Program-made: the position numbers and the translations under genes
In this document: piece after piece, positions 1 to 64,000 of the stretch
How the letters are laid out: every line of letters begins with the position of its first letter
Numbering within the stretch: the first letter of the stretch is position 1
Notes under the pieces: model-generated
The model's database searches: none
What the model saw: only the letters and a program-made list of their open reading frames with translations
Told to the model about the DNA's origin: nothing
Origin: an uncultured Lachnospiraceae bacterium
Lineage (GTDB): Bacteria > Bacillota > Clostridia > Lachnospirales > Lachnospiraceae
Length of the DNA: 64,000 nucleotides
Direction of reading: 5' to 3'
Assembly (NCBI GenBank): GCA_947652735.1
Contig: CANTEG010000002.1
Location: forward strand, 62,001 to 126,000

Positions 1-753
1 GGTGCGATTGCCAAGGTTATGGGTTTTGTAGAGCTGGAAGACCTGTATGCAATATGTAAGGACACTCTTGGAAGAAAATATCCTGCTTCTCTTTCACAAA
101 ACATGGAAGGAATCAGGAGAGGCTATGAGGAAGTAACATCTTCATATGAAATTGCACAAAAGAACCGAACGGACAAAACAGCAAATGCAAGAATAGATGA
201 AACAGCAGACAATAAAACAAATGTAAGAACAGACGAAAAAACAGATGAGAGAATAAACAAGAGAACAGACGAGGCGGTGGAAAAAGTGTCCTGTGGCAAT
301 TGTCAGCCTTCGTCCCCATGGGGATATGAAACAGCCCCCATTGGTGGAATCAATCCGTGCTTCGGAAATAGTGTGGAAAATGATTTGTCACCTTCCAGAC
401 AGGGATATTTCCCTATATTTATTCCAGAAAAATGTATTAACTGCGGGCTGTGTGATACAACCTGTCCTGATATGGTTTTTCAATTTCAAAAAGGGGAATT
501 TAAGGGAAGAGAAATGATGCTTAATAAGGGTTTGGATTATTACCATTGTAAAGGATGCTTAAGATGTGTGTCTGTATGTCCGGTAGGGGCTTTGGTTCGT
601 GGTGTGGAGGCAGAGCATCCACGCAAAAAATATTTTATGCCGAATCAGGAGCTTTTAAGAACGCCTGACAATTATGAAAAGGCAGGATATGATGGTTATA
701 TCACCTCGGAAGCCTTTTTGACAGAGCAACGCATAAAAGGAGGGGAGGTATGA
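1..753 (+). CDS. 2-oxoacid:ferredoxin oxidoreductase, gamma subunit fused to a 2[4Fe-4S] ferredoxin domain (5' partial)
   Basis: The reading frame is open from base 1, so the start lies upstream; 250 residues are present. The first ~45 residues look like the end of a 2-oxoacid:ferredoxin oxidoreductase gamma domain. The C-terminal part carries two [4Fe-4S] motifs, CINCGLCDTTCP (Cys145, 148, 151, 155) and CKGCLRCVSVCP (Cys183, 186, 189, 193), as in the delta/ferredoxin subunit. Between them is a hydrophilic Thr/Asp/Lys/Arg-rich linker (about residues 55-100) with a repeated RTDE-like unit, an unusual insert. Family knowledge: these subunits pass electrons from oxidative 2-oxoacid decarboxylation to ferredoxin. 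The gene ends one base before the alpha-beta gene, so the two form an operon. The substrate (2-oxoglutarate, pyruvate or a branched-chain 2-oxoacid) cannot be decided from sequence reading. Confidence 0.85.
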   Translation, partial: GAIAKVMGFVELEDLYAICKDTLGRKYPASLSQNMEGIRRGYEEVTSSYEIAQKNRTDKTANARIDETADNKTNVRTDEKTDERINKRTDEAVEKVSCGNCQPSSPWGYETAPIGGINPCFGNSVENDLSPSRQGYFPIFIPEKCINCGLCDTTCPDMVFQFQKGEFKGREMMLNKGLDYYHCKGCLRCVSVCPVGALVRGVEAEHPRKKYFMPNQELLRTPDNYEKAGYDGYITSEAFLTEQRIKGGEV

Positions 754-754
754 C

Positions 755-3049
755 ATGCAGGAATATAAACAGACAATAGAGTTTGCAAACGGAAATGAAA
801 TGGCATCTATGGCAATTAAGCAGATAGGTTATGATTTGATGGGATATTATCCTATTACGCCGTCCACACAGATAGCAGAAAATTTGGACTTGATGAAAGC
901 AGAGGGAAAGACGGATTTAATTATGATTGCCGCAGAGGGAGAACACAGTGCGGCGGGAATCTGCTATGGTGCAGCGGTAGCGGGAGGCAGGGTGATTAAC
1001 GCAACCAGTGCCAATGGGCTGCTCTATGCGCTTGAACAATTTCCCGTCCAGTCAGGAACCAGATATCCAATGGTTATGAACGTGGCTTGCAGGACTGTTT
1101 CGGGACCTCTTTCCATAAAAGGCGACCATAGTGATATCATGTACATGTTAAATGCGGGATGGCCCATATTATTTGCCCATTCCCCGCAACAGGTATATGA
1201 CTTCAATCTTGTGGCACTTAAGTTGGCGGAGACTGTAAGGCTGCCTGTGGTGGTTGCCTACGACGGCTTTTTCACCAGTCATCAGAAACGAAGATGCATG
1301 CGTTTTCAACATGATGAGGATGTAAGGCATTTTATAGGAGAAAAAAATGAGCCATATCCGTTTTTTGATATGGAACATCCGATTACCGTAGGGTCTTATA
1401 TGAATGAACCTGATTTGATAAATAACCGTTATCAGCTTCATCTTGCTATGGAGGAAGTAAAAAATGTCCTGCCAAATATTTTTCGTGAGTATGGCATCCT
1501 TTGTGGCAGAAGCTATGAATGGAGTGAGGGTTACTGCCATGAAGATGCCAAAATACTTTTAGTGCTCCTCGGTTCCTCCTTTGATACAGCGACAGTTGCG
1601 GTGGACAGATTGAGAAAGCAGGGAAAAAAAGTCGGTGTGCTTACATTAAATGTTCTGCGTCCATTTCCAGAAGAAGCGCTTGCCAAAATGCTTCAGCTTG
1701 CCAGTCATATTTTGATTGCTGACAGACAGGACAGCTACGGTGGAATTGGCGGGAATCTTTCTATGGAAATACGTGCTGTAATGCAGAAATATGGCTGTGC
1801 GGGAAAGGTGAAAAACCTTGTTTATGGGCTTGGCGGTAAAGATTTTTATGTTGAGGATGCCATTGCCATGTTTGAACTGGCAGAGCAAGAAAATGCAATA
1901 AACTCCTATTATTATGGTGTGGAAAGGGGAGATTCTAAGCAGGCAGTATCGGAGCAGGAACGGTTTTTTGCTCCTCTTTTGGCAGAACAGACAAGGATTT
2001 CGGCAACTGTGGTTAAAGAAGAACCCACAGAAAAAGAGCAGATATCAGAAAACAGCCAGATAACAAGAGCAGTAGATTTACAGGGAAATAAACAGGTAAT
2101 AGGAGGGCAGATTAATCAGACAACGGCCATGCCTAAACGACTTGCACCAGGACATGGTGCCTGCCCGGGATGTGGAATTCCTGTTAATGTCAATATGCTT
2201 CTAAGGGCGATTGAAGAGCCTGTCGTGTTATTGTTTCAGACGGGCTGTGGGATGATTGTAACAACGCCTTATCCAAAGACAAGCTTTAAGGTGCCTTATG
2301 TGCATAATCTTTTCCAAAATGGTGCTGCAACATTAAGCGGATTAGCTGAAATCTGCTATAGAAAGCAGGAAAAAGGAGAAATTCCACAAGGCGATATTGT
2401 GTTTATTATGGTAAGTGGAGACGGTGGTATGGATATCGGTATGGGCTCTGCCCTTTCTACAGCAATGCGGGGGCATAGGCTGCTTCTGTTTGAGTACGAT
2501 AATGGCGGTTACATGAATACTGGATATCAGTACTCTTATTCAACGCCAAAGGGGGCTGTGAGTGCTACCTCACATGTGGGGAAATGTCAGTATGGAAAAC
2601 AGCAGTTCCATAAAGATATGCCACAGCTTATGGCGGCAACAGGTATTCCATATGTGGCAACCGTGGCGGAATCTAATCCTGTGGATTTTATTAAAAAGGC
2701 GGCAAAGGCAGCAGATTATGCAAAAAAAGAGGGTTGTGCTTATGTAAAAGCAATTTCTGCATGTCCACTAAACTGGAATGATACGCCTGATAAGGAAAGG
2801 CAGGTCATTGAGGCGGCAGTCAATTGTTGTTATTTCCCGCTTTATGAGGTGGAACGGGGAATCACAATCTTAAGCTATAATCCGCAGAAGAATGGGAAAA
2901 AGATTCCAGTACTTGACTGGCTTTCCATGATGGGAAGAACAAAGCATTTAGTAAAGGATGAATATAAGATGGTGGTTGAATCCTTACAGGAAGAAGTTGA
3001 CAGACGGTTTCAGCGCCTTTTGGCAAAGTCGGAAAGTCCTTATTTATAA
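755..3049 (+). CDS. 2-oxoacid:ferredoxin oxidoreductase, fused alpha-beta subunits
   Basis: 764 residues. Residues 1-400 match the alpha (KorA/VorB type) subunit: the GYYPITPSTQIAE start, the AAEGEHSAAG segment and the C-terminal transketolase-like domain with PFPEEAL. A Gln/Glu/Thr-rich linker (about 405-458) leads into a beta subunit (about 460-764) with GHGACPGCG and a thiamine diphosphate motif GDGGMDIGMG...NGGYMNTG (about 554-592). The enzyme converts a 2-oxoacid plus CoA to acyl-CoA, CO2 and reduced ferredoxin in the cytoplasm. Alpha and beta are usually separate genes, so the fusion is notable. A strong Shine-Dalgarno (GGAGGGGAGG, 740-749) precedes the ATG. A rho-independent terminator follows directly, so this is the last gene of the operon. 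The substrate is undetermined. Confidence 0.9.
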   Translation: MQEYKQTIEFANGNEMASMAIKQIGYDLMGYYPITPSTQIAENLDLMKAEGKTDLIMIAAEGEHSAAGICYGAAVAGGRVINATSANGLLYALEQFPVQSGTRYPMVMNVACRTVSGPLSIKGDHSDIMYMLNAGWPILFAHSPQQVYDFNLVALKLAETVRLPVVVAYDGFFTSHQKRRCMRFQHDEDVRHFIGEKNEPYPFFDMEHPITVGSYMNEPDLINNRYQLHLAMEEVKNVLPNIFREYGILCGRSYEWSEGYCHEDAKILLVLLGSSFDTATVAVDRLRKQGKKVGVLTLNVLRPFPEEALAKMLQLASHILIADRQDSYGGIGGNLSMEIRAVMQKYGCAGKVKNLVYGLGGKDFYVEDAIAMFELAEQENAINSYYYGVERGDSKQAVSEQERFFAPLLAEQTRISATVVKEEPTEKEQISENSQITRAVDLQGNKQVIGGQINQTTAMPKRLAPGHGACPGCGIPVNVNMLLRAIEEPVVLLFQTGCGMIVTTPYPKTSFKVPYVHNLFQNGAATLSGLAEICYRKQEKGEIPQGDIVFIMVSGDGGMDIGMGSALSTAMRGHRLLLFEYDNGGYMNTGYQYSYSTPKGAVSATSHVGKCQYGKQQFHKDMPQLMAATGIPYVATVAESNPVDFIKKAAKAADYAKKEGCAYVKAISACPLNWNDTPDKERQVIEAAVNCCYFPLYEVERGITILSYNPQKNGKKIPVLDWLSMMGRTKHLVKDEYKMVVESLQEEVDRRFQRLLAKSESPYL

Positions 3050-3083
3050 AAAACAAACTGTGATTGCAGGTTAATATATTTTG

Positions 3084-3133
3084 AAAAACAGCAGACGGCA
3101 GGGAAATAAAATCTGACCGTCTGCTGTTTTTCT
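3084..3133 (+). terminator. Rho-independent terminator of the oxidoreductase operon
   Basis: A 15-bp perfect inverted repeat: AAAAACAGCAGACGG (3084-3098) pairs with CCGTCTGCTGTTTTT (3117-3131), with an 18-base loop, and the descending arm ends in a T run. It starts 35 bases after the stop codon. The A/T ends of the stem allow it to act in both directions. Confidence 0.93.
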
Positions 3134-3195
3134 TGGAGTAATTTTACAGGAAAATAATATAATGTAGTCAACGTATACTTTTTATTTTGAATAAA

Positions 3196-3509
3196 AATGT
3201 ACGTGGGGCGATAGAGGAAGCAACAGGGGCGGATTGTCTTGAATTATCAGTGGAAAAGAGAAAAAATTTAGATACATATGGTGCGGTTATTTTGGAGGCT
3301 GGGCATGTGTGGGTAATATTAGCAAACTTAATTGGTTTAAAGATAATATGAATAAATGGACCAATAAGAAGCTAATTGTATTTTGTGTTGGCGGAAGTCC
3401 GATAGACAATCAAGAAATTGAACAATTTCTCGCAAAGAATTTAAAAGAGTATAAATACAATTTTCCCCAGATTGACTTATTGAACATTGTTCTATATAAT
3501 ATAATTTGA
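3196..3509 (+). pseudogene. Flavodoxin-domain remnant, frameshifted and truncated at both ends
   Basis: From about 3196 one frame reads NVRGAIEEATGADCLEL and then YGAVILEAG. A shift of frame near 3300-3308 continues as CVGNISKLNWFKDN and IVFCVGGSPIDNQEIEQF up to about 3455. Together these pieces match the middle of a flavodoxin-like domain (the kind whose core reads GAGVCVGNI followed by a KK[VI]..[FA]VGGSP strand). No N-terminal P-loop and no C-terminal third are present; the second frame runs into the regulator promoter and stops at 3509. The downstream operon also encodes a flavodoxin-fold protein, so this may be the relic of a related gene. A GTG at 3309 could still start a 66-residue peptide, but I think it is not functional. 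Confidence 0.7.
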
Positions 3510-3520
3510 ACAATGTTCAA
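3472..3520 (+). promoter_or_regulatory. Promoter with two palindromic operators for the TetR gene
   Basis: TTGACT (3472-3477), a 17-bp spacer and TATAAT (3495-3500) form a good sigma-A promoter. The spacer contains GAACATTGTTC (3482-3492, palindromic arms GAACA/TGTTC). A second, perfect 15-bp palindrome TTGAACAATGTTCAA lies at 3506-3520 around the transcription start. Both share the same half-site, as expected for a TetR dimer repressing its own operon. The Shine-Dalgarno GGAGGGG follows at 3521-3527. Confidence 0.85.
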
Positions 3521-3530
3521 GGAGGGGATT

Positions 3531-4103
3531 ATGGATAATAAAGAAATCATTATTCAAGCCACGATAGACCTCATCAGTGAAAAGGGTGAGCAAATGGATG
3601 GCATTACAGTACGGGAGATATGTAAAAAAGCAAATGTAGGGTTAGGTCTTGTGAATTATCATTTTGGAAATAAAGATAAACTCATAGAAATGTGTGTGGA
3701 ACGTATTGTGAATGGTATCATTGATAGCTTCCATATCATCCGGGAAAAAACTGAAAAACTTACTGACTTTGAAAAGCTTGAATATCTCGGAAACATGACG
3801 TTTACTTTTCTATTTGAACACTATGCCGTGTCAAAAATTTCTATTCTTTCAGATATGCGTATGCCAAAAGAAAACGATAATACGCATAGAACGTACCTTG
3901 CTTATCTTCCGCTTATGTCTGCCTGCCGCCCGGATTGGGATGAAAAAACGCTTGAACGCAAAACATTTTATTTGATTACCGTGATGCAGCAGTCCTTTTT
4001 GCGGCATAAAGTAATCATGCAGCTCTATGGACTGGATTTGACTGTTCCAGAAGAACGGAAGAAATTTCATGAAGCGGTATTGCACGATATTTTGGAGGTT
4101 TAG
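3531..4103 (+). CDS. TetR/AcrR family transcriptional regulator
   Basis: 190 residues from the ATG at 3531, which has GGAGGGG three bases upstream. An earlier in-frame ATG at 3513 lies inside the operator palindrome and lacks a ribosome site. The N-terminal 50 residues form the TetR helix-turn-helix: AT.DLISEKG followed by ITVREICKKANVGLGLVNYHFGNKDKLI. The rest is a helical ligand-binding domain that I cannot assign to a ligand. The gene is three bases from the flavodoxin-fold gene, so it probably represses its own operon through the GAACA/TGTTC palindromes in its promoter. The inducer may be a compound that the neighbouring reductase acts on (inference). Confidence 0.93.
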   Translation: MDNKEIIIQATIDLISEKGEQMDGITVREICKKANVGLGLVNYHFGNKDKLIEMCVERIVNGIIDSFHIIREKTEKLTDFEKLEYLGNMTFTFLFEHYAVSKISILSDMRMPKENDNTHRTYLAYLPLMSACRPDWDEKTLERKTFYLITVMQQSFLRHKVIMQLYGLDLTVPEERKKFHEAVLHDILEV

Positions 4104-4106
4104 CTT

Positions 4107-4826
4107 ATGCAAATTACAGTAATAAATGGAACAGAAAAATATGGTGTAACCTACCGTTTAAAAGAAATATTTCTGGAGCAGTTTCGGGAGAAATCAGATA
4201 TCAGGGAATTTTATCTGCCAAAGGACTGTCCTGCTTTTTGCTCAGGCTGTGCAAACTGTATAATGAGAGGTGAACATATATGTAAAGATGCGGAATATAT
4301 ACAAAAAATTGTATCGTCGCTATTAGAATCCGATTTGATTATAATGACCAGCCCTGCTTATGTGATGCATGCAACAGGCTCCATGAAAGCATTGCTTGAC
4401 CATCTTGCATATTTATGGATGCCGCATCGTCCTGCTCCCGAAATGTTTACAAAACATGTGGTCATTATTACGCAATGCCTTGGAGCAGGGGCAAAGTCCG
4501 CAGCGAAAGACATAAAACACAGTCTTTCATGGTGGGGCATTTCCCAAATCACAGTGTTTACAGGGAAACTTATGGGAGATATCGTCTGGGAAAGGCTTGC
4601 GGAAAAGAAACGCATAGAGCTTACGAAAAAAATAAGTCATCTGTCAGACAAAGCTTTTCATATCAATTTTGAAAGACCTGCAAAGGTTAATGCAAGCACA
4701 AGGATAAAATTTCTTTTCTGCCGCATGATGCAGAAAGCATTACATGAAAGTGACCCTGATTATCTTGACGGAAAGCATTGGGCGAAGATGGGATGGCTTG
4801 GAAAGAGCAGACCTTGGAGCGTTTAG
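4107..4826 (+). CDS. Flavodoxin-fold NAD(P)H-dependent oxidoreductase (FMN reductase family)
   Basis: 239 residues, ATG preceded by GGAGG (4095-4099) within the end of the TetR gene. The N-terminus has the flavodoxin-like strand-loop ITVINGTEKYGVTYRLKEIF, then a cysteine cluster CPAFCSGCANCIMRGEHIC (about residues 37-56) and the FMN-contacting loop LIIMTSPAYVMHATGSMKALLDHL. This order is typical of flavodoxin-family and iron-sulfur flavoprotein-like NADPH-dependent reductases. The four close cysteines might bind a metal or cluster, or be redox-active; that is inference. It is co-transcribed with the TetR regulator. Physiological substrates of such reductases (quinones, nitro or azo compounds) cannot be chosen from sequence alone. 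Confidence 0.82.
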   Translation: MQITVINGTEKYGVTYRLKEIFLEQFREKSDIREFYLPKDCPAFCSGCANCIMRGEHICKDAEYIQKIVSSLLESDLIIMTSPAYVMHATGSMKALLDHLAYLWMPHRPAPEMFTKHVVIITQCLGAGAKSAAKDIKHSLSWWGISQITVFTGKLMGDIVWERLAEKKRIELTKKISHLSDKAFHINFERPAKVNASTRIKFLFCRMMQKALHESDPDYLDGKHWAKMGWLGKSRPWSV

Positions 4827-4929
4827 AAAATAGAAGCTATAAAAATAAAGTGGTACTTATATCTAAATTTTGTTGTTCTTCAATGATAACTCAGACAAAA
4901 ATAATATGAATCTGTCATGTTAATATACT

Positions 4930-4958
4930 TTGACTTTGATGAATGTGTTGTATATTAT
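4930..4958 (+). promoter_or_regulatory. Probable sigma-A promoter of the GNAT gene
   Basis: TTGACT (4930-4935), a 17-bp spacer and TATTAT (4953-4958), about 55 bases before the chosen start of the acetyltransferase gene. No operator is evident. Confidence 0.6.
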
Positions 4959-5012
4959 AATAAACAGGAACTTGGATTGAAAATATTTATATATTTGAAA
5001 GGCAGAGCAAAA

Positions 5013-5468
5013 ATGATTATAAAAAGAGCAGGAAAAAATGAGTTGCAGGAAATACTTGACTTACAATATCTTGCATACCAAAGTGAGGCCAAGCTTTTTA
5101 ATAATTCCAATATCCCACCGCTCAGGCAGACTTTAGCCGAGGTAGAAAGCGAATACGAAAAGGGCATTGTTTTAAAAGCGTTAGATGAGAACAACACAAT
5201 AATAGGTTCCGTAAGAGCCTACTATGAAAATGGTACGGTTTATATAGGAAAACTAATGGTACATCCCCAAAAGCAAGGGCAGGGAATCGGAACACAACTG
5301 CTTGTTGCAATGGAAAATGAATATCCAAACCAAAGATATGAGCTTTTTACAAGCACGAAAAGTAAAAAGAATATAGAATTATATGAGAAATCAGGATATA
5401 AAATCTTTAGTGAAAAGCAGATTACTGATGAATTAACATTTGTGTACTTAGAAAAATTAAACTTTTAG
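5013..5468 (+). CDS. GNAT family N-acetyltransferase
   Basis: 151 residues when started at the ATG at 5013, where the protein begins MIIKRAGKNELQEIL, the usual first strand and helix of the GNAT fold. The frame is open back to 4917, but that extension overlaps the promoter and looks non-coding. The acetyl-CoA binding motif is VHPQKQGQGIGTQLL (about residues 82-97), followed by the ELFTSTKSKKNIELYEKSGYK strand-helix-strand of the family end. Such enzymes transfer an acetyl group from acetyl-CoA to an amine; the acceptor is unknown. The gene is monocistronic, with its own promoter. Confidence 0.88.
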   Translation: MIIKRAGKNELQEILDLQYLAYQSEAKLFNNSNIPPLRQTLAEVESEYEKGIVLKALDENNTIIGSVRAYYENGTVYIGKLMVHPQKQGQGIGTQLLVAMENEYPNQRYELFTSTKSKKNIELYEKSGYKIFSEKQITDELTFVYLEKLNF

Positions 5469-5510
5469 GCAATTGCTTGAAATTATTTTGAATGAGAGGA
5501 AGTGGCATGG

Positions 5511-6068
5511 TTGAATAGAGACGAATTTTTAAAGGTGTATTGGAAGCAGTATCAGCTTATGGAGCGTGATTTGATTCAGACAGATGATTATGTATCAATA
5601 GACAAGGATAATTACAATACATTTTCAAATCAATATATGAAATTGTTATTAGTTATATGCAGTGAGATGGACTCCATTGCAGAAGCTCTTTGCAGGCTGC
5701 AAAATGATAAGGTTCCATTTGGAATCATGAATAAGCTGAATGCCCTGACAGAGGAATACCCTAAGCTGAAAAATTACAGGGTAAACACAAAATACCCATA
5801 TGATATTAAGAACATTTCTCCGTTGGTAAAGTTTGCAGATGCTACATCGGATTGGTGGCAGGCATATAATGATGTTAAGCATAGAAGAATGGAGACAAAT
5901 GAGGCAGGTCGGTCTAATTATACAAAAGCGAATCTTAAAAATGTGTTATTTGCAATGGCAGCGTTGTATATTTTGAACCGAAAGCTTTATGACAGCTTGG
6001 AGGATGATGGAAAAGCAAGTGATGAAATTCTGATATCAAATCTGTTCGAGAGTCGGTTGATGCTATGA
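5511..6068 (+). CDS. Helical protein of unknown family, possibly HEPN-like
   Basis: About 185 residues. Two starts are possible: GTG at 5502, only one base from the GAGAGGA Shine-Dalgarno (5494-5500), or TTG at 5511, with a 10-base spacing, which I prefer. The protein is mainly helical. Its best landmark is SDWWQAYNDVKHRRM (about residue 115), a pattern I recall from small helical, HEPN-like proteins in phage and accessory regions, but the canonical Rx4-6H is not present, so this is only a suggestion. It precedes a DUF3644/HEPN gene by about 50 bases and is probably co-transcribed with it. Codon use is AT-rich. No function is assigned. Confidence 0.65.
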   Translation: MNRDEFLKVYWKQYQLMERDLIQTDDYVSIDKDNYNTFSNQYMKLLLVICSEMDSIAEALCRLQNDKVPFGIMNKLNALTEEYPKLKNYRVNTKYPYDIKNISPLVKFADATSDWWQAYNDVKHRRMETNEAGRSNYTKANLKNVLFAMAALYILNRKLYDSLEDDGKASDEILISNLFESRLML

Positions 6069-6119
6069 TGGTACGCAGGGGAAGAATATAAATAAAAACA
6101 ATACGCAGGGGAGAATTGT

Positions 6120-7073
6120 ATGATACAGGAAAAACTAATAGAAAAGTCAAAAGAAGCCTTTGTAATGGCGATTGAAATTTATAATAAACCTACAATTAGG
6201 TATCGTGTTGAAGGCTTTAGTTTCTTTATATGTAATGCATGGGAATTAATGTTAAAAGCACACATGATTAATAAATTTGGAGAAGACAGTATCTATTATA
6301 AAGACAATAAAGACAGGACGATTACATTAGAAAATTGTCTGCATAAGATTTTTACGAATGAAAAATCACCATTGCGGAGAAATTTAGCTAAGATAATTGA
6401 ACTTAGAAATACAAGTACGCATTATGTGACAGAAGAATATGAAATGATTTATATCCCATTGTTTCAAGCATGTGTCTTAAATTTTGTTGAAAAGATGCAG
6501 ATGTTTCATAATGTTGATATGACAGAAGTTATTCCACAAAATTTTTTGACTTTGACGGTAAGTATGAAGGCATTGGATGAGAGCATGATTCGTGCAAAAT
6601 ATCCTGAAGAAATTGCCAATAAGATTATTTTGACAAATGAACAGTTAGAGCCAATGATTGCAGAGAATAACCAAGCATTTGCAATTAAGGTAGAACATTT
6701 GCATTTTATTACCAAGGATAAAACTCAGGCAACATCATTTGTTCATGTGGATAAAAATGCAGAAGCTGGTGTGAAAATTATTAAAGAACTAAAAGACCCT
6801 AATAATACACATAAATATACAATGAAAACTGCAATTAAAGAAATAACAAGAAGATTACAATTGGTAGGAACGGATTTTAATATGAATCAGTACATATTTG
6901 ATTTATTTAATAAAGTATATGGGATTAAAGAAAATGAAGAGTTCTGTTATGTGCACAGACAGTATGCACAGCCATCGTATACATATTCAATGCGCGCAAT
7001 AGATTTAATTGTCGGGGAAATTCAAAAAGACCCTGAAAATGTGGTTGACAGGCTCAAAATGGCAAAAAAATAA
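6120..7073 (+). CDS. DUF3644 (HEPN-superfamily) protein, candidate RNase-type effector
   Basis: 317 residues; ATG at 6120 with AGGGGAGA five bases upstream. The N-terminal half matches DUF3644: YRVEGFSFFICNAWELMLKA (residues 27-46) and IIELRNTSTHYV (92-103). The segment Arg96-Asn-Thr-Ser-Thr-His101 fits the HEPN catalytic pattern R-polar-x3-H, which in active family members forms the RNase site. The C-terminal half (about 180-317) contains a hydrophilic region ending in a possible helical nucleic-acid-binding module. HEPN proteins are common in toxin-antitoxin, abortive-infection and other defence loci (family knowledge). The gene sits between an unknown helical protein and a DUF4062 protein in an AT-rich block. 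The RNase role is inferred from the motif. Confidence 0.8.
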   Translation: MIQEKLIEKSKEAFVMAIEIYNKPTIRYRVEGFSFFICNAWELMLKAHMINKFGEDSIYYKDNKDRTITLENCLHKIFTNEKSPLRRNLAKIIELRNTSTHYVTEEYEMIYIPLFQACVLNFVEKMQMFHNVDMTEVIPQNFLTLTVSMKALDESMIRAKYPEEIANKIILTNEQLEPMIAENNQAFAIKVEHLHFITKDKTQATSFVHVDKNAEAGVKIIKELKDPNNTHKYTMKTAIKEITRRLQLVGTDFNMNQYIFDLFNKVYGIKENEEFCYVHRQYAQPSYTYSMRAIDLIVGEIQKDPENVVDRLKMAKK

Positions 7074-7155
7074 GCTGACCTCAGGGGCAAAGGAATTCTT
7101 GGTTTTTACCTACTCCCATTCGGGAACCCAGCCGTATCCTTCACAGGTTAGCTTA
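7071..7155. repeat. 85-bp imperfect inverted-repeat element after the DUF3644 gene
   Basis: TAAGCTGACCT (7071-7081, starting at the stop codon of the preceding gene) pairs with AGGTTAGCTTA (7145-7155) with one G-T wobble; 63 bases lie between. It lacks a T run, so it is not a standard terminator. The interior is less AT-rich than both neighbours. It could be a folded RNA, a recombination site or a remnant; I found no coding sequence in it. Confidence 0.5.
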
Positions 7156-7251
7156 TTCATAGTATAGCATATGCAAATTAAAAGTCAATATGCACGAAAA
7201 GTTTTTATATATGTATTAAATAACTTAAAGAGAAATATGGGAGGACCAAAG

Positions 7252-8439
7252 ATGAATAAAAAATTCCAAATTTTTATTAGTTCTACATATGAGGACTTAA
7301 AAGAGGAACGAGCAAAGGTTGTTGCTACAATATTAAAAGCGTATCATTTTCCAATAGGAATGGAAATGTTTAGTGCGGATAATGTAGAACAATGGGAACA
7401 AATAAAAAGAACAATAGACAGTTCAGATTATTATGTTTTAATAATTAAAAAAAGATACGGCTCAATGACAAAAGAGGGGATTAGTTATACAGAGAAAGAA
7501 TATAATTATGCAAAAGAAAGAAAAATACCAACGTTAGCATTTATAATTGATAAGGATGCGTTTATACAAAGCAAAGATGTAGAGGACGATCCTGAAAAAA
7601 TAAAATTATTATCCAAATTTATTGAACAGGTAAAAAATGAAAATCCATGCGACTTTTGGAACAATGCAGATGAGTTGTGCACTTTGGTTAATCAGGCATT
7701 ACAGAAACAATTTGATACAAATGAGCAAATTGGCTGGGTTAGATCTGATACAAAATATACACTTTCAAATATTGTTAATGAATATGTTAATAGCCAAGTA
7801 CCCTCTTGCTGCTATGGACTTGCAGATGTTATGACGGCTAGATTAGATAAAATGCTACATTTTAAAAACATTATAAAGAAAATAAAAAGAATAATAAACG
7901 TAATTTTTTTAGATGATAAATCAATTAAAGTTTCAATTACTAATCTAGAAGAGTACTATTGTCATCCAAACAAATTTGAAATACTTTTTAATGCATGTAA
8001 ACAACAAGCTGAATCATTCGAAGTTACAAATTTAAAACTAAATGATACGGATTATTTAAACGACGTAAAAATTAATTGTGATTGTACTAAAAATAGTGAT
8101 GCTTTTAATTATCAAGTACGAAGTAATGAAATAATTTTGGAAAACCCAATACATAAAATAGAGTATTCAAATAGTTATTGCTCTAATTTAAATGATTTTT
8201 TTATTTCATATAGAATACACAGTCCATGTTATGAATTTAATGTTACTGTTACATTAAATTATGGTCATGATGATTATTCCATATTATGTTCTACCTTTTC
8301 TTCTACTGAACGAGTAGAACAAAAAAATTATAGTGATTATGAATTGCATGCTGGTAATACTTGTGATATAAATTTTCCCACATGGTCATTGCCAGGTACA
8401 GGTTATGTCGTGTCTATTAAGAAAAATGAAGAATTATAA
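7252..8439 (+). CDS. DUF4062 domain protein with uncharacterised C-terminal domain
   Basis: 395 residues from the ATG at 7252, which has GGGAGGA seven bases upstream; the upstream in-frame ATG at 7171 has no ribosome site. Residues 3-150 match DUF4062: FQIFISSTYEDLKEERAKV, GMEMFSA, SSDYYVLIIKKRYGSM and SYTEKEYNYAKE. This domain is usually found at the N-terminus of STAND NTPases or other modular proteins in conflict systems and is thought to be a Rossmann-like, TIR-related sensor or effector (family knowledge, function not proven). Here it is joined to a ~200-residue domain I do not recognise, and no P-loop is seen. The base composition is strikingly AT-rich compared with flanking housekeeping genes, which suggests horizontal transfer. 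Confidence 0.8.
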   Translation: MNKKFQIFISSTYEDLKEERAKVVATILKAYHFPIGMEMFSADNVEQWEQIKRTIDSSDYYVLIIKKRYGSMTKEGISYTEKEYNYAKERKIPTLAFIIDKDAFIQSKDVEDDPEKIKLLSKFIEQVKNENPCDFWNNADELCTLVNQALQKQFDTNEQIGWVRSDTKYTLSNIVNEYVNSQVPSCCYGLADVMTARLDKMLHFKNIIKKIKRIINVIFLDDKSIKVSITNLEEYYCHPNKFEILFNACKQQAESFEVTNLKLNDTDYLNDVKINCDCTKNSDAFNYQVRSNEIILENPIHKIEYSNSYCSNLNDFFISYRIHSPCYEFNVTVTLNYGHDDYSILCSTFSSTERVEQKNYSDYELHAGNTCDINFPTWSLPGTGYVVSIKKNEEL

Positions 8440-8540
8440 TATGTTACTCGATATAGCAGAGTGAAAAACTTTTAAAATTATAAAAAGAATATATTTTATA
8501 TTTCTGACAAATTATATCGTATTTGCATATATAGTTTGTC

Positions 8541-8568
8541 TTGACTTTTATTCTTACATATGTAATAT
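8541..8568 (+). promoter_or_regulatory. Promoter of the repeat lipoprotein with overlapping BlaI/MecI-type box
   Basis: TTGACT (8541-8546), a 16-bp spacer and TAATAT (8563-8568). The spacer and -10 are overlapped by TACATATGTA (8555-8564), an exact match to the TACAnATGTA palindrome bound by BlaI/MecI repressors. The blaI promoter at 14324-14370 carries a near-identical site. Confidence 0.65.
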
Positions 8569-8616
8569 TTATATGAAAAGAATAAGGGGAAAAGATATTT
8601 TTTTATCCATAATTCC

Positions 8617-8626
8617 TACAAATGTA
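8617..8626. promoter_or_regulatory. Second BlaI/MecI-type operator in the lipoprotein leader
   Basis: TACAAATGTA, again an exact TACAnATGTA match, 62 bases downstream of the first box. It lies in the loop of a small hairpin formed by CCATAATT (8607-8614) and AATTATGG. Two boxes suggest cooperative repression. Confidence 0.6.
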
Positions 8627-8721
8627 ATATCAAAAAATTATGGAATTACAGCTTATTTATTTGTAAAAAAAGACATGTATTCAGGAAATGTATATTGAAA
8701 TGAAAACAGGAGGAAATGGTT

Positions 8722-11700
8722 ATGTTGAAAAAAAATACAGGTATATTATTAAAGAACAGCTTTATGATAATCAGTCTAATATTGTTACTTTGCACTTTCG
8801 GTTGTAGTGATAAGCTATCAGGAGCAACAAAGGTAGTTGAAATTACAAGTGAAGTTCAGGAAAATGAAACAGAGGATGACGAAGAAATAATAAGCGTTTG
8901 CATGGAACTATATAAGAAAGCATCAGAAGAGGGCACATTTGCTGATTTGGGCATGATTCGCAATATTGTAAAACAATTTGGTGAGAATGGGTATTGTGCT
9001 GTTGACAGTAAAAACCAAATTGATATGACTGAGGCGGAGCGGGTAATAAAATTCTGTGAAATGGTGGGTGCTGGAGAAGAAGCTGAAATAACGATTATTG
9101 AAGTTAATTATTTGGGCGGGTTTTTTAAGTATGAGTTTCATACAGCAAATGGAGAAGTCAATGTCAATAAACGTTGCTACAAATATGAAAATGAAAATAT
9201 CCAAATGGAATTTACAGGAACCTATGACGTAGAAAATTGGAAGTATACGGAGGAAGGATATTTAATGTTTTCAGGTGTTTTGATATCAGAGGAGGTCTAT
9301 GCACTTACGTTAAATGGAATGGAGGAATGGGTCGCATTTCGGGTAGAACCATTGAATGAAATATATAGAGAGCTTAACCGAAAATACCTTTTTACTGTGG
9401 GTTATGAGAGAAATAATATGTTCCTTGTAGATTGGAGCGAAGAAGATTTTGGACAGTTAAATTTCTATGATGTATATGATATTTTTTATCCAAAGGTAAA
9501 TGGTAAAAGTGTCCCATATACTGTGGATGATAATGTGGCAGTCGGTGCTGTTTATCAAATACCAAAGGATGAATTTGAACGTGTTATTATGGCGTATTTC
9601 AATGTTGATAGTGTGACTTTACAAACTATGACAACATATCAATTGGAAAGTGGCGCTTATGAATATAAACCTAGAGGATTTTATGAGGTTGAATATCCTG
9701 AATACCCATATCCGGAGGTGGTTGGGTATACAGAAAATGATGATAGGACGATTTCCCTTATAGTTAATGTTGTATTCCCGTATGCGGGAGATTCCAAGGT
9801 ATATGCCCACGAGGTAATCGTTCGCCCTTTGGAAGATGGGGGTGTACACTACGTATCAAATAGAATTATTCCTTCTGAAAATAATAAAGAACAAACATGG
9901 CATACGCCACGGCTGACACGTGAAAAATGGGAGGAAATATATGAACATACTTCTGAGGCATGTCTTATTTCAAATGAGGAACAGGAGCAATTACAAAGCA
10001 AGGCACTGTCAGCGGCAGAATTGGTTAGGGGGATGTATGAAAATCTTGAAATTCAAAATAGGGGAACATATACCAGTATTCCTGAATTTACCCGCGAACA
10101 ACGGAAAGCCGTGGTGGAAGAATTGGGAATAAAAGGCTTTGTAAGTGTGAGTGAAGATGTCAATATGGAGAACTATGAGGCAATAGAAACTTTTTATGAG
10201 GAATATTTAAATGGCAAGGATTCTATGGTTACAATTATAGAAATACAAAAGGATGGCTTGATAGGAGCAGTAACATTTATCTGCCATGGTAATCAATTAC
10301 AAGCGTATTATGTGGGAACAGGCTGGAATGAGAAAGGCATTTCGGAAATAAAAGGAACTTCCGTGAATAATATTGCAGAAATAAAGCTAACCGAAAAAGG
10401 ATATTTAATTTATGCGTATGATACAGTAATTGCACTTGCAGGCTTACGGCAATATTATAGAATAAAACCTCTTTCATATGATTGTAGGGAAATGACGAAA
10501 AAGTACATATCAGGACTTAGCTATTTAAACTACAATATGCTTGTTACAAATTGGGATAGTAGTAATGTGGAAGATATTTTGATGCCTTGCATGTTTGAAG
10601 ATATTTATCATATTTATACTGGTGAAAAATTTAAAACAGAAAATTGGAAAATACCAGCAGGGCAATACGAACAGATTATGATGACGTATTTTCCCGTATC
10701 AGTGGAACAGTTAAGGCAATATTGCGGATATGACGCAAATGATAATTGTTATCCATATGAGATGATTTATGCAAAACCTTATCCGCCTTTTGGAGAGATT
10801 GTTGATTATACGGAAAATGCAGATGGAACAATTACCCTTATGGTAGATGGAGTATGGATTGATTATAATTCTGACTATGCGTTTACGAACAAAATAGTAG
10901 TTCAACCATTTAGTGACGGGACATTCAGGTATTTGTCTAATACCATAGAGCAAAAGGAACTGGAATTGCCGCCTATGGTGGGACAAGAAAACTGTGTTAT
11001 GTCGACTCGATGGGGAGTGGGCTATAATCTTCCAATAAATGACAGAGAAAGAAGAGAAGCAAAACAAGATTGCATAAAGAAAATGGAATATCTTTCAAAT
11101 ACCTATAAACAGGCAGATATAGATACAAATAACGGTGTTCTTTCTGATGAAAGCATACTTGAGATACAGAATAGATTAGGAGCAGCGGGGGAGTCGGCTT
11201 ATACTGCTGTTTTATATTCGGATATGAAGAACTATGAGAAAATGGAAGAATTTCTTAAGGCATGCATGGATGGCAAATGCGGCTCAATTGTTGTATATAA
11301 AATTCTTCCGCATGGTGGGATAAGGAGAGAAAAGTATATCTTTGATGGAACAGAAATGTATGTTTTAAATGCAAATGCTATATGGGACGAGAAAAATAAT
11401 GCAGAGGTTACTTATGTTTCCTACACAAAAATACAAGAATGGCGATATTCTGATAAAGGGTGGTTTTGTTATCAGCTTTGTGTTCCTGAGTATCCGGATG
11501 TAGCAGAAATAGTAGATGGAAGCTGCATCATAAGAGTAAAACCAATGAGTAATGAAAGTCGTGCTATGTCTGAAAAATGTGTGCAGCGACTGGGGTATCA
11601 GGGAAACAATATTTTGTGTTCCAATTGGGACGCAGAAAATTTAGACAAGTTGGATTACAATGGGTTGTATGAGTATTTGTATGAAATGAAATATCAAAGG

Positions 11701-12108
11701 AAACTTAATTCTGAGGATTATCCAAATGGAATTCCCAAAACTGAGTTTGAATGTTTAATCATGGAATATCTTCCCATATCAACACAGCAAATACAGAAAT
11801 ATGCAGTTTTTAATGAAGAAAATCAAACATACGCATGGGCACCGTTGGGATGCTTCAACTATGCACCGACATTTTTTGGGACGTCGTTCCCGGAAGTCAC
11901 TGATATAAAAGAAAATGCTGATGGAACGGTTACATTAAGGGTAGATGCGGTATGTCGTATGGTTGTATGTGATGATGCGGTTATAACCCATGAGCTTACG
12001 GTGCAGTTTGCGGAGGATGGCAGCTTCAAATATTTGGGCAATAAGATTTTGAATGATGGCAGCAGGGATATACCGCGGTACCGATATCGTTTCAATCCTA
12101 ACTTTTAA
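8722..12108 (+). CDS. Large secreted lipoprotein with three tandem repeats, candidate BlaI-regulated
   Basis: 1128 residues from the ATG at 8722 (AGGAGGA seven bases upstream; the ATG at 8716 is too close). A signal peptide with hydrophobic core MIISLILLLCTFGC ends in a plausible lipobox cysteine. The mature protein holds three ~340-residue repeats recognisable by shared blocks: a VDWSEED/TNWDSSN/SNWDAEN segment, IPKDEFERVIMAYF / IPAGQYEQIMMTYF / IPKTEFECLIMEYL, then YTENDDRTISL / YTENADGTITL / IKENADGTVTL, and finally VRPLEDGGVHYVSNRI / VQPFSDGTFRYLSNTI / VQFAEDGSFKYLGNKI. I associate the unit with uncharacterised Clostridia lipoproteins (possibly DUF6070). It is convergent with blaR1 (2-bp gap) and has two BlaI-type boxes upstream, so it may answer to cell-wall antibiotics. 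Function unknown. Confidence 0.85.
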   Translation: MLKKNTGILLKNSFMIISLILLLCTFGCSDKLSGATKVVEITSEVQENETEDDEEIISVCMELYKKASEEGTFADLGMIRNIVKQFGENGYCAVDSKNQIDMTEAERVIKFCEMVGAGEEAEITIIEVNYLGGFFKYEFHTANGEVNVNKRCYKYENENIQMEFTGTYDVENWKYTEEGYLMFSGVLISEEVYALTLNGMEEWVAFRVEPLNEIYRELNRKYLFTVGYERNNMFLVDWSEEDFGQLNFYDVYDIFYPKVNGKSVPYTVDDNVAVGAVYQIPKDEFERVIMAYFNVDSVTLQTMTTYQLESGAYEYKPRGFYEVEYPEYPYPEVVGYTENDDRTISLIVNVVFPYAGDSKVYAHEVIVRPLEDGGVHYVSNRIIPSENNKEQTWHTPRLTREKWEEIYEHTSEACLISNEEQEQLQSKALSAAELVRGMYENLEIQNRGTYTSIPEFTREQRKAVVEELGIKGFVSVSEDVNMENYEAIETFYEEYLNGKDSMVTIIEIQKDGLIGAVTFICHGNQLQAYYVGTGWNEKGISEIKGTSVNNIAEIKLTEKGYLIYAYDTVIALAGLRQYYRIKPLSYDCREMTKKYISGLSYLNYNMLVTNWDSSNVEDILMPCMFEDIYHIYTGEKFKTENWKIPAGQYEQIMMTYFPVSVEQLRQYCGYDANDNCYPYEMIYAKPYPPFGEIVDYTENADGTITLMVDGVWIDYNSDYAFTNKIVVQPFSDGTFRYLSNTIEQKELELPPMVGQENCVMSTRWGVGYNLPINDRERREAKQDCIKKMEYLSNTYKQADIDTNNGVLSDESILEIQNRLGAAGESAYTAVLYSDMKNYEKMEEFLKACMDGKCGSIVVYKILPHGGIRREKYIFDGTEMYVLNANAIWDEKNNAEVTYVSYTKIQEWRYSDKGWFCYQLCVPEYPDVAEIVDGSCIIRVKPMSNESRAMSEKCVQRLGYQGNNILCSNWDAENLDKLDYNGLYEYLYEMKYQRKLNSEDYPNGIPKTEFECLIMEYLPISTQQIQKYAVFNEENQTYAWAPLGCFNYAPTFFGTSFPEVTDIKENADGTVTLRVDAVCRMVVCDDAVITHELTVQFAEDGSFKYLGNKILNDGSRDIPRYRYRFNPNF

Positions 12109-12110
12109 AA

Positions 12111-13916
12111 TTAATGTAATAAAAATTCTATATTCATATCAGATAATATGGACATGGTTATTTTTGTAGCTTTGCTTCCTGTGGCATTTTTATCAGCTTG
12201 TATGTTTGTGGCGAAAAAATATGTATTATCTGCCGTTTCAATTATGCCGATAAACCATCCATTTACATCCTGCCCATTCACACGTCCTGTTCCTGTTTTG
12301 CCATAAAATGTTTCAGCATCAGAATTGAAAAGGAATATGGAATCTTTTACTGCATTAATGTTTTCAGAGGAAAAACTAAGCTCATTGTTATAAAGCTTTA
12401 TTAAAAGCTCCACCTGCTCTATAGGAGAAATCTTTAGGGATGATTCCAACCAGTAGGAGGGGAAATCGTCACGAATGTCTTGATTGCCATATTCTATTTT
12501 TTGTATATAGTCGTAAACAGTATCTGTACCAAGCTGTTTATCTAATGCTTCAAAATACCAGTTTACAGAGGCAGACATGGCTGATTGCAAAGTCTGATTG
12601 GTATTCCATGCGTCAAAAGGGTAGGAAATTCCATTCCATTCAAGAAAGGAATTCTTTGGTGTGATGACACCTTCTTCTAATGCAAATAAGGCATCGTATA
12701 TTTTGTATGTAGAGTTGGGTGCAACCTGTAATGTGGCATGGTCAATGTTGTGTATGCACCAGGCATCACTTTTGGAGTCATATAAAACAAAGCTCCCATC
12801 ATATTCTTCAAAATACTCTGAAAGATTCACATGAAAAACATTTGCGGAAGAATGCTTCCACTTATAATGTTTGTTTTCTGCTGCGTATGTAGAAACTATA
12901 GGCGCAAGTATAAAAAGAATAAAGGAAGCCAACACAAATACACAAATTCCTTTTATCTTTTTTGAGAATGTCGGCTTTTTATAATGAGCAATATTAGTAA
13001 TTCTACGTTTCATTTGTTTCATACTTCCGCCAAACCCTATAGCAAATGGAAAAGGAGTACTGGAGAATTTTTGGGCAAAGTTAATTAGGGTGTTGCCATA
13101 AGCATTGTATTCGGTTTCGTTCAGTATAGTTAAAACGGAGATATCACAGGCAATTTCCCGGTCGCTGCGCATTTCCGTTAGTGCATATTGGACAAGTGGA
13201 TTAAACCAGTATATAACTCCTGTAAGAGTCATCAGATAACCAATAAGGGAGTCTTTGTGTTTGAAGTGTTGCAGTTCATGCAAAAGTATATACCGCATAT
13301 CCGTTTTATTATAATCAGAGATTAAATGAATCGGCAAATAGATACGTGGCTTCAAACTGCCAATTATAATGGGAGATTTTAAAAATGCGGTACTATATAT
13401 TTGAAACTCTTTTTTTATGTGTATTTCACGCAGGCAATCACGATACAGCTTGCGGATTTTCGGATTTTGCAGAGGAAGTGCAGACTGCTTTAATACATGC
13501 ATATGAAAAAAGAATTTTATTAGCTGTAGCCCCATTAACGCAATTCCCAAAAGCCAAATTGCCATTAAACTATATCCGACAATGGATGGTGTTTCCCTCG
13601 TTACAGAAAGTGTAAAGTTGTTTATCCAATTGGTATCGCCGTTTAAATTTGTGACGATATCGTTTCCTGATATAGTATCAGGCTGCTGTGCATAAGGCTT
13701 TCGCAGACTGCCTAGCCATGAGAAAAGTTGCGGTAGACGAACAAAGTGGAACGGAAAAAAGGGAACTGCCAGAAGTCCAAGCAGGACAAACCATAGATGA
13801 TATTGCATTCGGCTGGATAGGCAGTTTTTAAATAGATTTTTTAGTATAAGAAGAATTCCTATGATGCCACAAATAAATAGGTTGCATATGAAAAAGCGTA
13901 TTGCAAATTCAGCCAC
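12111..13916 (-). CDS. blaR1: BlaR1/MecR1-family beta-lactam sensor-transducer
   Basis: 601 residues using the GTG at 13916, which overlaps the blaI stop by 8 bases and has AAAGGGGG upstream; longer frames would run deep into blaI. Order: N-terminal transmembrane helices, an M56-type zinc metalloprotease motif HELQH (213-217) on the cytoplasmic side, a further TM (about 345-365), then an extracellular penicillin-binding domain with STYK (Ser402-Lys405), SVN (450-452) and KTG (540-542). These match the class D beta-lactamase-like sensor of BlaR1: acylation of Ser402 by a beta-lactam would activate the protease, which leads to loss of BlaI (family knowledge). No beta-lactamase gene is adjacent; the nearest candidate target is the repeat lipoprotein. 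Confidence 0.92.
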   Translation of the reverse strand: MAEFAIRFFICNLFICGIIGILLILKNLFKNCLSSRMQYHLWFVLLGLLAVPFFPFHFVRLPQLFSWLGSLRKPYAQQPDTISGNDIVTNLNGDTNWINNFTLSVTRETPSIVGYSLMAIWLLGIALMGLQLIKFFFHMHVLKQSALPLQNPKIRKLYRDCLREIHIKKEFQIYSTAFLKSPIIIGSLKPRIYLPIHLISDYNKTDMRYILLHELQHFKHKDSLIGYLMTLTGVIYWFNPLVQYALTEMRSDREIACDISVLTILNETEYNAYGNTLINFAQKFSSTPFPFAIGFGGSMKQMKRRITNIAHYKKPTFSKKIKGICVFVLASFILFILAPIVSTYAAENKHYKWKHSSANVFHVNLSEYFEEYDGSFVLYDSKSDAWCIHNIDHATLQVAPNSTYKIYDALFALEEGVITPKNSFLEWNGISYPFDAWNTNQTLQSAMSASVNWYFEALDKQLGTDTVYDYIQKIEYGNQDIRDDFPSYWLESSLKISPIEQVELLIKLYNNELSFSSENINAVKDSIFLFNSDAETFYGKTGTGRVNGQDVNGWFIGIIETADNTYFFATNIQADKNATGSKATKITMSILSDMNIEFLLH

Positions 13917-14304
13917 GGGAATTTTCCCCCTTTGTTGATTTTTGGGCAAGGAGAGTACGGAGTGCATCGATTTCTGTGTCGGATAGTTTGTCATTTTCTA
14001 TGTAAGAAGATACCATTGCAGTTAGGGTTCCGTTATAGAAACGATTCAAAAAAGAATTGCTCTCCTGACCAACATATTCGTTTTCTTTCACCACTGGGGT
14101 GTAGACAAATACACGGCTTTGTTTTTCGTAGGTAAGTGCACCTTTTGTCACAAGGCGTTTAATCAAAGTTTGTATCGTTTTCGGACTCCAGTTTGTGGTT
14201 TTTAATAGCTTGTCGGTTATTTCGTTAGTACTGATTGGTGCATGTTTCCATACGATTTTCATAACTTCAAATTCAGCTTCAGAAATCTGCGGTAATTTAG
14301 CCAT
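13909..14304 (-). CDS. blaI: BlaI/MecI/CopY family transcriptional repressor
   Basis: 131 residues from the ATG at 14304, which has GAGGAGG seven bases upstream. The sequence PQISEAEFEVMKIVWKHAPISTNEITDKL and NWSPKTIQTLIKRLVTKGALTYEKQSRVFVYTP is the BlaI winged helix. The C-terminal part (about 80-131) is the helical dimerisation domain; the Asn-Arg-Phe region is where family repressors are cleaved. It overlaps blaR1 by 8 bases (translational coupling). Its promoter contains the near-consensus operator TACGAATGTA, so it is autoregulated. It should also bind the boxes at 8555 and 8617. Confidence 0.93.
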   Translation of the reverse strand: MAKLPQISEAEFEVMKIVWKHAPISTNEITDKLLKTTNWSPKTIQTLIKRLVTKGALTYEKQSRVFVYTPVVKENEYVGQESNSFLNRFYNGTLTAMVSSYIENDKLSDTEIDALRTLLAQKSTKGENSRG

Positions 14305-14323
14305 GTCAAGCCTCCTCAAATCT

Positions 14324-14370
14324 TACGAATGTAATAAGAATATTATAGGTAGAATTTAATAAAATGTCAA
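14324..14370 (-). promoter_or_regulatory. blaI-blaR1 promoter with BlaI operator
   Basis: On the minus strand TTGACA (14370-14365), an exact 17-bp spacer and TATAAT (14347-14342) give a perfect sigma-A promoter. The near-palindrome TACGAATGTA (14333-14324) covers the expected transcription start; it differs from TACAnATGTA by one base. Repression by BlaI at the start site is the expected mode. Confidence 0.85.
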
Positions 14371-14695
14371 TTGCATTGTACTCTTAAATTGAAATTGTAG
14401 ACAGCAAATGACAGGGAAAATATATTGCCATAAGACTGCTAGAAATTGAATAAAGCTTTTTCAAGCCTAACAGATAATATTACTTTATCTACCCTTATTT
14501 TTATGTTAAAATTTCTTTAATACATAAAATACGATTGAATTTCTTTGACATTTTCAAAACAAGCAGCAAAAGCGTGCTTGTGTTTATTTGTCCATATTTC
14601 ATAACTGAATGATTGAAATAACGAGTTTTGCTCATGACTGTAATATTATAGGCAATTGACTAGCTATAATGTTAAATAACGAGGAGGTATACACT
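14371..14695. other. Intergenic region between blaI and the MoxR cluster
   Basis: About 325 AT-rich bases without a gene. It contains a small hairpin, ACAAGCA (14559-14565) with TGCTTGT (14575-14581), and the segment GAGTTTTGCTCAT (14624-14636) that recurs exactly at 19700-19712 as an arm of the palindromic element in front of the SWIM gene. A TATAAT at 14665-14670 has no convincing -35 partner. The GAGGAGG at 14681-14687 is the ribosome site of the MoxR gene. Confidence 0.5.
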
Positions 14696-15817
14696 GTGGG
14701 AACAAGGGAAGCGGATATGATTAAGCCGCCTGTTGAGGTTGCATATGGGGAGGAGCTTGAGGCACTCGCGATGACTGACACGGCAAAGAAACCCATGAAT
14801 TGGAAAATGTCACCGCAGGCGGTGAAAACATTTATTCTGGGGGCGGAAAAACCGATTGTCTATAACGGAAAAACCTATAACATTAAGAAAAAATATTTGG
14901 GAAATGACACGCTGGTGGAGCGGTGCATTGTTACCCTGGCAGGTAATAGGGGACTTATGCTGGTAGGGGAACCGGGAACGGCAAAGACGATGCTGTCAGA
15001 GCTTTTGTCGGCGGCAATCAGCGGAAGCAGCACAAATACGGTTCAGGGAACAGCAGGAACCACGGAGGACATGATGAAATATTCATGGAATTATGCTTTG
15101 CTGCTGGAAAAAGGTCCCGTCATGGAGGCACTTGTGCCTGCACCACTCTATATTGGCATGCGGGATGGAATTATTACGCGGTTCGAGGAGATAACAAGAA
15201 TGCCTGCGGAAATGCAGGACAGTTTGATTAGTATTTTAAGCGATAAGGTTCTCACCGTACCTGAGCTACATGATGAGGGGCTTGTATTTGCAAAACAGGG
15301 CTTTAATGTAATCGGAACTGCCAATACCCGTGATAAGGGTGTAAATGAAATGAGTAGTGCCCTGAAGCGTCGTTTTAATTTTGAGACGGTATTTCCTGTC
15401 AGAGAGGCGGCACTTGAGAAGCAGATTATTATCAATGAGGTGGAAAAGCTGGCAGCGGAAAATGGAATTGAAATGAGTTCGGACGAAAAGGTTGCAGAGC
15501 TTCTTGCATCCACCTATCACGAACTCAGGGAAGGTGTATCCTCTATGGGACACCAGATTGACAAGCCTGGGTCTGTTATGAGCACGGCAGAAGCGGTGTC
15601 GGTTTACTACCAGAGCATGATGTCGGCTTATTATTACGGGGACGGAACGATTAGCATGGACTGTCTGGTTCAAAATCTGGTCGGTGCTGTTGTCAAAGAA
15701 AACAGGGATGATTTGGAGAAGATAAGAGGATACTTTAACACGGTTGTCAGGGCAAAGAGTAACAAAGAGGGTGGATTATGGGAGAGATATTACGAGGCGA
15801 GACGCTGGCTGAAGTAG
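14696..15817 (+). CDS. MoxR-family AAA+ ATPase
   Basis: 373 residues from the GTG at 14696, placed eight bases after GAGGAGG; the in-frame ATG at 14669 has no ribosome site. Walker A is GEPGTAKT (91-98). Further MoxR features are the insert region before RFEEITRMPAEMQDSLISILSDK (Walker B replaced by the EEITR type), sensor 1 in FNVIGTANTRDKGVNEMSSALKRRF with the arginine finger, and a C-terminal lid. MoxR ATPases work as chaperones together with VWA proteins, often to insert metals or activate partner complexes (family knowledge). Here a VWA protein and a SWIM protein follow in the same direction. The stop overlaps the next gene by 40 bases. Confidence 0.92.
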   Translation: MGTREADMIKPPVEVAYGEELEALAMTDTAKKPMNWKMSPQAVKTFILGAEKPIVYNGKTYNIKKKYLGNDTLVERCIVTLAGNRGLMLVGEPGTAKTMLSELLSAAISGSSTNTVQGTAGTTEDMMKYSWNYALLLEKGPVMEALVPAPLYIGMRDGIITRFEEITRMPAEMQDSLISILSDKVLTVPELHDEGLVFAKQGFNVIGTANTRDKGVNEMSSALKRRFNFETVFPVREAALEKQIIINEVEKLAAENGIEMSSDEKVAELLASTYHELREGVSSMGHQIDKPGSVMSTAEAVSVYYQSMMSAYYYGDGTISMDCLVQNLVGAVVKENRDDLEKIRGYFNTVVRAKSNKEGGLWERYYEARRWLK

Positions 15818-18357
15818 GCGGAGAATTATCACCTGCCATCAGTGACAGTGATATGGAGCGGATATGTGAGGATGCGTTTTCACCTAATAATCAGGTGATA
15901 TATTTTCCCGTCAGGCACCACAGCCCTGCCTGTTCCTGCCATTTGCAGCAGGTGATTGCAGAGTTTAAGCCAGACTGTATATTAATCGAGGGACCTGCGG
16001 GGGCAAATGACCTTATATCTGTAATGACAGACGTAGAGACGGAAGCTCCCTTTGCAGTTTATTATTCGTATAAGGACAGCGAGGGGATTATCAGTGAGGA
16101 TAAGGAGCAGTACAGATGCTATTACCCGTTTCTTGATTATTCTCCTGAGCTGGTTGCGGTAAGGGCAGGTACTAACAACAAAATACATACGGAATTTATT
16201 GACTTGCCCTATGCGGAAATTCTTGCGGCTTCTGAGGAGAACGCAGGTTTAAGAAAGAATGAGGAAAAAAATAATTACAATGATGATTATTATCTTTCCA
16301 CTAGTGCATTTATGAAAAGGCTTGTGGAAAAATCAGGTTTCAGGAGCTTTGATGAGCTGTGGGAAAAATATTTTGAAATTGACGGAATGTTTATGGAAAG
16401 CCGTGAGTTTATGGACAATATGCTCTACTATTGTGTGCTTTCCAGACTGACCTCCAAGGAGAGTGAGCTTCTGGCAGAGGGCTGCTTTGCCCGTGAAGCA
16501 TATATGAGAAAGAAAATTGCAGATGCAAAGGAGAAATTTCAAAAAATCCTCGTTGTGACAGGTGGGTTTCACACATACGGGCTTTTGTATGGGCAGGAAC
16601 AGTACAGTTTACATAATATTAAAAAAGAAAATCAGGGCGTATATGTAATGCCATATTCTATGGAAGCGACGGACGGATTAAATGGATATGCCAGCGGAAT
16701 GCCGTTCCCTGCTTTTTACCAAGCTGTGTGGGAGGGCTTGCAAATTACTTTGACACAGGATAATGAAACAATGTTGAAATCTGATCGTGCTGAGACTGGG
16801 GCTGTATCTTCTTTAAAAGGAAACTGTGTTTCTAAACAGCATATTCCGACGGAGTCTGTTGGGATACGGGATATAACATCGAAAGTGTTTTTTTCTGAAA
16901 CTTTAAAACAGATATATCGGGATGTTGTCCTGCAATTTTTGGTTTCCACAGGAAAGTCGGTCAGAAAAAAGAGCGGTTCTCCGTCCACTTATGATGAAAT
17001 TTGTGCCCTTAATATGGCGGAAAATCTTGCAAGCCTAAGAGGGAAAAAATGTATTGGAGCATATGAGCTTTGGGACAGTGTGCTTTCTTCCTATGTAAAG
17101 GGAGAGTATACGAGAGCAACAGACCTGCCCATGCGGACACTGCGAAAGGGACTGACGGGCAAAACCATTGGTAAGTTATGCAAAGATGCCAAAATGCCGC
17201 CGCTGGTACACGATTTTAACGAAACTTGCAGAAAACACAGGCTTAAAGTCGGGAGCACCGTTAAGATGGAGATTGTACTAAATATATTTTCGTCTGAAAA
17301 GCATAGAAAGCTGAGTGAGTTTTTTCACCAGATGGATTATCTTTCCGCAGGCTTTGCCACATTGGTGAAAGGTCCGAGGCTTACCTTAAGAAAGGACCGA
17401 AACCTGATTCGCGAGGTATGGAGCTATAAGTGGAGCACGCAGGTTATTGCCTCGCTCATTGCTTCATCGGTGTATGGCGGCACCCTGCCTGAAGCCGCAT
17501 TAAGTAAAATCAAGTCGGAGCTTAAAACGAATGTAAGCGGTGCCAAAGCATCTGAGTGTCTGATTCGAATGTTTGAAATGGGGCTTGACAGCAAGCTTGG
17601 GGATGCACTTGCAAAGCTGGAAATCATCATTATTGGGGATGATGATTTCTTTTCTCTTGCGAAAACGTTTTCCAATCTGATTATGGTTGATGAGCTGAGC
17701 GGGCTTTACCGAAGCGGACTTGATGTGACAGGCTTAACCAGGGCGGTGTATAGGAAGCTTGTGACAGAACTGCCGCATATGGCCGAGATGAAGGATGAGG
17801 ATGTAACAGAGGCGATGGAGGCACTGAAAACTTTGTTTACCATTTTGGAGAAAGACAGGTACAAGGATGACCGCCAAATGTTTGTGGAGGCGCTGTATGC
17901 ACTCAATGAAAAGGAGAAAATAAATCCAAATCTGCTTGGATGCAGTATGGGGATTTTATATGGTCTCGGCAGTATGGATGCGGATTTGATAGGTAGAAAA
18001 TGTGCAGGATTTTTGACGGGTACAGGTGAAAAACAGCTCGAGGCGGCAGGTGTATTTCGCGGGCTATTTTTTGCGGCAAGGGATTTGCTGCTTGTAGGAG
18101 ACGCTTATATAAAAATTATAGATGAATTTATTGGCAGAGTGGACAATGCACAGTTTATGCAGATGCTGCCACAGCTTAGAATTGCATTTGGATATTTTAC
18201 ACCAACGGAAATTGAAAAAATCGGTGGTGTGGTAGCAGGTATGTATGGTATGAAAGAGCAGGAGTTTAACAGACTTGCAGATGTGACGCCTGAGCAGCAC
18301 CAATATGGTGTGGCACTGGATAAATATGTTGTGGAGATGATGAAGCGGTATGAGTGA
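15778..18357 (+). CDS. DUF5682 family protein
   Basis: 859 residues; ATG at 15778 with GAGGGTGG upstream, overlapping the MoxR gene by 40 bases in another frame. Landmarks are FPVRHHSPACS (about residues 43-53), CILIEGPAGANDLI (about 66-79) and VVTGGFHTYGLLYG (about 260-273), all early in the protein. This pattern of an early EGP and a later GGFH resembles the TraB/Tiki/ChaN-like fold, which I offer as inference. The C-terminal 500 residues are helical and repeat-like. I know DUF5682 proteins as regular partners of MoxR-VWA-SWIM clusters; no biochemical role is established to my knowledge. The 8-base overlap with the VWA gene indicates coupled translation. Confidence 0.82.
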   Translation: MGEILRGETLAEVGGELSPAISDSDMERICEDAFSPNNQVIYFPVRHHSPACSCHLQQVIAEFKPDCILIEGPAGANDLISVMTDVETEAPFAVYYSYKDSEGIISEDKEQYRCYYPFLDYSPELVAVRAGTNNKIHTEFIDLPYAEILAASEENAGLRKNEEKNNYNDDYYLSTSAFMKRLVEKSGFRSFDELWEKYFEIDGMFMESREFMDNMLYYCVLSRLTSKESELLAEGCFAREAYMRKKIADAKEKFQKILVVTGGFHTYGLLYGQEQYSLHNIKKENQGVYVMPYSMEATDGLNGYASGMPFPAFYQAVWEGLQITLTQDNETMLKSDRAETGAVSSLKGNCVSKQHIPTESVGIRDITSKVFFSETLKQIYRDVVLQFLVSTGKSVRKKSGSPSTYDEICALNMAENLASLRGKKCIGAYELWDSVLSSYVKGEYTRATDLPMRTLRKGLTGKTIGKLCKDAKMPPLVHDFNETCRKHRLKVGSTVKMEIVLNIFSSEKHRKLSEFFHQMDYLSAGFATLVKGPRLTLRKDRNLIREVWSYKWSTQVIASLIASSVYGGTLPEAALSKIKSELKTNVSGAKASECLIRMFEMGLDSKLGDALAKLEIIIIGDDDFFSLAKTFSNLIMVDELSGLYRSGLDVTGLTRAVYRKLVTELPHMAEMKDEDVTEAMEALKTLFTILEKDRYKDDRQMFVEALYALNEKEKINPNLLGCSMGILYGLGSMDADLIGRKCAGFLTGTGEKQLEAAGVFRGLFFAARDLLLVGDAYIKIIDEFIGRVDNAQFMQMLPQLRIAFGYFTPTEIEKIGGVVAGMYGMKEQEFNRLADVTPEQHQYGVALDKYVVEMMKRYE

Positions 18358-19486
18358 CAGACAGAATATAGAACATTTGAATAAATGGCGGCTGATGCTG
18401 GGCAAATATGCAAGCGGGAAGCTCCCGTTCGGTGAGGATGACTCTGGTATCCGTTATATGGAAATGGAAGATGTGCTGGATTTTCTATATGCAAGGGAGT
18501 ATGGCGAAAATGAGGGTGTAAGGCAGCAGACTGGCGGAGACGGAGGCAGTAGCATTACCATATCAGAGTGGATTAACAAAATAAGAGAGCTGTTTCCCAA
18601 GGAAACGGTGGAGATTATGGAGAAACAGGCACTGGACCGCTATGGTATGACAGAGCTTTTGACGGACAAGCGGGTGCTCGAGAAGTTAGAGCCAAATCAA
18701 GAACTGTTGAAAACCATCTTGCAGTTAAAAGGCAGCATGAACCGGGATGTCCTTGCAGAGGCAAAAAAAATTGTGCGCCATGTTGTGGATGAGCTGACGG
18801 AAAAGCTGCGGCAGGACATAAAACAGGCAATTGTGGGACGGGTTGACCGGACACAGGCAAGTACCGTAAAGTCATCAAGAAATCTTGATATGAAGAAAAC
18901 CATTCAGAAAAATCTGAAAAACTATGACAGCGAGCGAAAACGGCTTGTGCTGGAACGGGTATATTTCAACGCACGCGTGAAAAAGTACAATACATGGCGG
19001 GTGATTATTGCAGTGGACGAGAGCGGCTCCATGCTAGACTCTGTTATTCACAGTGCAGTTATGGCAGGAATATTTGCGGGACTTCCCATGCTTAATACAA
19101 AGCTTGTAATCTTTGATACAAATGTGGTGGATTTGAGCGATTATGCGGATGACCCCGTTGAGACGCTTATGACGGTTCAGCTTGGGGGCGGAACTAATAT
19201 TGGCGGGGCCCTTGACTACTGTGAGCGGCTCATTGAGAATCCCGAACGGACAATTGTTGTACTGATTACTGATTTGTATGAGGGCGGAGACACAAGTACC
19301 ATGTATTCTGTGACCAAAGGAATCATAGAGGCCGGAAGCAAAATGATTGTGCTGACTGCACTGGATATGGCGGCAAATCCAAACTACAGCAGAGGGGCAG
19401 CCGCTATGATGGCACAGCTTGGGGCGCATGTGGCGGCAATGACACCAAAGCAGCTTGCCGACTGGGTTGCGGAGGTAGTGGCATGA
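18350..19486 (+). CDS. VWA domain protein, MoxR partner
   Basis: 378 residues; the ATG lies inside the end of the DUF5682 gene. Residues 1-200 are helical and charged. The VWA domain occupies about 215-378, with the MIDAS signature DESGS (223-227), the threonine-containing loop LGGGTNIGGAL and the LITDLYEGG strand, so metal binding should be intact. VWA proteins of this kind act as adaptors that bring substrates to a MoxR ATPase (family knowledge). No signal peptide or membrane segment is seen, so the complex should be cytoplasmic. Confidence 0.9.
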   Translation: MSDRQNIEHLNKWRLMLGKYASGKLPFGEDDSGIRYMEMEDVLDFLYAREYGENEGVRQQTGGDGGSSITISEWINKIRELFPKETVEIMEKQALDRYGMTELLTDKRVLEKLEPNQELLKTILQLKGSMNRDVLAEAKKIVRHVVDELTEKLRQDIKQAIVGRVDRTQASTVKSSRNLDMKKTIQKNLKNYDSERKRLVLERVYFNARVKKYNTWRVIIAVDESGSMLDSVIHSAVMAGIFAGLPMLNTKLVIFDTNVVDLSDYADDPVETLMTVQLGGGTNIGGALDYCERLIENPERTIVVLITDLYEGGDTSTMYSVTKGIIEAGSKMIVLTALDMAANPNYSRGAAAMMAQLGAHVAAMTPKQLADWVAEVVA

Positions 19487-19545
19487 TTTGGTTTGTGTTT
19501 GTATGCTTAGCGATGGGAAAAACGTATTATTTCTAAATGTGGTGT

Positions 19546-19687
19546 GGATGTACAATATAAAAATATCATAAGCAAGGCATTGGGGAGCCGTCGGTACTTA
19601 GATGCCGTATTTTGGCATCTTATGTACCGTTACGTGCGACGCATAGCGAAAGTGTGCCTTGCGGTGATTTTTCTATATTGTACATCC
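19546..19687. repeat. 142-bp palindromic (MITE/REP-like) element between the VWA and SWIM genes
   Basis: The ends GGATGTACAATATA (19546-19559) and TATATTGTACATCC (19674-19687) are perfect complements. Further inside, AAGCAAGGCA pairs with TGCCTTGC. The centre is AGATGCC-GTATTTT-GGCATCT (19600-19620). The whole element can fold into one long stem-loop with bulges. The region outside the core (19511-19716) also pairs loosely and ends in GAGTTTTGCTCAT. No open reading frame is present. Related elements occur at 22067-22185 and, more distantly, at 33768-33900. Confidence 0.85.
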
Positions 19688-19742
19688 TCGAAAAAGTAGA
19701 GTTTTGCTCATCTCTAGCTATATGTTTCAAACGGAGGTTTGT

Positions 19743-21998
19743 ATGAGTGAGTTATATAACATGCTCAGCCAGATAGATGATGATTATCTGACAGGGCTGT
19801 CGAATAAGGGAATTCTAAAAAGAGCATATAAGGATATGGAAACTGCCGACATCAAACTATGTGGAGAGACGGAACACGAGCTTACGGTGGAGGTAGATGA
19901 TATGACGTGCCAGCTTATGGCACCCCTTGGCGAGAGCAAATGCAGTTGTCCGTCCAGAAGCATGTGCAGACATATTATAACGGCAGTTCTTTTTGTAAAG
20001 AGGCAATGCGGGGAAAAGACGGAATCGGTATCTGGTGAGACAAATACGGATGAATTGGCTGGCAATATGAAAAATACGGAGCCAATGTCTGACGATGCAG
20101 ATGCTGACGGCTTGATTGATGATATAAAAAACGTTGAGCCTGAGGTGAAAACATGTAAGGGAAGTAAAGACGAAGTTACAGGCGGTACAGGGCAGGACGC
20201 GGGAAATAGTGAGGTAAAAGATATTCCCGTATCTAAGGAAGAACGGTTTTCGGAAATTTTATCGTATTCTCTGCCCCAAATAAAGAAACAGGTGGGCGTG
20301 AGTGCTCTTAGAAATATTCATTCACATTTACTGATGGAAAACAGTGCCTCCATAAATGAAACTTCTATTGTAACCGTAGAGCTTGAGACTGAGGGAATTA
20401 AGGTAAAGCTGCTTGAACCGATTGAGTATTCAACATGCTCCTGCGGGCGGAAAGAATTTTGCGTACATAGAGCTGAGGCAATCCTCCGCTATCAGATACA
20501 AAAGGAAAAAATCCGTATGGAACAGATATACGAGCTGATTGAGGGTGAGGCGGAACAAAAGCTGGATAAGGATGGCATCATGGAGCTTGCAGGGAACATA
20601 AGACAGATGCTTGGGGAAATGATATCCGCTGGACTTGCACGTCTGTCACCTGAGCTTGTGTCAGGTTGTGAGCGGTTTGCAATTATGTGCCACAATGAAC
20701 GGTTGGCGGATTTTGAGAAGGATTTTCGTGCACTGTCTGAACAGCTAAAGCTATATTTTGGCAGACATGCGTCATTTCGAATTGAAAAACTGCTTGCTGA
20801 TGTGACCAGGCTTTACGGTGAGGTAAACCATATTGCACATACTACGGGTGACAGGGAGTTGTATAAGCTGACCGAGCGTATGAGGTCAGAATATGTACCA
20901 TCCAAGCCCCTTGACTTGGTGGGAATGGGATATCATCATTTCAAATCGGATGCGGGTTATGAGGGGGTAACCATATATTTTGTGGAAGAACACACAGGAG
21001 AATGGTATACTTATACCAATGCGAGACCACGGTATTATGAGGGTAGGCGGACTGCTAAAATGACAGGTAAGGAAGCGGCACCGTGGGGGCTTTCCTGTAA
21101 TATGCAGGAGCTTGCACAGTCACGTATCAGACTGATGGGTGGCAGGGTCAATCAGGATAACAGGCTTTCTTCCACATCAGAGTCAAAAGCGGAGATTATG
21201 GGTACAAGAAGCTTTGAAGCTGAGGGAATTCAAAAAAACAGTTACCACAATTTTTCAACGCTGTTTATGGATAAATTTCCGAAAAATTCTGTGGAGTGGC
21301 AGTGGAGGGAGAAGCTTGCCTTGATATATCCTGAACGCATAACGGACGCTTTTTTTGATTCCGTGAGACAGTGCTTTTTGATGAGTTTGTCAGATGTGGA
21401 GGGAAAGCAAATTACGGTTCAGATTGATTACAGCAGTGATGAAAGCGATAATATTAAATATTTAGAGCGTATATACCAGCAAATCAGCAGAAAAAAGAAA
21501 AAGCCTGCCTGCTTTTTGGGCAGATTGTATATTAGCGGGGGCAAATTAAAAATGTACCCGATTGAGTATTACGAGGAACAGGGAGCCGAGGCGGAAAGCT
21601 TTTTACATAAAATAACAAAAGGGAAGCACGCGGCAAACAAGGGACAGCATCAGGAAGAAATGGCGGAACACGCACAAACACTTGACATTGGCGGGGTAAA
21701 AGAATGCCTTGAAAATTGCAGGAATCTTATGACGCAGGTATTCCAAAGCGGTTTTACAGCAGTGTCGGCTCAAACGATAGAGGATATGAGACAGCTTCAA
21801 ATGACAGTTTGGCAATATGGGTTAAGCTACGGAGCAAAGGTGCTTGGAGCGATTGCTGAACAATTGGAGAAGCGGAAGCACGACATGAAGCTACAGGGGG
21901 AGGAGACACTTGAGGAGGAATTTGTCAGATTGAATTTGTATACAAATGAGGCACTTGCAAAAGTGAAATATGACGAGGCGGCAGTAAATTACGAATAA
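19743..21998 (+). CDS. SWIM zinc-finger domain protein
   Basis: 751 residues from the ATG at 19743 (GGAGG upstream; the frame is open from 19704 through the repeat arm but without a ribosome site). The SWIM motif is CSCPSRSMCRH (Cys67, Cys69, Cys75, His77). A second CxCx(n)CxH motif, CSCGRKEFCVH, lies at about 232-242. Between them is a long acidic Asp/Glu/Lys linker (about 95-175). The remaining 500 residues are helical with no enzyme motif I recognise. SWIM domains bind DNA or proteins through zinc. In MoxR/VWA clusters this protein probably helps recognise the target (inference). Confidence 0.87.
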   Translation: MSELYNMLSQIDDDYLTGLSNKGILKRAYKDMETADIKLCGETEHELTVEVDDMTCQLMAPLGESKCSCPSRSMCRHIITAVLFVKRQCGEKTESVSGETNTDELAGNMKNTEPMSDDADADGLIDDIKNVEPEVKTCKGSKDEVTGGTGQDAGNSEVKDIPVSKEERFSEILSYSLPQIKKQVGVSALRNIHSHLLMENSASINETSIVTVELETEGIKVKLLEPIEYSTCSCGRKEFCVHRAEAILRYQIQKEKIRMEQIYELIEGEAEQKLDKDGIMELAGNIRQMLGEMISAGLARLSPELVSGCERFAIMCHNERLADFEKDFRALSEQLKLYFGRHASFRIEKLLADVTRLYGEVNHIAHTTGDRELYKLTERMRSEYVPSKPLDLVGMGYHHFKSDAGYEGVTIYFVEEHTGEWYTYTNARPRYYEGRRTAKMTGKEAAPWGLSCNMQELAQSRIRLMGGRVNQDNRLSSTSESKAEIMGTRSFEAEGIQKNSYHNFSTLFMDKFPKNSVEWQWREKLALIYPERITDAFFDSVRQCFLMSLSDVEGKQITVQIDYSSDESDNIKYLERIYQQISRKKKKPACFLGRLYISGGKLKMYPIEYYEEQGAEAESFLHKITKGKHAANKGQHQEEMAEHAQTLDIGGVKECLENCRNLMTQVFQSGFTAVSAQTIEDMRQLQMTVWQYGLSYGAKVLGAIAEQLEKRKHDMKLQGEETLEEEFVRLNLYTNEALAKVKYDEAAVNYE

Positions 21999-22066
21999 AA
22001 ACCCAATTATAGATGGAGAATGTTATGTATGCTTTTATACACAATAATTTTAAAAATTTAATTAGG

Positions 22067-22185
22067 CGATTACGAAACTCTTTATTCTAAAAACCTAGTT
22101 ATAAAATATAGACAATATCATAAGCAGGTTACTTAATCTATATTGTACAACGAACGTTTGTAAAAGACAGAGCTTCGAAATTGAT
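22067..22185. repeat. Shortened member of the palindromic element family
   Basis: Outer arms CGATTACGAAACTC (22067-22080) and the region around AGCTTCGAAATTG (22171-22183) pair imperfectly. The interior contains AATATCATAAGCAGG and TCTATATTGTACA, which are also found in the element at 19546-19687 (AATATCATAAGCAAGG and TCTATATTGTACATCC). It appears to be a copy of that element lacking the central hairpin. It lies directly in front of the next gene of the MoxR cluster. Confidence 0.7.
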
Positions 22186-22217
22186 TATACATAAATACAT
22201 ATGGGAGGACAAAGAAA

Positions 22218-22817
22218 ATGGATTTTACAAATTATCCGAATATTGCAGCCATTGACGCAAAGCTTGGGGGAGCAAAACAGACAATATTTAACAAGAAAGC
22301 ATTTGCAAAGGCAGAGGAGAACTGGATGAGACTGGGGCACGAGATGATTGCTCAGATTAATTATGAGGCACAGTCGGCAGTACAGGTGCTTTCTTCCTTT
22401 GTTATGCCTTCAGCAGTTATTTGCATGGAGTTGCGTGTACTTAAGGTGATACCTGCCAATGATATAATATGGGTCTATGGACATGTCGTGAAAAATTCTA
22501 CTAATTTTATTCCAACGTCAAAGGATCACTCTGTAAGAGTATTGACACGTAACGGTGAGACTTACATATTAGGTACGAAAAGTACAAATGGTTTTTCGAA
22601 GAAGGACATTACAGGAGATATCATTCAGCAGATTGCGCCCATACTTTTAAGTACACGGCCGGGAATCCTTTTTGGTTATTCAGATGAAATTGCAAAGGCG
22701 GTTCAACAAAACCTGCAATCCGTTGTAAATGCGGTTGATGAGAGGTGCTATAATGCAAATCCTGCAATACAAAATAATAATGCATATGGCAATCCTCCAA
22801 ATGTGGGCAATATGTAA
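22218..22817 (+). CDS. Uncharacterised protein of the MoxR/VWA/SWIM cluster
   Basis: 199 residues; ATG at 22218 with GGGAGGA upstream. I do not recognise the family with confidence. Residues 60-130 alternate strands and turns (VICMELRVLKVIPANDIIWVYGHV and a segment with SVRVLTRNGETYIL) in a way that suggests a small beta-barrel, perhaps PH-like. The end is Asn/Pro-rich and probably disordered. There is no clear membrane segment apart from a short hydrophobic stretch near residue 60. It is flanked by palindromic elements on both sides and has the same direction as its neighbours, so it is probably part of the cluster. Confidence 0.7.
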   Translation: MDFTNYPNIAAIDAKLGGAKQTIFNKKAFAKAEENWMRLGHEMIAQINYEAQSAVQVLSSFVMPSAVICMELRVLKVIPANDIIWVYGHVVKNSTNFIPTSKDHSVRVLTRNGETYILGTKSTNGFSKKDITGDIIQQIAPILLSTRPGILFGYSDEIAKAVQQNLQSVVNAVDERCYNANPAIQNNNAYGNPPNVGNM

Positions 22818-22823
22818 TAGATA

Positions 22824-22877
22824 ATTGTGAAATGCCATATTATACATTGAACGTTTGAAAAAACAACATTTCGCAAT
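22824..22877. repeat. Small palindromic element upstream of the DUF4132 gene
   Basis: ATTGTGAAATG (22824-22834) pairs with CATTTCGCAAT (22867-22877), with one wobble pair. The loop contains GAACGTTTG, also present in the element at 22067-22185 (CGAACGTTTG at 22151-22160). The sequence CATTTCGCAAT resembles the arms TTTCGCAATTG at 32183-32193. Confidence 0.65.
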
Positions 22878-22913
22878 GACCTGGTAATATATAAGCATGA
22901 AAGGAGAAGGATA

Positions 22914-25900
22914 ATGAAGAATGCAAAGGAAATGCAGATGGAAAAATTGATGGAGCTGCTTGCAAAGGCGGGAGTGGGTCAAAATCAACTGGTACAGGCG
23001 GAGGCTTATCTTTCGGGTGAGACGGGGCTGCCTGATTTTGGGATTTCACAGAAGATAGATGCAGTGAAAGTGGATTACGGAACGAAAGAAGCTATTGCAA
23101 AAATATTAAAAAGACACCTGAAAAATAAGTCGTATGATGAGTTTTTTAGACTGGTGGATGTATTGTTTGCTTTTTTTGATAATATGGCGAGGCTGCTTCC
23201 CCTTACTGATTTTTACGAAGCATGCAAGGATAAGGAATTTAATTCTAAAATGCCAAAGGAGAAGATGGTCGTTAGCCTTGCTGAGTTTTATAGTGAGTCA
23301 GTGATTGTATATGGGCAGAAGCAACAGATATGGGAGATTGCAGGTGAAAGCTTTGAGACTTTGGAGCGGGCACTTGATATGTGTAAAAATACGGCGGGTA
23401 TACTTATCATTTACAGCACTTATTTTTATTATTTAAATAAAAAACATAAAAATCAGATGGGAAGCACAGCAGAGGCAGCACCGAAAAAAACAAGTAAAAA
23501 TTGGGGAATCCTTGGTGGGCTTTCCAAGGTATTTTCGTCACAGACAAAAGAGCCTGCGGGTTCACAGACAAATATTGGTTATACAAAAAAGCAGGAGGAA
23601 ATGTTTCGGCATTATGAGGAACTTGTGGCATATAACAGTGGTTCTGTATTTAGCGGGATTACGGAGGAGGATAAAAAACAGGTTGCCTCTTTTGTGGGAG
23701 ATAAGGCAAATAAAGCACACATACCTGCAAATATTGAGGCAATCGTAAATAAGTATATGATGTATTCCTCTGGCTCATATTATTCACGTAACCCGTATGT
23801 GCTGATAGGAAGCTGTGCCACAAATTTCCAGTTGTCGCAGGTTTTTAAAAATTTTCTGAGAATGTGCACATATGACAAAAATTTTACCAATTCAATGGAA
23901 TGTATTTGGAGAACCGCATTGGGTTCGGATGTAACATCTGATGGTGTGACAGAGTTTGTCTGGGCATGTAAGGAAGAGTTATTGTTAGAGCCAGTCAAGC
24001 TGATTGTTTGGTGTGGAGAAATGGAAAAGAAACAATCAACACAGAAGTTTTCACAGGTACTTTTGCGGTTCGCAGACCAGGAGACAGCGGCATACCAAAA
24101 AGCGTTAGATGATGCACCGGTTGAGACTAGTATGGTATTAGCAGAGCTGATTAAGAAGGAAAAACCATCTTTATATAATAAGCATTATAAGGAAAATAAA
24201 AATAAGCAGGAGCATATGCGGGAGGAGGTAATCGAAAGTCTTGCCAGATCTATTAATGAGCCTGAAAAGACGGCGGTTATCCACTATCTGCGTGAGGGAA
24301 GCAGTCCTGCGGAGCTGTATGGTATGGAGAAGCAGCTTGCAGTACAAAAATATTCATACAGCTACAACAATCCGTGGATTATAAATTATGGTCAGACGAT
24401 GGGACATGATGATTTTTATAAACGGTGTCTGGTGTTTATAAGCATACGCAAATATTATGGTACTATATTGAGATTTTTTACAACAGATGGTTGGAAAGAT
24501 TTTAATGAGGAACATTTTCTTCAGTTGTTTGGAGAGCTTTCCGATGCGGGATTGTCTTTAGACAGGCAGTGGCAGACAGCAGCAGGAATAGAAGACAGTA
24601 TATATTATACAGAGGTAAAACAATCCTTTATAGCCGCAGTGAAGGATTTATTTTCAAGCTATCTGGACACACACGAGGAAGAATGCCTTGATGCTTTTGC
24701 AACAGGAACGGCAGTAAGCAGGACTTGGGCGATAGATATACTTGGCAGGAGAGGCGATTTATATAAGAAGCAGATACTTGGATTTTTTGGCGACAGCTCC
24801 AAGCTTGTCAAGGAGGAACTGCTTCAATTTCTGTCAAAGCATGAGGAGTGGATGCCTGATGTTGCGGAGAAGCTTGCTTCGGGCAAGGCAGCGGAACGTG
24901 AGCTTGCTGCATCTGTGCTTGGATATAGTAAGACGGATTATACCGCAGAGTTAAGTGCGGCACTGGAAAAGGAAAAGAGCAGTAAGGTTGCGGGTGTGAT
25001 TCGCGATGCCTTGTCAAAAAAGGGACACGTAAATGCAGAGGAACATATTGATACAGACAGCTATGTGAAAGAACTGCACAAGGGCGGCAAAAAAAGGTCG
25101 CTTGTCTGGGCATATGAGACGCCGTTTATCGAGGTGCACATGCGGGACACATCAGGTTCACCAGACAGTGAAAATGTGGTGGACGAAGCATATATGCAGG
25201 CCATTCTCCTTGCATATTCTTCCATGTCTGTGCCGGGTGTCAACAAGGAGGTTTTGAAACTGACCGAGGGCTTAAATCAGGCCGAGCTTGCACAGTATGT
25301 CACTGAGCTGTTTGACAAGTGGGTTTTACTTGGGGCAGAAGCCAAGAAAAAATGGGTGCTTTATGTGGCAGGTATTCACGGTGGGGCACAAATCGTTGAT
25401 ATTATGAAGCATCAGATAGATGAGTGGGCAAAGAATTCCAGAGGTGCCATTGCTGCCGAGGCGGTAAAGGCTCTGGCACTAAACAGTTCGCCTACGGCAC
25501 TGTTACTAGTGGACGGAATCGCACGCAAGTATAAATATAAACAGGTTCGTGCGGCGGCATCAAAGGCACTGGAGTTTGCGGCGGAGCAATTAGGACTTAC
25601 CACAGAGGAGCTTGCTGACCGCATTGTACCTGACCTTGGATTTAATGAGCAGCATGAACGGATTTTTAATTATGGCGAGCGAAAATTCAAAGTTTACATA
25701 ACACCTGCATTAGAGATAGAAATATATGATGAAAATGACAAAAAACTGAAAAATATACCTGCACCGGGAAAGCGGGATGATGAAGTGATTGCGGCAGAGT
25801 CCTATGCAGAGTTTAAGCAAATGAAAAAGCAGATGAAGCAAACAGTTGCAAATCAGAAGCTTCGGTTAGAGGCAGCACTTTCCACCGAGAGAAAATGGCA

Positions 25901-26591
25901 GACGGATAAATGGCAGGCTCTGTTTGTAAAAAATCCGATTATGCACCAATTTGCAATTAGCCTCATATGGGGCGTATACGGCGGGGATGGCTCTCTTATT
26001 GCAACATTCAGGTATATGGAGGACGGAAGCTTTAACACGGAGGATGAGGAGGAATATCAATTACCTGAGCATGGAACGATAGGCTTGATTCATCCGATTG
26101 AGATAAGCGCTGAGTCAAAGGAAAAATGGGAGGAGCAGCTTTCTGACTATGAAATTACACAGTCCATCGAGCAGCTTGCACGTCCCCTGTTTGCCATGAC
26201 AGAGGAAGAAAAGCAGTCTGATGCATTGGAACGGTTTGGCGGTGCAGTACTTGCTGCCATTTCGCTTTCAGGCAAGCTGCAAACAATGGGCTGGTACAAG
26301 GGACAGGCGGAAGATGCGGGATATTATTATTACTTTTACAGGGATGATTCGGTTTCGGGCATACGGGCATCCATTAATTTCTCAGGGGCATATATCGGCG
26401 ACAGTTATATGGCTGCTGAAAACGAGGAAGTTACTGTGTTTGACGTTGAATTTTGTAAAAAGGATACACCGAAAGAAAAGCTTCTTCTTGGTGAACTGCC
26501 GCCAAAATATTTCAGTGAGATTGTGTACCAGTTGACAAAGGCAACTGCGACGGCTGAGGAATGGAACGAACATTGGAGGGATGAAAAGTAA
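22914..26591 (+). CDS. DUF4132 domain protein with HEAT-like repeats
   Basis: 1225 residues; ATG at 22914 preceded by AAAGGAGAAGG. The protein is largely helical. HEAT-like units are visible at about 600-705 (GDSSKLVKEELLQFL, AERELAASVLG) and 845-895 (AIAAEAVKALAL, VRAAASKALEFA). The C-terminal quarter, with HQFAISLIWGVYG near residue 1010 and the PEHGTIGLIHP segment, is typical of DUF4132. A Ser/Thr/Lys-rich stretch near 185-215 is probably a linker. DUF4132 proteins are large, uncharacterised and often found with MoxR/VWA/SWIM genes (family knowledge). Here it is the last gene of that cluster and may be the scaffold or target. A convergent membrane-protein gene follows. Confidence 0.85.
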   Translation: MKNAKEMQMEKLMELLAKAGVGQNQLVQAEAYLSGETGLPDFGISQKIDAVKVDYGTKEAIAKILKRHLKNKSYDEFFRLVDVLFAFFDNMARLLPLTDFYEACKDKEFNSKMPKEKMVVSLAEFYSESVIVYGQKQQIWEIAGESFETLERALDMCKNTAGILIIYSTYFYYLNKKHKNQMGSTAEAAPKKTSKNWGILGGLSKVFSSQTKEPAGSQTNIGYTKKQEEMFRHYEELVAYNSGSVFSGITEEDKKQVASFVGDKANKAHIPANIEAIVNKYMMYSSGSYYSRNPYVLIGSCATNFQLSQVFKNFLRMCTYDKNFTNSMECIWRTALGSDVTSDGVTEFVWACKEELLLEPVKLIVWCGEMEKKQSTQKFSQVLLRFADQETAAYQKALDDAPVETSMVLAELIKKEKPSLYNKHYKENKNKQEHMREEVIESLARSINEPEKTAVIHYLREGSSPAELYGMEKQLAVQKYSYSYNNPWIINYGQTMGHDDFYKRCLVFISIRKYYGTILRFFTTDGWKDFNEEHFLQLFGELSDAGLSLDRQWQTAAGIEDSIYYTEVKQSFIAAVKDLFSSYLDTHEEECLDAFATGTAVSRTWAIDILGRRGDLYKKQILGFFGDSSKLVKEELLQFLSKHEEWMPDVAEKLASGKAAERELAASVLGYSKTDYTAELSAALEKEKSSKVAGVIRDALSKKGHVNAEEHIDTDSYVKELHKGGKKRSLVWAYETPFIEVHMRDTSGSPDSENVVDEAYMQAILLAYSSMSVPGVNKEVLKLTEGLNQAELAQYVTELFDKWVLLGAEAKKKWVLYVAGIHGGAQIVDIMKHQIDEWAKNSRGAIAAEAVKALALNSSPTALLLVDGIARKYKYKQVRAAASKALEFAAEQLGLTTEELADRIVPDLGFNEQHERIFNYGERKFKVYITPALEIEIYDENDKKLKNIPAPGKRDDEVIAAESYAEFKQMKKQMKQTVANQKLRLEAALSTERKWQTDKWQALFVKNPIMHQFAISLIWGVYGGDGSLIATFRYMEDGSFNTEDEEEYQLPEHGTIGLIHPIEISAESKEKWEEQLSDYEITQSIEQLARPLFAMTEEEKQSDALERFGGAVLAAISLSGKLQTMGWYKGQAEDAGYYYYFYRDDSVSGIRASINFSGAYIGDSYMAAENEEVTVFDVEFCKKDTPKEKLLLGELPPKYFSEIVYQLTKATATAEEWNEHWRDEK

Positions 26592-26613
26592 TAACAGTTT
26601 TGTAAGTAAAAAT

Positions 26614-27114
26614 CTAATCTTCCTGATTACTGGTTATGTGCTTTTTCAAAGGAAATATACTGAATATTAATAAAAGTATCGTCGGTATCAAAGTTAGCAG
26701 AGTAATGCAAAACATATATGTAAAACGTGTTGTGATAAGGCATGTTATTGGTGTGATAATAACAAATACCGCTAGTATAGTTTTACTTATTGTCAATTCA
26801 TTATTTGCAATTTTTGTATTTTTCCGTAATGCGATAAGTCTCCACGGAACAAGCAGTATAAACGAAATTATTAGCATACCAAGGTATGCTAATAATTCGG
26901 TGGCTGCTTGCAGCATACCATTTGCTCCAAATATAAATAAATTAGCAATTGGGGAAACGTCTGAGCCATCTAAAACGAGGTTTTCTACATCGTTTATTTG
27001 ATGACCGGCATTCTGTATCTCGTCTATAAATCCTAATATACTGAGAAATAATAATAGTTCTATTACAGACAAACTTATGATACGTGCCCTTTGTGTATTA
27101 GATAAGTGTTTCAT
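26614..27114 (-). CDS. Small membrane protein, four predicted TM helices
   Basis: 166 residues. Hydrophobic segments lie at about 12-30, 62-93, 112-131 and 133-152; the last stretch is LLTLIPTILLLIFSIF. The loop between the first two (residues 31-60) is polar and acidic. The C-terminus is charged. No family is recognised. The start at 27114 is the first ATG; its Shine-Dalgarno-like GAAGGGAG is about 17 bases away, so initiation may be weak. It is convergent with the DUF4132 gene and divergent from the MarR gene. Confidence 0.7.
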   Translation of the reverse strand: MKHLSNTQRARIISLSVIELLLFLSILGFIDEIQNAGHQINDVENLVLDGSDVSPIANLFIFGANGMLQAATELLAYLGMLIISFILLVPWRLIALRKNTKIANNELTISKTILAVFVIITPITCLITTRFTYMFCITLLTLIPTILLLIFSIFPLKKHITSNQED

Positions 27115-27211
27115 GTATTCTGTGATTGAGCTCCCTTCGATTTGTCATATTTTTATAATAACATAGAAAGAAAAATTGTAAAGTTGCGTTTAGGATATTT
27201 ATAATTCCCTC

Positions 27212-27240
27212 TTGACTTATGTACGAATTAGTACTATACT
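27212..27240 (+). promoter_or_regulatory. Promoter of the marR gene with internal palindromes
   Basis: TTGACT (27212-27217), 17-bp spacer, TATACT (27235-27240). The spacer contains GTAC-GAATTA-GTAC, a possible binding site for the MarR dimer encoded downstream (autoregulation is inference). Confidence 0.75.
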
Positions 27241-27282
27241 TCGTTGGTATGAAATCATACTTATAGAAACGGAGATTCTAAT

Positions 27283-27720
27283 ATGGGTAAAGATATATTT
27301 GAAAAAATTCATAGAATTAATTATTTGCTTGCCGAGACGGATGCACTTTATCATCAGGCATCCCAAAAGATAGGAATTGCAGATAGTTCTATGCGAGTGT
27401 TATACACAATTTACGATAACGGAGAGAGCTGTTTGCTCAGTGATATTTACAAACAATCAGGGATTAGTAAGCAAACGGTTAATTCAGCTATTCGTAATTT
27501 GGAGAAGGAGGACATTGTTTTTTTAGAGCAGTATAAAGGCAAATCAAAAATGGTGTTACTGACTGAAAAGGGAAAAATTTATGTAAAACAAACTGCTGCA
27601 CTGTTATATGAAATGGAGAGAAAGGCATTTGAGTCTTGGTCGGAAAACGAAATCAACACTTATATCAGTTTGTTGGAAAAATACGCGGATACATTTAAGC
27701 GGCAGGTTGAAAAAATGTAA
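27283..27720 (+). CDS. MarR family transcriptional regulator
   Basis: 145 residues, ATG with CGGAGA upstream. The winged helix is visible as SSMRVLYTIYDNGESCLLSDIYKQSGISKQTVNSAIRNLEKED, followed by the wing KGKSKMVLLTEKGKIYVKQ. The N- and C-terminal helices would form the dimer interface. The gene precedes a MATE exporter by 117 bases. MarR-type repressors next to efflux pumps usually control them in response to the exported compound (family knowledge). Confidence 0.92.
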   Translation: MGKDIFEKIHRINYLLAETDALYHQASQKIGIADSSMRVLYTIYDNGESCLLSDIYKQSGISKQTVNSAIRNLEKEDIVFLEQYKGKSKMVLLTEKGKIYVKQTAALLYEMERKAFESWSENEINTYISLLEKYADTFKRQVEKM

Positions 27721-27757
27721 ATAATAACGGTAACACACAATAGTTTGTACCATTTAC

Positions 27758-27817
27758 ACCGACAAAGCAGATTTTGACTATTTACCATGTATGCGTTAAG
27801 GATATTATATTGTCGGT
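27758..27817. promoter_or_regulatory. Inverted repeat upstream of the MATE gene
   Basis: ACCGACAA (27758-27765) and TTGTCGGT (27810-27817) form an 8-bp perfect inverted repeat separated by 44 bases, just before the MATE ribosome site. It may be a leader hairpin or a regulator site. No downstream T run is present. Confidence 0.4.
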
Positions 27818-27837
27818 TATTGCCTTAGGAGAACAAA

Positions 27838-29166
27838 ATGAAAATTCAATTATCAGACCATTTTAATTATAAAAAACTATTACGGTTTACACTGCCGTCT
27901 ATCATTATGCTTATTTTCACGTCTATATATGGTGTGGTGGATGGCTTTTTTGTGTCAAATGTTGTTGGAAAAACTTCCTTTGCCGCGGTTAATTTTATTA
28001 TGCCGTTTTTAATGATACTCGGGACGGCAGGCTTTATGTTTGGAACAGGTGGAGGTGCACTCATCGCAAAGACAATGGGAGAGGGTGACAATGAAGATGC
28101 AAACCGACAATTTTCTCTTATTGTGTATACCTCTGTAATAATTGGAGCTATGCTGGCAGTTGCAGGGTTTGTTTTTATTCGTCCCATAGCGATATTCCTT
28201 GGTGCCGATGGACAGCTTTTAGAAGACAGCATAATCTATGGGCGAATTATATTGCTGGCTATTCCTGCATATATTTTACAGTATGAATTTCAATGTCTGT
28301 TTGCAACAGCAGGAAAGCCAACCCTTGGTCTTTTTGTGACAATTGCCGCAGGTGTAACCAATATGGCGTTGGACGCCTTGTTTGTTGCAGTTTTTCGGTG
28401 GGGACTTGAGGGGGCAGCAGCAGCGACAGCCGTCAGCCAGCTTGTAGGGGGTGTAATTCCACTGATATATTTTGCCCGTCCGAATACCAGTCTGCTCAGA
28501 CTTGGAAAAACCAGTTTTGATGGGAATGTACTGAAAAAGGTTTGTATTAACGGTTCCTCGGAATTGATGAGCAGTATTTCCATGTCCATTGTAAGTATGC
28601 TGTATAATGTACAGCTTTTGAAATATGCGGGTGAAGATGGTGTGGCAGCATATGGCGTTCTTATGTATGTCAGTCTGGTATTTCAGGCTGTGTTTCTTGG
28701 TTACTCGGTTGGAACGGCACCGATTATCAGCTTTCATTATGGGGCGGGAAATCATAAAGAATTGAAAAGTTTGTTAAGGAAAAGTTTACGATTGGTTGGA
28801 ATATTCGCGGTGACTATGTTTGCGGCGGCATATGTACTTGCAAGTCCGTTTTCACGAATATTTGTGGGGTATGATGAAAGCCTGCTTCAACTGACAGTGA
28901 ACGCTTTTGGGATTTTTTCTTTTTCATTCCTGTTTTCAGGCTTTGCTATTTTTGGTTCCTCGTTTTTTACTGCACTCAATGATGGACTTATTTCAGCAGC
29001 AATTTCTTTTTTGAGAACATTGGTTTTCCAGATAGCCGCCGTGTTGATTTTTCCGATATTCTGGAAGGTAAATGGCATATGGGTTTCTATTGTTGCGGCA
29101 GAGGTGATGGCTGTGCTTGTAACAGTGATTTTCTTAATCACAAAGCAGAAGAAATACAACTATTAA
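27838..29166 (+). CDS. MATE family efflux transporter
   Basis: 442 residues with about 12 membrane helices. The start region LLRFTLPSIIMLIFTSIYGVVDGFFVSNVVG is the typical MATE opening, followed by MPFLMILGTAGFMFGTGGGALIAK and, in the second half, VSLVFQAVFLGYSVGTAPIISFHYGAG. MATE proteins export cationic drugs or metabolites using a Na+ or H+ gradient (family knowledge). The upstream MarR gene is its likely regulator. The ribosome site is AGGAG. The next gene, a glycosyltransferase, is convergent. Confidence 0.93.
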   Translation: MKIQLSDHFNYKKLLRFTLPSIIMLIFTSIYGVVDGFFVSNVVGKTSFAAVNFIMPFLMILGTAGFMFGTGGGALIAKTMGEGDNEDANRQFSLIVYTSVIIGAMLAVAGFVFIRPIAIFLGADGQLLEDSIIYGRIILLAIPAYILQYEFQCLFATAGKPTLGLFVTIAAGVTNMALDALFVAVFRWGLEGAAAATAVSQLVGGVIPLIYFARPNTSLLRLGKTSFDGNVLKKVCINGSSELMSSISMSIVSMLYNVQLLKYAGEDGVAAYGVLMYVSLVFQAVFLGYSVGTAPIISFHYGAGNHKELKSLLRKSLRLVGIFAVTMFAAAYVLASPFSRIFVGYDESLLQLTVNAFGIFSFSFLFSGFAIFGSSFFTALNDGLISAAISFLRTLVFQIAAVLIFPIFWKVNGIWVSIVAAEVMAVLVTVIFLITKQKKYNY

Positions 29167-29190
29167 AGTACAAATACAAGAAAAACAGCG

Positions 29191-30363
29191 TTATATCAAA
29201 CCGCACTGCTGAAACATTTGCTGTAAACGGATGTCATAGCTGTGGTTACGTTTCACCTTTTCATAACCGTTTTTTGCTATTTGGATTCTTTCTGCATCGT
29301 GTGCAAGATAGTAATCAATTTTATTCAGCAGGTCAGGGATGCTGTCAAAGAGCACAATATCCTCATCAGGAATAAAATGCTCAGGTATTTCAGCCTGGTA
29401 ATTGGATATCACAAATCCACCGGCACCCATAAGGTCAAAAATTCTTAGCGGTAGCCCTGTTTTTATTGGTCGGTTTGTCATGTTCAAATTGATTTTACTA
29501 CACTTTATAATATGCGGCATCATACCCGATGAGTCGGCACCGCCGCGGTTGTTTATCTTTGGCAGCATGGACGTGTCACTTAATGTCCACAAATCCATAT
29601 TAAAATGCTCGCTGATTGCACGGAATGTCCTGATTCTGTCCTGCTCTGTACATTTATAACCGATGTATGTATCGGCAACAATGCCTTTTACATCCTCAAT
29701 ATAGTCCTCGCCCAGTGTGTTCCACTGGGCATATTTTTTAAATTCTGCCGCAAATTCGTCAGAAATTGAGTCCTCAATTAAATTGTAGCCATATACGTTT
29801 AACTGTGCATCAACTAAACCATCCACATAACCACGTATATAATCAGGTAAGTCTTTCTCAATAAAATTGTATTTGCATTTTTCTGAGTAGAGGGAGCCGA
29901 CAAATGAAATGTCGCAGTCGTACATTTTATGCTCCTCAGGAGTGACTTTTATGCTGTCCCATGTTGCAAGGTCACACGCCATAGGCAGATGAAATATATT
30001 GTCAGGGTTCAGGGGAGAAAATTTTTCTACCTGCATTTTGTCCAGCAAAAAAATGCGGTTTGTAGGATAGGAAACCGTTTCCGAATACAGGGTAAAGCTT
30101 GGACAGTCTACCGTCCACGAAACATAAGGAAGCTTAAAAACCTTGCACACACGGGCGATTATTGGCTGGAAATTTACGGAAAGCACGCAGTCAATATCAG
30201 GTGTTTTCTGGATAATGGCCGCCAAATCATGCAGGTAATCCGTGTCATAGTCAGAGCTGATAAATTGCTTGTCGAGTGTGACAAGCCCATAGCCGAGACG
30301 CTTGATAGCGTTTGTAATACCTGCTTCACATATGCTTTTCCATCTACAAAACAGAATTTTCAT
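29191..30363 (-). CDS. Glycosyltransferase of the DUF3880/CgeB type
   Basis: 390 residues; minus-strand ATG at 30363 with GGAGG upstream. The N-terminal half carries LPYVSWTVDCPSFTLY and the FLLDKMQVEKF segment of DUF3880; the C-terminal half is a GT1-like domain with DISFVGSLYSEK, the KCSKINLNMTNRPIKTGLPLRIFDLMGAGGFVISNY donor-site region and a final DRI-type helix. Such enzymes transfer a sugar to spore, cell-surface or small-molecule acceptors. The acceptor is unknown, and no polysaccharide operon is adjacent. A 9-bp palindrome lies in its upstream region. Confidence 0.85.
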   Translation of the reverse strand: MKILFCRWKSICEAGITNAIKRLGYGLVTLDKQFISSDYDTDYLHDLAAIIQKTPDIDCVLSVNFQPIIARVCKVFKLPYVSWTVDCPSFTLYSETVSYPTNRIFLLDKMQVEKFSPLNPDNIFHLPMACDLATWDSIKVTPEEHKMYDCDISFVGSLYSEKCKYNFIEKDLPDYIRGYVDGLVDAQLNVYGYNLIEDSISDEFAAEFKKYAQWNTLGEDYIEDVKGIVADTYIGYKCTEQDRIRTFRAISEHFNMDLWTLSDTSMLPKINNRGGADSSGMMPHIIKCSKINLNMTNRPIKTGLPLRIFDLMGAGGFVISNYQAEIPEHFIPDEDIVLFDSIPDLLNKIDYYLAHDAERIQIAKNGYEKVKRNHSYDIRLQQMFQQCGLI

Positions 30364-30387
30364 GGGAACCTCCGTATCATAAAGTAG

Positions 30388-30414
30388 AATACAATACTTT
30401 CAAAATATTGTATT
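30388..30414. promoter_or_regulatory. 9-bp palindrome upstream of the glycosyltransferase gene
   Basis: AATACAATA (30388-30396) and TATTGTATT (30406-30414) are perfectly complementary with a 9-base gap. The site is 25-51 bases before the glycosyltransferase start, where an operator would be expected; it could also be an mRNA leader hairpin. Confidence 0.45.
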
Positions 30415-30474
30415 ACGTGCATGTTGCGTTTGCAAGTGATTTTTACCTGAAGGATATAAACCATAAATAAAACA

Positions 30475-30612
30475 TTGCAATCATCAATCATATATGTTAT
30501 ATTAAGTACAAGAAAAGGGAGAACCATAGAAGCGGCTCTACCCTCTAAGTGACTTTTAACCTCTTATGAGGTCAAGCCGTTGCTAGTGTGAGTAGTAGCG
30601 GCTATTTTCTTT
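30475..30612 (+). ncRNA. Candidate antitoxin RNA of a type I toxin-antitoxin system
   Basis: A good promoter, TTGCAA (30475-30480), 17 bp, TATATT (30498-30503), reads rightward into a region without an open reading frame. The transcript would start near 30510 and end at the hairpin AGCCGTTGCTA...TAGTAGCGGCT with a following T-rich stretch (about 30575-30612). Its 3' end overlaps the 3' end of the convergent toxin gene (stop at 30602), so the RNAs would be complementary there. This is the usual plan of Fst/TxpA-type loci. Confidence 0.6.
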
Positions 30613-30697
30613 TGTCCTTGAAAATCTTATAACAAAGACTAACAAGGGCAATGATAAATATACAGAACTGAAACAAATCAGAATATGTAACATTCAT
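30602..30697 (-). CDS. Small hydrophobic peptide, putative holin-like type I toxin
   Basis: 31 residues from the ATG at 30697, seven bases after GGAGGG; another ATG directly precedes it. The peptide is NVTYSDLFQFCIFIIALVSL in its first part: one membrane helix followed by the basic tail CYKIFKDKRK. This is the form of the so-called putative holin-like toxins of Firmicutes, which depolarise the membrane when overproduced (family knowledge). The long leader contains an extra GGAGGG/CCCTCC pairing that could hide the ribosome site. A longer in-frame version starting at 30790 exists but is not supported by a ribosome site. Confidence 0.7.
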   Translation of the reverse strand: MNVTYSDLFQFCIFIIALVSLCYKIFKDKRK

Positions 30698-30796
30698 CAT
30701 ACCGCCCTCCGTTCTTTCGTCTGGAGGGGTTCGGGAATCCCTCCTTAAAAATAGGAGAGTAAAGCCGCCTTTTGCTCTATGGTTTCCCATATTTGT

Positions 30797-30826
30797 AATA
30801 TAGCACGCTCTGAGTTACATTGTAAA
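30797..30826 (-). promoter_or_regulatory. Toxin gene promoter
   Basis: On the minus strand TTTACA (30826-30821), an 18-bp spacer and TATATT (30802-30797). The transcript would have a ~90-base leader before the toxin start. Its first 40 bases resemble the start of the antitoxin RNA, so the locus is flanked by inverted copies. Confidence 0.6.
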
Positions 30827-31051
30827 GATTATTTAGCATATTCGATACATATTATTTAAGAATATTAAAGATGAAGCAATCGAAAATATTGCTCGATTGT
30901 CGGAAATGTTTAATAGTTTTAACAGAGAGGATGTTATGAATTATCAACAGGAATATGGTTTCTTCATATTGAAATATCCCATTTATTTTGTTAAAATTTA
31001 TTGTCGATATTACTGGTTACTATTTAAGTAATTGTCAAGAAGGTGGACAAG
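30827..31051. other. Intergenic region before the sua5-type gene
   Basis: About 225 AT-rich bases. One frame is open from about 30838 to 31031 without a good start or ribosome site (it contains DEAIENIARLSEMFNSF); it may be a decayed gene end. The Shine-Dalgarno AAGGTGG of the next gene is at 31040-31046. No clear promoter pair was found. Confidence 0.4.
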
Positions 31052-32125
31052 ATGAATGACAGCTTGGAAAAGATAAATACGGTAGTTGCCAATGGCAACA
31101 GCAGGGAGGCTATATTGCAGGCGGCAGATATTCTTCGCAGTGGCGGACTTGTTGCATTTCCCACAGAGACTGTGTATGGTCTGGGAGCAGATGCATGCTC
31201 AAAAAAAGCAGCGGAGAAAATATATTCTGCTAAGGGACGTCCTAGTGACAACCCACTGATTGTGCATATTGCAGATGTAAAAGCCGTTTATGAGCTTGCT
31301 GCTTGTGTCCCGCCAAAAGCGGAAATGCTGATGGAGGCGTTCTGGCCGGGACCGCTGACCATTATACTTCCCAAAAAGGAGCTTGTTCCCAACGAAACGA
31401 CAGGGGGACTTGACACGGTGGCACTAAGAATGCCGTCACATCCCGCAGCCCTTGAGATGATTCGGGAGAGCGGACTTTACATTGCGGCACCAAGTGCCAA
31501 TACATCGGGAAGACCGTCACCTACGGAGGCGGCTCATGTGCTGGATGACTTAAAGGGAAAGGTTGATATGATTCTTGACGGGGGTGCTGTGGGGATAGGG
31601 ATAGAGTCCACAATCGTTGACCTGACAGGTGAATGCCCTACCATACTTCGTCCGGGCTTTATAACAAAGCAAATGCTGGAGCATATAATCGGTGAGGTGA
31701 AAATGGATGCGGCACTTGAAATCAATGACAGCAGCATCCGTCCAAAGGCACCGGGTATGAAATATACACATTATGCCCCTAAGGGGGAACTGACAATTGT
31801 GGAAGCTTCAAGTGCCGATGATTCTGGCATGAATGTGGCAAACAAAATAAATGAGCTTGTCCGTGAAAAACAACAGTCGGGCTGTGGTGTTGCTGTAATA
31901 GCAACCTCGGAACATGCACATTTATATAAATGTCAAAATGTGCTTGTTGTTGGGGATGGCACAAAGGGAGAGACCATTGCGGCAAAGCTTTATAGCACTT
32001 TGCGTAAATGCGATGAATTGTCAGTTGATTATATATTTAGCGAGGCATTTAGCACGGGGGCGCTTGGCAGTGCCATTATGAACAGGTTGCTCAAGGCAGC
32101 GGGACAGAGAGTAATTAAAATATAA
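31052..32125 (+). CDS. ywlC: L-threonylcarbamoyladenylate synthase, Sua5/YwlC type
   Basis: 357 residues from the ATG at 31052 (AAGGTGG five bases upstream). The N-terminal YrdC domain (about 15-210) has GGLVAFPTETVYGLGADA, SAKGRPSDNPLIVHI, WPGPLTIIL and AAPSANTSGRPSPT, the nucleotide- and threonine-binding segments. The C-terminal Sua5 domain (about 225-357) follows after a linker containing KAPGMKYTHYAPKG. The enzyme makes threonylcarbamoyl-AMP from threonine, bicarbonate and ATP for tRNA t6A37 formation. The order ywlC-rpiB-atp resembles Bacillus subtilis (ywlC, ywlF, atpI). Confidence 0.95.
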   Translation: MNDSLEKINTVVANGNSREAILQAADILRSGGLVAFPTETVYGLGADACSKKAAEKIYSAKGRPSDNPLIVHIADVKAVYELAACVPPKAEMLMEAFWPGPLTIILPKKELVPNETTGGLDTVALRMPSHPAALEMIRESGLYIAAPSANTSGRPSPTEAAHVLDDLKGKVDMILDGGAVGIGIESTIVDLTGECPTILRPGFITKQMLEHIIGEVKMDAALEINDSSIRPKAPGMKYTHYAPKGELTIVEASSADDSGMNVANKINELVREKQQSGCGVAVIATSEHAHLYKCQNVLVVGDGTKGETIAAKLYSTLRKCDELSVDYIFSEAFSTGALGSAIMNRLLKAAGQRVIKI

Positions 32126-32136
32126 AGCACAATAGT

Positions 32137-32193
32137 CAATTGCGAAATGTTTTATTTTCAATGCATGTTTGCAAAAATAGAGTTTCGCAATTG
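32137..32193. repeat. Palindromic element between the sua5-type gene and rpiB
   Basis: CAATTGCGAAA (32137-32147) and TTTCGCAATTG (32183-32193) are perfect 11-bp complements. The loop contains ATGCATGTTTGC. The arms resemble those at 22824-22877 (ATTGTGAAATG/CATTTCGCAAT). No T run follows, so it is not a simple terminator. Confidence 0.7.
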
Positions 32194-32224
32194 ATGAATT
32201 AAAATACAAAAATGGAGGATATTT

Positions 32225-32650
32225 ATGATAGCAATCGGATGTGACCATGGTGGTTATGAATTAAAAAAAGAAATAATAGAACACCTCAAAAACAGAGGAT
32301 TTGATGTAAAGGACATGGGCTGTGACAGCAGTGCTTCATGTGATTATCCAATCTATGCAAAGGCGGTTGCTGAGGAGGTGCGTCAGGGAAACTGTGAGCT
32401 TGGCATACTGATATGCGGAACAGGTATCGGAATGTCCATGGCGGCAAACAAGGTTTCTGGAATACGTGCTGCTCATTGCACAGACTGCTTTTCTGCAAGG
32501 GCAACGAGAGAGCATAATAACGCAAACATATTGTGTCTTGGTGCCAGAATAACAGGATCGGGACTTGCGCTTATGCTGGTAGATGAATTTCTCGATACAC
32601 CATTTTCAGGCGATGAAAGGCATATCAGGCGGAATAACATGTTTAGCTAG
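32225..32650 (+). CDS. rpiB: Ribose-5-phosphate isomerase B
   Basis: 141 residues, close to the family length. Motifs: IAIGCDHGGYELKKEI at the start, the catalytic-cysteine loop ILICGTGIGMSMAANK (about 64-79) and REHNNANILCLGARI (about 98-112) with phosphate- and ring-opening residues. It interconverts ribose 5-phosphate and ribulose 5-phosphate in the non-oxidative pentose phosphate pathway; some members act on allose 6-phosphate. ATG at 32225 with GGAGG upstream. Confidence 0.95.
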   Translation: MIAIGCDHGGYELKKEIIEHLKNRGFDVKDMGCDSSASCDYPIYAKAVAEEVRQGNCELGILICGTGIGMSMAANKVSGIRAAHCTDCFSARATREHNNANILCLGARITGSGLALMLVDEFLDTPFSGDERHIRRNNMFS

Positions 32651-32805
32651 ACAAAGCCTGTATGCGATACTAAAAGTGTATACTCCAATATAAATTTTTT
32701 AGAGCAACAGTTCCGTTAGAATAACAAAATAAAAATATGGGAAACAATACAGTATGTCAAATGGCAAATTGTGTATAAATTATGTGTAAAATTAAACAAA
32801 ATTTA

Positions 32806-32834
32806 TTGAAAAATTTGCCAAAATCATTTATAAT
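32806..32834 (+). promoter_or_regulatory. Promoter of the ATP synthase operon
   Basis: TTGAAA (32806-32811), 17-bp spacer, TATAAT (32829-32834), 37 bases before the atpZ start. Confidence 0.8.
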
Positions 32835-32871
32835 ACTCGATATGTGTGAAAAATGGTAGGACAGTGAAGGT

Positions 32872-33084
32872 ATGGACAAAAAAAACAATCAGGTTTGGAG
32901 AATGATTTTTTTAATTACTCAAATAGGAATTACTATGCTGACTACTGTTTTTTTGAGCCTTGCCATAGGTTACTTTATTGACAGACATTTCGGTACAAAA
33001 CTGATTGGATGGTTTATTGTAATTGGAGTTATTGCAGGCGTAAGGTCTGTATATATTCTTATAAAAAAGTATCTTGAAAAATAG
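32872..33084 (+). CDS. atpZ: AtpZ/AtpI-like small membrane protein
   Basis: 70 residues with two membrane helices (FLITQIGITMLTTVFLSLAIGYFID and IGWFIVIGVIAGVRSVYILI). The GYFIDRHFGTK turn is the hallmark of the AtpZ/AtpQ family, which lies at the start of many atp operons and may help ring assembly or import a cation such as Mg2+ (family knowledge). It is the first gene after the operon promoter and overlaps the open frame of the next gene. Confidence 0.85.
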   Translation: MDKKNNQVWRMIFLITQIGITMLTTVFLSLAIGYFIDRHFGTKLIGWFIVIGVIAGVRSVYILIKKYLEK

Positions 33085-33136
33085 CAGGATTTGCAAAATT
33101 TTGCTTATAGAAATGCAGTTTTCTATAGAGGGAGTT

Positions 33137-33733
33137 GTGAATGAGGTGGCTGCACGAAGGGTTTTGATGCAACTTTATATAGGAATAGGCATATATTTTA
33201 TGGTGTTTGGAATTCTCGGTGTCATATTTATGCGGCCCATATGGCTTTATATGATATCACTTTTCGCCGGTTGTGCAGCTTCGTGTTTTATTGCATATAA
33301 TATGTATGATGTGCTTGACAGGGCACTTGAGCTTGAAACGGGAAAGGCAAAGAGCTTTGTTACGGTGAGAAGCATGATAAGGCTTGGAGTATGCCTTGTA
33401 CTTATGGCTACGGGCATAATGGTGGACTGGGTATCCTTTGTGGGAGTTACTGTGGGTCTTATGGGACTTAAGGTGTCAGCTTTTATGAATCCGCTGGTAA
33501 GAAAAATCACAGGGGACGTTGCGGTGGCGGTTCAGGAGAATGAAGCTTTAGACGAAAAGGAAGCATCAGATGACAATATCGAAATGACAGGGAAAGAAAT
33601 CACCGCAAAAGCAATCGCAGAACTTGACGCAGACACGGAAAGCCATCGTCTGGATGATGACGAGTACGAGGATGTAATTATAAAAAAATATTTCAAAAAA
33701 TACACAGACAAGTATAAAGACAGATATATGTAG
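33137..33733 (+). CDS. atpI: ATP synthase subunit I-like protein with charged C-terminal tail
   Basis: About 198 residues if started at the GTG at 33137; a GTG at 33146 is also possible, both after AGAGGGAG (33127-33134). The frame is open from 33074, but no ribosome site supports that. Four membrane helices (IGIGIYFMVFGILGVIFM, PIWLYMISLFAGCAASCFIA, LGVCLVLMATGIM, FVGVTVGLMGLKVSAF) match the AtpI family, which assists c-ring assembly. A long hydrophilic tail (about 120-198) is first acidic and then Tyr/Lys-rich, which is longer than standard AtpI. A palindromic element separates it from atpB. Confidence 0.75.
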   Translation: MNEVAARRVLMQLYIGIGIYFMVFGILGVIFMRPIWLYMISLFAGCAASCFIAYNMYDVLDRALELETGKAKSFVTVRSMIRLGVCLVLMATGIMVDWVSFVGVTVGLMGLKVSAFMNPLVRKITGDVAVAVQENEALDEKEASDDNIEMTGKEITAKAIAELDADTESHRLDDDEYEDVIIKKYFKKYTDKYKDRYM

Positions 33734-33767
33734 AGCAGGTGCTCTTGTATATATATGAGGGACGAGA

Positions 33768-33900
33768 TATCGAGATATTTTGTGTGCATATATAGAAAAT
33801 CGTTTGAGCACATCAGTTCTTAGCGAGGTTTTTTCGAGCTTAGAACTGCTATGTGTGAGACGAGCGAAAGCGGGTTATATGTATACAAAATATCTCGATA
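33768..33900. repeat. 133-bp palindromic element inside the atp operon
   Basis: TATCGAGATATTTTGT (33768-33783) pairs with ACAAAATATCTCGATA (33885-33900); the centre contains CAGTTCTTAGC and GCTTAGAACTG around GAGGTTTTTTCGA. The descending half includes GTGTGAGACGAGCGAAAGCG, similar to GTGCGACGCATAGCGAAAGTG in the element at 19546-19687, so the two may share an origin. There is no coding sequence in it. Confidence 0.8.
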
Positions 33901-33940
33901 AGATGAACCTCAACAATAACATGTGAAGGAGGGTGAGTAT

Positions 33941-34687
33941 ATGATAAGTGGTGTAGCCACTGGAACCGGTCTGATACACATGGAAGAAGAATCAAATATT
34001 GATTTCTTTATACATGAGCTTTATCCGATTGATTTCTTTGGTCATACGGTCTATATTACCACAACCCATGTATGTACCTTGATTGTATTTGTCACCATTA
34101 TACTGTTGGCAATAGCGGCAAGGAAAAGCGTCCTTAAAAAGGCGGATAACCCCAGTCTTTTTGCTACGGGAACAGAGCTTGTCATAAACACGCTGCTTAA
34201 TTTTGTTGACAGCTCGATGGGAAAGTCGGGCAAAAAATACATCAATTATGTAGGTACACTGTTTATATTTGTTTTTCTGTCAAATATATCAGGATTATTT
34301 GGGCTTAGACCACCTACGGCAGATTACGGAACAACACTTTGCATTGCACTTATAACATTTGTGATGATACAGTATGCAGCTATACGGTATCAAAAATGGG
34401 GTGCGTTTAAAAGTTTGTTTGAACCGGTATTTCTGTTTTTCCCTATAAACGTAATTAGTGAAATTGCAACTCCTGTTTCACTTTCGCTTCGTCTATACGG
34501 AAATGTTCTCGCAGGAACGGTTATGATGGCGCTGTATTATGGTCTTATACCAATATTTTTTAAGTTCGGTATACCATCGGCATTACACGTATACTTTGAT
34601 TTATTCTCAGGTGCTATACAGGCATATGTATTCTGTATGCTGACAATGGTATTTATAGCCGACAAACGAAATGTTGACACTGCCTAA
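33941..34687 (+). CDS. atpB: F0F1 ATP synthase subunit a
   Basis: 248 residues from the ATG at 33941, just after AAGGAGGGTGA; the upstream GTG at 33923 overlaps this ribosome site. The protein is membrane-embedded with about six helices. The essential arginine is Arg184 in SLSLRLYGNVLAG, and IQAYVFCMLTMVFI is the conserved final helix. It forms the ion half-channels against the c ring. Confidence 0.95.
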   Translation: MISGVATGTGLIHMEEESNIDFFIHELYPIDFFGHTVYITTTHVCTLIVFVTIILLAIAARKSVLKKADNPSLFATGTELVINTLLNFVDSSMGKSGKKYINYVGTLFIFVFLSNISGLFGLRPPTADYGTTLCIALITFVMIQYAAIRYQKWGAFKSLFEPVFLFFPINVISEIATPVSLSLRLYGNVLAGTVMMALYYGLIPIFFKFGIPSALHVYFDLFSGAIQAYVFCMLTMVFIADKRNVDTA

Positions 34688-34751
34688 GGGGCAAAGTAAT
34701 ATTCAGATTAAAAACCCCGAAGGGGCAAAATATAAAAAAATGGAGGAATGA

Positions 34752-35012
<261 letters not shown>

Positions 35013-35015
35013 GTT

Positions 35016-35056
35016 GTCCTAAGTAGGGACCCGCTTGCGGGAGGATGCCTTAGGAC
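35016..35056 (+). other. Hairpin between atpE and atpF
   Basis: GTCCTAAG (35016-35023) pairs with CTTAGGAC (35049-35056); the inner CCCGC-TTGC-GGG adds a second stem. It directly follows atpE. Such hairpins can stabilise the upstream mRNA and raise the level of subunit c, which is needed in several copies per complex (inference). Confidence 0.65.
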
Positions 35057-35114
35057 GGACCCACGGAGCAAGGAGGGACCCACATAGCTAAATTAACCGA
35101 AAGGAGGATTAACC

Positions 35115-35690
35115 GTGACAGGTTATTTAAGCATTATAAGCAGAGCAAATGTTGCATTGCTTGCAGAAAGCGACGGACGTGTATTCGGACTGGACTGGCA
35201 GCTCATATTTGATATTCTGATACAGGGCTTTGCGGTTTTCCTACTTTTTATATTCTTGTCATACATTCTTATAGACCCGGTAAGAAAGGTGCTTGAGGAG
35301 AGACGGGAAAAAATAAAAAATGATGTGGAAAGCGCGGCAAGCGACAGGGCAGAAGCAGCAAAGCTTAAGGCCGAGTATGATGCCAAAATTAAAAAGGCAG
35401 ATGACGAGGCAGGTGAAATTCTTTCCACAGCAAGGAAAAAAGCTGTTAAGAATGAGGAAAATATTATTGCCGATGCAAATGCTGAAGCGGCAAGAATTAT
35501 TTCAAGGGCAAACCAGGAGGCAGAGTTAGAAAAGAGCAAGGTTAAAGATGAGGTTAAGCAGGAAATCATCAACGTGGCAACGGTTATGGCAGGAAAGTTT
35601 GTAGCCGGCTCAATGGATGACAGTAAGCAGGCGGCACTCATTGATGAAACCTTAAAGGAAATGGGTGATGGTACATGGCTAAACAAGTAG
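35115..35690 (+). CDS. atpF: F0F1 ATP synthase subunit b
   Basis: 191 residues; GTG start at 35115 after AAAGGAGG. One membrane helix (about 30-50, LIQGFAVFLLFIFLSYILI) is followed by a long charged coiled coil (about 55-160, rich in Ala, Glu, Lys) that forms the peripheral stalk. It overlaps atpH by 16 bases. The N-terminal 25 residues before the helix are longer than usual. Confidence 0.92.
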   Translation: MTGYLSIISRANVALLAESDGRVFGLDWQLIFDILIQGFAVFLLFIFLSYILIDPVRKVLEERREKIKNDVESAASDRAEAAKLKAEYDAKIKKADDEAGEILSTARKKAVKNEENIIADANAEAARIISRANQEAELEKSKVKDEVKQEIINVATVMAGKFVAGSMDDSKQAALIDETLKEMGDGTWLNK

Positions 35691-36208
35691 ATACAACCTA
35701 TGGAAATGCGCTTTTTGAGCTTGCGATTGAGGAAAATAAGCTTGATGCCCTGTATGACGAGGTTTTGGCACTGATAGACGTTTTGAAAGAAAACGGTGAG
35801 CTTATCAAGCTTCTTTCACATCCCCACATTAATAAGGATGAGAAGAAAAAGGTTGTAAGCGAAGTTTTTGATGGCAAGGTGTCAGATTCGCTTACAGGAC
35901 TTATTGCAATGGTTGTCGATAAAGACCATGCAGTAAATCTGATACAGGTGCTTGAGTATTTTATCAGGCTTGTAAAAAAAGAAAAAAATATCGGTGTTGC
36001 GGCTGTTACAAGTGCAGCCCCTCTTTCAGACGAGCAAAAGAGCAGCATCGAAAAACGTTTAATTGAAACAACTGCTTTTAACACTATGGAAACAAGCTAT
36101 TTTGTTGACAGTTCCCTGATAGGCGGGCTTGTAATACGAATTGATGACAGGGTTGTTGACAGCAGTATTAAGACAAAGATTGAGAATTTGGCAAAGTCTC
36201 TTGCATAA
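35675..36208 (+). CDS. atpH: F0F1 ATP synthase subunit delta
   Basis: 177 residues. The start AKQVDTTYGNALFELAIEENKLDAL and the C-terminal SLIGGLVIRIDDRVVDSSIKTKIENL are the two conserved ends of the OSCP/delta family. It joins the peripheral stalk to the F1 head. Its ATG lies inside the end of atpF. Confidence 0.95.
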   Translation: MAKQVDTTYGNALFELAIEENKLDALYDEVLALIDVLKENGELIKLLSHPHINKDEKKKVVSEVFDGKVSDSLTGLIAMVVDKDHAVNLIQVLEYFIRLVKKEKNIGVAAVTSAAPLSDEQKSSIEKRLIETTAFNTMETSYFVDSSLIGGLVIRIDDRVVDSSIKTKIENLAKSLA

Positions 36209-36227
36209 ATAAGCTTTATTTATGTGA

Positions 36228-37787
<1,560 letters not shown>

Positions 37788-37815
37788 ATGGTAAAACAGA
37801 GTGAGGTGATAAGTC

Positions 37816-38679
37816 TTGGCATCAATGAGAGACATAAAGAGGCGTAAGGAAAGCGTCCAAAGCACTCAGCAGATTACCAAGGCTATGAAGCTTGTGGCTA
37901 CTGTAAAGCTTCAAAAAGCCAGAGGAAAAGCCGAGAGCAATAAACCATATTTTAATATGCTCTATGATACCATTTGTTCTATCCTTGCCATGACAAAAAA
38001 TGTTGACCATGAGTATCTTAAGGAAAGCGAAAGTAAGAAAAAGGCAGTTATCGTCATAACATCGAACAGAGGACTTGCAGGCGGTTATAACAGTAACATT
38101 GTTAAGATGGTTACAGGTGCAGGGTTTTCCAAGGAGGATACCTACGTTTATGCAGTAGGCAAAAAAGGTATTGACGGTCTTTCAAGAAAAGGATACTCAA
38201 TATATAAGGATTTTTCAGAGGTTATAAATGAACCGCTGTTTTCGGATGCAACACAGATGAGTAAGGAATTGCTTACCCAGTATTCCAAGGGCGAAATAGG
38301 TGAGGTGTATATCGCTTATACGAACTTTAAGAATACGGTTACGCAGGAACCGAAGCTTGTCAAATTACTTCCTTTATCGGCTGAGGATTTTGAAGGAACT
38401 GGTGAAAATGATTCATCCAAGCTTCTGATGAATTTTGATCCGACACCGGAGGAAGTACTGGATATGGTTATTCCAAAATATATGTCCAATATTATATTTG
38501 GTGCATTTCTGGAATCAGTTGCAAGTGAAAATGGTGCGAGAATGCAGGCTATGGACTCTGCTACAAACAATGCTGAGGACATGATTTCGAGCCTGTCACT
38601 CAAGTATAATAGAGCAAGACAGGGTGCAATTACTCAGGAGCTTACTGAGATAATTGCAGGTGCAGATGCAATTAGTTAA
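37816..38679 (+). CDS. atpG: F0F1 ATP synthase subunit gamma
   Basis: 287 residues; the likely start is the TTG at 37816 after GAGGTGAT, giving the conserved ASMRDIKRRKESVQSTQQITKAMKLVA. An ATG at 37825 is the alternative. The C-terminus, ARMQAMDSATNNAEDMI followed by YNRARQGAITQELTEI, is the conserved rotor helix. Confidence 0.95.
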   Translation: MASMRDIKRRKESVQSTQQITKAMKLVATVKLQKARGKAESNKPYFNMLYDTICSILAMTKNVDHEYLKESESKKKAVIVITSNRGLAGGYNSNIVKMVTGAGFSKEDTYVYAVGKKGIDGLSRKGYSIYKDFSEVINEPLFSDATQMSKELLTQYSKGEIGEVYIAYTNFKNTVTQEPKLVKLLPLSAEDFEGTGENDSSKLLMNFDPTPEEVLDMVIPKYMSNIIFGAFLESVASENGARMQAMDSATNNAEDMISSLSLKYNRARQGAITQELTEIIAGADAIS

Positions 38680-38712
38680 TTTTACTATATGTTAAGAATG
38701 TTAATAAATTAA

Positions 38713-40119
<1,407 letters not shown>

Positions 40120-40131
40120 GAGATGTAGCAG

Positions 40132-40533
40132 ATGGCAGATAAGACAATGGAAGTTAAGATAATTGATCCTGAGAGAACGTTCTATTCAGGGCAAGCATCA
40201 TTTATTGAATTCAATACCACTGAGGGAATGATTGGAATATATCCTAAACACATACCTACAACGGTAGTCATAGCACCGGGTGTTTTGAAAATCGTTGAGG
40301 AAGCTGGTACTGAAAAAGAAGCGGCTCTCCATTCCGGATTTGCAGAAATCTTAGGCGGGCAAATAACAATATTGGCGGAATCCGTTGAGTGGCCTGAGGA
40401 AATTGACACGAACAGGGCTAAAGAGGCTCAAATCAGAGCGGAACGCCGTATTAAGGATTCGTCACAGGATACGAACAGGGCAGAGCTTGCTTTAAAGCGT
40501 TCGGTTGTGCGTCTTACACTGGGCAAAAAGTAA
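40132..40533 (+). CDS. atpC: F0F1 ATP synthase subunit epsilon
   Basis: 133 residues. The N-terminal beta-barrel (FIEFNTTEGMIGIYPKHIPTT, HSGFAEILGGQITILAE) is followed by the C-terminal helical pair with EIDTNRAKEAQIRAERRI. It is the last gene of the operon, and a hairpin follows. Confidence 0.95.
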   Translation: MADKTMEVKIIDPERTFYSGQASFIEFNTTEGMIGIYPKHIPTTVVIAPGVLKIVEEAGTEKEAALHSGFAEILGGQITILAESVEWPEEIDTNRAKEAQIRAERRIKDSSQDTNRAELALKRSVVRLTLGKK

Positions 40534-40553
40534 AATATAGTGCAATTGAAAGG

Positions 40554-40605
40554 GGAACTGTAACATCAGGACATTTTATTGAAAATGTTCTAGTGGGACA
40601 GTTCC
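40554..40605 (+). terminator. Nested hairpin after the atp operon, likely terminator
   Basis: GGAACTGT (40554-40561) pairs with ACAGTTCC (40598-40605), and inside it GGACATTTT pairs with AAAATGTTC. The sequence then continues TTGTTATTTT. The nested form and the GGGACAGTTCC end resemble mobile palindromes, so it may be a repeat that serves as terminator. Confidence 0.6.
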
Positions 40606-40614
40606 TTGTTATTT

Positions 40615-40836
40615 TATAGGAAAGTCCTCTGTACTTTCCTATAAGGCAGGATTAAAAATCCTGCTATAAAGTACCATAAAAGTTAGTGGCGGTATAAAGA
40701 GTGCCGAAGGCACTTTGTTCCTTAATAGGAAACTGCGTTTCCTATCGGCACGCTTCTGGCGAAGCTTGCTAAGATTCGCCCAAAGTGCCATAAAGGTAGT
40801 GGTAATATAAAGAGTGCCGAAGGCACTTTGTTCTTA
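40615..40836. repeat. Hairpin-rich repeat cluster with a 53-bp direct repeat
   Basis: Hairpins in order: TATAGGAAAGT/ACTTTCCTATA (40615-40643), GCAGGATT/AATCCTGC (40646-40664), AGTGCC/GGCACT (about 40700), ATAGGAAAC/GTTTCCTAT (about 40725-40745), and AGTGCC/GGCACT again (about 40813). The two AGTGCC hairpins are part of a ~53-bp direct repeat, 40671-40724 and 40785-40836, that shares TATAAAGAGTGCCGAAGGCA. No gene is seen here. The stretch up to 41051 is AT-rich leader of the next gene. Confidence 0.75.
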
Positions 40837-41051
40837 ACACAAAAGGTTTGTTTACTGGAATAACTACTTTTTTGCTAAATTAGTATGGATTTTCCGAGTA
40901 TATTTTAATGTTTAGCAAAAGATTGAAACTGTTTATTTATAATGTAAATATGAATGTATTGTATAGATATAAAAGATACAATTTGGATACATTTTTAAGA
41001 TATATTGTAAGTATGGTGGGAAATTGCTATATTCAATGGGAGGTGCATTGT

Positions 41052-42311
41052 ATGAGGAATATTTTTCAAAAGAGAAGTCATAAAATTATGTTGGCAGCAT
41101 TGGTGGCGTTTTCCATGCTGCTTTGTTGTTCCTGCGAAAATAAAAAGAAGGATGTTGAATATTTCGGAACAGAAGCAAAGGGTGCAAGTGGCGGAGATGC
41201 ATCGGACAACGGGCATGCAATTTCGTCAGCACCCATAGCAGAGCAGCTTGGCGCATCAGATAAATGGGTGGAGCGGGTGAAAAGCAGCAATTCGGCAGCA
41301 GGTTATATGGATGTACATGCCATTGTGGATGCTCCTGATATCAATATTGTAAATGTGGCAGAGGCAAAAATTAAATCATATAATGAGGAAGAACAAAAGG
41401 AAGTACTGAAAGCACTTGGTATGGGGAATGCCATTTTAGACGAAAGTGAAGATGAGGATTATAAAATATTTGACTATACATCAAAGCAGGACGGACGCAT
41501 TTACTGCGCAACCTTTAACGGAAATAATTTCAGTTATTCACTGGCTAATATAAGTGAGATGCTGGAAATTGAGGAAGGCTATTGTTTTGCTAACTTGGTG
41601 ACAAGCAGCTCTTCGGGAACAGATTATAATATAAGTGAAAATAAATGCGAGCTGACAGAGGAGGAAGTGGAAAATATTGCATATGATTTTACGAAAAAGC
41701 TTGGACTTCGGGATTTTGAAATAGTAAAAATATGTGCAAAAGAATGGCAGATAGCAAAACAGGTTGACAGTGAAGAGGAAGCACTGTCAGCATATACGGT
41801 AGATGATGAATGGGTATACTTAGGGGAAAGTAAATCAATTTATGATGGGGCAGAGGTAATGCTGTTCAGACGTATCGATGGAATGCATCTTACACCTATG
41901 GAAATAGATGCGGTCAAAACTGTATATGATGAGGAAACTGACACGTATGTGGGTGTTACGGCAGAGGGGGCTCCTTTGTGTGAAACATTGAGTCTGACAA
42001 TTACGGAGGATGGGGTGGTTTGTGCATATTATAATAATGCGATAGAGGCAGTAGAGATAACAGACCGAAATGTAGAACTTGCATCCTATGATGATATATG
42101 TGCCTCCCTTCGTGAAGCTCTTGAAAAATATGAAACAAGCATGCCAATCGGTTCATTTACCGAGATGAAGCTTGTGTACTATGGTGTGGAGCCAAAGGAC
42201 GATAATGGAACATGCACAATTGTTCCTGCATGGTTACTTATGGCAACCTCTGATTGTTGGATAGCTGTTGATGCAAGGGATGGAAGCCAGTTATGCATTT
42301 CTGGCTGGTAA
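41052..42311 (+). CDS. Uncharacterised lipoprotein
   Basis: 419 residues from the ATG at 41052, which follows GGGAGG; the frame is open from 40908 but that part looks non-coding. The signal peptide (KIMLAALVAFSMLLCCSC) ends in a cysteine-rich lipobox. The mature protein starts with a Gly/Ala/Ser-rich linker, then has two mixed alpha/beta halves; the second ends with CTIVPAWLLMATSDCWIAVDARDG, reminiscent of PepSY- or YycI-like folds of extracytoplasmic proteins (perhaps DUF6034). It may be a partner of the ABC transporter located 138 bases downstream, but that gene has its own promoter. Confidence 0.72.
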   Translation: MRNIFQKRSHKIMLAALVAFSMLLCCSCENKKKDVEYFGTEAKGASGGDASDNGHAISSAPIAEQLGASDKWVERVKSSNSAAGYMDVHAIVDAPDINIVNVAEAKIKSYNEEEQKEVLKALGMGNAILDESEDEDYKIFDYTSKQDGRIYCATFNGNNFSYSLANISEMLEIEEGYCFANLVTSSSSGTDYNISENKCELTEEEVENIAYDFTKKLGLRDFEIVKICAKEWQIAKQVDSEEEALSAYTVDDEWVYLGESKSIYDGAEVMLFRRIDGMHLTPMEIDAVKTVYDEETDTYVGVTAEGAPLCETLSLTITEDGVVCAYYNNAIEAVEITDRNVELASYDDICASLREALEKYETSMPIGSFTEMKLVYYGVEPKDDNGTCTIVPAWLLMATSDCWIAVDARDGSQLCISGW

Positions 42312-42374
42312 TATGGGAAGTGAAGTTTTATACAAATAAAAAGTGAAAATAGTATGAAATTAAACTATTTGGTC

Positions 42375-42403
42375 TTGACGTGAAACAAAGTATGTAATAA
42401 ACT
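42375..42403 (+). promoter_or_regulatory. Possible promoter of the ABC transporter gene
   Basis: TTGACG (42375-42380), 17-bp spacer, TAAACT (42398-42403), about 47 bases before the start codon. Confidence 0.5.
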
Positions 42404-42449
42404 TACTCCGTGACTTTAAAAGACGAATTTTGAGTTTATGGAGGATATG

Positions 42450-45152
42450 ATGTTACAGTTAAAGGATATCGTAAAGACGTATCACACAGGTGATACAGAA
42501 GTTCAGGCACTAAAAGGTGTTAGTATCAACTTCCGTCCTAATGAGTTCGTATCCATTTTGGGACAATCAGGATGTGGTAAGACAACACTTCTGAATATTG
42601 TCGGAGGCCTGGATCAATACACCAGCGGTGACCTCGTTATCAAGGGGAAATCTACGAAGAAATATAAGGATAAGGATTGGGATGCATATAGAAATCATTC
42701 CATCGGCTTTGTTTTTCAAAGCTACAACCTTATCATGCATCAGTCTGTTTTACAGAATGTTGAGCTTGCACTTACCCTTTCAGGTGTTTCAAAATCTGAG
42801 AGAAGGAAACGTGCTAAGGAGGTGCTTGAAAAGGTTGGACTTGGTAATCAGCTCAACAAGAAGCCAAATCAGATGTCAGGCGGACAGATGCAGAGAGTGG
42901 CAATAGCAAGGGCACTTATCAATGACCCCGAAATTCTTCTCGCTGATGAGCCTACGGGAGCACTTGACACGGAGACAAGTGTTCAAATTATGGATTTGCT
43001 CAAGGAGATTGCAGAAGACAGGCTTGTTATTATGGTTACACATAACCCTGAGCTTGCAGAAAAATATTCAACAAGAATTGTAAGACTGTTAGACGGTGAG
43101 GTAATTGATGACTCTGCCCCATATTCCGATGAGGAGATTGCCAAGGAGCAGTATGAGGAGATTGACCATAAGAGCCTGAAGCATAAGAGAATGTCTTATT
43201 TTACGGCACTGAATCTTAGCTTTAACAATCTTCTTACGAAAAAAGGAAGAACCATACTTACAGCTTTTGCGGGCAGTATCGGAATTATTGGAATTGCCCT
43301 TATATTGTCGCTTTCGGATGGTTTTAGAAATTATATAAAAGGTGTGGAGGAGGATACCCTTTCTACATACCCGCTGGAAATAACGGATGAGTCAGTGGAC
43401 AGCTCCGCAATGATGACCATGATGATGGGAAATGTCCAGAAAAGTAAAGAAGAACATGAACTGGACAAAATTTACTCTAATGATTTTGTAGGTAATTACA
43501 TTAACACTCTTATGGGTGAAGTTAAAGTGAATGATATGATTTCCTTTAAGGAGTACATCGAGGAGGGTGACGGAAAGAAGATTAAGGATTATACAACTGA
43601 CATTATGTATAATTATGGAATCAATGTGAATGCCTATAAGTTAAATGATAACGATGAGATATTTCAGTCTAATCCGTGTACCGTGTTGGATAGCATCGGT
43701 ATGGGAACATTTTCAGAGATATCATCCATGAGTGTGGGTTCATCATCCATGTCGATGAATTTATGGTCACAGATGATAGACAATCAGGAAATGCTGGAAA
43801 ACCAATATGATGTAATTGCAGGCAGATGGCCTGAAAATTATAACGAAATTGTCATCGTTGTTTCTGAATATAATGAGATAACAGACTATGAGCTTTATTC
43901 CCTTGGACTGCGTGATATTAGTGAGCTTCAGGAAATGGTTACAGCTTCCATCATGGGCGGAACAAAGGAATTTGACAGCACATCCTATACATATGATGAA
44001 ATTCTTAATCTGAGGTATATGGTTATCCCGTCATCAGACTTCTATGCATATGATGAAGCTTCAAAGTGCTGGGTTGATAAAAGTGATGATGCCGATTACA
44101 TGCTTGACAAGATAAAGGATGGAGTGGAAGTCAAGGTTTCCGCAATCGTGCGTCCGAGCGACAGGGCATCCGTACACTCTATTACAACTACGGTAGGGTA
44201 CCGTAAGGATTTGGTTGATTACCTTATGGAACAGGCAAAACAGAGTGAGGTTGGAAAGGAACAGCTTGAAAATCCTGACATCAATGTATTTACAGGTTAT
44301 GAATTTGGAACAGATTTAAGTGAAGTTGCCAAGGAAGAAGCGGAGCAGTCATCACAGGATATGCTTGGTTCCATGGGGCTTGGCGGTGATTTGTCAAACG
44401 AGGAAATGGCTGCCGCTATGGCGAACATGTCCGAGGAGGAGCTTGCTGCCATGATGTCGGCAATGGAGGAGTCTTCGGCATCCATGATGCAGGGTGTTTC
44501 ACTCACAGATTTAAAGACTGTCGAGGATGCAACGTATGATGAAAACCTCATATCGCTTGGCATTGCTTTTGAGGAAGACCCGATGGTTATCAGAATGTAT
44601 CCGATTGATTTTGAGTCCAAGGAAGCTATCATGGATATTATTGATGACTACAATAAAATGGTTTTGGATGCAGGAGATGATGATAAAGAAATAACATATA
44701 CGGATATGGTGGGAACCATGATGAGTTCAATAAGCTCAATTATAAACAGCATATCTTATGTGCTTATGGCATTTGTGGCTATATCACTTGTGGTATCATC
44801 CATTATGATTGGAATTATAACATATATTTCGGTTCTTGAGAGAACGAAAGAAATTGGTGTTTTAAGAAGTATAGGTGCATCCAAGAAAGATATATCAAGG
44901 GTATTTAATGCAGAAACTATCATTGTAGGATTTGTTGCAGGACTTTTGGGTATAATAGTTACAATACTGTTGAATATCCCTATAAATAAAATTATTGAGC
45001 ACCTGTCAGACCTTAAGGATGTAGCAAAGCTACCTATTGCAGGTGCGGTTATTTTAATTGCCATAAGCGTAGTGCTTACCATGATTGCAGGTCTTCTTCC
45101 GTCAAGGGTTGCATCAAAGAAGGATCCTGTAGAGGCATTAAGGAGCGAATAA
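42450..45152 (+). CDS. MacB-like ABC transporter, fused ATPase and FtsX-type permease
   Basis: 900 residues from the ATG at 42450 (GGAGG five bases upstream; ATGs at 42438 and 42447 are less well placed). The ATPase domain (1-235) has Walker A GQSGCGKT (38-45), signature MSGGQMQRVAIARAL (about 142-156) and Walker B ILLADEPTGALD. A first membrane helix (about 265-285) leads to a large extracytoplasmic domain (about 290-755) rich in Asp, Ser and Met, with a Met-rich stretch near 320-335 and 640-680. Three membrane helices of the FtsX domain follow (about 765-890). Such type VII transporters couple ATP use to movements of outside proteins or export of peptides and lipoproteins (family knowledge). 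The substrate is unknown. Confidence 0.9.
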   Translation: MLQLKDIVKTYHTGDTEVQALKGVSINFRPNEFVSILGQSGCGKTTLLNIVGGLDQYTSGDLVIKGKSTKKYKDKDWDAYRNHSIGFVFQSYNLIMHQSVLQNVELALTLSGVSKSERRKRAKEVLEKVGLGNQLNKKPNQMSGGQMQRVAIARALINDPEILLADEPTGALDTETSVQIMDLLKEIAEDRLVIMVTHNPELAEKYSTRIVRLLDGEVIDDSAPYSDEEIAKEQYEEIDHKSLKHKRMSYFTALNLSFNNLLTKKGRTILTAFAGSIGIIGIALILSLSDGFRNYIKGVEEDTLSTYPLEITDESVDSSAMMTMMMGNVQKSKEEHELDKIYSNDFVGNYINTLMGEVKVNDMISFKEYIEEGDGKKIKDYTTDIMYNYGINVNAYKLNDNDEIFQSNPCTVLDSIGMGTFSEISSMSVGSSSMSMNLWSQMIDNQEMLENQYDVIAGRWPENYNEIVIVVSEYNEITDYELYSLGLRDISELQEMVTASIMGGTKEFDSTSYTYDEILNLRYMVIPSSDFYAYDEASKCWVDKSDDADYMLDKIKDGVEVKVSAIVRPSDRASVHSITTTVGYRKDLVDYLMEQAKQSEVGKEQLENPDINVFTGYEFGTDLSEVAKEEAEQSSQDMLGSMGLGGDLSNEEMAAAMANMSEEELAAMMSAMEESSASMMQGVSLTDLKTVEDATYDENLISLGIAFEEDPMVIRMYPIDFESKEAIMDIIDDYNKMVLDAGDDDKEITYTDMVGTMMSSISSIINSISYVLMAFVAISLVVSSIMIGIITYISVLERTKEIGVLRSIGASKKDISRVFNAETIIVGFVAGLLGIIVTILLNIPINKIIEHLSDLKDVAKLPIAGAVILIAISVVLTMIAGLLPSRVASKKDPVEALRSE

Positions 45153-45157
45153 AAGTT

Positions 45158-45505
45158 ATGCGTTATGTGAAACAATTTGCAATTATAATATCGATTTCAT
45201 TTGTGGGGGAACTCTTAAAAGAGTTCCTCCCGTTTTTGGTTCCCGCAAGTATATATGGGTTAATTTTAATGCTTGTTGCACTTGTCACGGGGCTGATAAA
45301 GCTCGAACAGGTAAAGGACGCAAGTACATTTTTGCTGGACTTTATGCCTGTCATGTTTCTGCCTGCCACGGTAGGGCTTATGGAAAGCTGGGGGACAATG
45401 AAATCAATACTCATACCTGCCACAATAGCATGTATCATTGGAACAATTCTTGTTATGGCGGTTTCAGGTAAGGTTACACAAGGGATTATAAGGAGAAAAA
45501 AATGA
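45158..45505 (+). CDS. lrgA: LrgA/CidA family membrane protein
   Basis: 115 residues with four membrane helices. The sequences FLVPASIYGLILMLVALVTGLIK and FMPVMFLPATVGLMESW are the family core. LrgA/CidA proteins are holin-like, and with LrgB they influence autolysis or act in pyruvate or glycolate transport in some species (family knowledge). The gene overlaps lrgB by four bases and starts five bases after the ABC transporter gene. Confidence 0.92.
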   Translation: MRYVKQFAIIISISFVGELLKEFLPFLVPASIYGLILMLVALVTGLIKLEQVKDASTFLLDFMPVMFLPATVGLMESWGTMKSILIPATIACIIGTILVMAVSGKVTQGIIRRKK

Positions 45506-46206
45506 ATAACATTGTAACTGTATTATCAGATTCATTATTTTTTGGAATGACCATAAGTCTCCTTTGCTATGGTGTAGGCTTATTTATTAAGGACAGGACA
45601 AAGCTTGCAATTGCAAATCCGATTCTGATAGGCTTTATTCTGATTGTATGTATATTGAAGCTGTTTCATATTTCATATGACAGCTACATGAACGGTGCAC
45701 AATATTTGTCCTATCTGCTGACACCTGCAACTGTGTGTCTTGCGGTTCCACTTTATGAGAAATTACAGCTTTTAAAAGACAATATAGCGGCAATTATTTC
45801 GGGTATTGCAGCCGCCATTATTACAAACGTGTTGGTTGTTTGGCTGCTCTGTGTTACATTTACCCTTGACAAGACAATATTTGCAACACTGATTCCGAAA
45901 TCAATTACGACGGCAATCGGCATGGTCGTATCCCAAGAGACAGGCGGAATAGAGACAATTACGGTAGCGCTTATATGTATTACGGGAATTGTAGGAAATG
46001 TTGTAGCTGAAATTGTGTTTAAGCTGTGCAAAATAGATGAGCCTGTGGCAAAGGGTATCGCAATCGGAAGCTCCGCCCATGTGCTTGGAACGGCAAAGGC
46101 TGTAGAGATGGGAGACACGGAGGGGGCAATGAGTGGTCTTGCCGTGGCAGTAGCAGGAATCCTTACGGTAATCATAGCACCCTTGATGCTGCAACTGCTG
46201 TATTAA
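45502..46206 (+). CDS. lrgB: LrgB/CidB family membrane protein
   Basis: 234 residues, multiple membrane helices. The C-terminal half includes LIPKSITTAIGMVVSQETGG, GIVGNVVAEIV and IAIGSSAHVLGTAKAVEMGDTEGAMSGLAVAVAG, which are strongly conserved in LrgB. It starts within the stop of lrgA (ATGA overlap), which shows translational coupling. Its role should be the same as that of lrgA. Confidence 0.93.
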   Translation: MNNIVTVLSDSLFFGMTISLLCYGVGLFIKDRTKLAIANPILIGFILIVCILKLFHISYDSYMNGAQYLSYLLTPATVCLAVPLYEKLQLLKDNIAAIISGIAAAIITNVLVVWLLCVTFTLDKTIFATLIPKSITTAIGMVVSQETGGIETITVALICITGIVGNVVAEIVFKLCKIDEPVAKGIAIGSSAHVLGTAKAVEMGDTEGAMSGLAVAVAGILTVIIAPLMLQLLY

Positions 46207-46249
46207 AGGGAAACGAAACTCAATAGCTTATTTCTTTTTTGCAGCGAGG

Positions 46250-46264
46250 GGCTGTGAAACAGCC
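46250..46264. other. Short hairpin after lrgB
   Basis: GGCTGT-GAA-ACAGCC follows the lrgB stop by about 45 bases. It lacks a T run. Upstream, AAACGAAACTC resembles the arm of the palindromic element at 22067-22185. Confidence 0.4.
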
Positions 46265-46360
46265 ATAGTTCATTCTATAAAAAGGTTTTAACGCCTTAAA
46301 TCCAAGCATATCTATATAAGGAATAAAAACATATGGCGTGATATGCAATAGGGAGTATAT

Positions 46361-46978
46361 ATGCTTGATTTTTTGTGGGCAACGATGATAGTGGCAGGCG
46401 TTTTATTCGGATGTATTCAGGGACCGGAGATAATAAACTCTGTGGCAGGCTCTGCAATCGATTCTGCAAAGGAGGCGGTGCAGCTTTGCATTGTTATGCT
46501 TGGAGTAGTGGGGTTGTGGAACGGAATCATGAATATTGCAAAAGAAGCAGGATTGATAGCTAAATGGACAAATGGCATAGATCCTGCTATTACATTTTTG
46601 TTTCCGAGAATACCGAAGGAAGATTCGGTAAGGCAGGACATAGCCATGAACATGATTGCAAATATGCTGGGGCTGGGCTGGGCAGCCACTCCCGCGGGAC
46701 TTAAGGCAATGAAAGGGTTGGCGAGAATTCAGGATGAACGGCAAAAAAGTAAACCACAAAAAAAACATAAACGGATAGCAACGGATGAAATGTGTGCATT
46801 ACTTGTATTAAATATATCATCGTTGCAGCTGATACCCGTCAATATAATTGCATACAGAAGCCAGTATGGAAGTGCGAATCCAACAGCAATCATAGGTCCG
46901 GGTATCGTTGCAACAACAGTCAGTACAGTGACAGCAATTGTATTTTGCAGACTCATGTATAAATGGCATAAGGAGTAG
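46361..46978 (+). CDS. spmA: SpmA-like nucleoside-recognition (Gate) domain protein
   Basis: 205 residues with about five hydrophobic segments. Landmarks are AIDSAKEAVQLCIVMLGVVGLWNGIMNIAKEAGL, IDPAITFLFPRIPKED, DIAMNMIANMLGLGWAATPAGLKAMK and TDEMCALLVLNISSLQLIPVNIIAYR, as in spore maturation protein A. SpmA and SpmB normally act together in spore core dehydration. No spmB follows: the next genes are on the opposite strand. Confidence 0.9.
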   Translation: MLDFLWATMIVAGVLFGCIQGPEIINSVAGSAIDSAKEAVQLCIVMLGVVGLWNGIMNIAKEAGLIAKWTNGIDPAITFLFPRIPKEDSVRQDIAMNMIANMLGLGWAATPAGLKAMKGLARIQDERQKSKPQKKHKRIATDEMCALLVLNISSLQLIPVNIIAYRSQYGSANPTAIIGPGIVATTVSTVTAIVFCRLMYKWHKE

Positions 46979-47042
46979 CGTTGTTTATACATGAGCTACC
47001 ACAATAAGAGCCGTACGAACTGATATGGAACAACGGCATTAG

Positions 47043-48716
47043 TCATTGTTGATATCTGTGCAGTACAAAAGCTTCGTAAGGGCGGAGCACAATATCCTGA
47101 TGGTCATATGCGTTTTTCATATTGGAAATCAGGCATGGTTTTCTGACAAATCCATCAGGGATTGTAAATGGTATTTCCTTGTCGGAAAAACTACATACAA
47201 CAAGGAGCTTTTCGTTTTCTAACGTTCTGGTGTAGACAAACAGTTCCTCACTGTCTTCGAAAAGAAGCTTATATTTGCCATATACCATAATCGGATGTTC
47301 CTTTCTCAAGGCTATCAGCTTTTTATAATAGTGGAATACGGAATTGGTGTCTGCTGTTTCTGCCTTTGCATTGATTTCTCTGTAATTTGGATTAACCGCA
47401 ATCCACGGTTTTCCTGCGGTAAAGCCTGCATACTCCGTGTTATCCCACTGCATTGGGGTGCGGGCATTGTCGCGGCTTTTCCATGTTATGCATGGCCAAA
47501 ATACATCGTGGCTTACCTTGCCATCTAAGCACCACTCCTTGTAGCCGTTGATGCTCTCAATGTCGCGGAATTCATCAGGACTTTGGAACGGATAATTGGT
47601 CATGCCAAGCTCCTCTCCCTGATATATATAAGGGGTGCCCTGTAGCATATGCAGGCAGGTTGCGAGCATTTTTGCGGATGCATTACGATATTCGGGACGG
47701 TCATCGCCAAAACGGGAAACGGCACGCGGCTGGTCGTGGTTATCCCAGAATAGACTGTTCCATGCAGTACCGTATAATTCCGTCTGCCAGCGGGAAATAA
47801 TCTGTTTCATAACTGTAAGCGGCATTTTTTCATCTGTCCACTTTCCGTATTTTCCACCATAATCCACAAGCTCAAACTGAAATACCATGTTAAGCTCATG
47901 GCTGCCTTCTCCTGCATATTGCTTGGCCAGTTCTGTTGTAACACCAGGCGTTTCGCCTACTGTCATAATATCGTATTTAGACAGGACCTTTTTGTTCATC
48001 TCCTGAAGATATTTATGGACGTTTGGACCGTTTACACTGTAAGGGGCGTAATCGCCGTATAATCCATTTACTTTGCCGTCAGGCATTTCCTTTGTCTTGG
48101 AAATCATGCTGATGACATCCATGCGGAAGCCGTCAATGCCTTTGTCGCACCACCACTTCATCATGGCAAATATTTCTTCACGTACTTTTGGATTATCCCA
48201 GTTTAAGTCAGGCTGTTTTGTGGAAAAAAGGTGCAGGTAATACATTTTCGTTTCTTCGTCATACTTCCATGCGGAACCACTAAAGCAGGAACCCCAGTTG
48301 TTTGGTGGTGTCTGTTCATTCTGCCCCTCACGCCAGATGTAATAGTCGCGGTATTCGTTATCCTTTGATTTCCTGCTTTCCATAAACCACTTGTGCTCAT
48401 CTGAGGTGTGGTTCACGACAAGGTCCATCACGATGCGGATGTTCCGTTTATGAGCCTCGGCAAGCAATTTGTCGAAGTCCTCCATCGTGCCAAAGTCATC
48501 CATAATTGCCTGATAATCACTAATATCATAACCGTTGTCATCATTTGGGGATTTGTATACAGGGGATAACCATATTACGTCAATACCGAGATATTTCAGG
48601 TAATCCAATTTGCTTGTAATTCCATTTAAATCTCCAATACCATCCCCGTTGCTGTCCATAAAGCTGCGTGGATAAATCTGATAAATAACAGCTTCTTTCC
48701 ACCATGTTTTATTCAT
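47043..48716 (-). CDS. GH13 alpha-glucosidase (oligo-1,6-glucosidase type)
   Basis: 557 residues, normal for GH13 subfamily 31. The start KEAVIYQIYPRSFMDSNGDGIGDL has the calcium-binding loop. Catalytic residues are Asp200 (GFRMDVIS, nucleophile), Glu255 (VGETPG, acid/base) and Asp328 (DNHDQPR). The residue after the nucleophile is valine, which in the family goes with alpha-1,6 cleavage (isomaltose, panose), so this copy is probably an oligo-1,6-glucosidase. It is 22 bases downstream of the second GH13 gene and has AAAGGAG before the ATG. No signal peptide, so it is cytoplasmic. Confidence 0.93.
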   Translation of the reverse strand: MNKTWWKEAVIYQIYPRSFMDSNGDGIGDLNGITSKLDYLKYLGIDVIWLSPVYKSPNDDNGYDISDYQAIMDDFGTMEDFDKLLAEAHKRNIRIVMDLVVNHTSDEHKWFMESRKSKDNEYRDYYIWREGQNEQTPPNNWGSCFSGSAWKYDEETKMYYLHLFSTKQPDLNWDNPKVREEIFAMMKWWCDKGIDGFRMDVISMISKTKEMPDGKVNGLYGDYAPYSVNGPNVHKYLQEMNKKVLSKYDIMTVGETPGVTTELAKQYAGEGSHELNMVFQFELVDYGGKYGKWTDEKMPLTVMKQIISRWQTELYGTAWNSLFWDNHDQPRAVSRFGDDRPEYRNASAKMLATCLHMLQGTPYIYQGEELGMTNYPFQSPDEFRDIESINGYKEWCLDGKVSHDVFWPCITWKSRDNARTPMQWDNTEYAGFTAGKPWIAVNPNYREINAKAETADTNSVFHYYKKLIALRKEHPIMVYGKYKLLFEDSEELFVYTRTLENEKLLVVCSFSDKEIPFTIPDGFVRKPCLISNMKNAYDHQDIVLRPYEAFVLHRYQQ

Positions 48717-48738
48717 AGTAAATCTCCTTTCATATGCC

Positions 48739-50403
48739 TTACAATTCCAGTATCAAGACTTGATAGCCATATAGCTTGATTGCATTATCAGTTTCTTTTA
48801 AATCATCATAATTGTTGAGCAGGACATTTTTATATGGCGCAGGAAGCCCGACTGTCTGCTCCTCTTTTTGGTAATTTCCAATTACAAGTAATGTCTTATC
48901 GCCTTTACGGTAGTATGCCATCAGATTGTGACGGTCTCTCCAAACAGGCTCTAAAGAACCATAGACGATGGTATTTTTATATTCTTCGTTTTTACGCAGG
49001 GCAATCAGCTTTTTATAAAAGCGGAGTACAGAATCTGCATCATTCTGCTGTGTGGCAGCATTTATCCTTGTATAATTAGGATTTACGTTTAGCCAAGGGG
49101 TTCCCGTGGTAAAACCTGCGTGCTCCGTGTTATCCCACTGCATTGGAGTGCGGGCATTGTCACGGCTGAATTTGGCAACCGCCTTTAATGCTTCCTCAGG
49201 TGACAGTCCTGCATCTAATGCAACCTGATATTCGTCAAGGGTTGCAATGTCGTCCACCTGTTCAATGGATGTAAACTCCAGATTTTCCATGCCGAGCTCC
49301 TGTCCCTGATAGATAAACGGAATTCCTCTCATCATAAAGCTTAGGGCGGCAAGCATTTTTTTGCTTTGGTCGCTGCGGTCTTCATCAGAAATGTAACGGT
49401 TGACACCGCGCGGCTCGTCATGGTTTTCAATGATATTGGACAAAAAGCCTGTATCACCGATTCTTGCCTGAGCATCAAAACGGCAATTCTTATATTCATC
49501 AGGTGTTACCGGTTTTGCATCGTACCAGCCCTTTCCACTTTTGCCGCAAACCTCTGCACTAAAGTCAAACATGCTGGAAAAGTACCCGTCCTCACCGATA
49601 AAAACAGGAATGTCTTCAGGTTTTTCGTTGAATACCTCGCCCACGGAAAACGCATCGTATTTTTTAAAGGTGCGGTCACGCATTTCACTTAAGAAATCGC
49701 CAACGCCCACAGCGTCTTTCAGCATGTTGTCAAGACTGCACAAACCGTCTTCCCTGTCAGGTGTGTAGTCACGGAACGGAAGCGCTTTTTTAATGTTAAT
49801 AATTGCATCAATGCGGAACCCGCCAAGCCCCTTTTCCAGCCACCAGTTTATATTTTTGTAAATCTCCTCCCGTACCTCGGGATTTTCCCAGTTTAAATCA
49901 GGCTGTTTTTTATGGAACAGATGGAGATATTGTTTATTTGTACCAGGCAAGTCTTCCCATACGGAGCCACCAAAGTAGGAGCGCCAGTTGGTAGGCAGCT
50001 TATCGCCATCCTTGTCACGTAAATAAAAGAAATTTCCATATTTTCCGTCAGGGTCTGCACATGCTTTTTTAAACCACTCATGTTCGTTGGAGCAGTGGTT
50101 TACCACAAGGTCCATCAGGATGTACATATTACGCTTTTTTGCTTCCGCAATCAGGTGCTCCATATCTTCCATTGTGCCGAAACGTGGGTCAATATTGTAA
50201 TAATCTGATATATCATAGCCCTGGTCTGCCAATGGCGAGGAATAACAGGGAGACAGCCAGATAATGTCCACGCCTAAATCCTGAAGATAATCAAGCTTAC
50301 TGATGATACCAGGGATATCCCCGATGCCGTCCCCATTGGAATCACAGAAGCTTTTTGGGTAAATCTGATATGCTACTTTGTCATGCCACCATTTTTTAAT
50401 CAT
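48739..50403 (-). CDS. GH13 alpha-glucosidase, paralogue with Ala after the nucleophile
   Basis: 554 residues, the same architecture as its neighbour. Catalytic residues are Asp199 (GFRIDAII), Glu256 (SVGEVF) and Asp329 (ENHDEPRG). Alanine replaces the valine found after the nucleophile in the paralogue, so the specificity should differ, perhaps toward alpha-1,4 linkages or another disaccharide (inference). It is the first of the two-gene operon, under the AraC-type regulator located upstream. The start at 50403 has a moderate GAGGT ribosome site. Confidence 0.92.
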   Translation of the reverse strand: MIKKWWHDKVAYQIYPKSFCDSNGDGIGDIPGIISKLDYLQDLGVDIIWLSPCYSSPLADQGYDISDYYNIDPRFGTMEDMEHLIAEAKKRNMYILMDLVVNHCSNEHEWFKKACADPDGKYGNFFYLRDKDGDKLPTNWRSYFGGSVWEDLPGTNKQYLHLFHKKQPDLNWENPEVREEIYKNINWWLEKGLGGFRIDAIINIKKALPFRDYTPDREDGLCSLDNMLKDAVGVGDFLSEMRDRTFKKYDAFSVGEVFNEKPEDIPVFIGEDGYFSSMFDFSAEVCGKSGKGWYDAKPVTPDEYKNCRFDAQARIGDTGFLSNIIENHDEPRGVNRYISDEDRSDQSKKMLAALSFMMRGIPFIYQGQELGMENLEFTSIEQVDDIATLDEYQVALDAGLSPEEALKAVAKFSRDNARTPMQWDNTEHAGFTTGTPWLNVNPNYTRINAATQQNDADSVLRFYKKLIALRKNEEYKNTIVYGSLEPVWRDRHNLMAYYRKGDKTLLVIGNYQKEEQTVGLPAPYKNVLLNNYDDLKETDNAIKLYGYQVLILEL

Positions 50404-50436
50404 GCGAATACCTCACTTGTATTTATCATATATAGA

Positions 50437-50473
50437 TGAGCAAAACGTATTGTTTTTGAAAAGTTTTTGCTCA
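50437..50473. repeat. Palindromic element upstream of the GH13 operon
   Basis: TGAGCAAAA (50437-50445) and TTTTGCTCA (50465-50473) are perfect complements around CGTATTGTTTTTGAAAAG. TTTTGCTCA also ends the flank of the element at 19546-19687, and AACGTATTRTTT is shared with 19521-19532. It may act as a hairpin in the leader of the GH13 mRNA. Confidence 0.6.
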
Positions 50474-50545
50474 CCTTTACTTATCTTTTATTATAATGAT
50501 AAAGGCAGACTTCGTCCTACATTTATTTGATTAAAAAATACTAAA

Positions 50546-51463
50546 TTATGACTTTTTCTTGCGGTATTGTAATGGGGTTGTATCTGTGTATTTTCGAAAT
50601 TCCCGAAGAAAGTTTCCTAGGTTGTTATATCCGCATTCCAAACACACCTCCATGATAGGAAGATTCGTTTCCTCCAAAAGGCGGAGGGACTGTTTAATGC
50701 GGTATTCGTTAATGTATTTAATCGGAGAGTACCCGATTATTTTCTTGAAAAAACGGCAGAAATACTGCTCGTTGAGACCGACCAGTCCAGCGAGGTCAGA
50801 TATGTAAATTTTTTCTTTGTAATTTTCCCTGATATAAGTAAGTACTGTTTTGATGTCTTCCACACGCTTGTCATAATTCTTTTCCGTAGGCGTAAACAGC
50901 TTGTGGTCGGAAAGTATGGCGAGGAGGCGGAGCAGAGAAGCTTTTATGAGAAGCTGGTTTGTTAAGTCGTCAGTTATGGCACCGTCATCAGTCGGAGTGT
51001 CTTCTGAAAAAACATGTCCAAAGGAATGCATGGTATCGGTAAAGGCATCCCGAATGGCTGTATATGCAGGGTGCTCAGGAAAAATACAGCGTGGAAAAAC
51101 CACCTGCCCTTTTTGTATCGGCTGGATTAACTGCATCTGTACGGTGTCGTAGGAATTAAAGCTCAAAATATCTGGTGAGAAAACAACCGCATCCTCATAG
51201 CATCCCGCAGTTTCCATTGTTATGCTGTGAAGCTCTCCGGGATTGATAAAATACAGGCATTCGGAATGAATCGGAAACTGCTCCATGTTAATATCCAGAC
51301 GAAAATTTCCACCGGAAAAGTGCAGGATTTCTACCTCATCATGCCAGTGGTATTTGACGAGGGTGCCCTTTTTCACAGAGTGGGTGCGGTAGGTTGCACA
51401 GGGAAAGGACTTTGTGCCGTGAGGACGTATTTCCTTTAGCGTTTCAGGCTGTGGATGATGCAT
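50546..51463 (-). CDS. AraC family transcriptional regulator with cupin domain
   Basis: 305 residues; ATG at 51463 with AAAGGAG. The N-terminal cupin-like domain has YHWHDEVEILHFSGG and the ECLYFINPGELHSI segment, typical of sugar-sensing members. The C-terminal double helix-turn-helix (about 205-305) is ISDLAGLVGLNEQYFCRFFKKIIGYSPIKYIN followed by IMEVCLECGYNNLGNFLREFRKYT. It lies directly before the GH13 operon in the same direction and probably activates it in response to an alpha-glucoside (inference). Confidence 0.92.
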   Translation of the reverse strand: MHHPQPETLKEIRPHGTKSFPCATYRTHSVKKGTLVKYHWHDEVEILHFSGGNFRLDINMEQFPIHSECLYFINPGELHSITMETAGCYEDAVVFSPDILSFNSYDTVQMQLIQPIQKGQVVFPRCIFPEHPAYTAIRDAFTDTMHSFGHVFSEDTPTDDGAITDDLTNQLLIKASLLRLLAILSDHKLFTPTEKNYDKRVEDIKTVLTYIRENYKEKIYISDLAGLVGLNEQYFCRFFKKIIGYSPIKYINEYRIKQSLRLLEETNLPIMEVCLECGYNNLGNFLREFRKYTDTTPLQYRKKKS

Positions 51464-51506
51464 GACGGCTCTCCTTTGCGTTTTTAATATTTTCCTTTAA
51501 AACTTT

Positions 51507-52559
51507 TTATAACAACTCCAGCATGGTATTTACCAGTAAATCATTTTGTGACGGCTTCATAAAGCAGAAGCGTACATATTTGTCGCTAAGCCCGTGGAAG
51601 TTCTCACAATTTCTGATAACGATACCCTTTAATTTACAGTGTTCTGCAAGCTGGGATGCGGTAACATCCTCCTTTAGGATTTTAATGAGCATAAAGTTTG
51701 CAAACGGTTTAAACAGCTTTACGTTTTTGCTTGTTGCCATGGCGGAGTAAATTAGATTACGCTCGGTATATATTTGAGAGCGGGACTGGTCAATGTAGCC
51801 CTTATCATTAAAAAGCTCCGTGCAGGCAGCGGCAGTCAAAGTAGAAATGCTGTTTGGTGTTGCAATTTTTTCAGCGAGCAACAGGAGTTCCTCGTCTGAA
51901 ACGATGGAGTAACACAGACGAAGTCCCGGGACAGCAAAAAACTTTGAAATACTTCTGATGACTGCTATGTTGGTAAAGTCATTTACAAGAGGAATACTGG
52001 TAAGCTCCTCATATTTTTCAGTGAATTCTATGTACATTTCATCTATAATAAGGAATATTTCTAAGGCTTTGCATGCCTCGGCGAGTGTTTCCATATCCTC
52101 GCGGCTGATAATCTGTGATGTCGGGTTGTTTGGATTGCCAAGAATAATCATATCGTAGGAGGAGTCTAGTGTTTTAATAAAGTCAATGACATTTAGTCTG
52201 TAGTCATCCTCCTCAGACAGCTCATAATAGCAAACCTCGCATCCATACATGGAAAGTGCCGTCTCGTGGTCTATTGGTGACGGTGCAGGGAGCAGTGCCT
52301 TTTTAGGGGCAATCAGAGCCGCATAAAGTCTTAGCATGTCGGATGAACCACTTCCTAAAATTAAATTTTTATCACTGCATCCTGTGTATTGTGCGATTGA
52401 TTTTTTTAAATTACCGTAGTAATCACCCGGATATCTTATTATGGAATTGATATTTTCTGAAAGGGCTTTCTTTACTAAATCGGGAATTCCCATAGGATTA
52501 AGGTTAGAATTGTAAAGTACGGTGTCATATTGTTCCAGTCTGAGTGGTGTTTTTGCCAT
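51507..52559 (-). CDS. PLP-dependent aminotransferase, HisC/CobD-like
   Basis: 350 residues from the ATG at 52559, which has AGGAGG nine bases upstream; the frame is open to 52613, but that part lacks a ribosome site. Class I/II fold motifs are LGSGSSDMLRLYAA, ILGNPNNPTSQII, FLIIDEMYIEF and SISKFFAVPGLRLCY with the PLP lysine at Lys206. The protein resembles histidinol-phosphate aminotransferase and L-threonine-O-3-phosphate decarboxylase (CobD). No his or cob gene is near, so the substrate is open. It may be co-transcribed with the AraC gene, 43 bases downstream. Confidence 0.85.
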   Translation of the reverse strand: MAKTPLRLEQYDTVLYNSNLNPMGIPDLVKKALSENINSIIRYPGDYYGNLKKSIAQYTGCSDKNLILGSGSSDMLRLYAALIAPKKALLPAPSPIDHETALSMYGCEVCYYELSEEDDYRLNVIDFIKTLDSSYDMIILGNPNNPTSQIISREDMETLAEACKALEIFLIIDEMYIEFTEKYEELTSIPLVNDFTNIAVIRSISKFFAVPGLRLCYSIVSDEELLLLAEKIATPNSISTLTAAACTELFNDKGYIDQSRSQIYTERNLIYSAMATSKNVKLFKPFANFMLIKILKEDVTASQLAEHCKLKGIVIRNCENFHGLSDKYVRFCFMKPSQNDLLVNTMLELL

Positions 52560-52790
52560 TTTTATACCTCCTAAAATTATCTTTTTCGATAAATAACCCC
52601 ATATGTCTTTCAAAAATTAAAATCTTTTGTTATAATGTACTCTGTGTTATAATATTTTGATAAAATAGTAGAAAGAAAATCTATTAAATAAAAATATATA
52701 TAATTATAGCATTGTGGCAGATAATATCAAGTCAATTTTGCCGCTGTGCACAATGATAACAGGTTATAGCCAAAAGCTATGGAGGAACAT

Positions 52791-55700
52791 ATGAAGGGTA
52801 TTATTGAACATTACGCAAAGGGAGAGTTTACGGTAGACAGACCTGAGGTTGAAATCTCTGAGCAGTTCTTAAAATTGAACATTGAATCAGGAACTACATA
52901 TACGGGCAGCTTCAGGGTTACCAGTCCAAACGACCATGTCATAAAGGCAATGGTGTATGACAGCAGGTACATGATTCGGTTCGACGAGCACACATATATC
53001 AACAGGCGTTTTGATGTGACATATACATTTGATGCTACGTGTCTCGAGGCAGGAAAAAATTATAAGGGGCACATAAGCATAATATCAGACGGCGGGGAAT
53101 TTAAGATTCCGTATGACATAGATATTACAACACCATATGTTAAGTATGAGGATCAGAAAATAGATGACCTTTTCAAATTTGCAACGCTGGCGGAGAGCAA
53201 CTGGTCAGAGGCTGTAAAGGTTTTCGTGCGTGAAGATTTTAAGAGAACCTTTATTAATAAGGACCCTCTTATCAAGCAGATTTATGCAAGTCTCCTGGAA
53301 AGCCAGTCGGTCAATCAGGCATTGGAGGAGTTCCTTGTTTATGTTCATAAGAAAAGAGCACTTACCCTTTCGGTATCAAAGGCGAAGATAAGCGTGGAAA
53401 TGCCATCCGAGCTTTCAAAGATATCAATCAATATAAGCAAAAATACATGGGGATATACCAATTCCCGTGTTAAATCCATGGACGATTTTATTATACCTGC
53501 AAAGAAGACCATAACAAGCAGTGATTTTTGCGGCAACCTGTTCTCCCTTGATGTTCTGATATCTCCTGAAAATGTTCCTGATGGAACAAGCACGGGAAGA
53601 CTGCTGATAGAAAATATTTATCAGACAATTGAAGTTGAAATCAATCTGTCAAGACCTCAGTCAAAAACACACATTTCACCAAGGTCGGCAAATAAAAACC
53701 ATATGATAAAGAGCAATAAATCAAAACTGGTCAATGCATATCTGGATTATCGTATGGATCGGATTGAGCTTAAGGAATACGTTGCGTCTTCTCTTATGGC
53801 ATTTGGCAATCTTGCAAGGTATGTTCCTGAGGAGGGACTTTATAGAATGGGCACCATGCATATGAATATTATGCAGGGTGAGCTTGAGAAAGTGGAACAG
53901 GAATTTCTCCGAATAGAGGCTGACGTGGATAACACTGTCATGGGTGACATGGAGGAGTGCTATTACGCATACCTGAAAGCTTTGGTTCAAAAGAATTCTA
54001 CTACGATAGAGAGTGCAAGAACCAAAATAAAAAGATATTATAAAACAAAAGAAGATAAGATGTTTTATTTTTGGCTGCTTCTTTTTATAGATGAGGCATA
54101 TGCCCAGGATCAGGCAGCACTTTACAAGGAAATCAAAACCTTATATGACAACAACTACAACAGTCCTATTATGTATCTTGAGTTTTGCGAGATGTTAAAC
54201 AATAACCCGCTTCTCCTCAAGAAGATTACGGGGCTTGAGATTACTGCAATCAGATGGGGACTCCGCCACAAGTTTGTTTCGGATGAAGTGATAGATGAGT
54301 TTATCAGACTTGCAGGCTCGTTCAAGAATTTTGATACCCAGATATTTGGTATCATGGAAGCCATATATGATAAGAACAAGAGCATTGAAGTTTTAAAGAG
54401 TATATGCTCCATGCTGATAGGTGCAAATAAGCTGGATAACAAGTATCACAGATTTTACTTTGATGCGGTGGAAAATTCGCTTAAATTTATAGGACTCAAT
54501 GAGTGCTTTGTAAAGAGTATGAATTTTTCAAGATATGACGTTATTCCTACATCGGTACTTATGTACCTCAATTACAAAAATACGCTTTCAGAGACAGAGC
54601 TTGCATACCTGTATGCAAATGTAATATATAACAAGTCACAGCACATGAAAGTTTACCATGAGTATTGTACTACAATGGAGGACTTCATGGAGAATATGAT
54701 TATAAAGGGAGAAGTCAGTGATGACCTTACGGTTATTTACGATGAGTTCCTTGAGCCTGAGTCAGTCAGCCCGCTTTACGCAGGTAAGCTTGTAAATATT
54801 ATATTCAGAAGAAAGCTTGTATGCTTTAACAAGGGCGTAAGGGCTGTTATTGTAACACACCGTGAGATAGAGGAAGTTCAGAGAGTACCTATCGTGAACG
54901 GGGAGGCATATGTTGAAATATTATCCAACACAGCTTCCATTATATTTGAGGACAGTGAGGGTAACAGATATGCAGGTTCCATTCCGTACCGGTTGGAACG
55001 TATTGTTGATGAGAAAGCATATCTTCCTATATGCTGTGAATACAGTCCGAGGGACTACAGGGTTCTTTTGTACAATTACGAAAAGCTCGGGGACTTCACA
55101 TACAAGAAGGCGATTGAGGTAAATGCGGCAAGAGATATTGTAAATTGTGACCGTATATCGTACGACTATAAGCAGCAGGCATATTTAAACATCATAGAAT
55201 ACTACCACGAAAACCTTGATGCCGATGTGCTTACAAAGTACCTTGGAAAGCTGGATATTGATTATCTTAATCACGCAAACGCAAGAACACTTATTGCGTA
55301 CATGGTAGACATGAATCTGTTTGACAAGGCATTTCAGGCAGTGAAGCTTTACGGCTTTGACGAGATAGACTCAGAGGAGCTTTATCAGCTTGCCGATTAT
55401 GGTGTTGAGGACTCAAACGGATTTGTCAATGAGGATTTGCTTGCCATATGCGTCCATCTTTATAAAATGGGTAAGGTAAATGAACGTATACTTACCTATG
55501 TGATGAACAATTTCAAGGGTGATTTGGACGAGCTTGCAGCACTGTTTAAGACTGCAAGAAACAGAATTCGCGATGTGTCATTTTTGGCGGAAAATACATT
55601 GGCACAGATGATGTTTGCCATGGGAAATGTAGAATATATATATGATATCTTTACCGCATATTACGGAGGAAGAAGCAGGGGACTTGTAGTAAAGGCATTC

Positions 55701-56357
55701 CTCCGATATGCCGCATACAATTACCTCATAAAGGATGTGCAGACGCCAACTGGTATATTTGACTGTCTTTATTCTGAAATTATGAAGGGGAACATAGATG
55801 ATGAAATATCAACAATGGCTCTTTTGATGCAGTTTGGCAAGATGGAAAGGTACACAGAAGAACAGAAAGCATGGATATCAGATTCGGTAGGCAAGTTTAT
55901 GGATGCAGGAAAGCTTTTACCGTTCTATAAGAGCTTTAAGACATTTATTAAGCTTCCGCAGGATGTGTTCCTTAAGACATATCTGATTTATAAGAGTGAC
56001 CCGTCAAAACAGGTAATGGTTAAGTATGCGTTTGACACCGGCTCAAGGCAAAATCTGACCTACAAAACGGAGAGGCTGGATGAGATGGTGCCGGGGCTTT
56101 ACGTGAAAGAGTTTGTTGTGTTCCACGGTGAGAGACTTGTCTACAATGTGGATGATGACGTGGACGGAAGTGCCTATGTGGTTGAGAGTGAAGTGCTTAA
56201 AACAAAGGCATTTAACCGTAAGGATAGAAGTAGGTTTGAGATTATTAACAGCATGCTTGTTAATCAGGAGATGCGTGAGGATAATGAGCTTCTTGAGGCA
56301 TTGGATGTATACCTGAATACAGTTCACTTATTTGAAGAAAATCTCAACATTTTATAA
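52791..56357 (+). CDS. Large DUF5717-like protein, first gene of the Hsp70-like operon
   Basis: 1188 residues from the ATG at 52791 (GGAGGA at 52781-52786). I believe it belongs to DUF5717, an uncharacterised family of Lachnospiraceae. Predicted layout: two Ig-like beta domains (about 10-115 and 195-290), a long helical, TPR-like region (about 320-650), a beta domain (about 655-740), more helical repeats (about 760-1060) and a final beta segment (about 1070-1130). No signal peptide or membrane helix is seen, so it is cytoplasmic or peripheral. It precedes an Hsp70/actin-like ATPase by 9 bases. It may act as scaffold or substrate adaptor (inference). Confidence 0.8.
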   Translation: MKGIIEHYAKGEFTVDRPEVEISEQFLKLNIESGTTYTGSFRVTSPNDHVIKAMVYDSRYMIRFDEHTYINRRFDVTYTFDATCLEAGKNYKGHISIISDGGEFKIPYDIDITTPYVKYEDQKIDDLFKFATLAESNWSEAVKVFVREDFKRTFINKDPLIKQIYASLLESQSVNQALEEFLVYVHKKRALTLSVSKAKISVEMPSELSKISINISKNTWGYTNSRVKSMDDFIIPAKKTITSSDFCGNLFSLDVLISPENVPDGTSTGRLLIENIYQTIEVEINLSRPQSKTHISPRSANKNHMIKSNKSKLVNAYLDYRMDRIELKEYVASSLMAFGNLARYVPEEGLYRMGTMHMNIMQGELEKVEQEFLRIEADVDNTVMGDMEECYYAYLKALVQKNSTTIESARTKIKRYYKTKEDKMFYFWLLLFIDEAYAQDQAALYKEIKTLYDNNYNSPIMYLEFCEMLNNNPLLLKKITGLEITAIRWGLRHKFVSDEVIDEFIRLAGSFKNFDTQIFGIMEAIYDKNKSIEVLKSICSMLIGANKLDNKYHRFYFDAVENSLKFIGLNECFVKSMNFSRYDVIPTSVLMYLNYKNTLSETELAYLYANVIYNKSQHMKVYHEYCTTMEDFMENMIIKGEVSDDLTVIYDEFLEPESVSPLYAGKLVNIIFRRKLVCFNKGVRAVIVTHREIEEVQRVPIVNGEAYVEILSNTASIIFEDSEGNRYAGSIPYRLERIVDEKAYLPICCEYSPRDYRVLLYNYEKLGDFTYKKAIEVNAARDIVNCDRISYDYKQQAYLNIIEYYHENLDADVLTKYLGKLDIDYLNHANARTLIAYMVDMNLFDKAFQAVKLYGFDEIDSEELYQLADYGVEDSNGFVNEDLLAICVHLYKMGKVNERILTYVMNNFKGDLDELAALFKTARNRIRDVSFLAENTLAQMMFAMGNVEYIYDIFTAYYGGRSRGLVVKAFLRYAAYNYLIKDVQTPTGIFDCLYSEIMKGNIDDEISTMALLMQFGKMERYTEEQKAWISDSVGKFMDAGKLLPFYKSFKTFIKLPQDVFLKTYLIYKSDPSKQVMVKYAFDTGSRQNLTYKTERLDEMVPGLYVKEFVVFHGERLVYNVDDDVDGSAYVVESEVLKTKAFNRKDRSRFEIINSMLVNQEMREDNELLEALDVYLNTVHLFEENLNIL

Positions 56358-56366
56358 GGAGGCAAT

Positions 56367-57620
56367 ATGGCAGAGGCATATTACATAGGAATGGATTTGT
56401 GTTCGGACTCAACACAGATAAGTTTTTATAACGACATAAAGCGTGAGCCGGAGACTGTGAACCAATTAAATAATAAAGAGACATATATGATGCCAAACAT
56501 CTTGTTCTTCAGCAGGGATACAGGTGACTGGTATGTTGGCTCTGAGGCATCTGAAGCCAGATTTAAGGAGGATGGTATTGTCCTTGATGAGCTTTATAAA
56601 AATGCCACAAGCGAAGCAATTGTTGATGTGGACGGTATGAGCTACAGCTACAGACAATTGTTTCTGATGATGCTTAAAATGCATATTGACTCGTTCTTGT
56701 ACAGGTATGAGGGGGCAACAGTAAAAAAGCTTGTTGTCACACTCCCTGAGTACAACAAGAGCCTGTTCAAGGTGGTTACCGGACTTTACAGGGAGATTAA
56801 TATACCTGAGGACTGTATTAATATTACAAGCCATTTGGACAGCGGACTTTACTATATCTTTAACCAGAGCAGTGACCTTTGGACAAACAGCGTAGGTCTG
56901 TTTGATTACAATACAGACGGACTTCATTATTACAGGATAGATATATCAAGAAGTAAGGAGCCGAATCTGATTAGTGTGACACACATGGATTACAGCAAGG
57001 ACTTTAACATGGCACTTTTTGCGGGAGACAACATTCTGATGGATGCATCCTTTGCAAAGATAGCCGAGGCGGAAATGAAAAAAACCTACATATCTTCCGT
57101 ATTTTTAACAGGTTTGGGATTTTCCGAAAAGTGGATGAATAAGTCCAGAAATATTCTATGTCAGGGCAGGAGAGTTTTTGCGGGACAGAACATTTACACA
57201 AAGGGAGCCTGCTATAAAGCAGTAGGCGGCGAGTACGAGGAATTTTATCAGAAGTTTTTTGTTGAGACGAAAGAAAATGTCATTTTTGATATTGGAATAT
57301 CCAGCGGCGACGAGGAGGACAAGTTTATTCCGATAGCGTTAGGCGGAAGACAATGGTACAACATAAAAGGTAAAATCAATATTATACTGGATGACACGGA
57401 CACAATTACACTTGTGTACAGAAGCAGAAGAACGGAACAGGAAATCAGGGAGGTTGTAAAGCTTCACGGAATTCCGAAAAGACCGAATAAAACCTCTAAG
57501 TTTTCCATTGAGGTGGAGTTTGAAAATCCGCACAGAGGAGCAGTAGTTATAAAGGATGTTGGCTTTGGCAAGCTTTTCCCAACGACCAACAAGGTTTATC
57601 GTAAGGAGTTTGAGGTATAA
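56367..57620 (+). CDS. Hsp70/actin-superfamily ATPase-like protein (DUF5716-like)
   Basis: 417 residues; ATG after AAGGAGG. The order of motifs follows the Hsp70/actin fold: phosphate-1 YYIGMDLCSDSTQISFY (residues 5-21), connect-1-like LVVTLPEYNKSLFKVV, phosphate-2-like VGLFDYNTDGLHYYRID, the adenosine loop VFLTGLGFSEKW and connect-2-like IYTKGACYKAVGG. The last 115 residues are beta-rich (IDIGISSGD, ALGGRQWYN, KLHGIPKRPNKTSKFSIEVEF) and resemble an Hsp70 substrate-binding beta domain. Several motif glycines are replaced (LGTTNS to LCSDST, GGGT to YNTD), so ATPase activity may be altered. The stop overlaps the next start (TAATG). Confidence 0.8.
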   Translation: MAEAYYIGMDLCSDSTQISFYNDIKREPETVNQLNNKETYMMPNILFFSRDTGDWYVGSEASEARFKEDGIVLDELYKNATSEAIVDVDGMSYSYRQLFLMMLKMHIDSFLYRYEGATVKKLVVTLPEYNKSLFKVVTGLYREINIPEDCINITSHLDSGLYYIFNQSSDLWTNSVGLFDYNTDGLHYYRIDISRSKEPNLISVTHMDYSKDFNMALFAGDNILMDASFAKIAEAEMKKTYISSVFLTGLGFSEKWMNKSRNILCQGRRVFAGQNIYTKGACYKAVGGEYEEFYQKFFVETKENVIFDIGISSGDEEDKFIPIALGGRQWYNIKGKINIILDDTDTITLVYRSRRTEQEIREVVKLHGIPKRPNKTSKFSIEVEFENPHRGAVVIKDVGFGKLFPTTNKVYRKEFEV

Positions 57621-58453
57621 TGTCAAAAATTATATTATGTACAACAAAAGAAGCGTCCAATCCGTTTATTTTCCTTAACACAAAGGTTGAGATAAACAAT
57701 TATGAGGAACTTTGCTTTTATATATACAATAACACTGTTCTTATAAGTAAGTCCTCGCTTTCTGACAAGCTTTTTGATTGGATTAGGGATGAGCTTGATA
57801 TGCCTGCACTGGCAGCTAAATTAAGTGCACTTTCCAATAAGACGTCATTCGCACAGGATTTGCTTGTGGAAATATTAAACGAGGGTGATTACTACGAGCC
57901 TGAGGAGATTAAAATATATGTAGAAGCATGCCAGAAATACAGAAAGCTGAACAAATGCCAGAGGAAGAAGCTTAAGGCTGACGCGTACCTTGGATATAGG
58001 AGATATATAAAGGCAGCATCCATATATGACGATATCATTGAAAATCCCGAGGATATACCTGACAGGGAGTTCCTTGGAAACGTGTACCACAACAGGGCTG
58101 TTGCGGCAGCAAACAATCTGGACACGGAGGATGCAAAAAAATATTTCTTAAAGGCATATGAGTTAAACGATAATGAGGAATCCTTAAGGGGATATCTCAT
58201 TGTATTTGCAGCAGGAAACGATTCCACAAATATAAGGCAGGAAATGCGCAAGTATGATTTGGATGATGACGCTTTTGAAAGTCTGATGCTTGAGATTGGT
58301 GACTCAAATGAGGATGTGCGGGAAATGACGATTTTCTCTATGCTTCAAAGAGCGGTTTACAACAGGATGAATAAGGATATGATAGATTATGACAAGAGAA
58401 TGGATATTATTCTCGGTCAGCTAAAGGACGGTTTTAGGGAGCAGGCAATTTAA
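57620..58453 (+). CDS. TPR-like protein of the Hsp70-like operon
   Basis: 277 residues, helical. TPR-like units are seen at about 120-140 (ADAYLGYRRYIKAASIYDDII) and 150-180 (GNVYHNRAVAAANNLDTEDAKKYFLKAYEL). The N-terminal 60 residues may form a small beta-alpha domain. The C-terminal region (210-277) is charged. TPR proteins often work as co-chaperones, which fits its place between an Hsp70-like ATPase and a membrane protein (inference). One-base overlaps (TAATG) with both neighbours show tight translational coupling. Confidence 0.78.
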   Translation: MSKIILCTTKEASNPFIFLNTKVEINNYEELCFYIYNNTVLISKSSLSDKLFDWIRDELDMPALAAKLSALSNKTSFAQDLLVEILNEGDYYEPEEIKIYVEACQKYRKLNKCQRKKLKADAYLGYRRYIKAASIYDDIIENPEDIPDREFLGNVYHNRAVAAANNLDTEDAKKYFLKAYELNDNEESLRGYLIVFAAGNDSTNIRQEMRKYDLDDDAFESLMLEIGDSNEDVREMTIFSMLQRAVYNRMNKDMIDYDKRMDIILGQLKDGFREQAI

Positions 58454-59841
58454 TGGGTTTGATAGATAAAATCAGGAGTTATCTGAATGAGGAGGAGCCG
58501 GGGGAACCAAGGCTTACTGCTGAGGATGCTGAGGCAAAGAAAAAATTTGCCGCATCCATATCATCAGATTTAGATAAAGAGACTGATGCCAAGCAACAAG
58601 ACAATCAGAAAAGTAATAAGAAGCGCCCGTCGGGTGGTTTATTTTCTGCGTTCAGAAGAAAGAATAAAAACAACCCGCAAGCTTCGTCTGATGATGAAAG
58701 CAAAAAAAGGCGTCCACCGTCAGAGGTGAATCCTGAGCTTTATAACAGCATACAGGAGCAGGGGGCATCTAAGGATGAACGAAAGGCCGCCCAGGATTTT
58801 TGTGAACAGTTAATTGATGTGACTTATCATATGGAAGATATGAAACGGGAGTATAAGCTTGTGACAAGCTATCTGATTGACATACAGAAAATCGAGGAAC
58901 TCCCTGACGATATGGCAAATGAACTGGCGGAAAATGCCAGAAGAATAGAGATGCTGAACGAGGATAAAAGTAAATATATCCAGTCGGAGAAGCTTCTTAC
59001 AATGGACAGGTTCAACACGATGGCATCATTAGAAAAGGATGTGCCAAGTACAATCAAAAAATTGATTGATATGGAAATGCGGGATAATCTCCTGAAAAAC
59101 GACATGAGTTATTTGGAGGGAGAGAAGGAAGACCTTAAGTTTATGCATCAGGAGTATAATGAAAGTATATCAAGAATCCGAAGCATGACTGCTGTTGTGC
59201 TTACACTATTTTTAATTACTGTTGGTTCTATGCTTATTTTTGCGGTCACTACAAAGAAAAGTGTTACCGTGTATTGTCTCGGTATATTTTTTGCAGCAAT
59301 GGTTTTCTTTGCTGGTGCTTATGCGAAATACAAATCGTTGAAAACAGAGATAGCGGAAAATGATGCAAAGCTGAATCGGGCCATCTCGCTTTTAAATAAG
59401 GTTAAGGTCAAGTTTATTAATAACACAAATACACTTGATTATATATATGAGAAGTATGGCGTCAATTCCTCAAACGAATTGGAATACCAGTGGGACCAGT
59501 ACAACACAATGGTTCGTGATGCGTTGAAATACTCACAGGCGAACAATGATTTACGAGTCTACAGCGACGAGCTTATTAGTAAACTGAAAACCTATGGCAT
59601 AGAGGATCCGTTCGTCTGGCCAAAGCAGACAATGGCACTGATTGACAGCCGCGAGATGGTTGAAATTAAGCATGGCCTTAATGTCAGAAGACAAAAAATC
59701 AGGGAACAGCTCGTCACATATGAAAAAATTAAAATAAATGCAGGAACAGCACTTCGTGCTGCCATAGATGCAAACCCAGGCCTGGCGACTTATATAAATG
59801 ATTTGCTTGCATCCTATAACATAAAGCTTGGGGAAGAATAA
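58453..59841 (+). CDS. Two-TM coiled-coil membrane protein of the Hsp70-like operon
   Basis: 462 residues. The first ~100 are hydrophilic and low in complexity (Lys/Asp/Gln/Ser-rich, with KRPSGGLFSAFRRKNKNN). Coiled coil is likely at about 120-240. Two membrane helices follow at about 245-267 (TAVVLTLFLITVGSMLIFAV) and 272-291 (VYCLGIFFAAMVFFAGAYA). A second coiled coil and a helical cytoplasmic domain complete the protein. It would anchor the operon's products at the membrane with both ends inside (inference). No named family is recognised. Confidence 0.78.
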   Translation: MGLIDKIRSYLNEEEPGEPRLTAEDAEAKKKFAASISSDLDKETDAKQQDNQKSNKKRPSGGLFSAFRRKNKNNPQASSDDESKKRRPPSEVNPELYNSIQEQGASKDERKAAQDFCEQLIDVTYHMEDMKREYKLVTSYLIDIQKIEELPDDMANELAENARRIEMLNEDKSKYIQSEKLLTMDRFNTMASLEKDVPSTIKKLIDMEMRDNLLKNDMSYLEGEKEDLKFMHQEYNESISRIRSMTAVVLTLFLITVGSMLIFAVTTKKSVTVYCLGIFFAAMVFFAGAYAKYKSLKTEIAENDAKLNRAISLLNKVKVKFINNTNTLDYIYEKYGVNSSNELEYQWDQYNTMVRDALKYSQANNDLRVYSDELISKLKTYGIEDPFVWPKQTMALIDSREMVEIKHGLNVRRQKIREQLVTYEKIKINAGTALRAAIDANPGLATYINDLLASYNIKLGEE

Positions 59842-59885
59842 GACAAATTACGTATGAATGAAATATATTGGAGGATATGAACATC

Positions 59886-62582
59886 ATGGCTAAGGAACTT
59901 GAAAAAAATTATAACCCATCTGAGATTGAGGGAAGATTGTATGATAAGTGGGTGAACAAAAAATATTTTCACGCAGAGGTTGACAGGAGTAAAAAGCCAT
60001 TTACGATTGTTATGCCACCGCCAAATATAACAGGACAGCTCCATATGGGACATGCCCTTGATAATACGATGCAGGATATACTTATTAGATTTAAGCGTAT
60101 GCAGGGCTACAATGCACTTTGGCAGCCGGGCACGGACCATGCGGCAATTGCCACAGAGGTTAAGCTGATTGAGAGCTTAAGGGAAAAAGGAATCGAAAAA
60201 GAAGATTTAGGACGTGAAGGCTTTTTAGAGAAGGCATGGGAATGGAAAGCTGAGTACGGTGGACGTATTATCAACCAGCTTAAGAGGATGGGTTCTTCGG
60301 CTGATTGGGACAGAGAACGTTTTACTATGGATGATGGCAATAATAAGGCAGTTACTGAGGTTTTCTGCAAACTCTATGACAAGGGCTATATATACAAAGG
60401 GTCACGTATCGTTAACTGGTGTCCTGTATGCCAGACATCTATTTCTGATGCAGAGGTTATCCATGAGGAGCAGCAGGGATTTTTTTGGCACATAAACTAT
60501 CCTGTTGCAGGTGAGGAAGGAAGATTTGTTGAGATTGCAACTACAAGACCTGAGACACTCCTTGGAGATACTGCGGTAGCTGTAAACCCTGAGGATGACA
60601 GATATAAGAATCTTATAGGTAAAACAGTTATTTTACCTCTTGTAAATAAGGAAATTCCTGTGGTTGCAGACTCTTATGTTGACATGGAATTTGGAACGGG
60701 TGTTGTTAAAATTACGCCTGCCCATGACCCGAATGACTTTGAGGTAGGAAAGAGACACAACCTTGAGGAGATTAATATATTAAATGACGATGCTACCATA
60801 AATTCTCTCGGCGGAAAGTATGCAGGTATGGACCGGTATGAGGCGAGAAAGGCTATGGTGGAGGATCTTGATAAGCTGGGGCTTTTGGTTAAGGTTGAGC
60901 CACACACACATATGGTTGGAACACATGACAGATGTAAAACGGTAGTTGAGCCACTTGTTAAGCCACAGTGGTTTGTTAAGATGTCCGAGATGGCGAAGCC
61001 TGCAAAGGAAGCTGTCGTAAACGGAACACTTAAGCTGATACCTGAAAGAATGGACAAGACATATTACAACTGGCTGGACAATATCAGGGATTGGTGTATA
61101 TCGAGACAGCTTTGGTGGGGACACAGAATACCTGCCTACTATTGTCAGGATTGTGGGGAGGTTATCGTTTCAAAGGAAAAGCCATGTAGCTGTCCGAAAT
61201 GTAACGGTACTGATTTAAAGCAGGATGAGGATACCCTTGACACATGGTTCTCATCAGCACTTTGGCCGTTTTCAACTCTGGGATGGCCTGAAGAAACAGA
61301 GGAGATGGACTATTTCTTCCCTACAGACGTGCTTGTAACGGGATATGATATTATTTTCTTCTGGGTAATCAGAATGGTATTTTCCGCTATTGAGCAGACG
61401 GGACAGCTTCCGTTTTCTACGGTACTGTTTCACGGTCTGGTAAGGGACGACAAGGGAAGAAAGATGAGCAAGTCCCTCGGAAATGGTATTGACCCGCTTG
61501 AGGTCATCGATAAATACGGAGCTGATGCCTTAAGATTTACGCTTGTTACGGGAAATGCACCGGGAAATGACATGCGTTTTTACTGGGAGAGAGTTGAGGC
61601 AAGCAGAAACTTCGCCAATAAAATATGGAACGCATCAAGATTTATTCTTATGAATATTGAGAAAGCGGATATCGGTGAGGTTGCACTTTCTGACCTTACA
61701 ATTGCAGACCGTTGGATACTTTCCAAAATGAATGACCTGATTGTTGAGGTTACTGAAAATATGGAGAAGTATGAGTTGGGAATTGCAGTTTCCAAGCTTT
61801 ACGATTTCCTTTGGGAGGAATTCTGTGACTGGTATATCGAGATGGTGAAACCGAGACTTTGGAACGACGAGGACGAGACAAAGGCGGCTGCACTTTGGAC
61901 ACTGAAGACGGTTCTTACAAACGGACTTAAGCTTTTGCATCCATATATGCCGTTTGTTACGGAGGAAATATTTGTCACCTTAAATGAGGCAGCAAATGCA
62001 AAACCGGACAACAAGGTTTACAATGGAGGAATGGCTGATATCGCTGAGTCCATTATGATTTCCGCATGGCCTGTTTATGATGAAGCATACAGTTTCAAGG
62101 CGGACGAGGAGGCTGTGGACAAGCTTAAAGAAGCCGTAAGAGGTATCAGAAATATAAGAAGTGAAATGAATGTTGCACCAAGCAAAAAGGCAACAGTGTA
62201 TGTTGTTTCGACAAAGGACGAAATAAGAAATATTTTTGCGGCGAGTAAGACATTTTTCGCTACGCTTGGATATGCAAGTGATGTTATGATACAGGAAGAT
62301 AAAACAGGAATCGCTGACGATGCAGTTTCGGTTGTCATCCATGATGCGGTTATTTATATGCCGTTTGCAGAGCTTGTGGATATTGCTAAGGAGCTTGAGC
62401 GTCTGAACAAGGAAAAGGACAGACTGATGGGAGAGATAAAGCGGGCATCAGGCATGCTGTCAAACCCTAAGTTTGTGGATAAGGCGCCTGCGGCTAAGGT
62501 TGAGGAAGAAAAGGCAAAGCTTAAGAAATATACAGAAACCTTGGAGCAGGTAGAGGAGAGACTTTCACAGTTGGGAGCATAA
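59886..62582 (+). CDS. valS: Valyl-tRNA synthetase
   Basis: 898 residues from the ATG at 59886 ([15 protein letters not shown]); ATG 59877 and TTG 59868 are alternatives close to GGAGG (59870-59874). Class I signatures are HMGH (53-56) and KMSKS (526-530). The editing domain includes [15 protein letters not shown] and [16 protein letters not shown] zinc-like cluster CQDC...CSCPKC is at about 421-436. The C-terminal coiled-coil arm ([19 protein letters not shown]) is complete. It lies 44 bases after the membrane gene, and there is no room for a T-box leader. Confidence 0.96.
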
Positions 62583-62583
62583 T

Positions 62584-64000
62584 ATGAACAACGAAAAAAT
62601 CCTGAAAAAGAAAATAGAGAAGTATCTGTTAGGGCCTATGGTTGCACAGCTTGCCCTGATTGTGATGTGTGCTGCCCTGTTTTTCCTTGATAAGAAATGT
62701 GCACTTGTAGCGACAACGGTTACGGTGGGAGTCATTATAGGAGAGGTTATAAATTATTATGTATCCAAGGCAAGTGTTCTTCCTACGCTTATGAGCTTTG
62801 CACTGGAACAGGGACAGATACAAAAAGAGCTTCTCAATGAACTGGCTGTTCCGTATGCACTGATAGACACGGACGGCAAAATATTGTGGGGAAATAAACA
62901 GTTTATTGCCAAGGTGGGAGACGGCTCCAAGAAAAAAATCAGAAAGAACATTTCCACATTTTTCCCGCAGGTTGCCGCTGAGATAATCGGTGTCAAGGAT
63001 GTAATCAATCTTGACTTGGAGTATAAGGGTGCAAGCTATGTGGCGGAAATCAAAAAAATAGAACTTGATGAAATTTTCGACGACGAGGATACGGTTGTCT
63101 CTACAAATGGGGAGGCGTTGATTGCGCTATATCTGTTTGATGTTACGGAGCTTAACCACTATAAGCGTGAAAACAAGGAACAAAAGCTGGTTGCAGGTCT
63201 CTTGTATATCGACAATTACGACGAGGTAATGGAAAATACGGAGGAGGTTCGCCACGCACTTGTTGAAGCACTGGTTGACCGACGGATTAACATGTATCTT
63301 GGAAGTATTGATGCCATTGTCAAGAAAATGGAAAAGGATAAATACCTGTTTGTATTCCGTCAGAAGTTTCTTCCGCAGCTCAAGGAGACAAAGTTTGCCA
63401 TCCTTGATGAGGTAAAGAGTATCAATGTAGGAAATGAAATTCCAATCACTTTAAGTATAGGTGTGGGTGCCGAGACGGAAAGCTTTATGGAGGCATATGA
63501 GTATGCACGTGTTGCTATGGGGCTTGCTCTTGGACGTGGCGGTGACCAGGCAGTAGTAAAGCATGGGGAAAAGATACTTTACTTTGGTGGAAAGAGCAGT
63601 GGTACGGAAAAGACCACAAGAGTCAGAGCCAGGGTGAAAGGACAGGCATTTACTGAGCTGTTGAATGATAAAAATCGTGTTATTATTATGGGGCATAAGA
63701 GACCGGACGCAGACGCCTTTGGCTCTGCTGTGGGTGTTTACAGGCTTGTAAAATCCTTTAATAAAGATGCGCATATAGTTATAAATGAGGTTACCTCTGC
63801 CATAAGACCTGTTATTAGCAGCTTTAAGGGAAACAGCTTATATGGTGATGACATGATATATAACAGTGAGCAGGCAATAAGCTGTATCGACGACAAAACC
63901 CTTGTCGTGGTCGTTGACGTTAACAGGCCGAGTATGACGGAATGTGAGGATCTTTTGTCACTTGCAAAGTCGGTTGTGGTGTTTGACCATCACAGACAGA
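62584..64000 (+). CDS. gdpP: GdpP-type cyclic-di-AMP phosphodiesterase (3' partial)
   Basis: 472 residues present; the frame is open to the window end. It starts one base after the valS stop with GGGAG upstream. Order: two membrane helices (about 18-60), a PAS domain (about 80-130, VPYALIDTDGKILWGNKQF), a degenerate GGDEF domain (about 185-325; the GGDEF loop reads GRGGDQAV) and the start of the DHH domain with GHKRPDADAFGSAVG (about 367-381), VVVVDVNRPS and VVFDHHR. GdpP hydrolyses c-di-AMP to pApA and so affects osmotic balance and beta-lactam tolerance (family knowledge). The DHHA1 part lies outside the window. Confidence 0.94.
   Translation, partial: MNNEKILKKKIEKYLLGPMVAQLALIVMCAALFFLDKKCALVATTVTVGVIIGEVINYYVSKASVLPTLMSFALEQGQIQKELLNELAVPYALIDTDGKILWGNKQFIAKVGDGSKKKIRKNISTFFPQVAAEIIGVKDVINLDLEYKGASYVAEIKKIELDEIFDDEDTVVSTNGEALIALYLFDVTELNHYKRENKEQKLVAGLLYIDNYDEVMENTEEVRHALVEALVDRRINMYLGSIDAIVKKMEKDKYLFVFRQKFLPQLKETKFAILDEVKSINVGNEIPITLSIGVGAETESFMEAYEYARVAMGLALGRGGDQAVVKHGEKILYFGGKSSGTEKTTRVRARVKGQAFTELLNDKNRVIIMGHKRPDADAFGSAVGVYRLVKSFNKDAHIVINEVTSAIRPVISSFKGNSLYGDDMIYNSEQAISCIDDKTLVVVVDVNRPSMTECEDLLSLAKSVVVFDHHRQ

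Follow-up and report, generated by a model that had tools for sequence, protein, structure and literature searches.

The window, the whole stretch of 64,000 nucleotides from an uncultured Lachnospiraceae bacterium analysed here, carries a four-gene operon (Table 1). An earlier note on this DNA had described one run of genes with 9-bp and 1-bp junctions, which was borne out by the ORF coordinates: all four genes lie on the plus strand, 9 bp separate the end of gene 1 from the start of gene 2, and the gene 2/3 and gene 3/4 junctions are 1-bp overlaps (TAATG). ORF 1 could start at 52779 or 52791 with the same end at 56357 (+), and 52791, giving 1188 aa, is the better start, because a GGAGGA box lies immediately 5′ of it and Met1 is invariant in a 30-row alignment begun at that residue. 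Genes 1 and 2 are members by score of DUF5717 (PF18984, PF18983) and DUF5716 (PF18980), families which are only catalogued. Their Pfam scores of 941 (DUF5717_N), 227 (DUF5717) and 314 bits (DUF5716_C) far exceed the curated cut-offs of 25, 25 and 34.7, so these genes are not chance ORFs. No GrpE, J or HSP70 match was given by Pfam in the window operon.

Table 1. Genes of the operon and its immediate neighbours in the window.
Feature	Position	Strand	Evidence
Gene 1, DUF5717 protein, 1188 aa	52791..56357	+	Pfam PF18984 8e-283, PF18983 6e-67
Gene 2, DUF5716 protein, 417 aa, pseudo-Hsp70	56367..57620	+	PF18980 9e-94; hhalign; motif counts; deletion
Gene 3, TPR-like protein, 277 aa	57620..58453	+	Sub-threshold TPR_2 match 0.0038; match to L108_7; alignment
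Gene 4, two-TM coiled-coil-like protein, 462 aa	58453..59841	+	Hydropathy; homologs in other families
valS, flanking housekeeping gene	59868..62582	+	Pfam
Divergent aminotransferase-like gene (named by eye), outside the proposed machine	51507..52613	-	Upstream conservation

The aminotransferase-like gene was found upstream in 43 of 46 close family loci, 6 of 20 diverged family loci and 1 of 16 loci with the expanded operon described below. At L104, L108 and L117, valS also adjoins that larger operon, and the order coiled coil-valS was found 3′ of it in 3 loci. Neighbours in 8 diverged family loci looked housekeeping- or transport-like by eye from their first residues, and gave no functional clue. 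Promoter and terminator scans were uninformative, their counts differing from those of shuffled sequence by no more than one standard deviation, and 0 matches in the window were found to what we take as the consensus of CIRCE, for heat-shock control, with up to 3 mismatches allowed. The statement in the earlier note that no function has been described for the operon agrees with the literature searched, in which neither searches by name for a function of DUF5716 or DUF5717 nor searches by topic for the operon system found anything. The name DUF5716 led to a single paper, apparently a cancer-drug computation, and DUF5717 to none.

DUF5716 was detected in 244 of the 250 genomes of the family surveyed, which cover 243 of 249 genera, and it was mostly present or absent jointly with DUF5717 in the genome survey, and 14 control genomes outside the phylum contained neither DUF5716_C (0/14) nor DUF5717_N (0/14). 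A scripted layout of 66 family loci placed DUF5717, DUF5716 and the TPR gene together in 62, and thus the genes are conserved together, as had been supposed. Of the remaining four loci, L034 and L051 are at a contig edge, while in L028 and L122 an overlapping antisense ORF was chosen by the greedy ORF caller; separate searches found DUF5716 in both of the latter, which are probably duplicate views of a single contig, each having 348,584 bases, the only such pair examined among the 66. Purifying selection on the operon is indicated by a DUF5716 dN of 0.065 against 0.057 for ValS (L010) and by a dN/dS of 0.02-0.04 wherever an estimate was possible, which was so for 3 of 16 operon comparisons.

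Gene 4 was recognised adjoining 39 of the 62 three-gene loci and was not found in 23. Hydropathy identified hydrophobic stretches at residues 239-266 and 271-289, corresponding to a predicted two-helix membrane hairpin, and three further families of the order have homologs (E 1e-34 to 3e-20); the coiled-coil label was assigned by eye. The membrane anchoring proposed in the earlier note is optional: since the two-TM gene is often missing, gene 4 is not a fixed component and no membrane role can be general.

In several other families of the order we identified a larger operon with the gene order D-H1-GrpE-H2-H3-H4-TPR, in which D is DUF5717, H1 and H3 are Hsp70s, GrpE is a fusion of GrpE with a long helical protein, H2 is a degenerate Hsp70 and H4 is an Hsp70-vWA protein. 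Of 18 loci retrieved from other families, 9 showed this order with every gap below 300 bp, 2 of those 9 being near copies, and two more of the 18 (L102 and L105) had the same order with insertions. Three of its Hsp70s (H1, H3 and H4) have intact catalytic motifs, and, together with the GrpE-domain protein, they liken the larger operon to the known Hsp70/DnaK (PF00012) and GrpE (PF01025) system.

The window proteins can be related to this larger form. DUF5717 begins with ~290 N-terminal residues that 8 of the 18 loci from other families encode as a gene of their own; a long middle region follows, for which relatives give weak TPR matches, and then the DUF5717 C-terminal domain. Its search against PDB gave a single match (E 0.18), and we propose that it could be a large adaptor. 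The 277-aa protein has an N-terminal domain of ~100 residues followed by a short TPR-like region, for which all Pfam TPR matches were below threshold, and it matches L108_7 over residues 8-185 (E 3e-13). By this match and by alignment it is a shorter relative of the TPR protein, 380-390 aa long, that the larger operon encodes.

For the 417-aa protein, the alignments indicate that it is the counterpart of H2. Comparison by hhalign of DUF5716 with the H2 group gave a pairwise E-value of 9.2e-40 over residues 4-416, and comparison with an intact Hsp70 profile gave a probability of 96.5 (pairwise E-value 8.5e-10) over residues 3-193. The single DUF5716 sequence had no direct HSP70 match in Pfam and no PDB match, and its profile against PDB gave one weak DnaK match (E 0.22). 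A bridge between the two is protein L106_8, which matches both DUF5716_C (1.5e-26) and HSP70 (1.4e-17) as well as DnaK structures (best 4.9e-11). H3 likewise combines an HSP70 match to residue 514 with a DUF5716_C match at 415-535. In the tree, all 14 DUF5716 rows form one clade (SH-aLRT 98) with H2 of L104 as the nearest sequence (98), and the 28 rows of DUF5716 and H2 are separate from all 41 intact Hsp70 rows (100); H2 itself is not one clade, and long branches such as H2_L117_4 and DUF5716_L090 leave finer positions unsure. These comparisons support DUF5716 as a degenerate Hsp70/actin-fold protein by descent. The C-terminal half aligns to its end with H2 relatives that have Hsp70 C-termini, which agrees with the substrate-domain-like C-terminus suggested before and makes this half a candidate SBD-beta-like region. 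DUF5716 has a nucleotide-binding-domain framework homologous to that of Hsp70/DnaK, and may share this region with it as well.

Unlike Hsp70/DnaK, however, the 417-aa protein lacks the catalytic residues, the phosphate-2 (P2) motif, subdomain IIB and the helical lid. Lys70, Glu171 and Thr199, which we take to be the catalytic residues in E. coli numbering, were each present in 0 of 38 DUF5716 proteins and in 0, 1 and 0 of 14 H2 proteins, respectively, compared to 35 of 35 for each in the intact paralogs H1, H3 and H4. The P2 motif DxGGGT is degenerate (D 24/38, G196 1/38, G197 3/38, G198 0/38, T 0/38). The IIB region measures 48-66 residues in 38 of 38 DUF5716 proteins and 122-170 in all other groups, and the IIB stretch itself has 11 residues where L104_8 has 81; judged by alignment, subdomain IIB, presumably the GrpE contact, is absent from all 38 family members checked. 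In the alignment the 417-aa protein ends at residue 483 of the 616-aa DnaK of its own genome, and the helical lid is absent according to the lid limits we assume for DnaK. Thus the descent in the earlier label, degenerate Hsp70/actin-like ATPase, was upheld by profile comparison and bridging relatives, and the ATPase machine was not. On its motifs DUF5716 is classed as a conserved Hsp70-derived pseudo-ATPase, and it is probably an ATP-independent scaffold.

Some features of the old cleft are retained: the P1 aspartate (35/38), in part the P1 glycine (14/38), and the first adenosine-motif glycine (38/38) with the following G (34/38) and F (37/38). Because of the two P1 residues and the adenosine-motif glycine, some ligand binding is possible there. 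The remodelled cleft might then bind nucleotide or a small ligand and serve as a regulatory switch for DUF5717, and 15 of the 37 most conserved columns fall in residues 243-283, from the adenosine motif onward. We nevertheless consider this unlikely, since the P2 motif, Lys, Glu and subdomain IIB, which we assume to supply most known Hsp70 nucleotide contacts, are gone.

The partners with intact motifs were searched for in the family, covering H3, the GrpE fusion and Hsp70-vWA. Among 100 family genomes no H3 ortholog was found (best 183 bits, true pairs scoring at least 669), and among 120 family genomes no Hsp70-vWA was found (one 37-bit match in a 955-aa frame). No GrpE fusion was recognised among the 120 (25 weak matches, at most 27.7 bits), with a query of moderate power that reaches no more than 58 bits with its own ortholog from L106. 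PF00012 matches in the window's own genome were only DnaK, one 564-aa Hsp70 and two short frames. A second lineage, represented by one genome of 96% completeness (G559), appears to be in a similar reduced state: it keeps DUF5717 and H2, its Hsp70s are only DnaK-like, and four genomes of its family have H3.

We propose, with a probability of roughly 0.6, that the window operon is a reduced descendant of a dedicated multi-Hsp70 operon, with DUF5716 as a pseudo-ATPase scaffold that has no nucleotide cycle. The larger form encodes the putative DUF5717 adaptor, three Hsp70s with intact motifs (one vWA-fused), a fusion of a GrpE-like exchange factor with a long helical region, a single pseudo-Hsp70, a TPR adaptor and, at certain loci, a coiled-coil membrane protein. 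The family to which the window belongs would have lost the active Hsp70s together with the GrpE fusion, and the pseudo-Hsp70 would have stayed with DUF5717 and the TPR protein, having given up the hydrolysis residues first and afterwards subdomain IIB and the greater part of the nucleotide cleft. DUF5716 may thus be a fixed scaffold subunit binding DUF5717, to which the TPR protein would add a second adaptor and the two-TM protein, where present, an anchor. We infer the direction as loss of partners, the alternative being that active Hsp70s were gained in the other families. More tentatively, and with rather less than even confidence, the larger operon could encode an Hsp70 machine of an undescribed kind, a hetero-assembly on DUF5717 of the three active Hsp70s, the pseudo-Hsp70 subunit and the GrpE fusion, stripped to pseudo-subunit and DUF5717 in at least one large family and independently in one further lineage, and run without a nucleotide cycle as a near-universal housekeeping scaffold.

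A biological-conflict system was considered as well. A passage of Kaur et al. 2020 (PMC7159879) describes a GAP1-N2 theme with HSP70, GrpE, an HSP70 that lacks its peptide-binding domain, and an FNIII protein joined to TPR or to DnaJ, and the parts list of the larger operon resembles that theme in placing HSP70, GrpE, a truncated HSP70 and an FNIII/TPR protein in one neighbourhood. In comparison with the theme as given in that passage, the larger operon adds an Hsp70-vWA fusion and a pseudo-Hsp70 and has no J domain among the scanned proteins, and the window's form is near-universal in its family; no GTPase was found among 10 larger-operon proteins scanned with Pfam, a scan that had no model named GAP1-N2. 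Gene 3 has a weak GapS6a match (0.0021, far below cut-off) and the sole PADLOC match of the window genes (0.0044), and matches of the larger operon to defence models fall in Hsp70 and TPR regions. By our own criterion conflict systems should be patchily distributed, and presence of DUF5716 in 244 of 250 genomes argues against one; a defence role is unlikely and kinship with the GAP1-N2 theme quite improbable. A sporulation role is also unlikely: 65 of the 100 family genomes searched gave a SpoIVA match above its cut-off, and of the 35 without it all but one (G389) have DUF5716.

Very improbable, too, is the ATP-driven membrane chaperone or cytoskeleton-like machine of the earlier note, which draws on the Hsp70/actin-fold ancestry and the two-TM partner gene. 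Catalytic residues and subdomain IIB are missing in every family member checked (38/38), the window operon has no active Hsp70 or GrpE gene, and the membrane gene was not found in 23 of 62 loci. Nothing favours a cytoskeleton in particular: the 417-aa protein has no MreB or FtsA Pfam match up to E 1, and the company its larger-operon relatives keep with a GrpE-like protein suggests an origin of the Hsp70 type; an ATP-driven cytoskeleton was rejected for want of the motifs and the subdomain. Dispensability, with the window operon as a decaying remnant of the larger one, would account for the lost catalytic residues, IIB and, presumably, partner genes, but it is scarcely credible given a DUF5716 dN at the ValS level, presence in 243 of 249 genera and mostly joint presence or absence with DUF5717.

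With the specialised DnaK paralogs of Myxococcus (PMC11019930) the system here shares bacterial Hsp70 duplication and specialisation; the terms Lachnospir-, Clostridi-, von Willebrand and degenerate each occur 0 times in the main text of that paper. The larger operon, with its four Hsp70s, Hsp70-vWA fusion and GrpE fusion, may itself encode a new chaperone machine, one open to biochemical tests. Pseudo-enzymes usually persist beside the active relative they regulate. Here the active Hsp70 partners appear to be gone, and the inactive member persists, strongly selected, in almost all genera sampled from a large family associated with the gut. This allows one to ask what the Hsp70 fold does without ATP, and may offer a route to the function of two large families, DUF5716 and DUF5717.

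The four ORFs of the operon were found as the earlier note had described them, with the same junctions: the DUF5717 gene (gene 1, 1188 aa) has a GGAGGA box in front of its start, a 9-bp gap separates it from the DUF5716 gene (gene 2, 417 aa), and genes 2 and 3, as well as genes 3 and 4, overlap by 1 bp each. Searched as a single sequence, the gene 2 product matched no Hsp70 in PDB, nor in Pfam at E values up to 1. Hydropathy called 2 or 3 hydrophobic segments in 45 of 45 homologs of gene 4. The aminotransferase-like gene is the neighbour of DUF5717 in 43 of the 46 close loci and 6 of 20 diverged loci of the family, and also in L117 of another family, and shared regulation with DUF5717 is possible. 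In an E. ruminantium-like group of loci (L036, L038-L041, L043-L046, L049), DUF5717 carries an acidic-rich insert of about 90-150 residues after residue 529, and the same loci are without a recognised two-TM gene.

Features of the window and of the loci compared with it
Feature	Location	Description
Gene 1	window, start 52791	Pfam DUF5717_N and DUF5717
Gene 2	window	Pfam DUF5716_C
Gene 3	window	sub-threshold TPR match
Gene 4	window	pair of hydrophobic stretches
valS and GdpP-like gene	window, downstream of the four genes	
Aminotransferase-like gene	window, 51507-52613 (-)	divergent, adjoins DUF5717; name given by eye
H4	L106 5495-7573, and orthologs	Hsp70 joined to vWA domain
Second intact Hsp70, 564 aa	window's own genome, contig C14 (L002 1264-2958)	right after 420-aa TPR-like gene, 4-bp overlap
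Second reduced form	L119 (genome G559) 3817-8916	DUF5717 in two genes and H2, then glycosyltransferase, YitT and secA genes

DUF5717 and DUF5716 are co-conserved. DUF5716_C was present in 244 of 250 Lachnospiraceae genomes (243 of 249 genera) and in 4 of 299 genomes drawn from the phylum, all four in this family and the window's own genome among them. In the order, 48 of 96 genomes had a match (46 exceeding the cut-off), 9 in Lachnospiraceae and 39 in other families, and 35 of the latter had two or more matches, some being two stretches of one gene. DUF5717_N was found in 10 of 245 class genomes, 9 of them in the family and one below the cut-off. Of the six family genomes lacking DUF5716, three (G327, G389, G522) were without DUF5717 too and three had it; in two of these last, the contig breaks off less than 40 bases from the start of the DUF5717 match, at the flank expected to carry DUF5716. 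Where the DUF5716 match of a family genome was weaker or double, DUF5717 was present in 20 of 21 cases. Values of dN from DUF5716 to four relatives (0.065-0.105) were close to those of ValS (0.057-0.096), with the coiled-coil gene looser (0.28-0.39); of 16 operon comparisons, 3 had an estimable dS, and these gave dN/dS of 0.02-0.04, including DUF5716 at 0.023. Over 38 family members of DUF5716, 37 columns were at least 85% identical. A role in defence is unlikely from this distribution and from models, and so is one in sporulation, since DUF5716 was present in all but one (G389) of the 35 family genomes without SpoIVA over the cut-off.

Eighteen loci from 16 of the 39 other-family genomes were examined with 20 from Lachnospiraceae, and in the other families the arrangement was DUF5717-like, H1, GrpE fusion, H2, H3, H4 and TPR, where H1-H4 are Hsp70-like proteins and the fusion carries its GrpE domain (Pfam 3e-13) at the C-terminal end. 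The run was complete, with all gaps below 300 bp, in 9 of the 18 loci (L103, L104, L106-L110, L116, L117) from six families, counting L106 and L109, which are near copies, and L104, in which H4 and TPR are each two ORFs. L102 and L105 had the same order with inserted ORFs, and the remaining seven were incomplete or scattered, ran into a contig end or, for L118, offered too little sequence for layout. The DUF5717-like part was two genes in eight other-family loci, and coiled-coil and valS genes followed TPR in L104, L108 and L117. Pfam HSP70 matched H1 (5e-76), H3 (7e-63) and H4 (5e-96, with a vWA domain at 2e-10), and H2 matched both DUF5716_C (1.5e-26) and HSP70 (1.4e-17). Among the 10 larger-operon proteins scanned, Pfam showed no J domain.

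Profile alignment between DUF5716 and H2 covered 408 columns (E 9.2e-40), and DUF5716 also aligned, at residues 3-193, with intact Hsp70 (probability 96.5, E 8.5e-10), both E-values being those of single pairwise comparisons. In a 69-row unrooted tree, which took 14 of the 38 DUF5716 rows and has several long branches, DUF5716 formed one clade (SH-aLRT 98) adjoined by H2 of L104 (98), and a branch with support 100 split DUF5716 and H2 (28 rows) from 41 intact Hsp70 rows, although H2 alone was not one clade. Catalytic columns were located by alignment to DnaK of the window's own genome and are numbered as in E. coli DnaK. All 35 H1, H3 and H4 sequences kept Asp8, Gly10, Lys70, Glu171, Asp194, Thr199 and the first glycine of the adenosine motif, whereas DUF5716 and H2 kept them in 35/38 and 14/14, 14/38 and 13/14, 0/38 and 0/14, 0/38 and 1/14, 24/38 and 13/14, 0/38 and 0/14, and 38/38 and 14/14, respectively. 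The spacing from the P2 motif to the adenosine motif was 48-66 residues in DUF5716, while H2 has 122-140 and other groups reach 170, and the match to L104_8 was interrupted at this stretch (11 residues versus 81 in L104_8). The stretch is subdomain IIB, which together with IB forms the site at which GrpE holds DnaK. The motif counts and the IIB gap suggest an order of events: the hydrolysis residues had gone from H2 at the stage of the larger operon, and the rest of the cleft was then lost in Lachnospiraceae. Judged by its sequence, DUF5716 has common descent with Hsp70 and is in a pseudo-ATPase state; that it descends from Hsp70 is nearly certain.

H3, the GrpE fusion and the Hsp70-vWA protein were not found in the sampled family genomes. 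The H3 query matched 92 of 100 of them at 1e-30, in frames resembling DnaK or the second Hsp70 of contig C14, and the best match (183 bits, 31% identity) was far from the true pairs, which score at least 669 bits against L106_7. The GrpE fusion was not recognised in 120 family genomes by a query of moderate power (58 bits to its own L106 ortholog); 25 weak matches, none above 27.7 bits and all within frames of 200-360 aa, look like housekeeping GrpE, because all 20 that could be compared with the H3 search lie beside a DnaK-like match. The vWA part of H4 gave one 37-bit match, in a 955-aa frame, among 120 family genomes. Across the class, 182 of 196 genomes, a sample including few of the order, matched H4 at 1e-60, and the best 30 of these matches resembled ordinary DnaK: their frames measured 600-641 aa, and none went past residue 516 of 692. 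In the window's own genome, PF00012 matched nothing but DnaK, the second Hsp70 (564 aa), which groups with DnaK rather than with H1, H3 or H4, and two shorter frames (352 and 334 aa, 46 bits each).

A second reduced case was G559 of another family, a single genome of 96% completeness, in which the sole match to an H3 query was DnaK-like. In the same family, H3 was found at 586-1219 bits in G586, G596, G607 (the query's own genome) and G616, while G575 and G626 had DnaK-like matches only and no DUF5716_C. The IIB stretch is retained, at 125 residues, by H2 of G559, so among the rows examined its absence is special to Lachnospiraceae. Because all other Hsp70 rows have IIB and G559 stands among genomes with the full set, loss of partners appears the simplest reading of the direction, and we put the probability that the operon was reduced from a multi-Hsp70 operon at roughly 85%.

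The larger operon itself seems to be undescribed. The nearest published parts list found is the second GAP1-N2 theme of Kaur et al. 2020 (PMC7159879), which comprises HSP70, GrpE, an HSP70 that lacks its peptide-binding domain and a fusion of FNIII with TPR or DnaJ; its GTPase was not seen among the 10 larger-operon proteins scanned, and near-universal presence in Lachnospiraceae also sets the operon apart. The accessible part of a DnaK duplication study (PMC11019930) does not mention these operons, and searches by topic and for DUF5716 and DUF5717 by name found nothing relevant in the open-licence literature, which is no proof of absence.

The operon of the window is an Hsp70-derived pseudo-ATPase operon. 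In the larger operon, the ATP-cycling members would be H1, H3 and H4, served by the GrpE fusion as their exchange factor; H2 would be a non-cycling subunit, and the role of adaptor would fall to DUF5717 and TPR. Chances are about even that DUF5716 acts as a scaffold. In Lachnospiraceae, the non-cycling subunit and its adaptors alone would remain, as an ATP-independent scaffold, which the membrane hairpin protein of gene 4 may join in the 39 of 62 loci that carry it.
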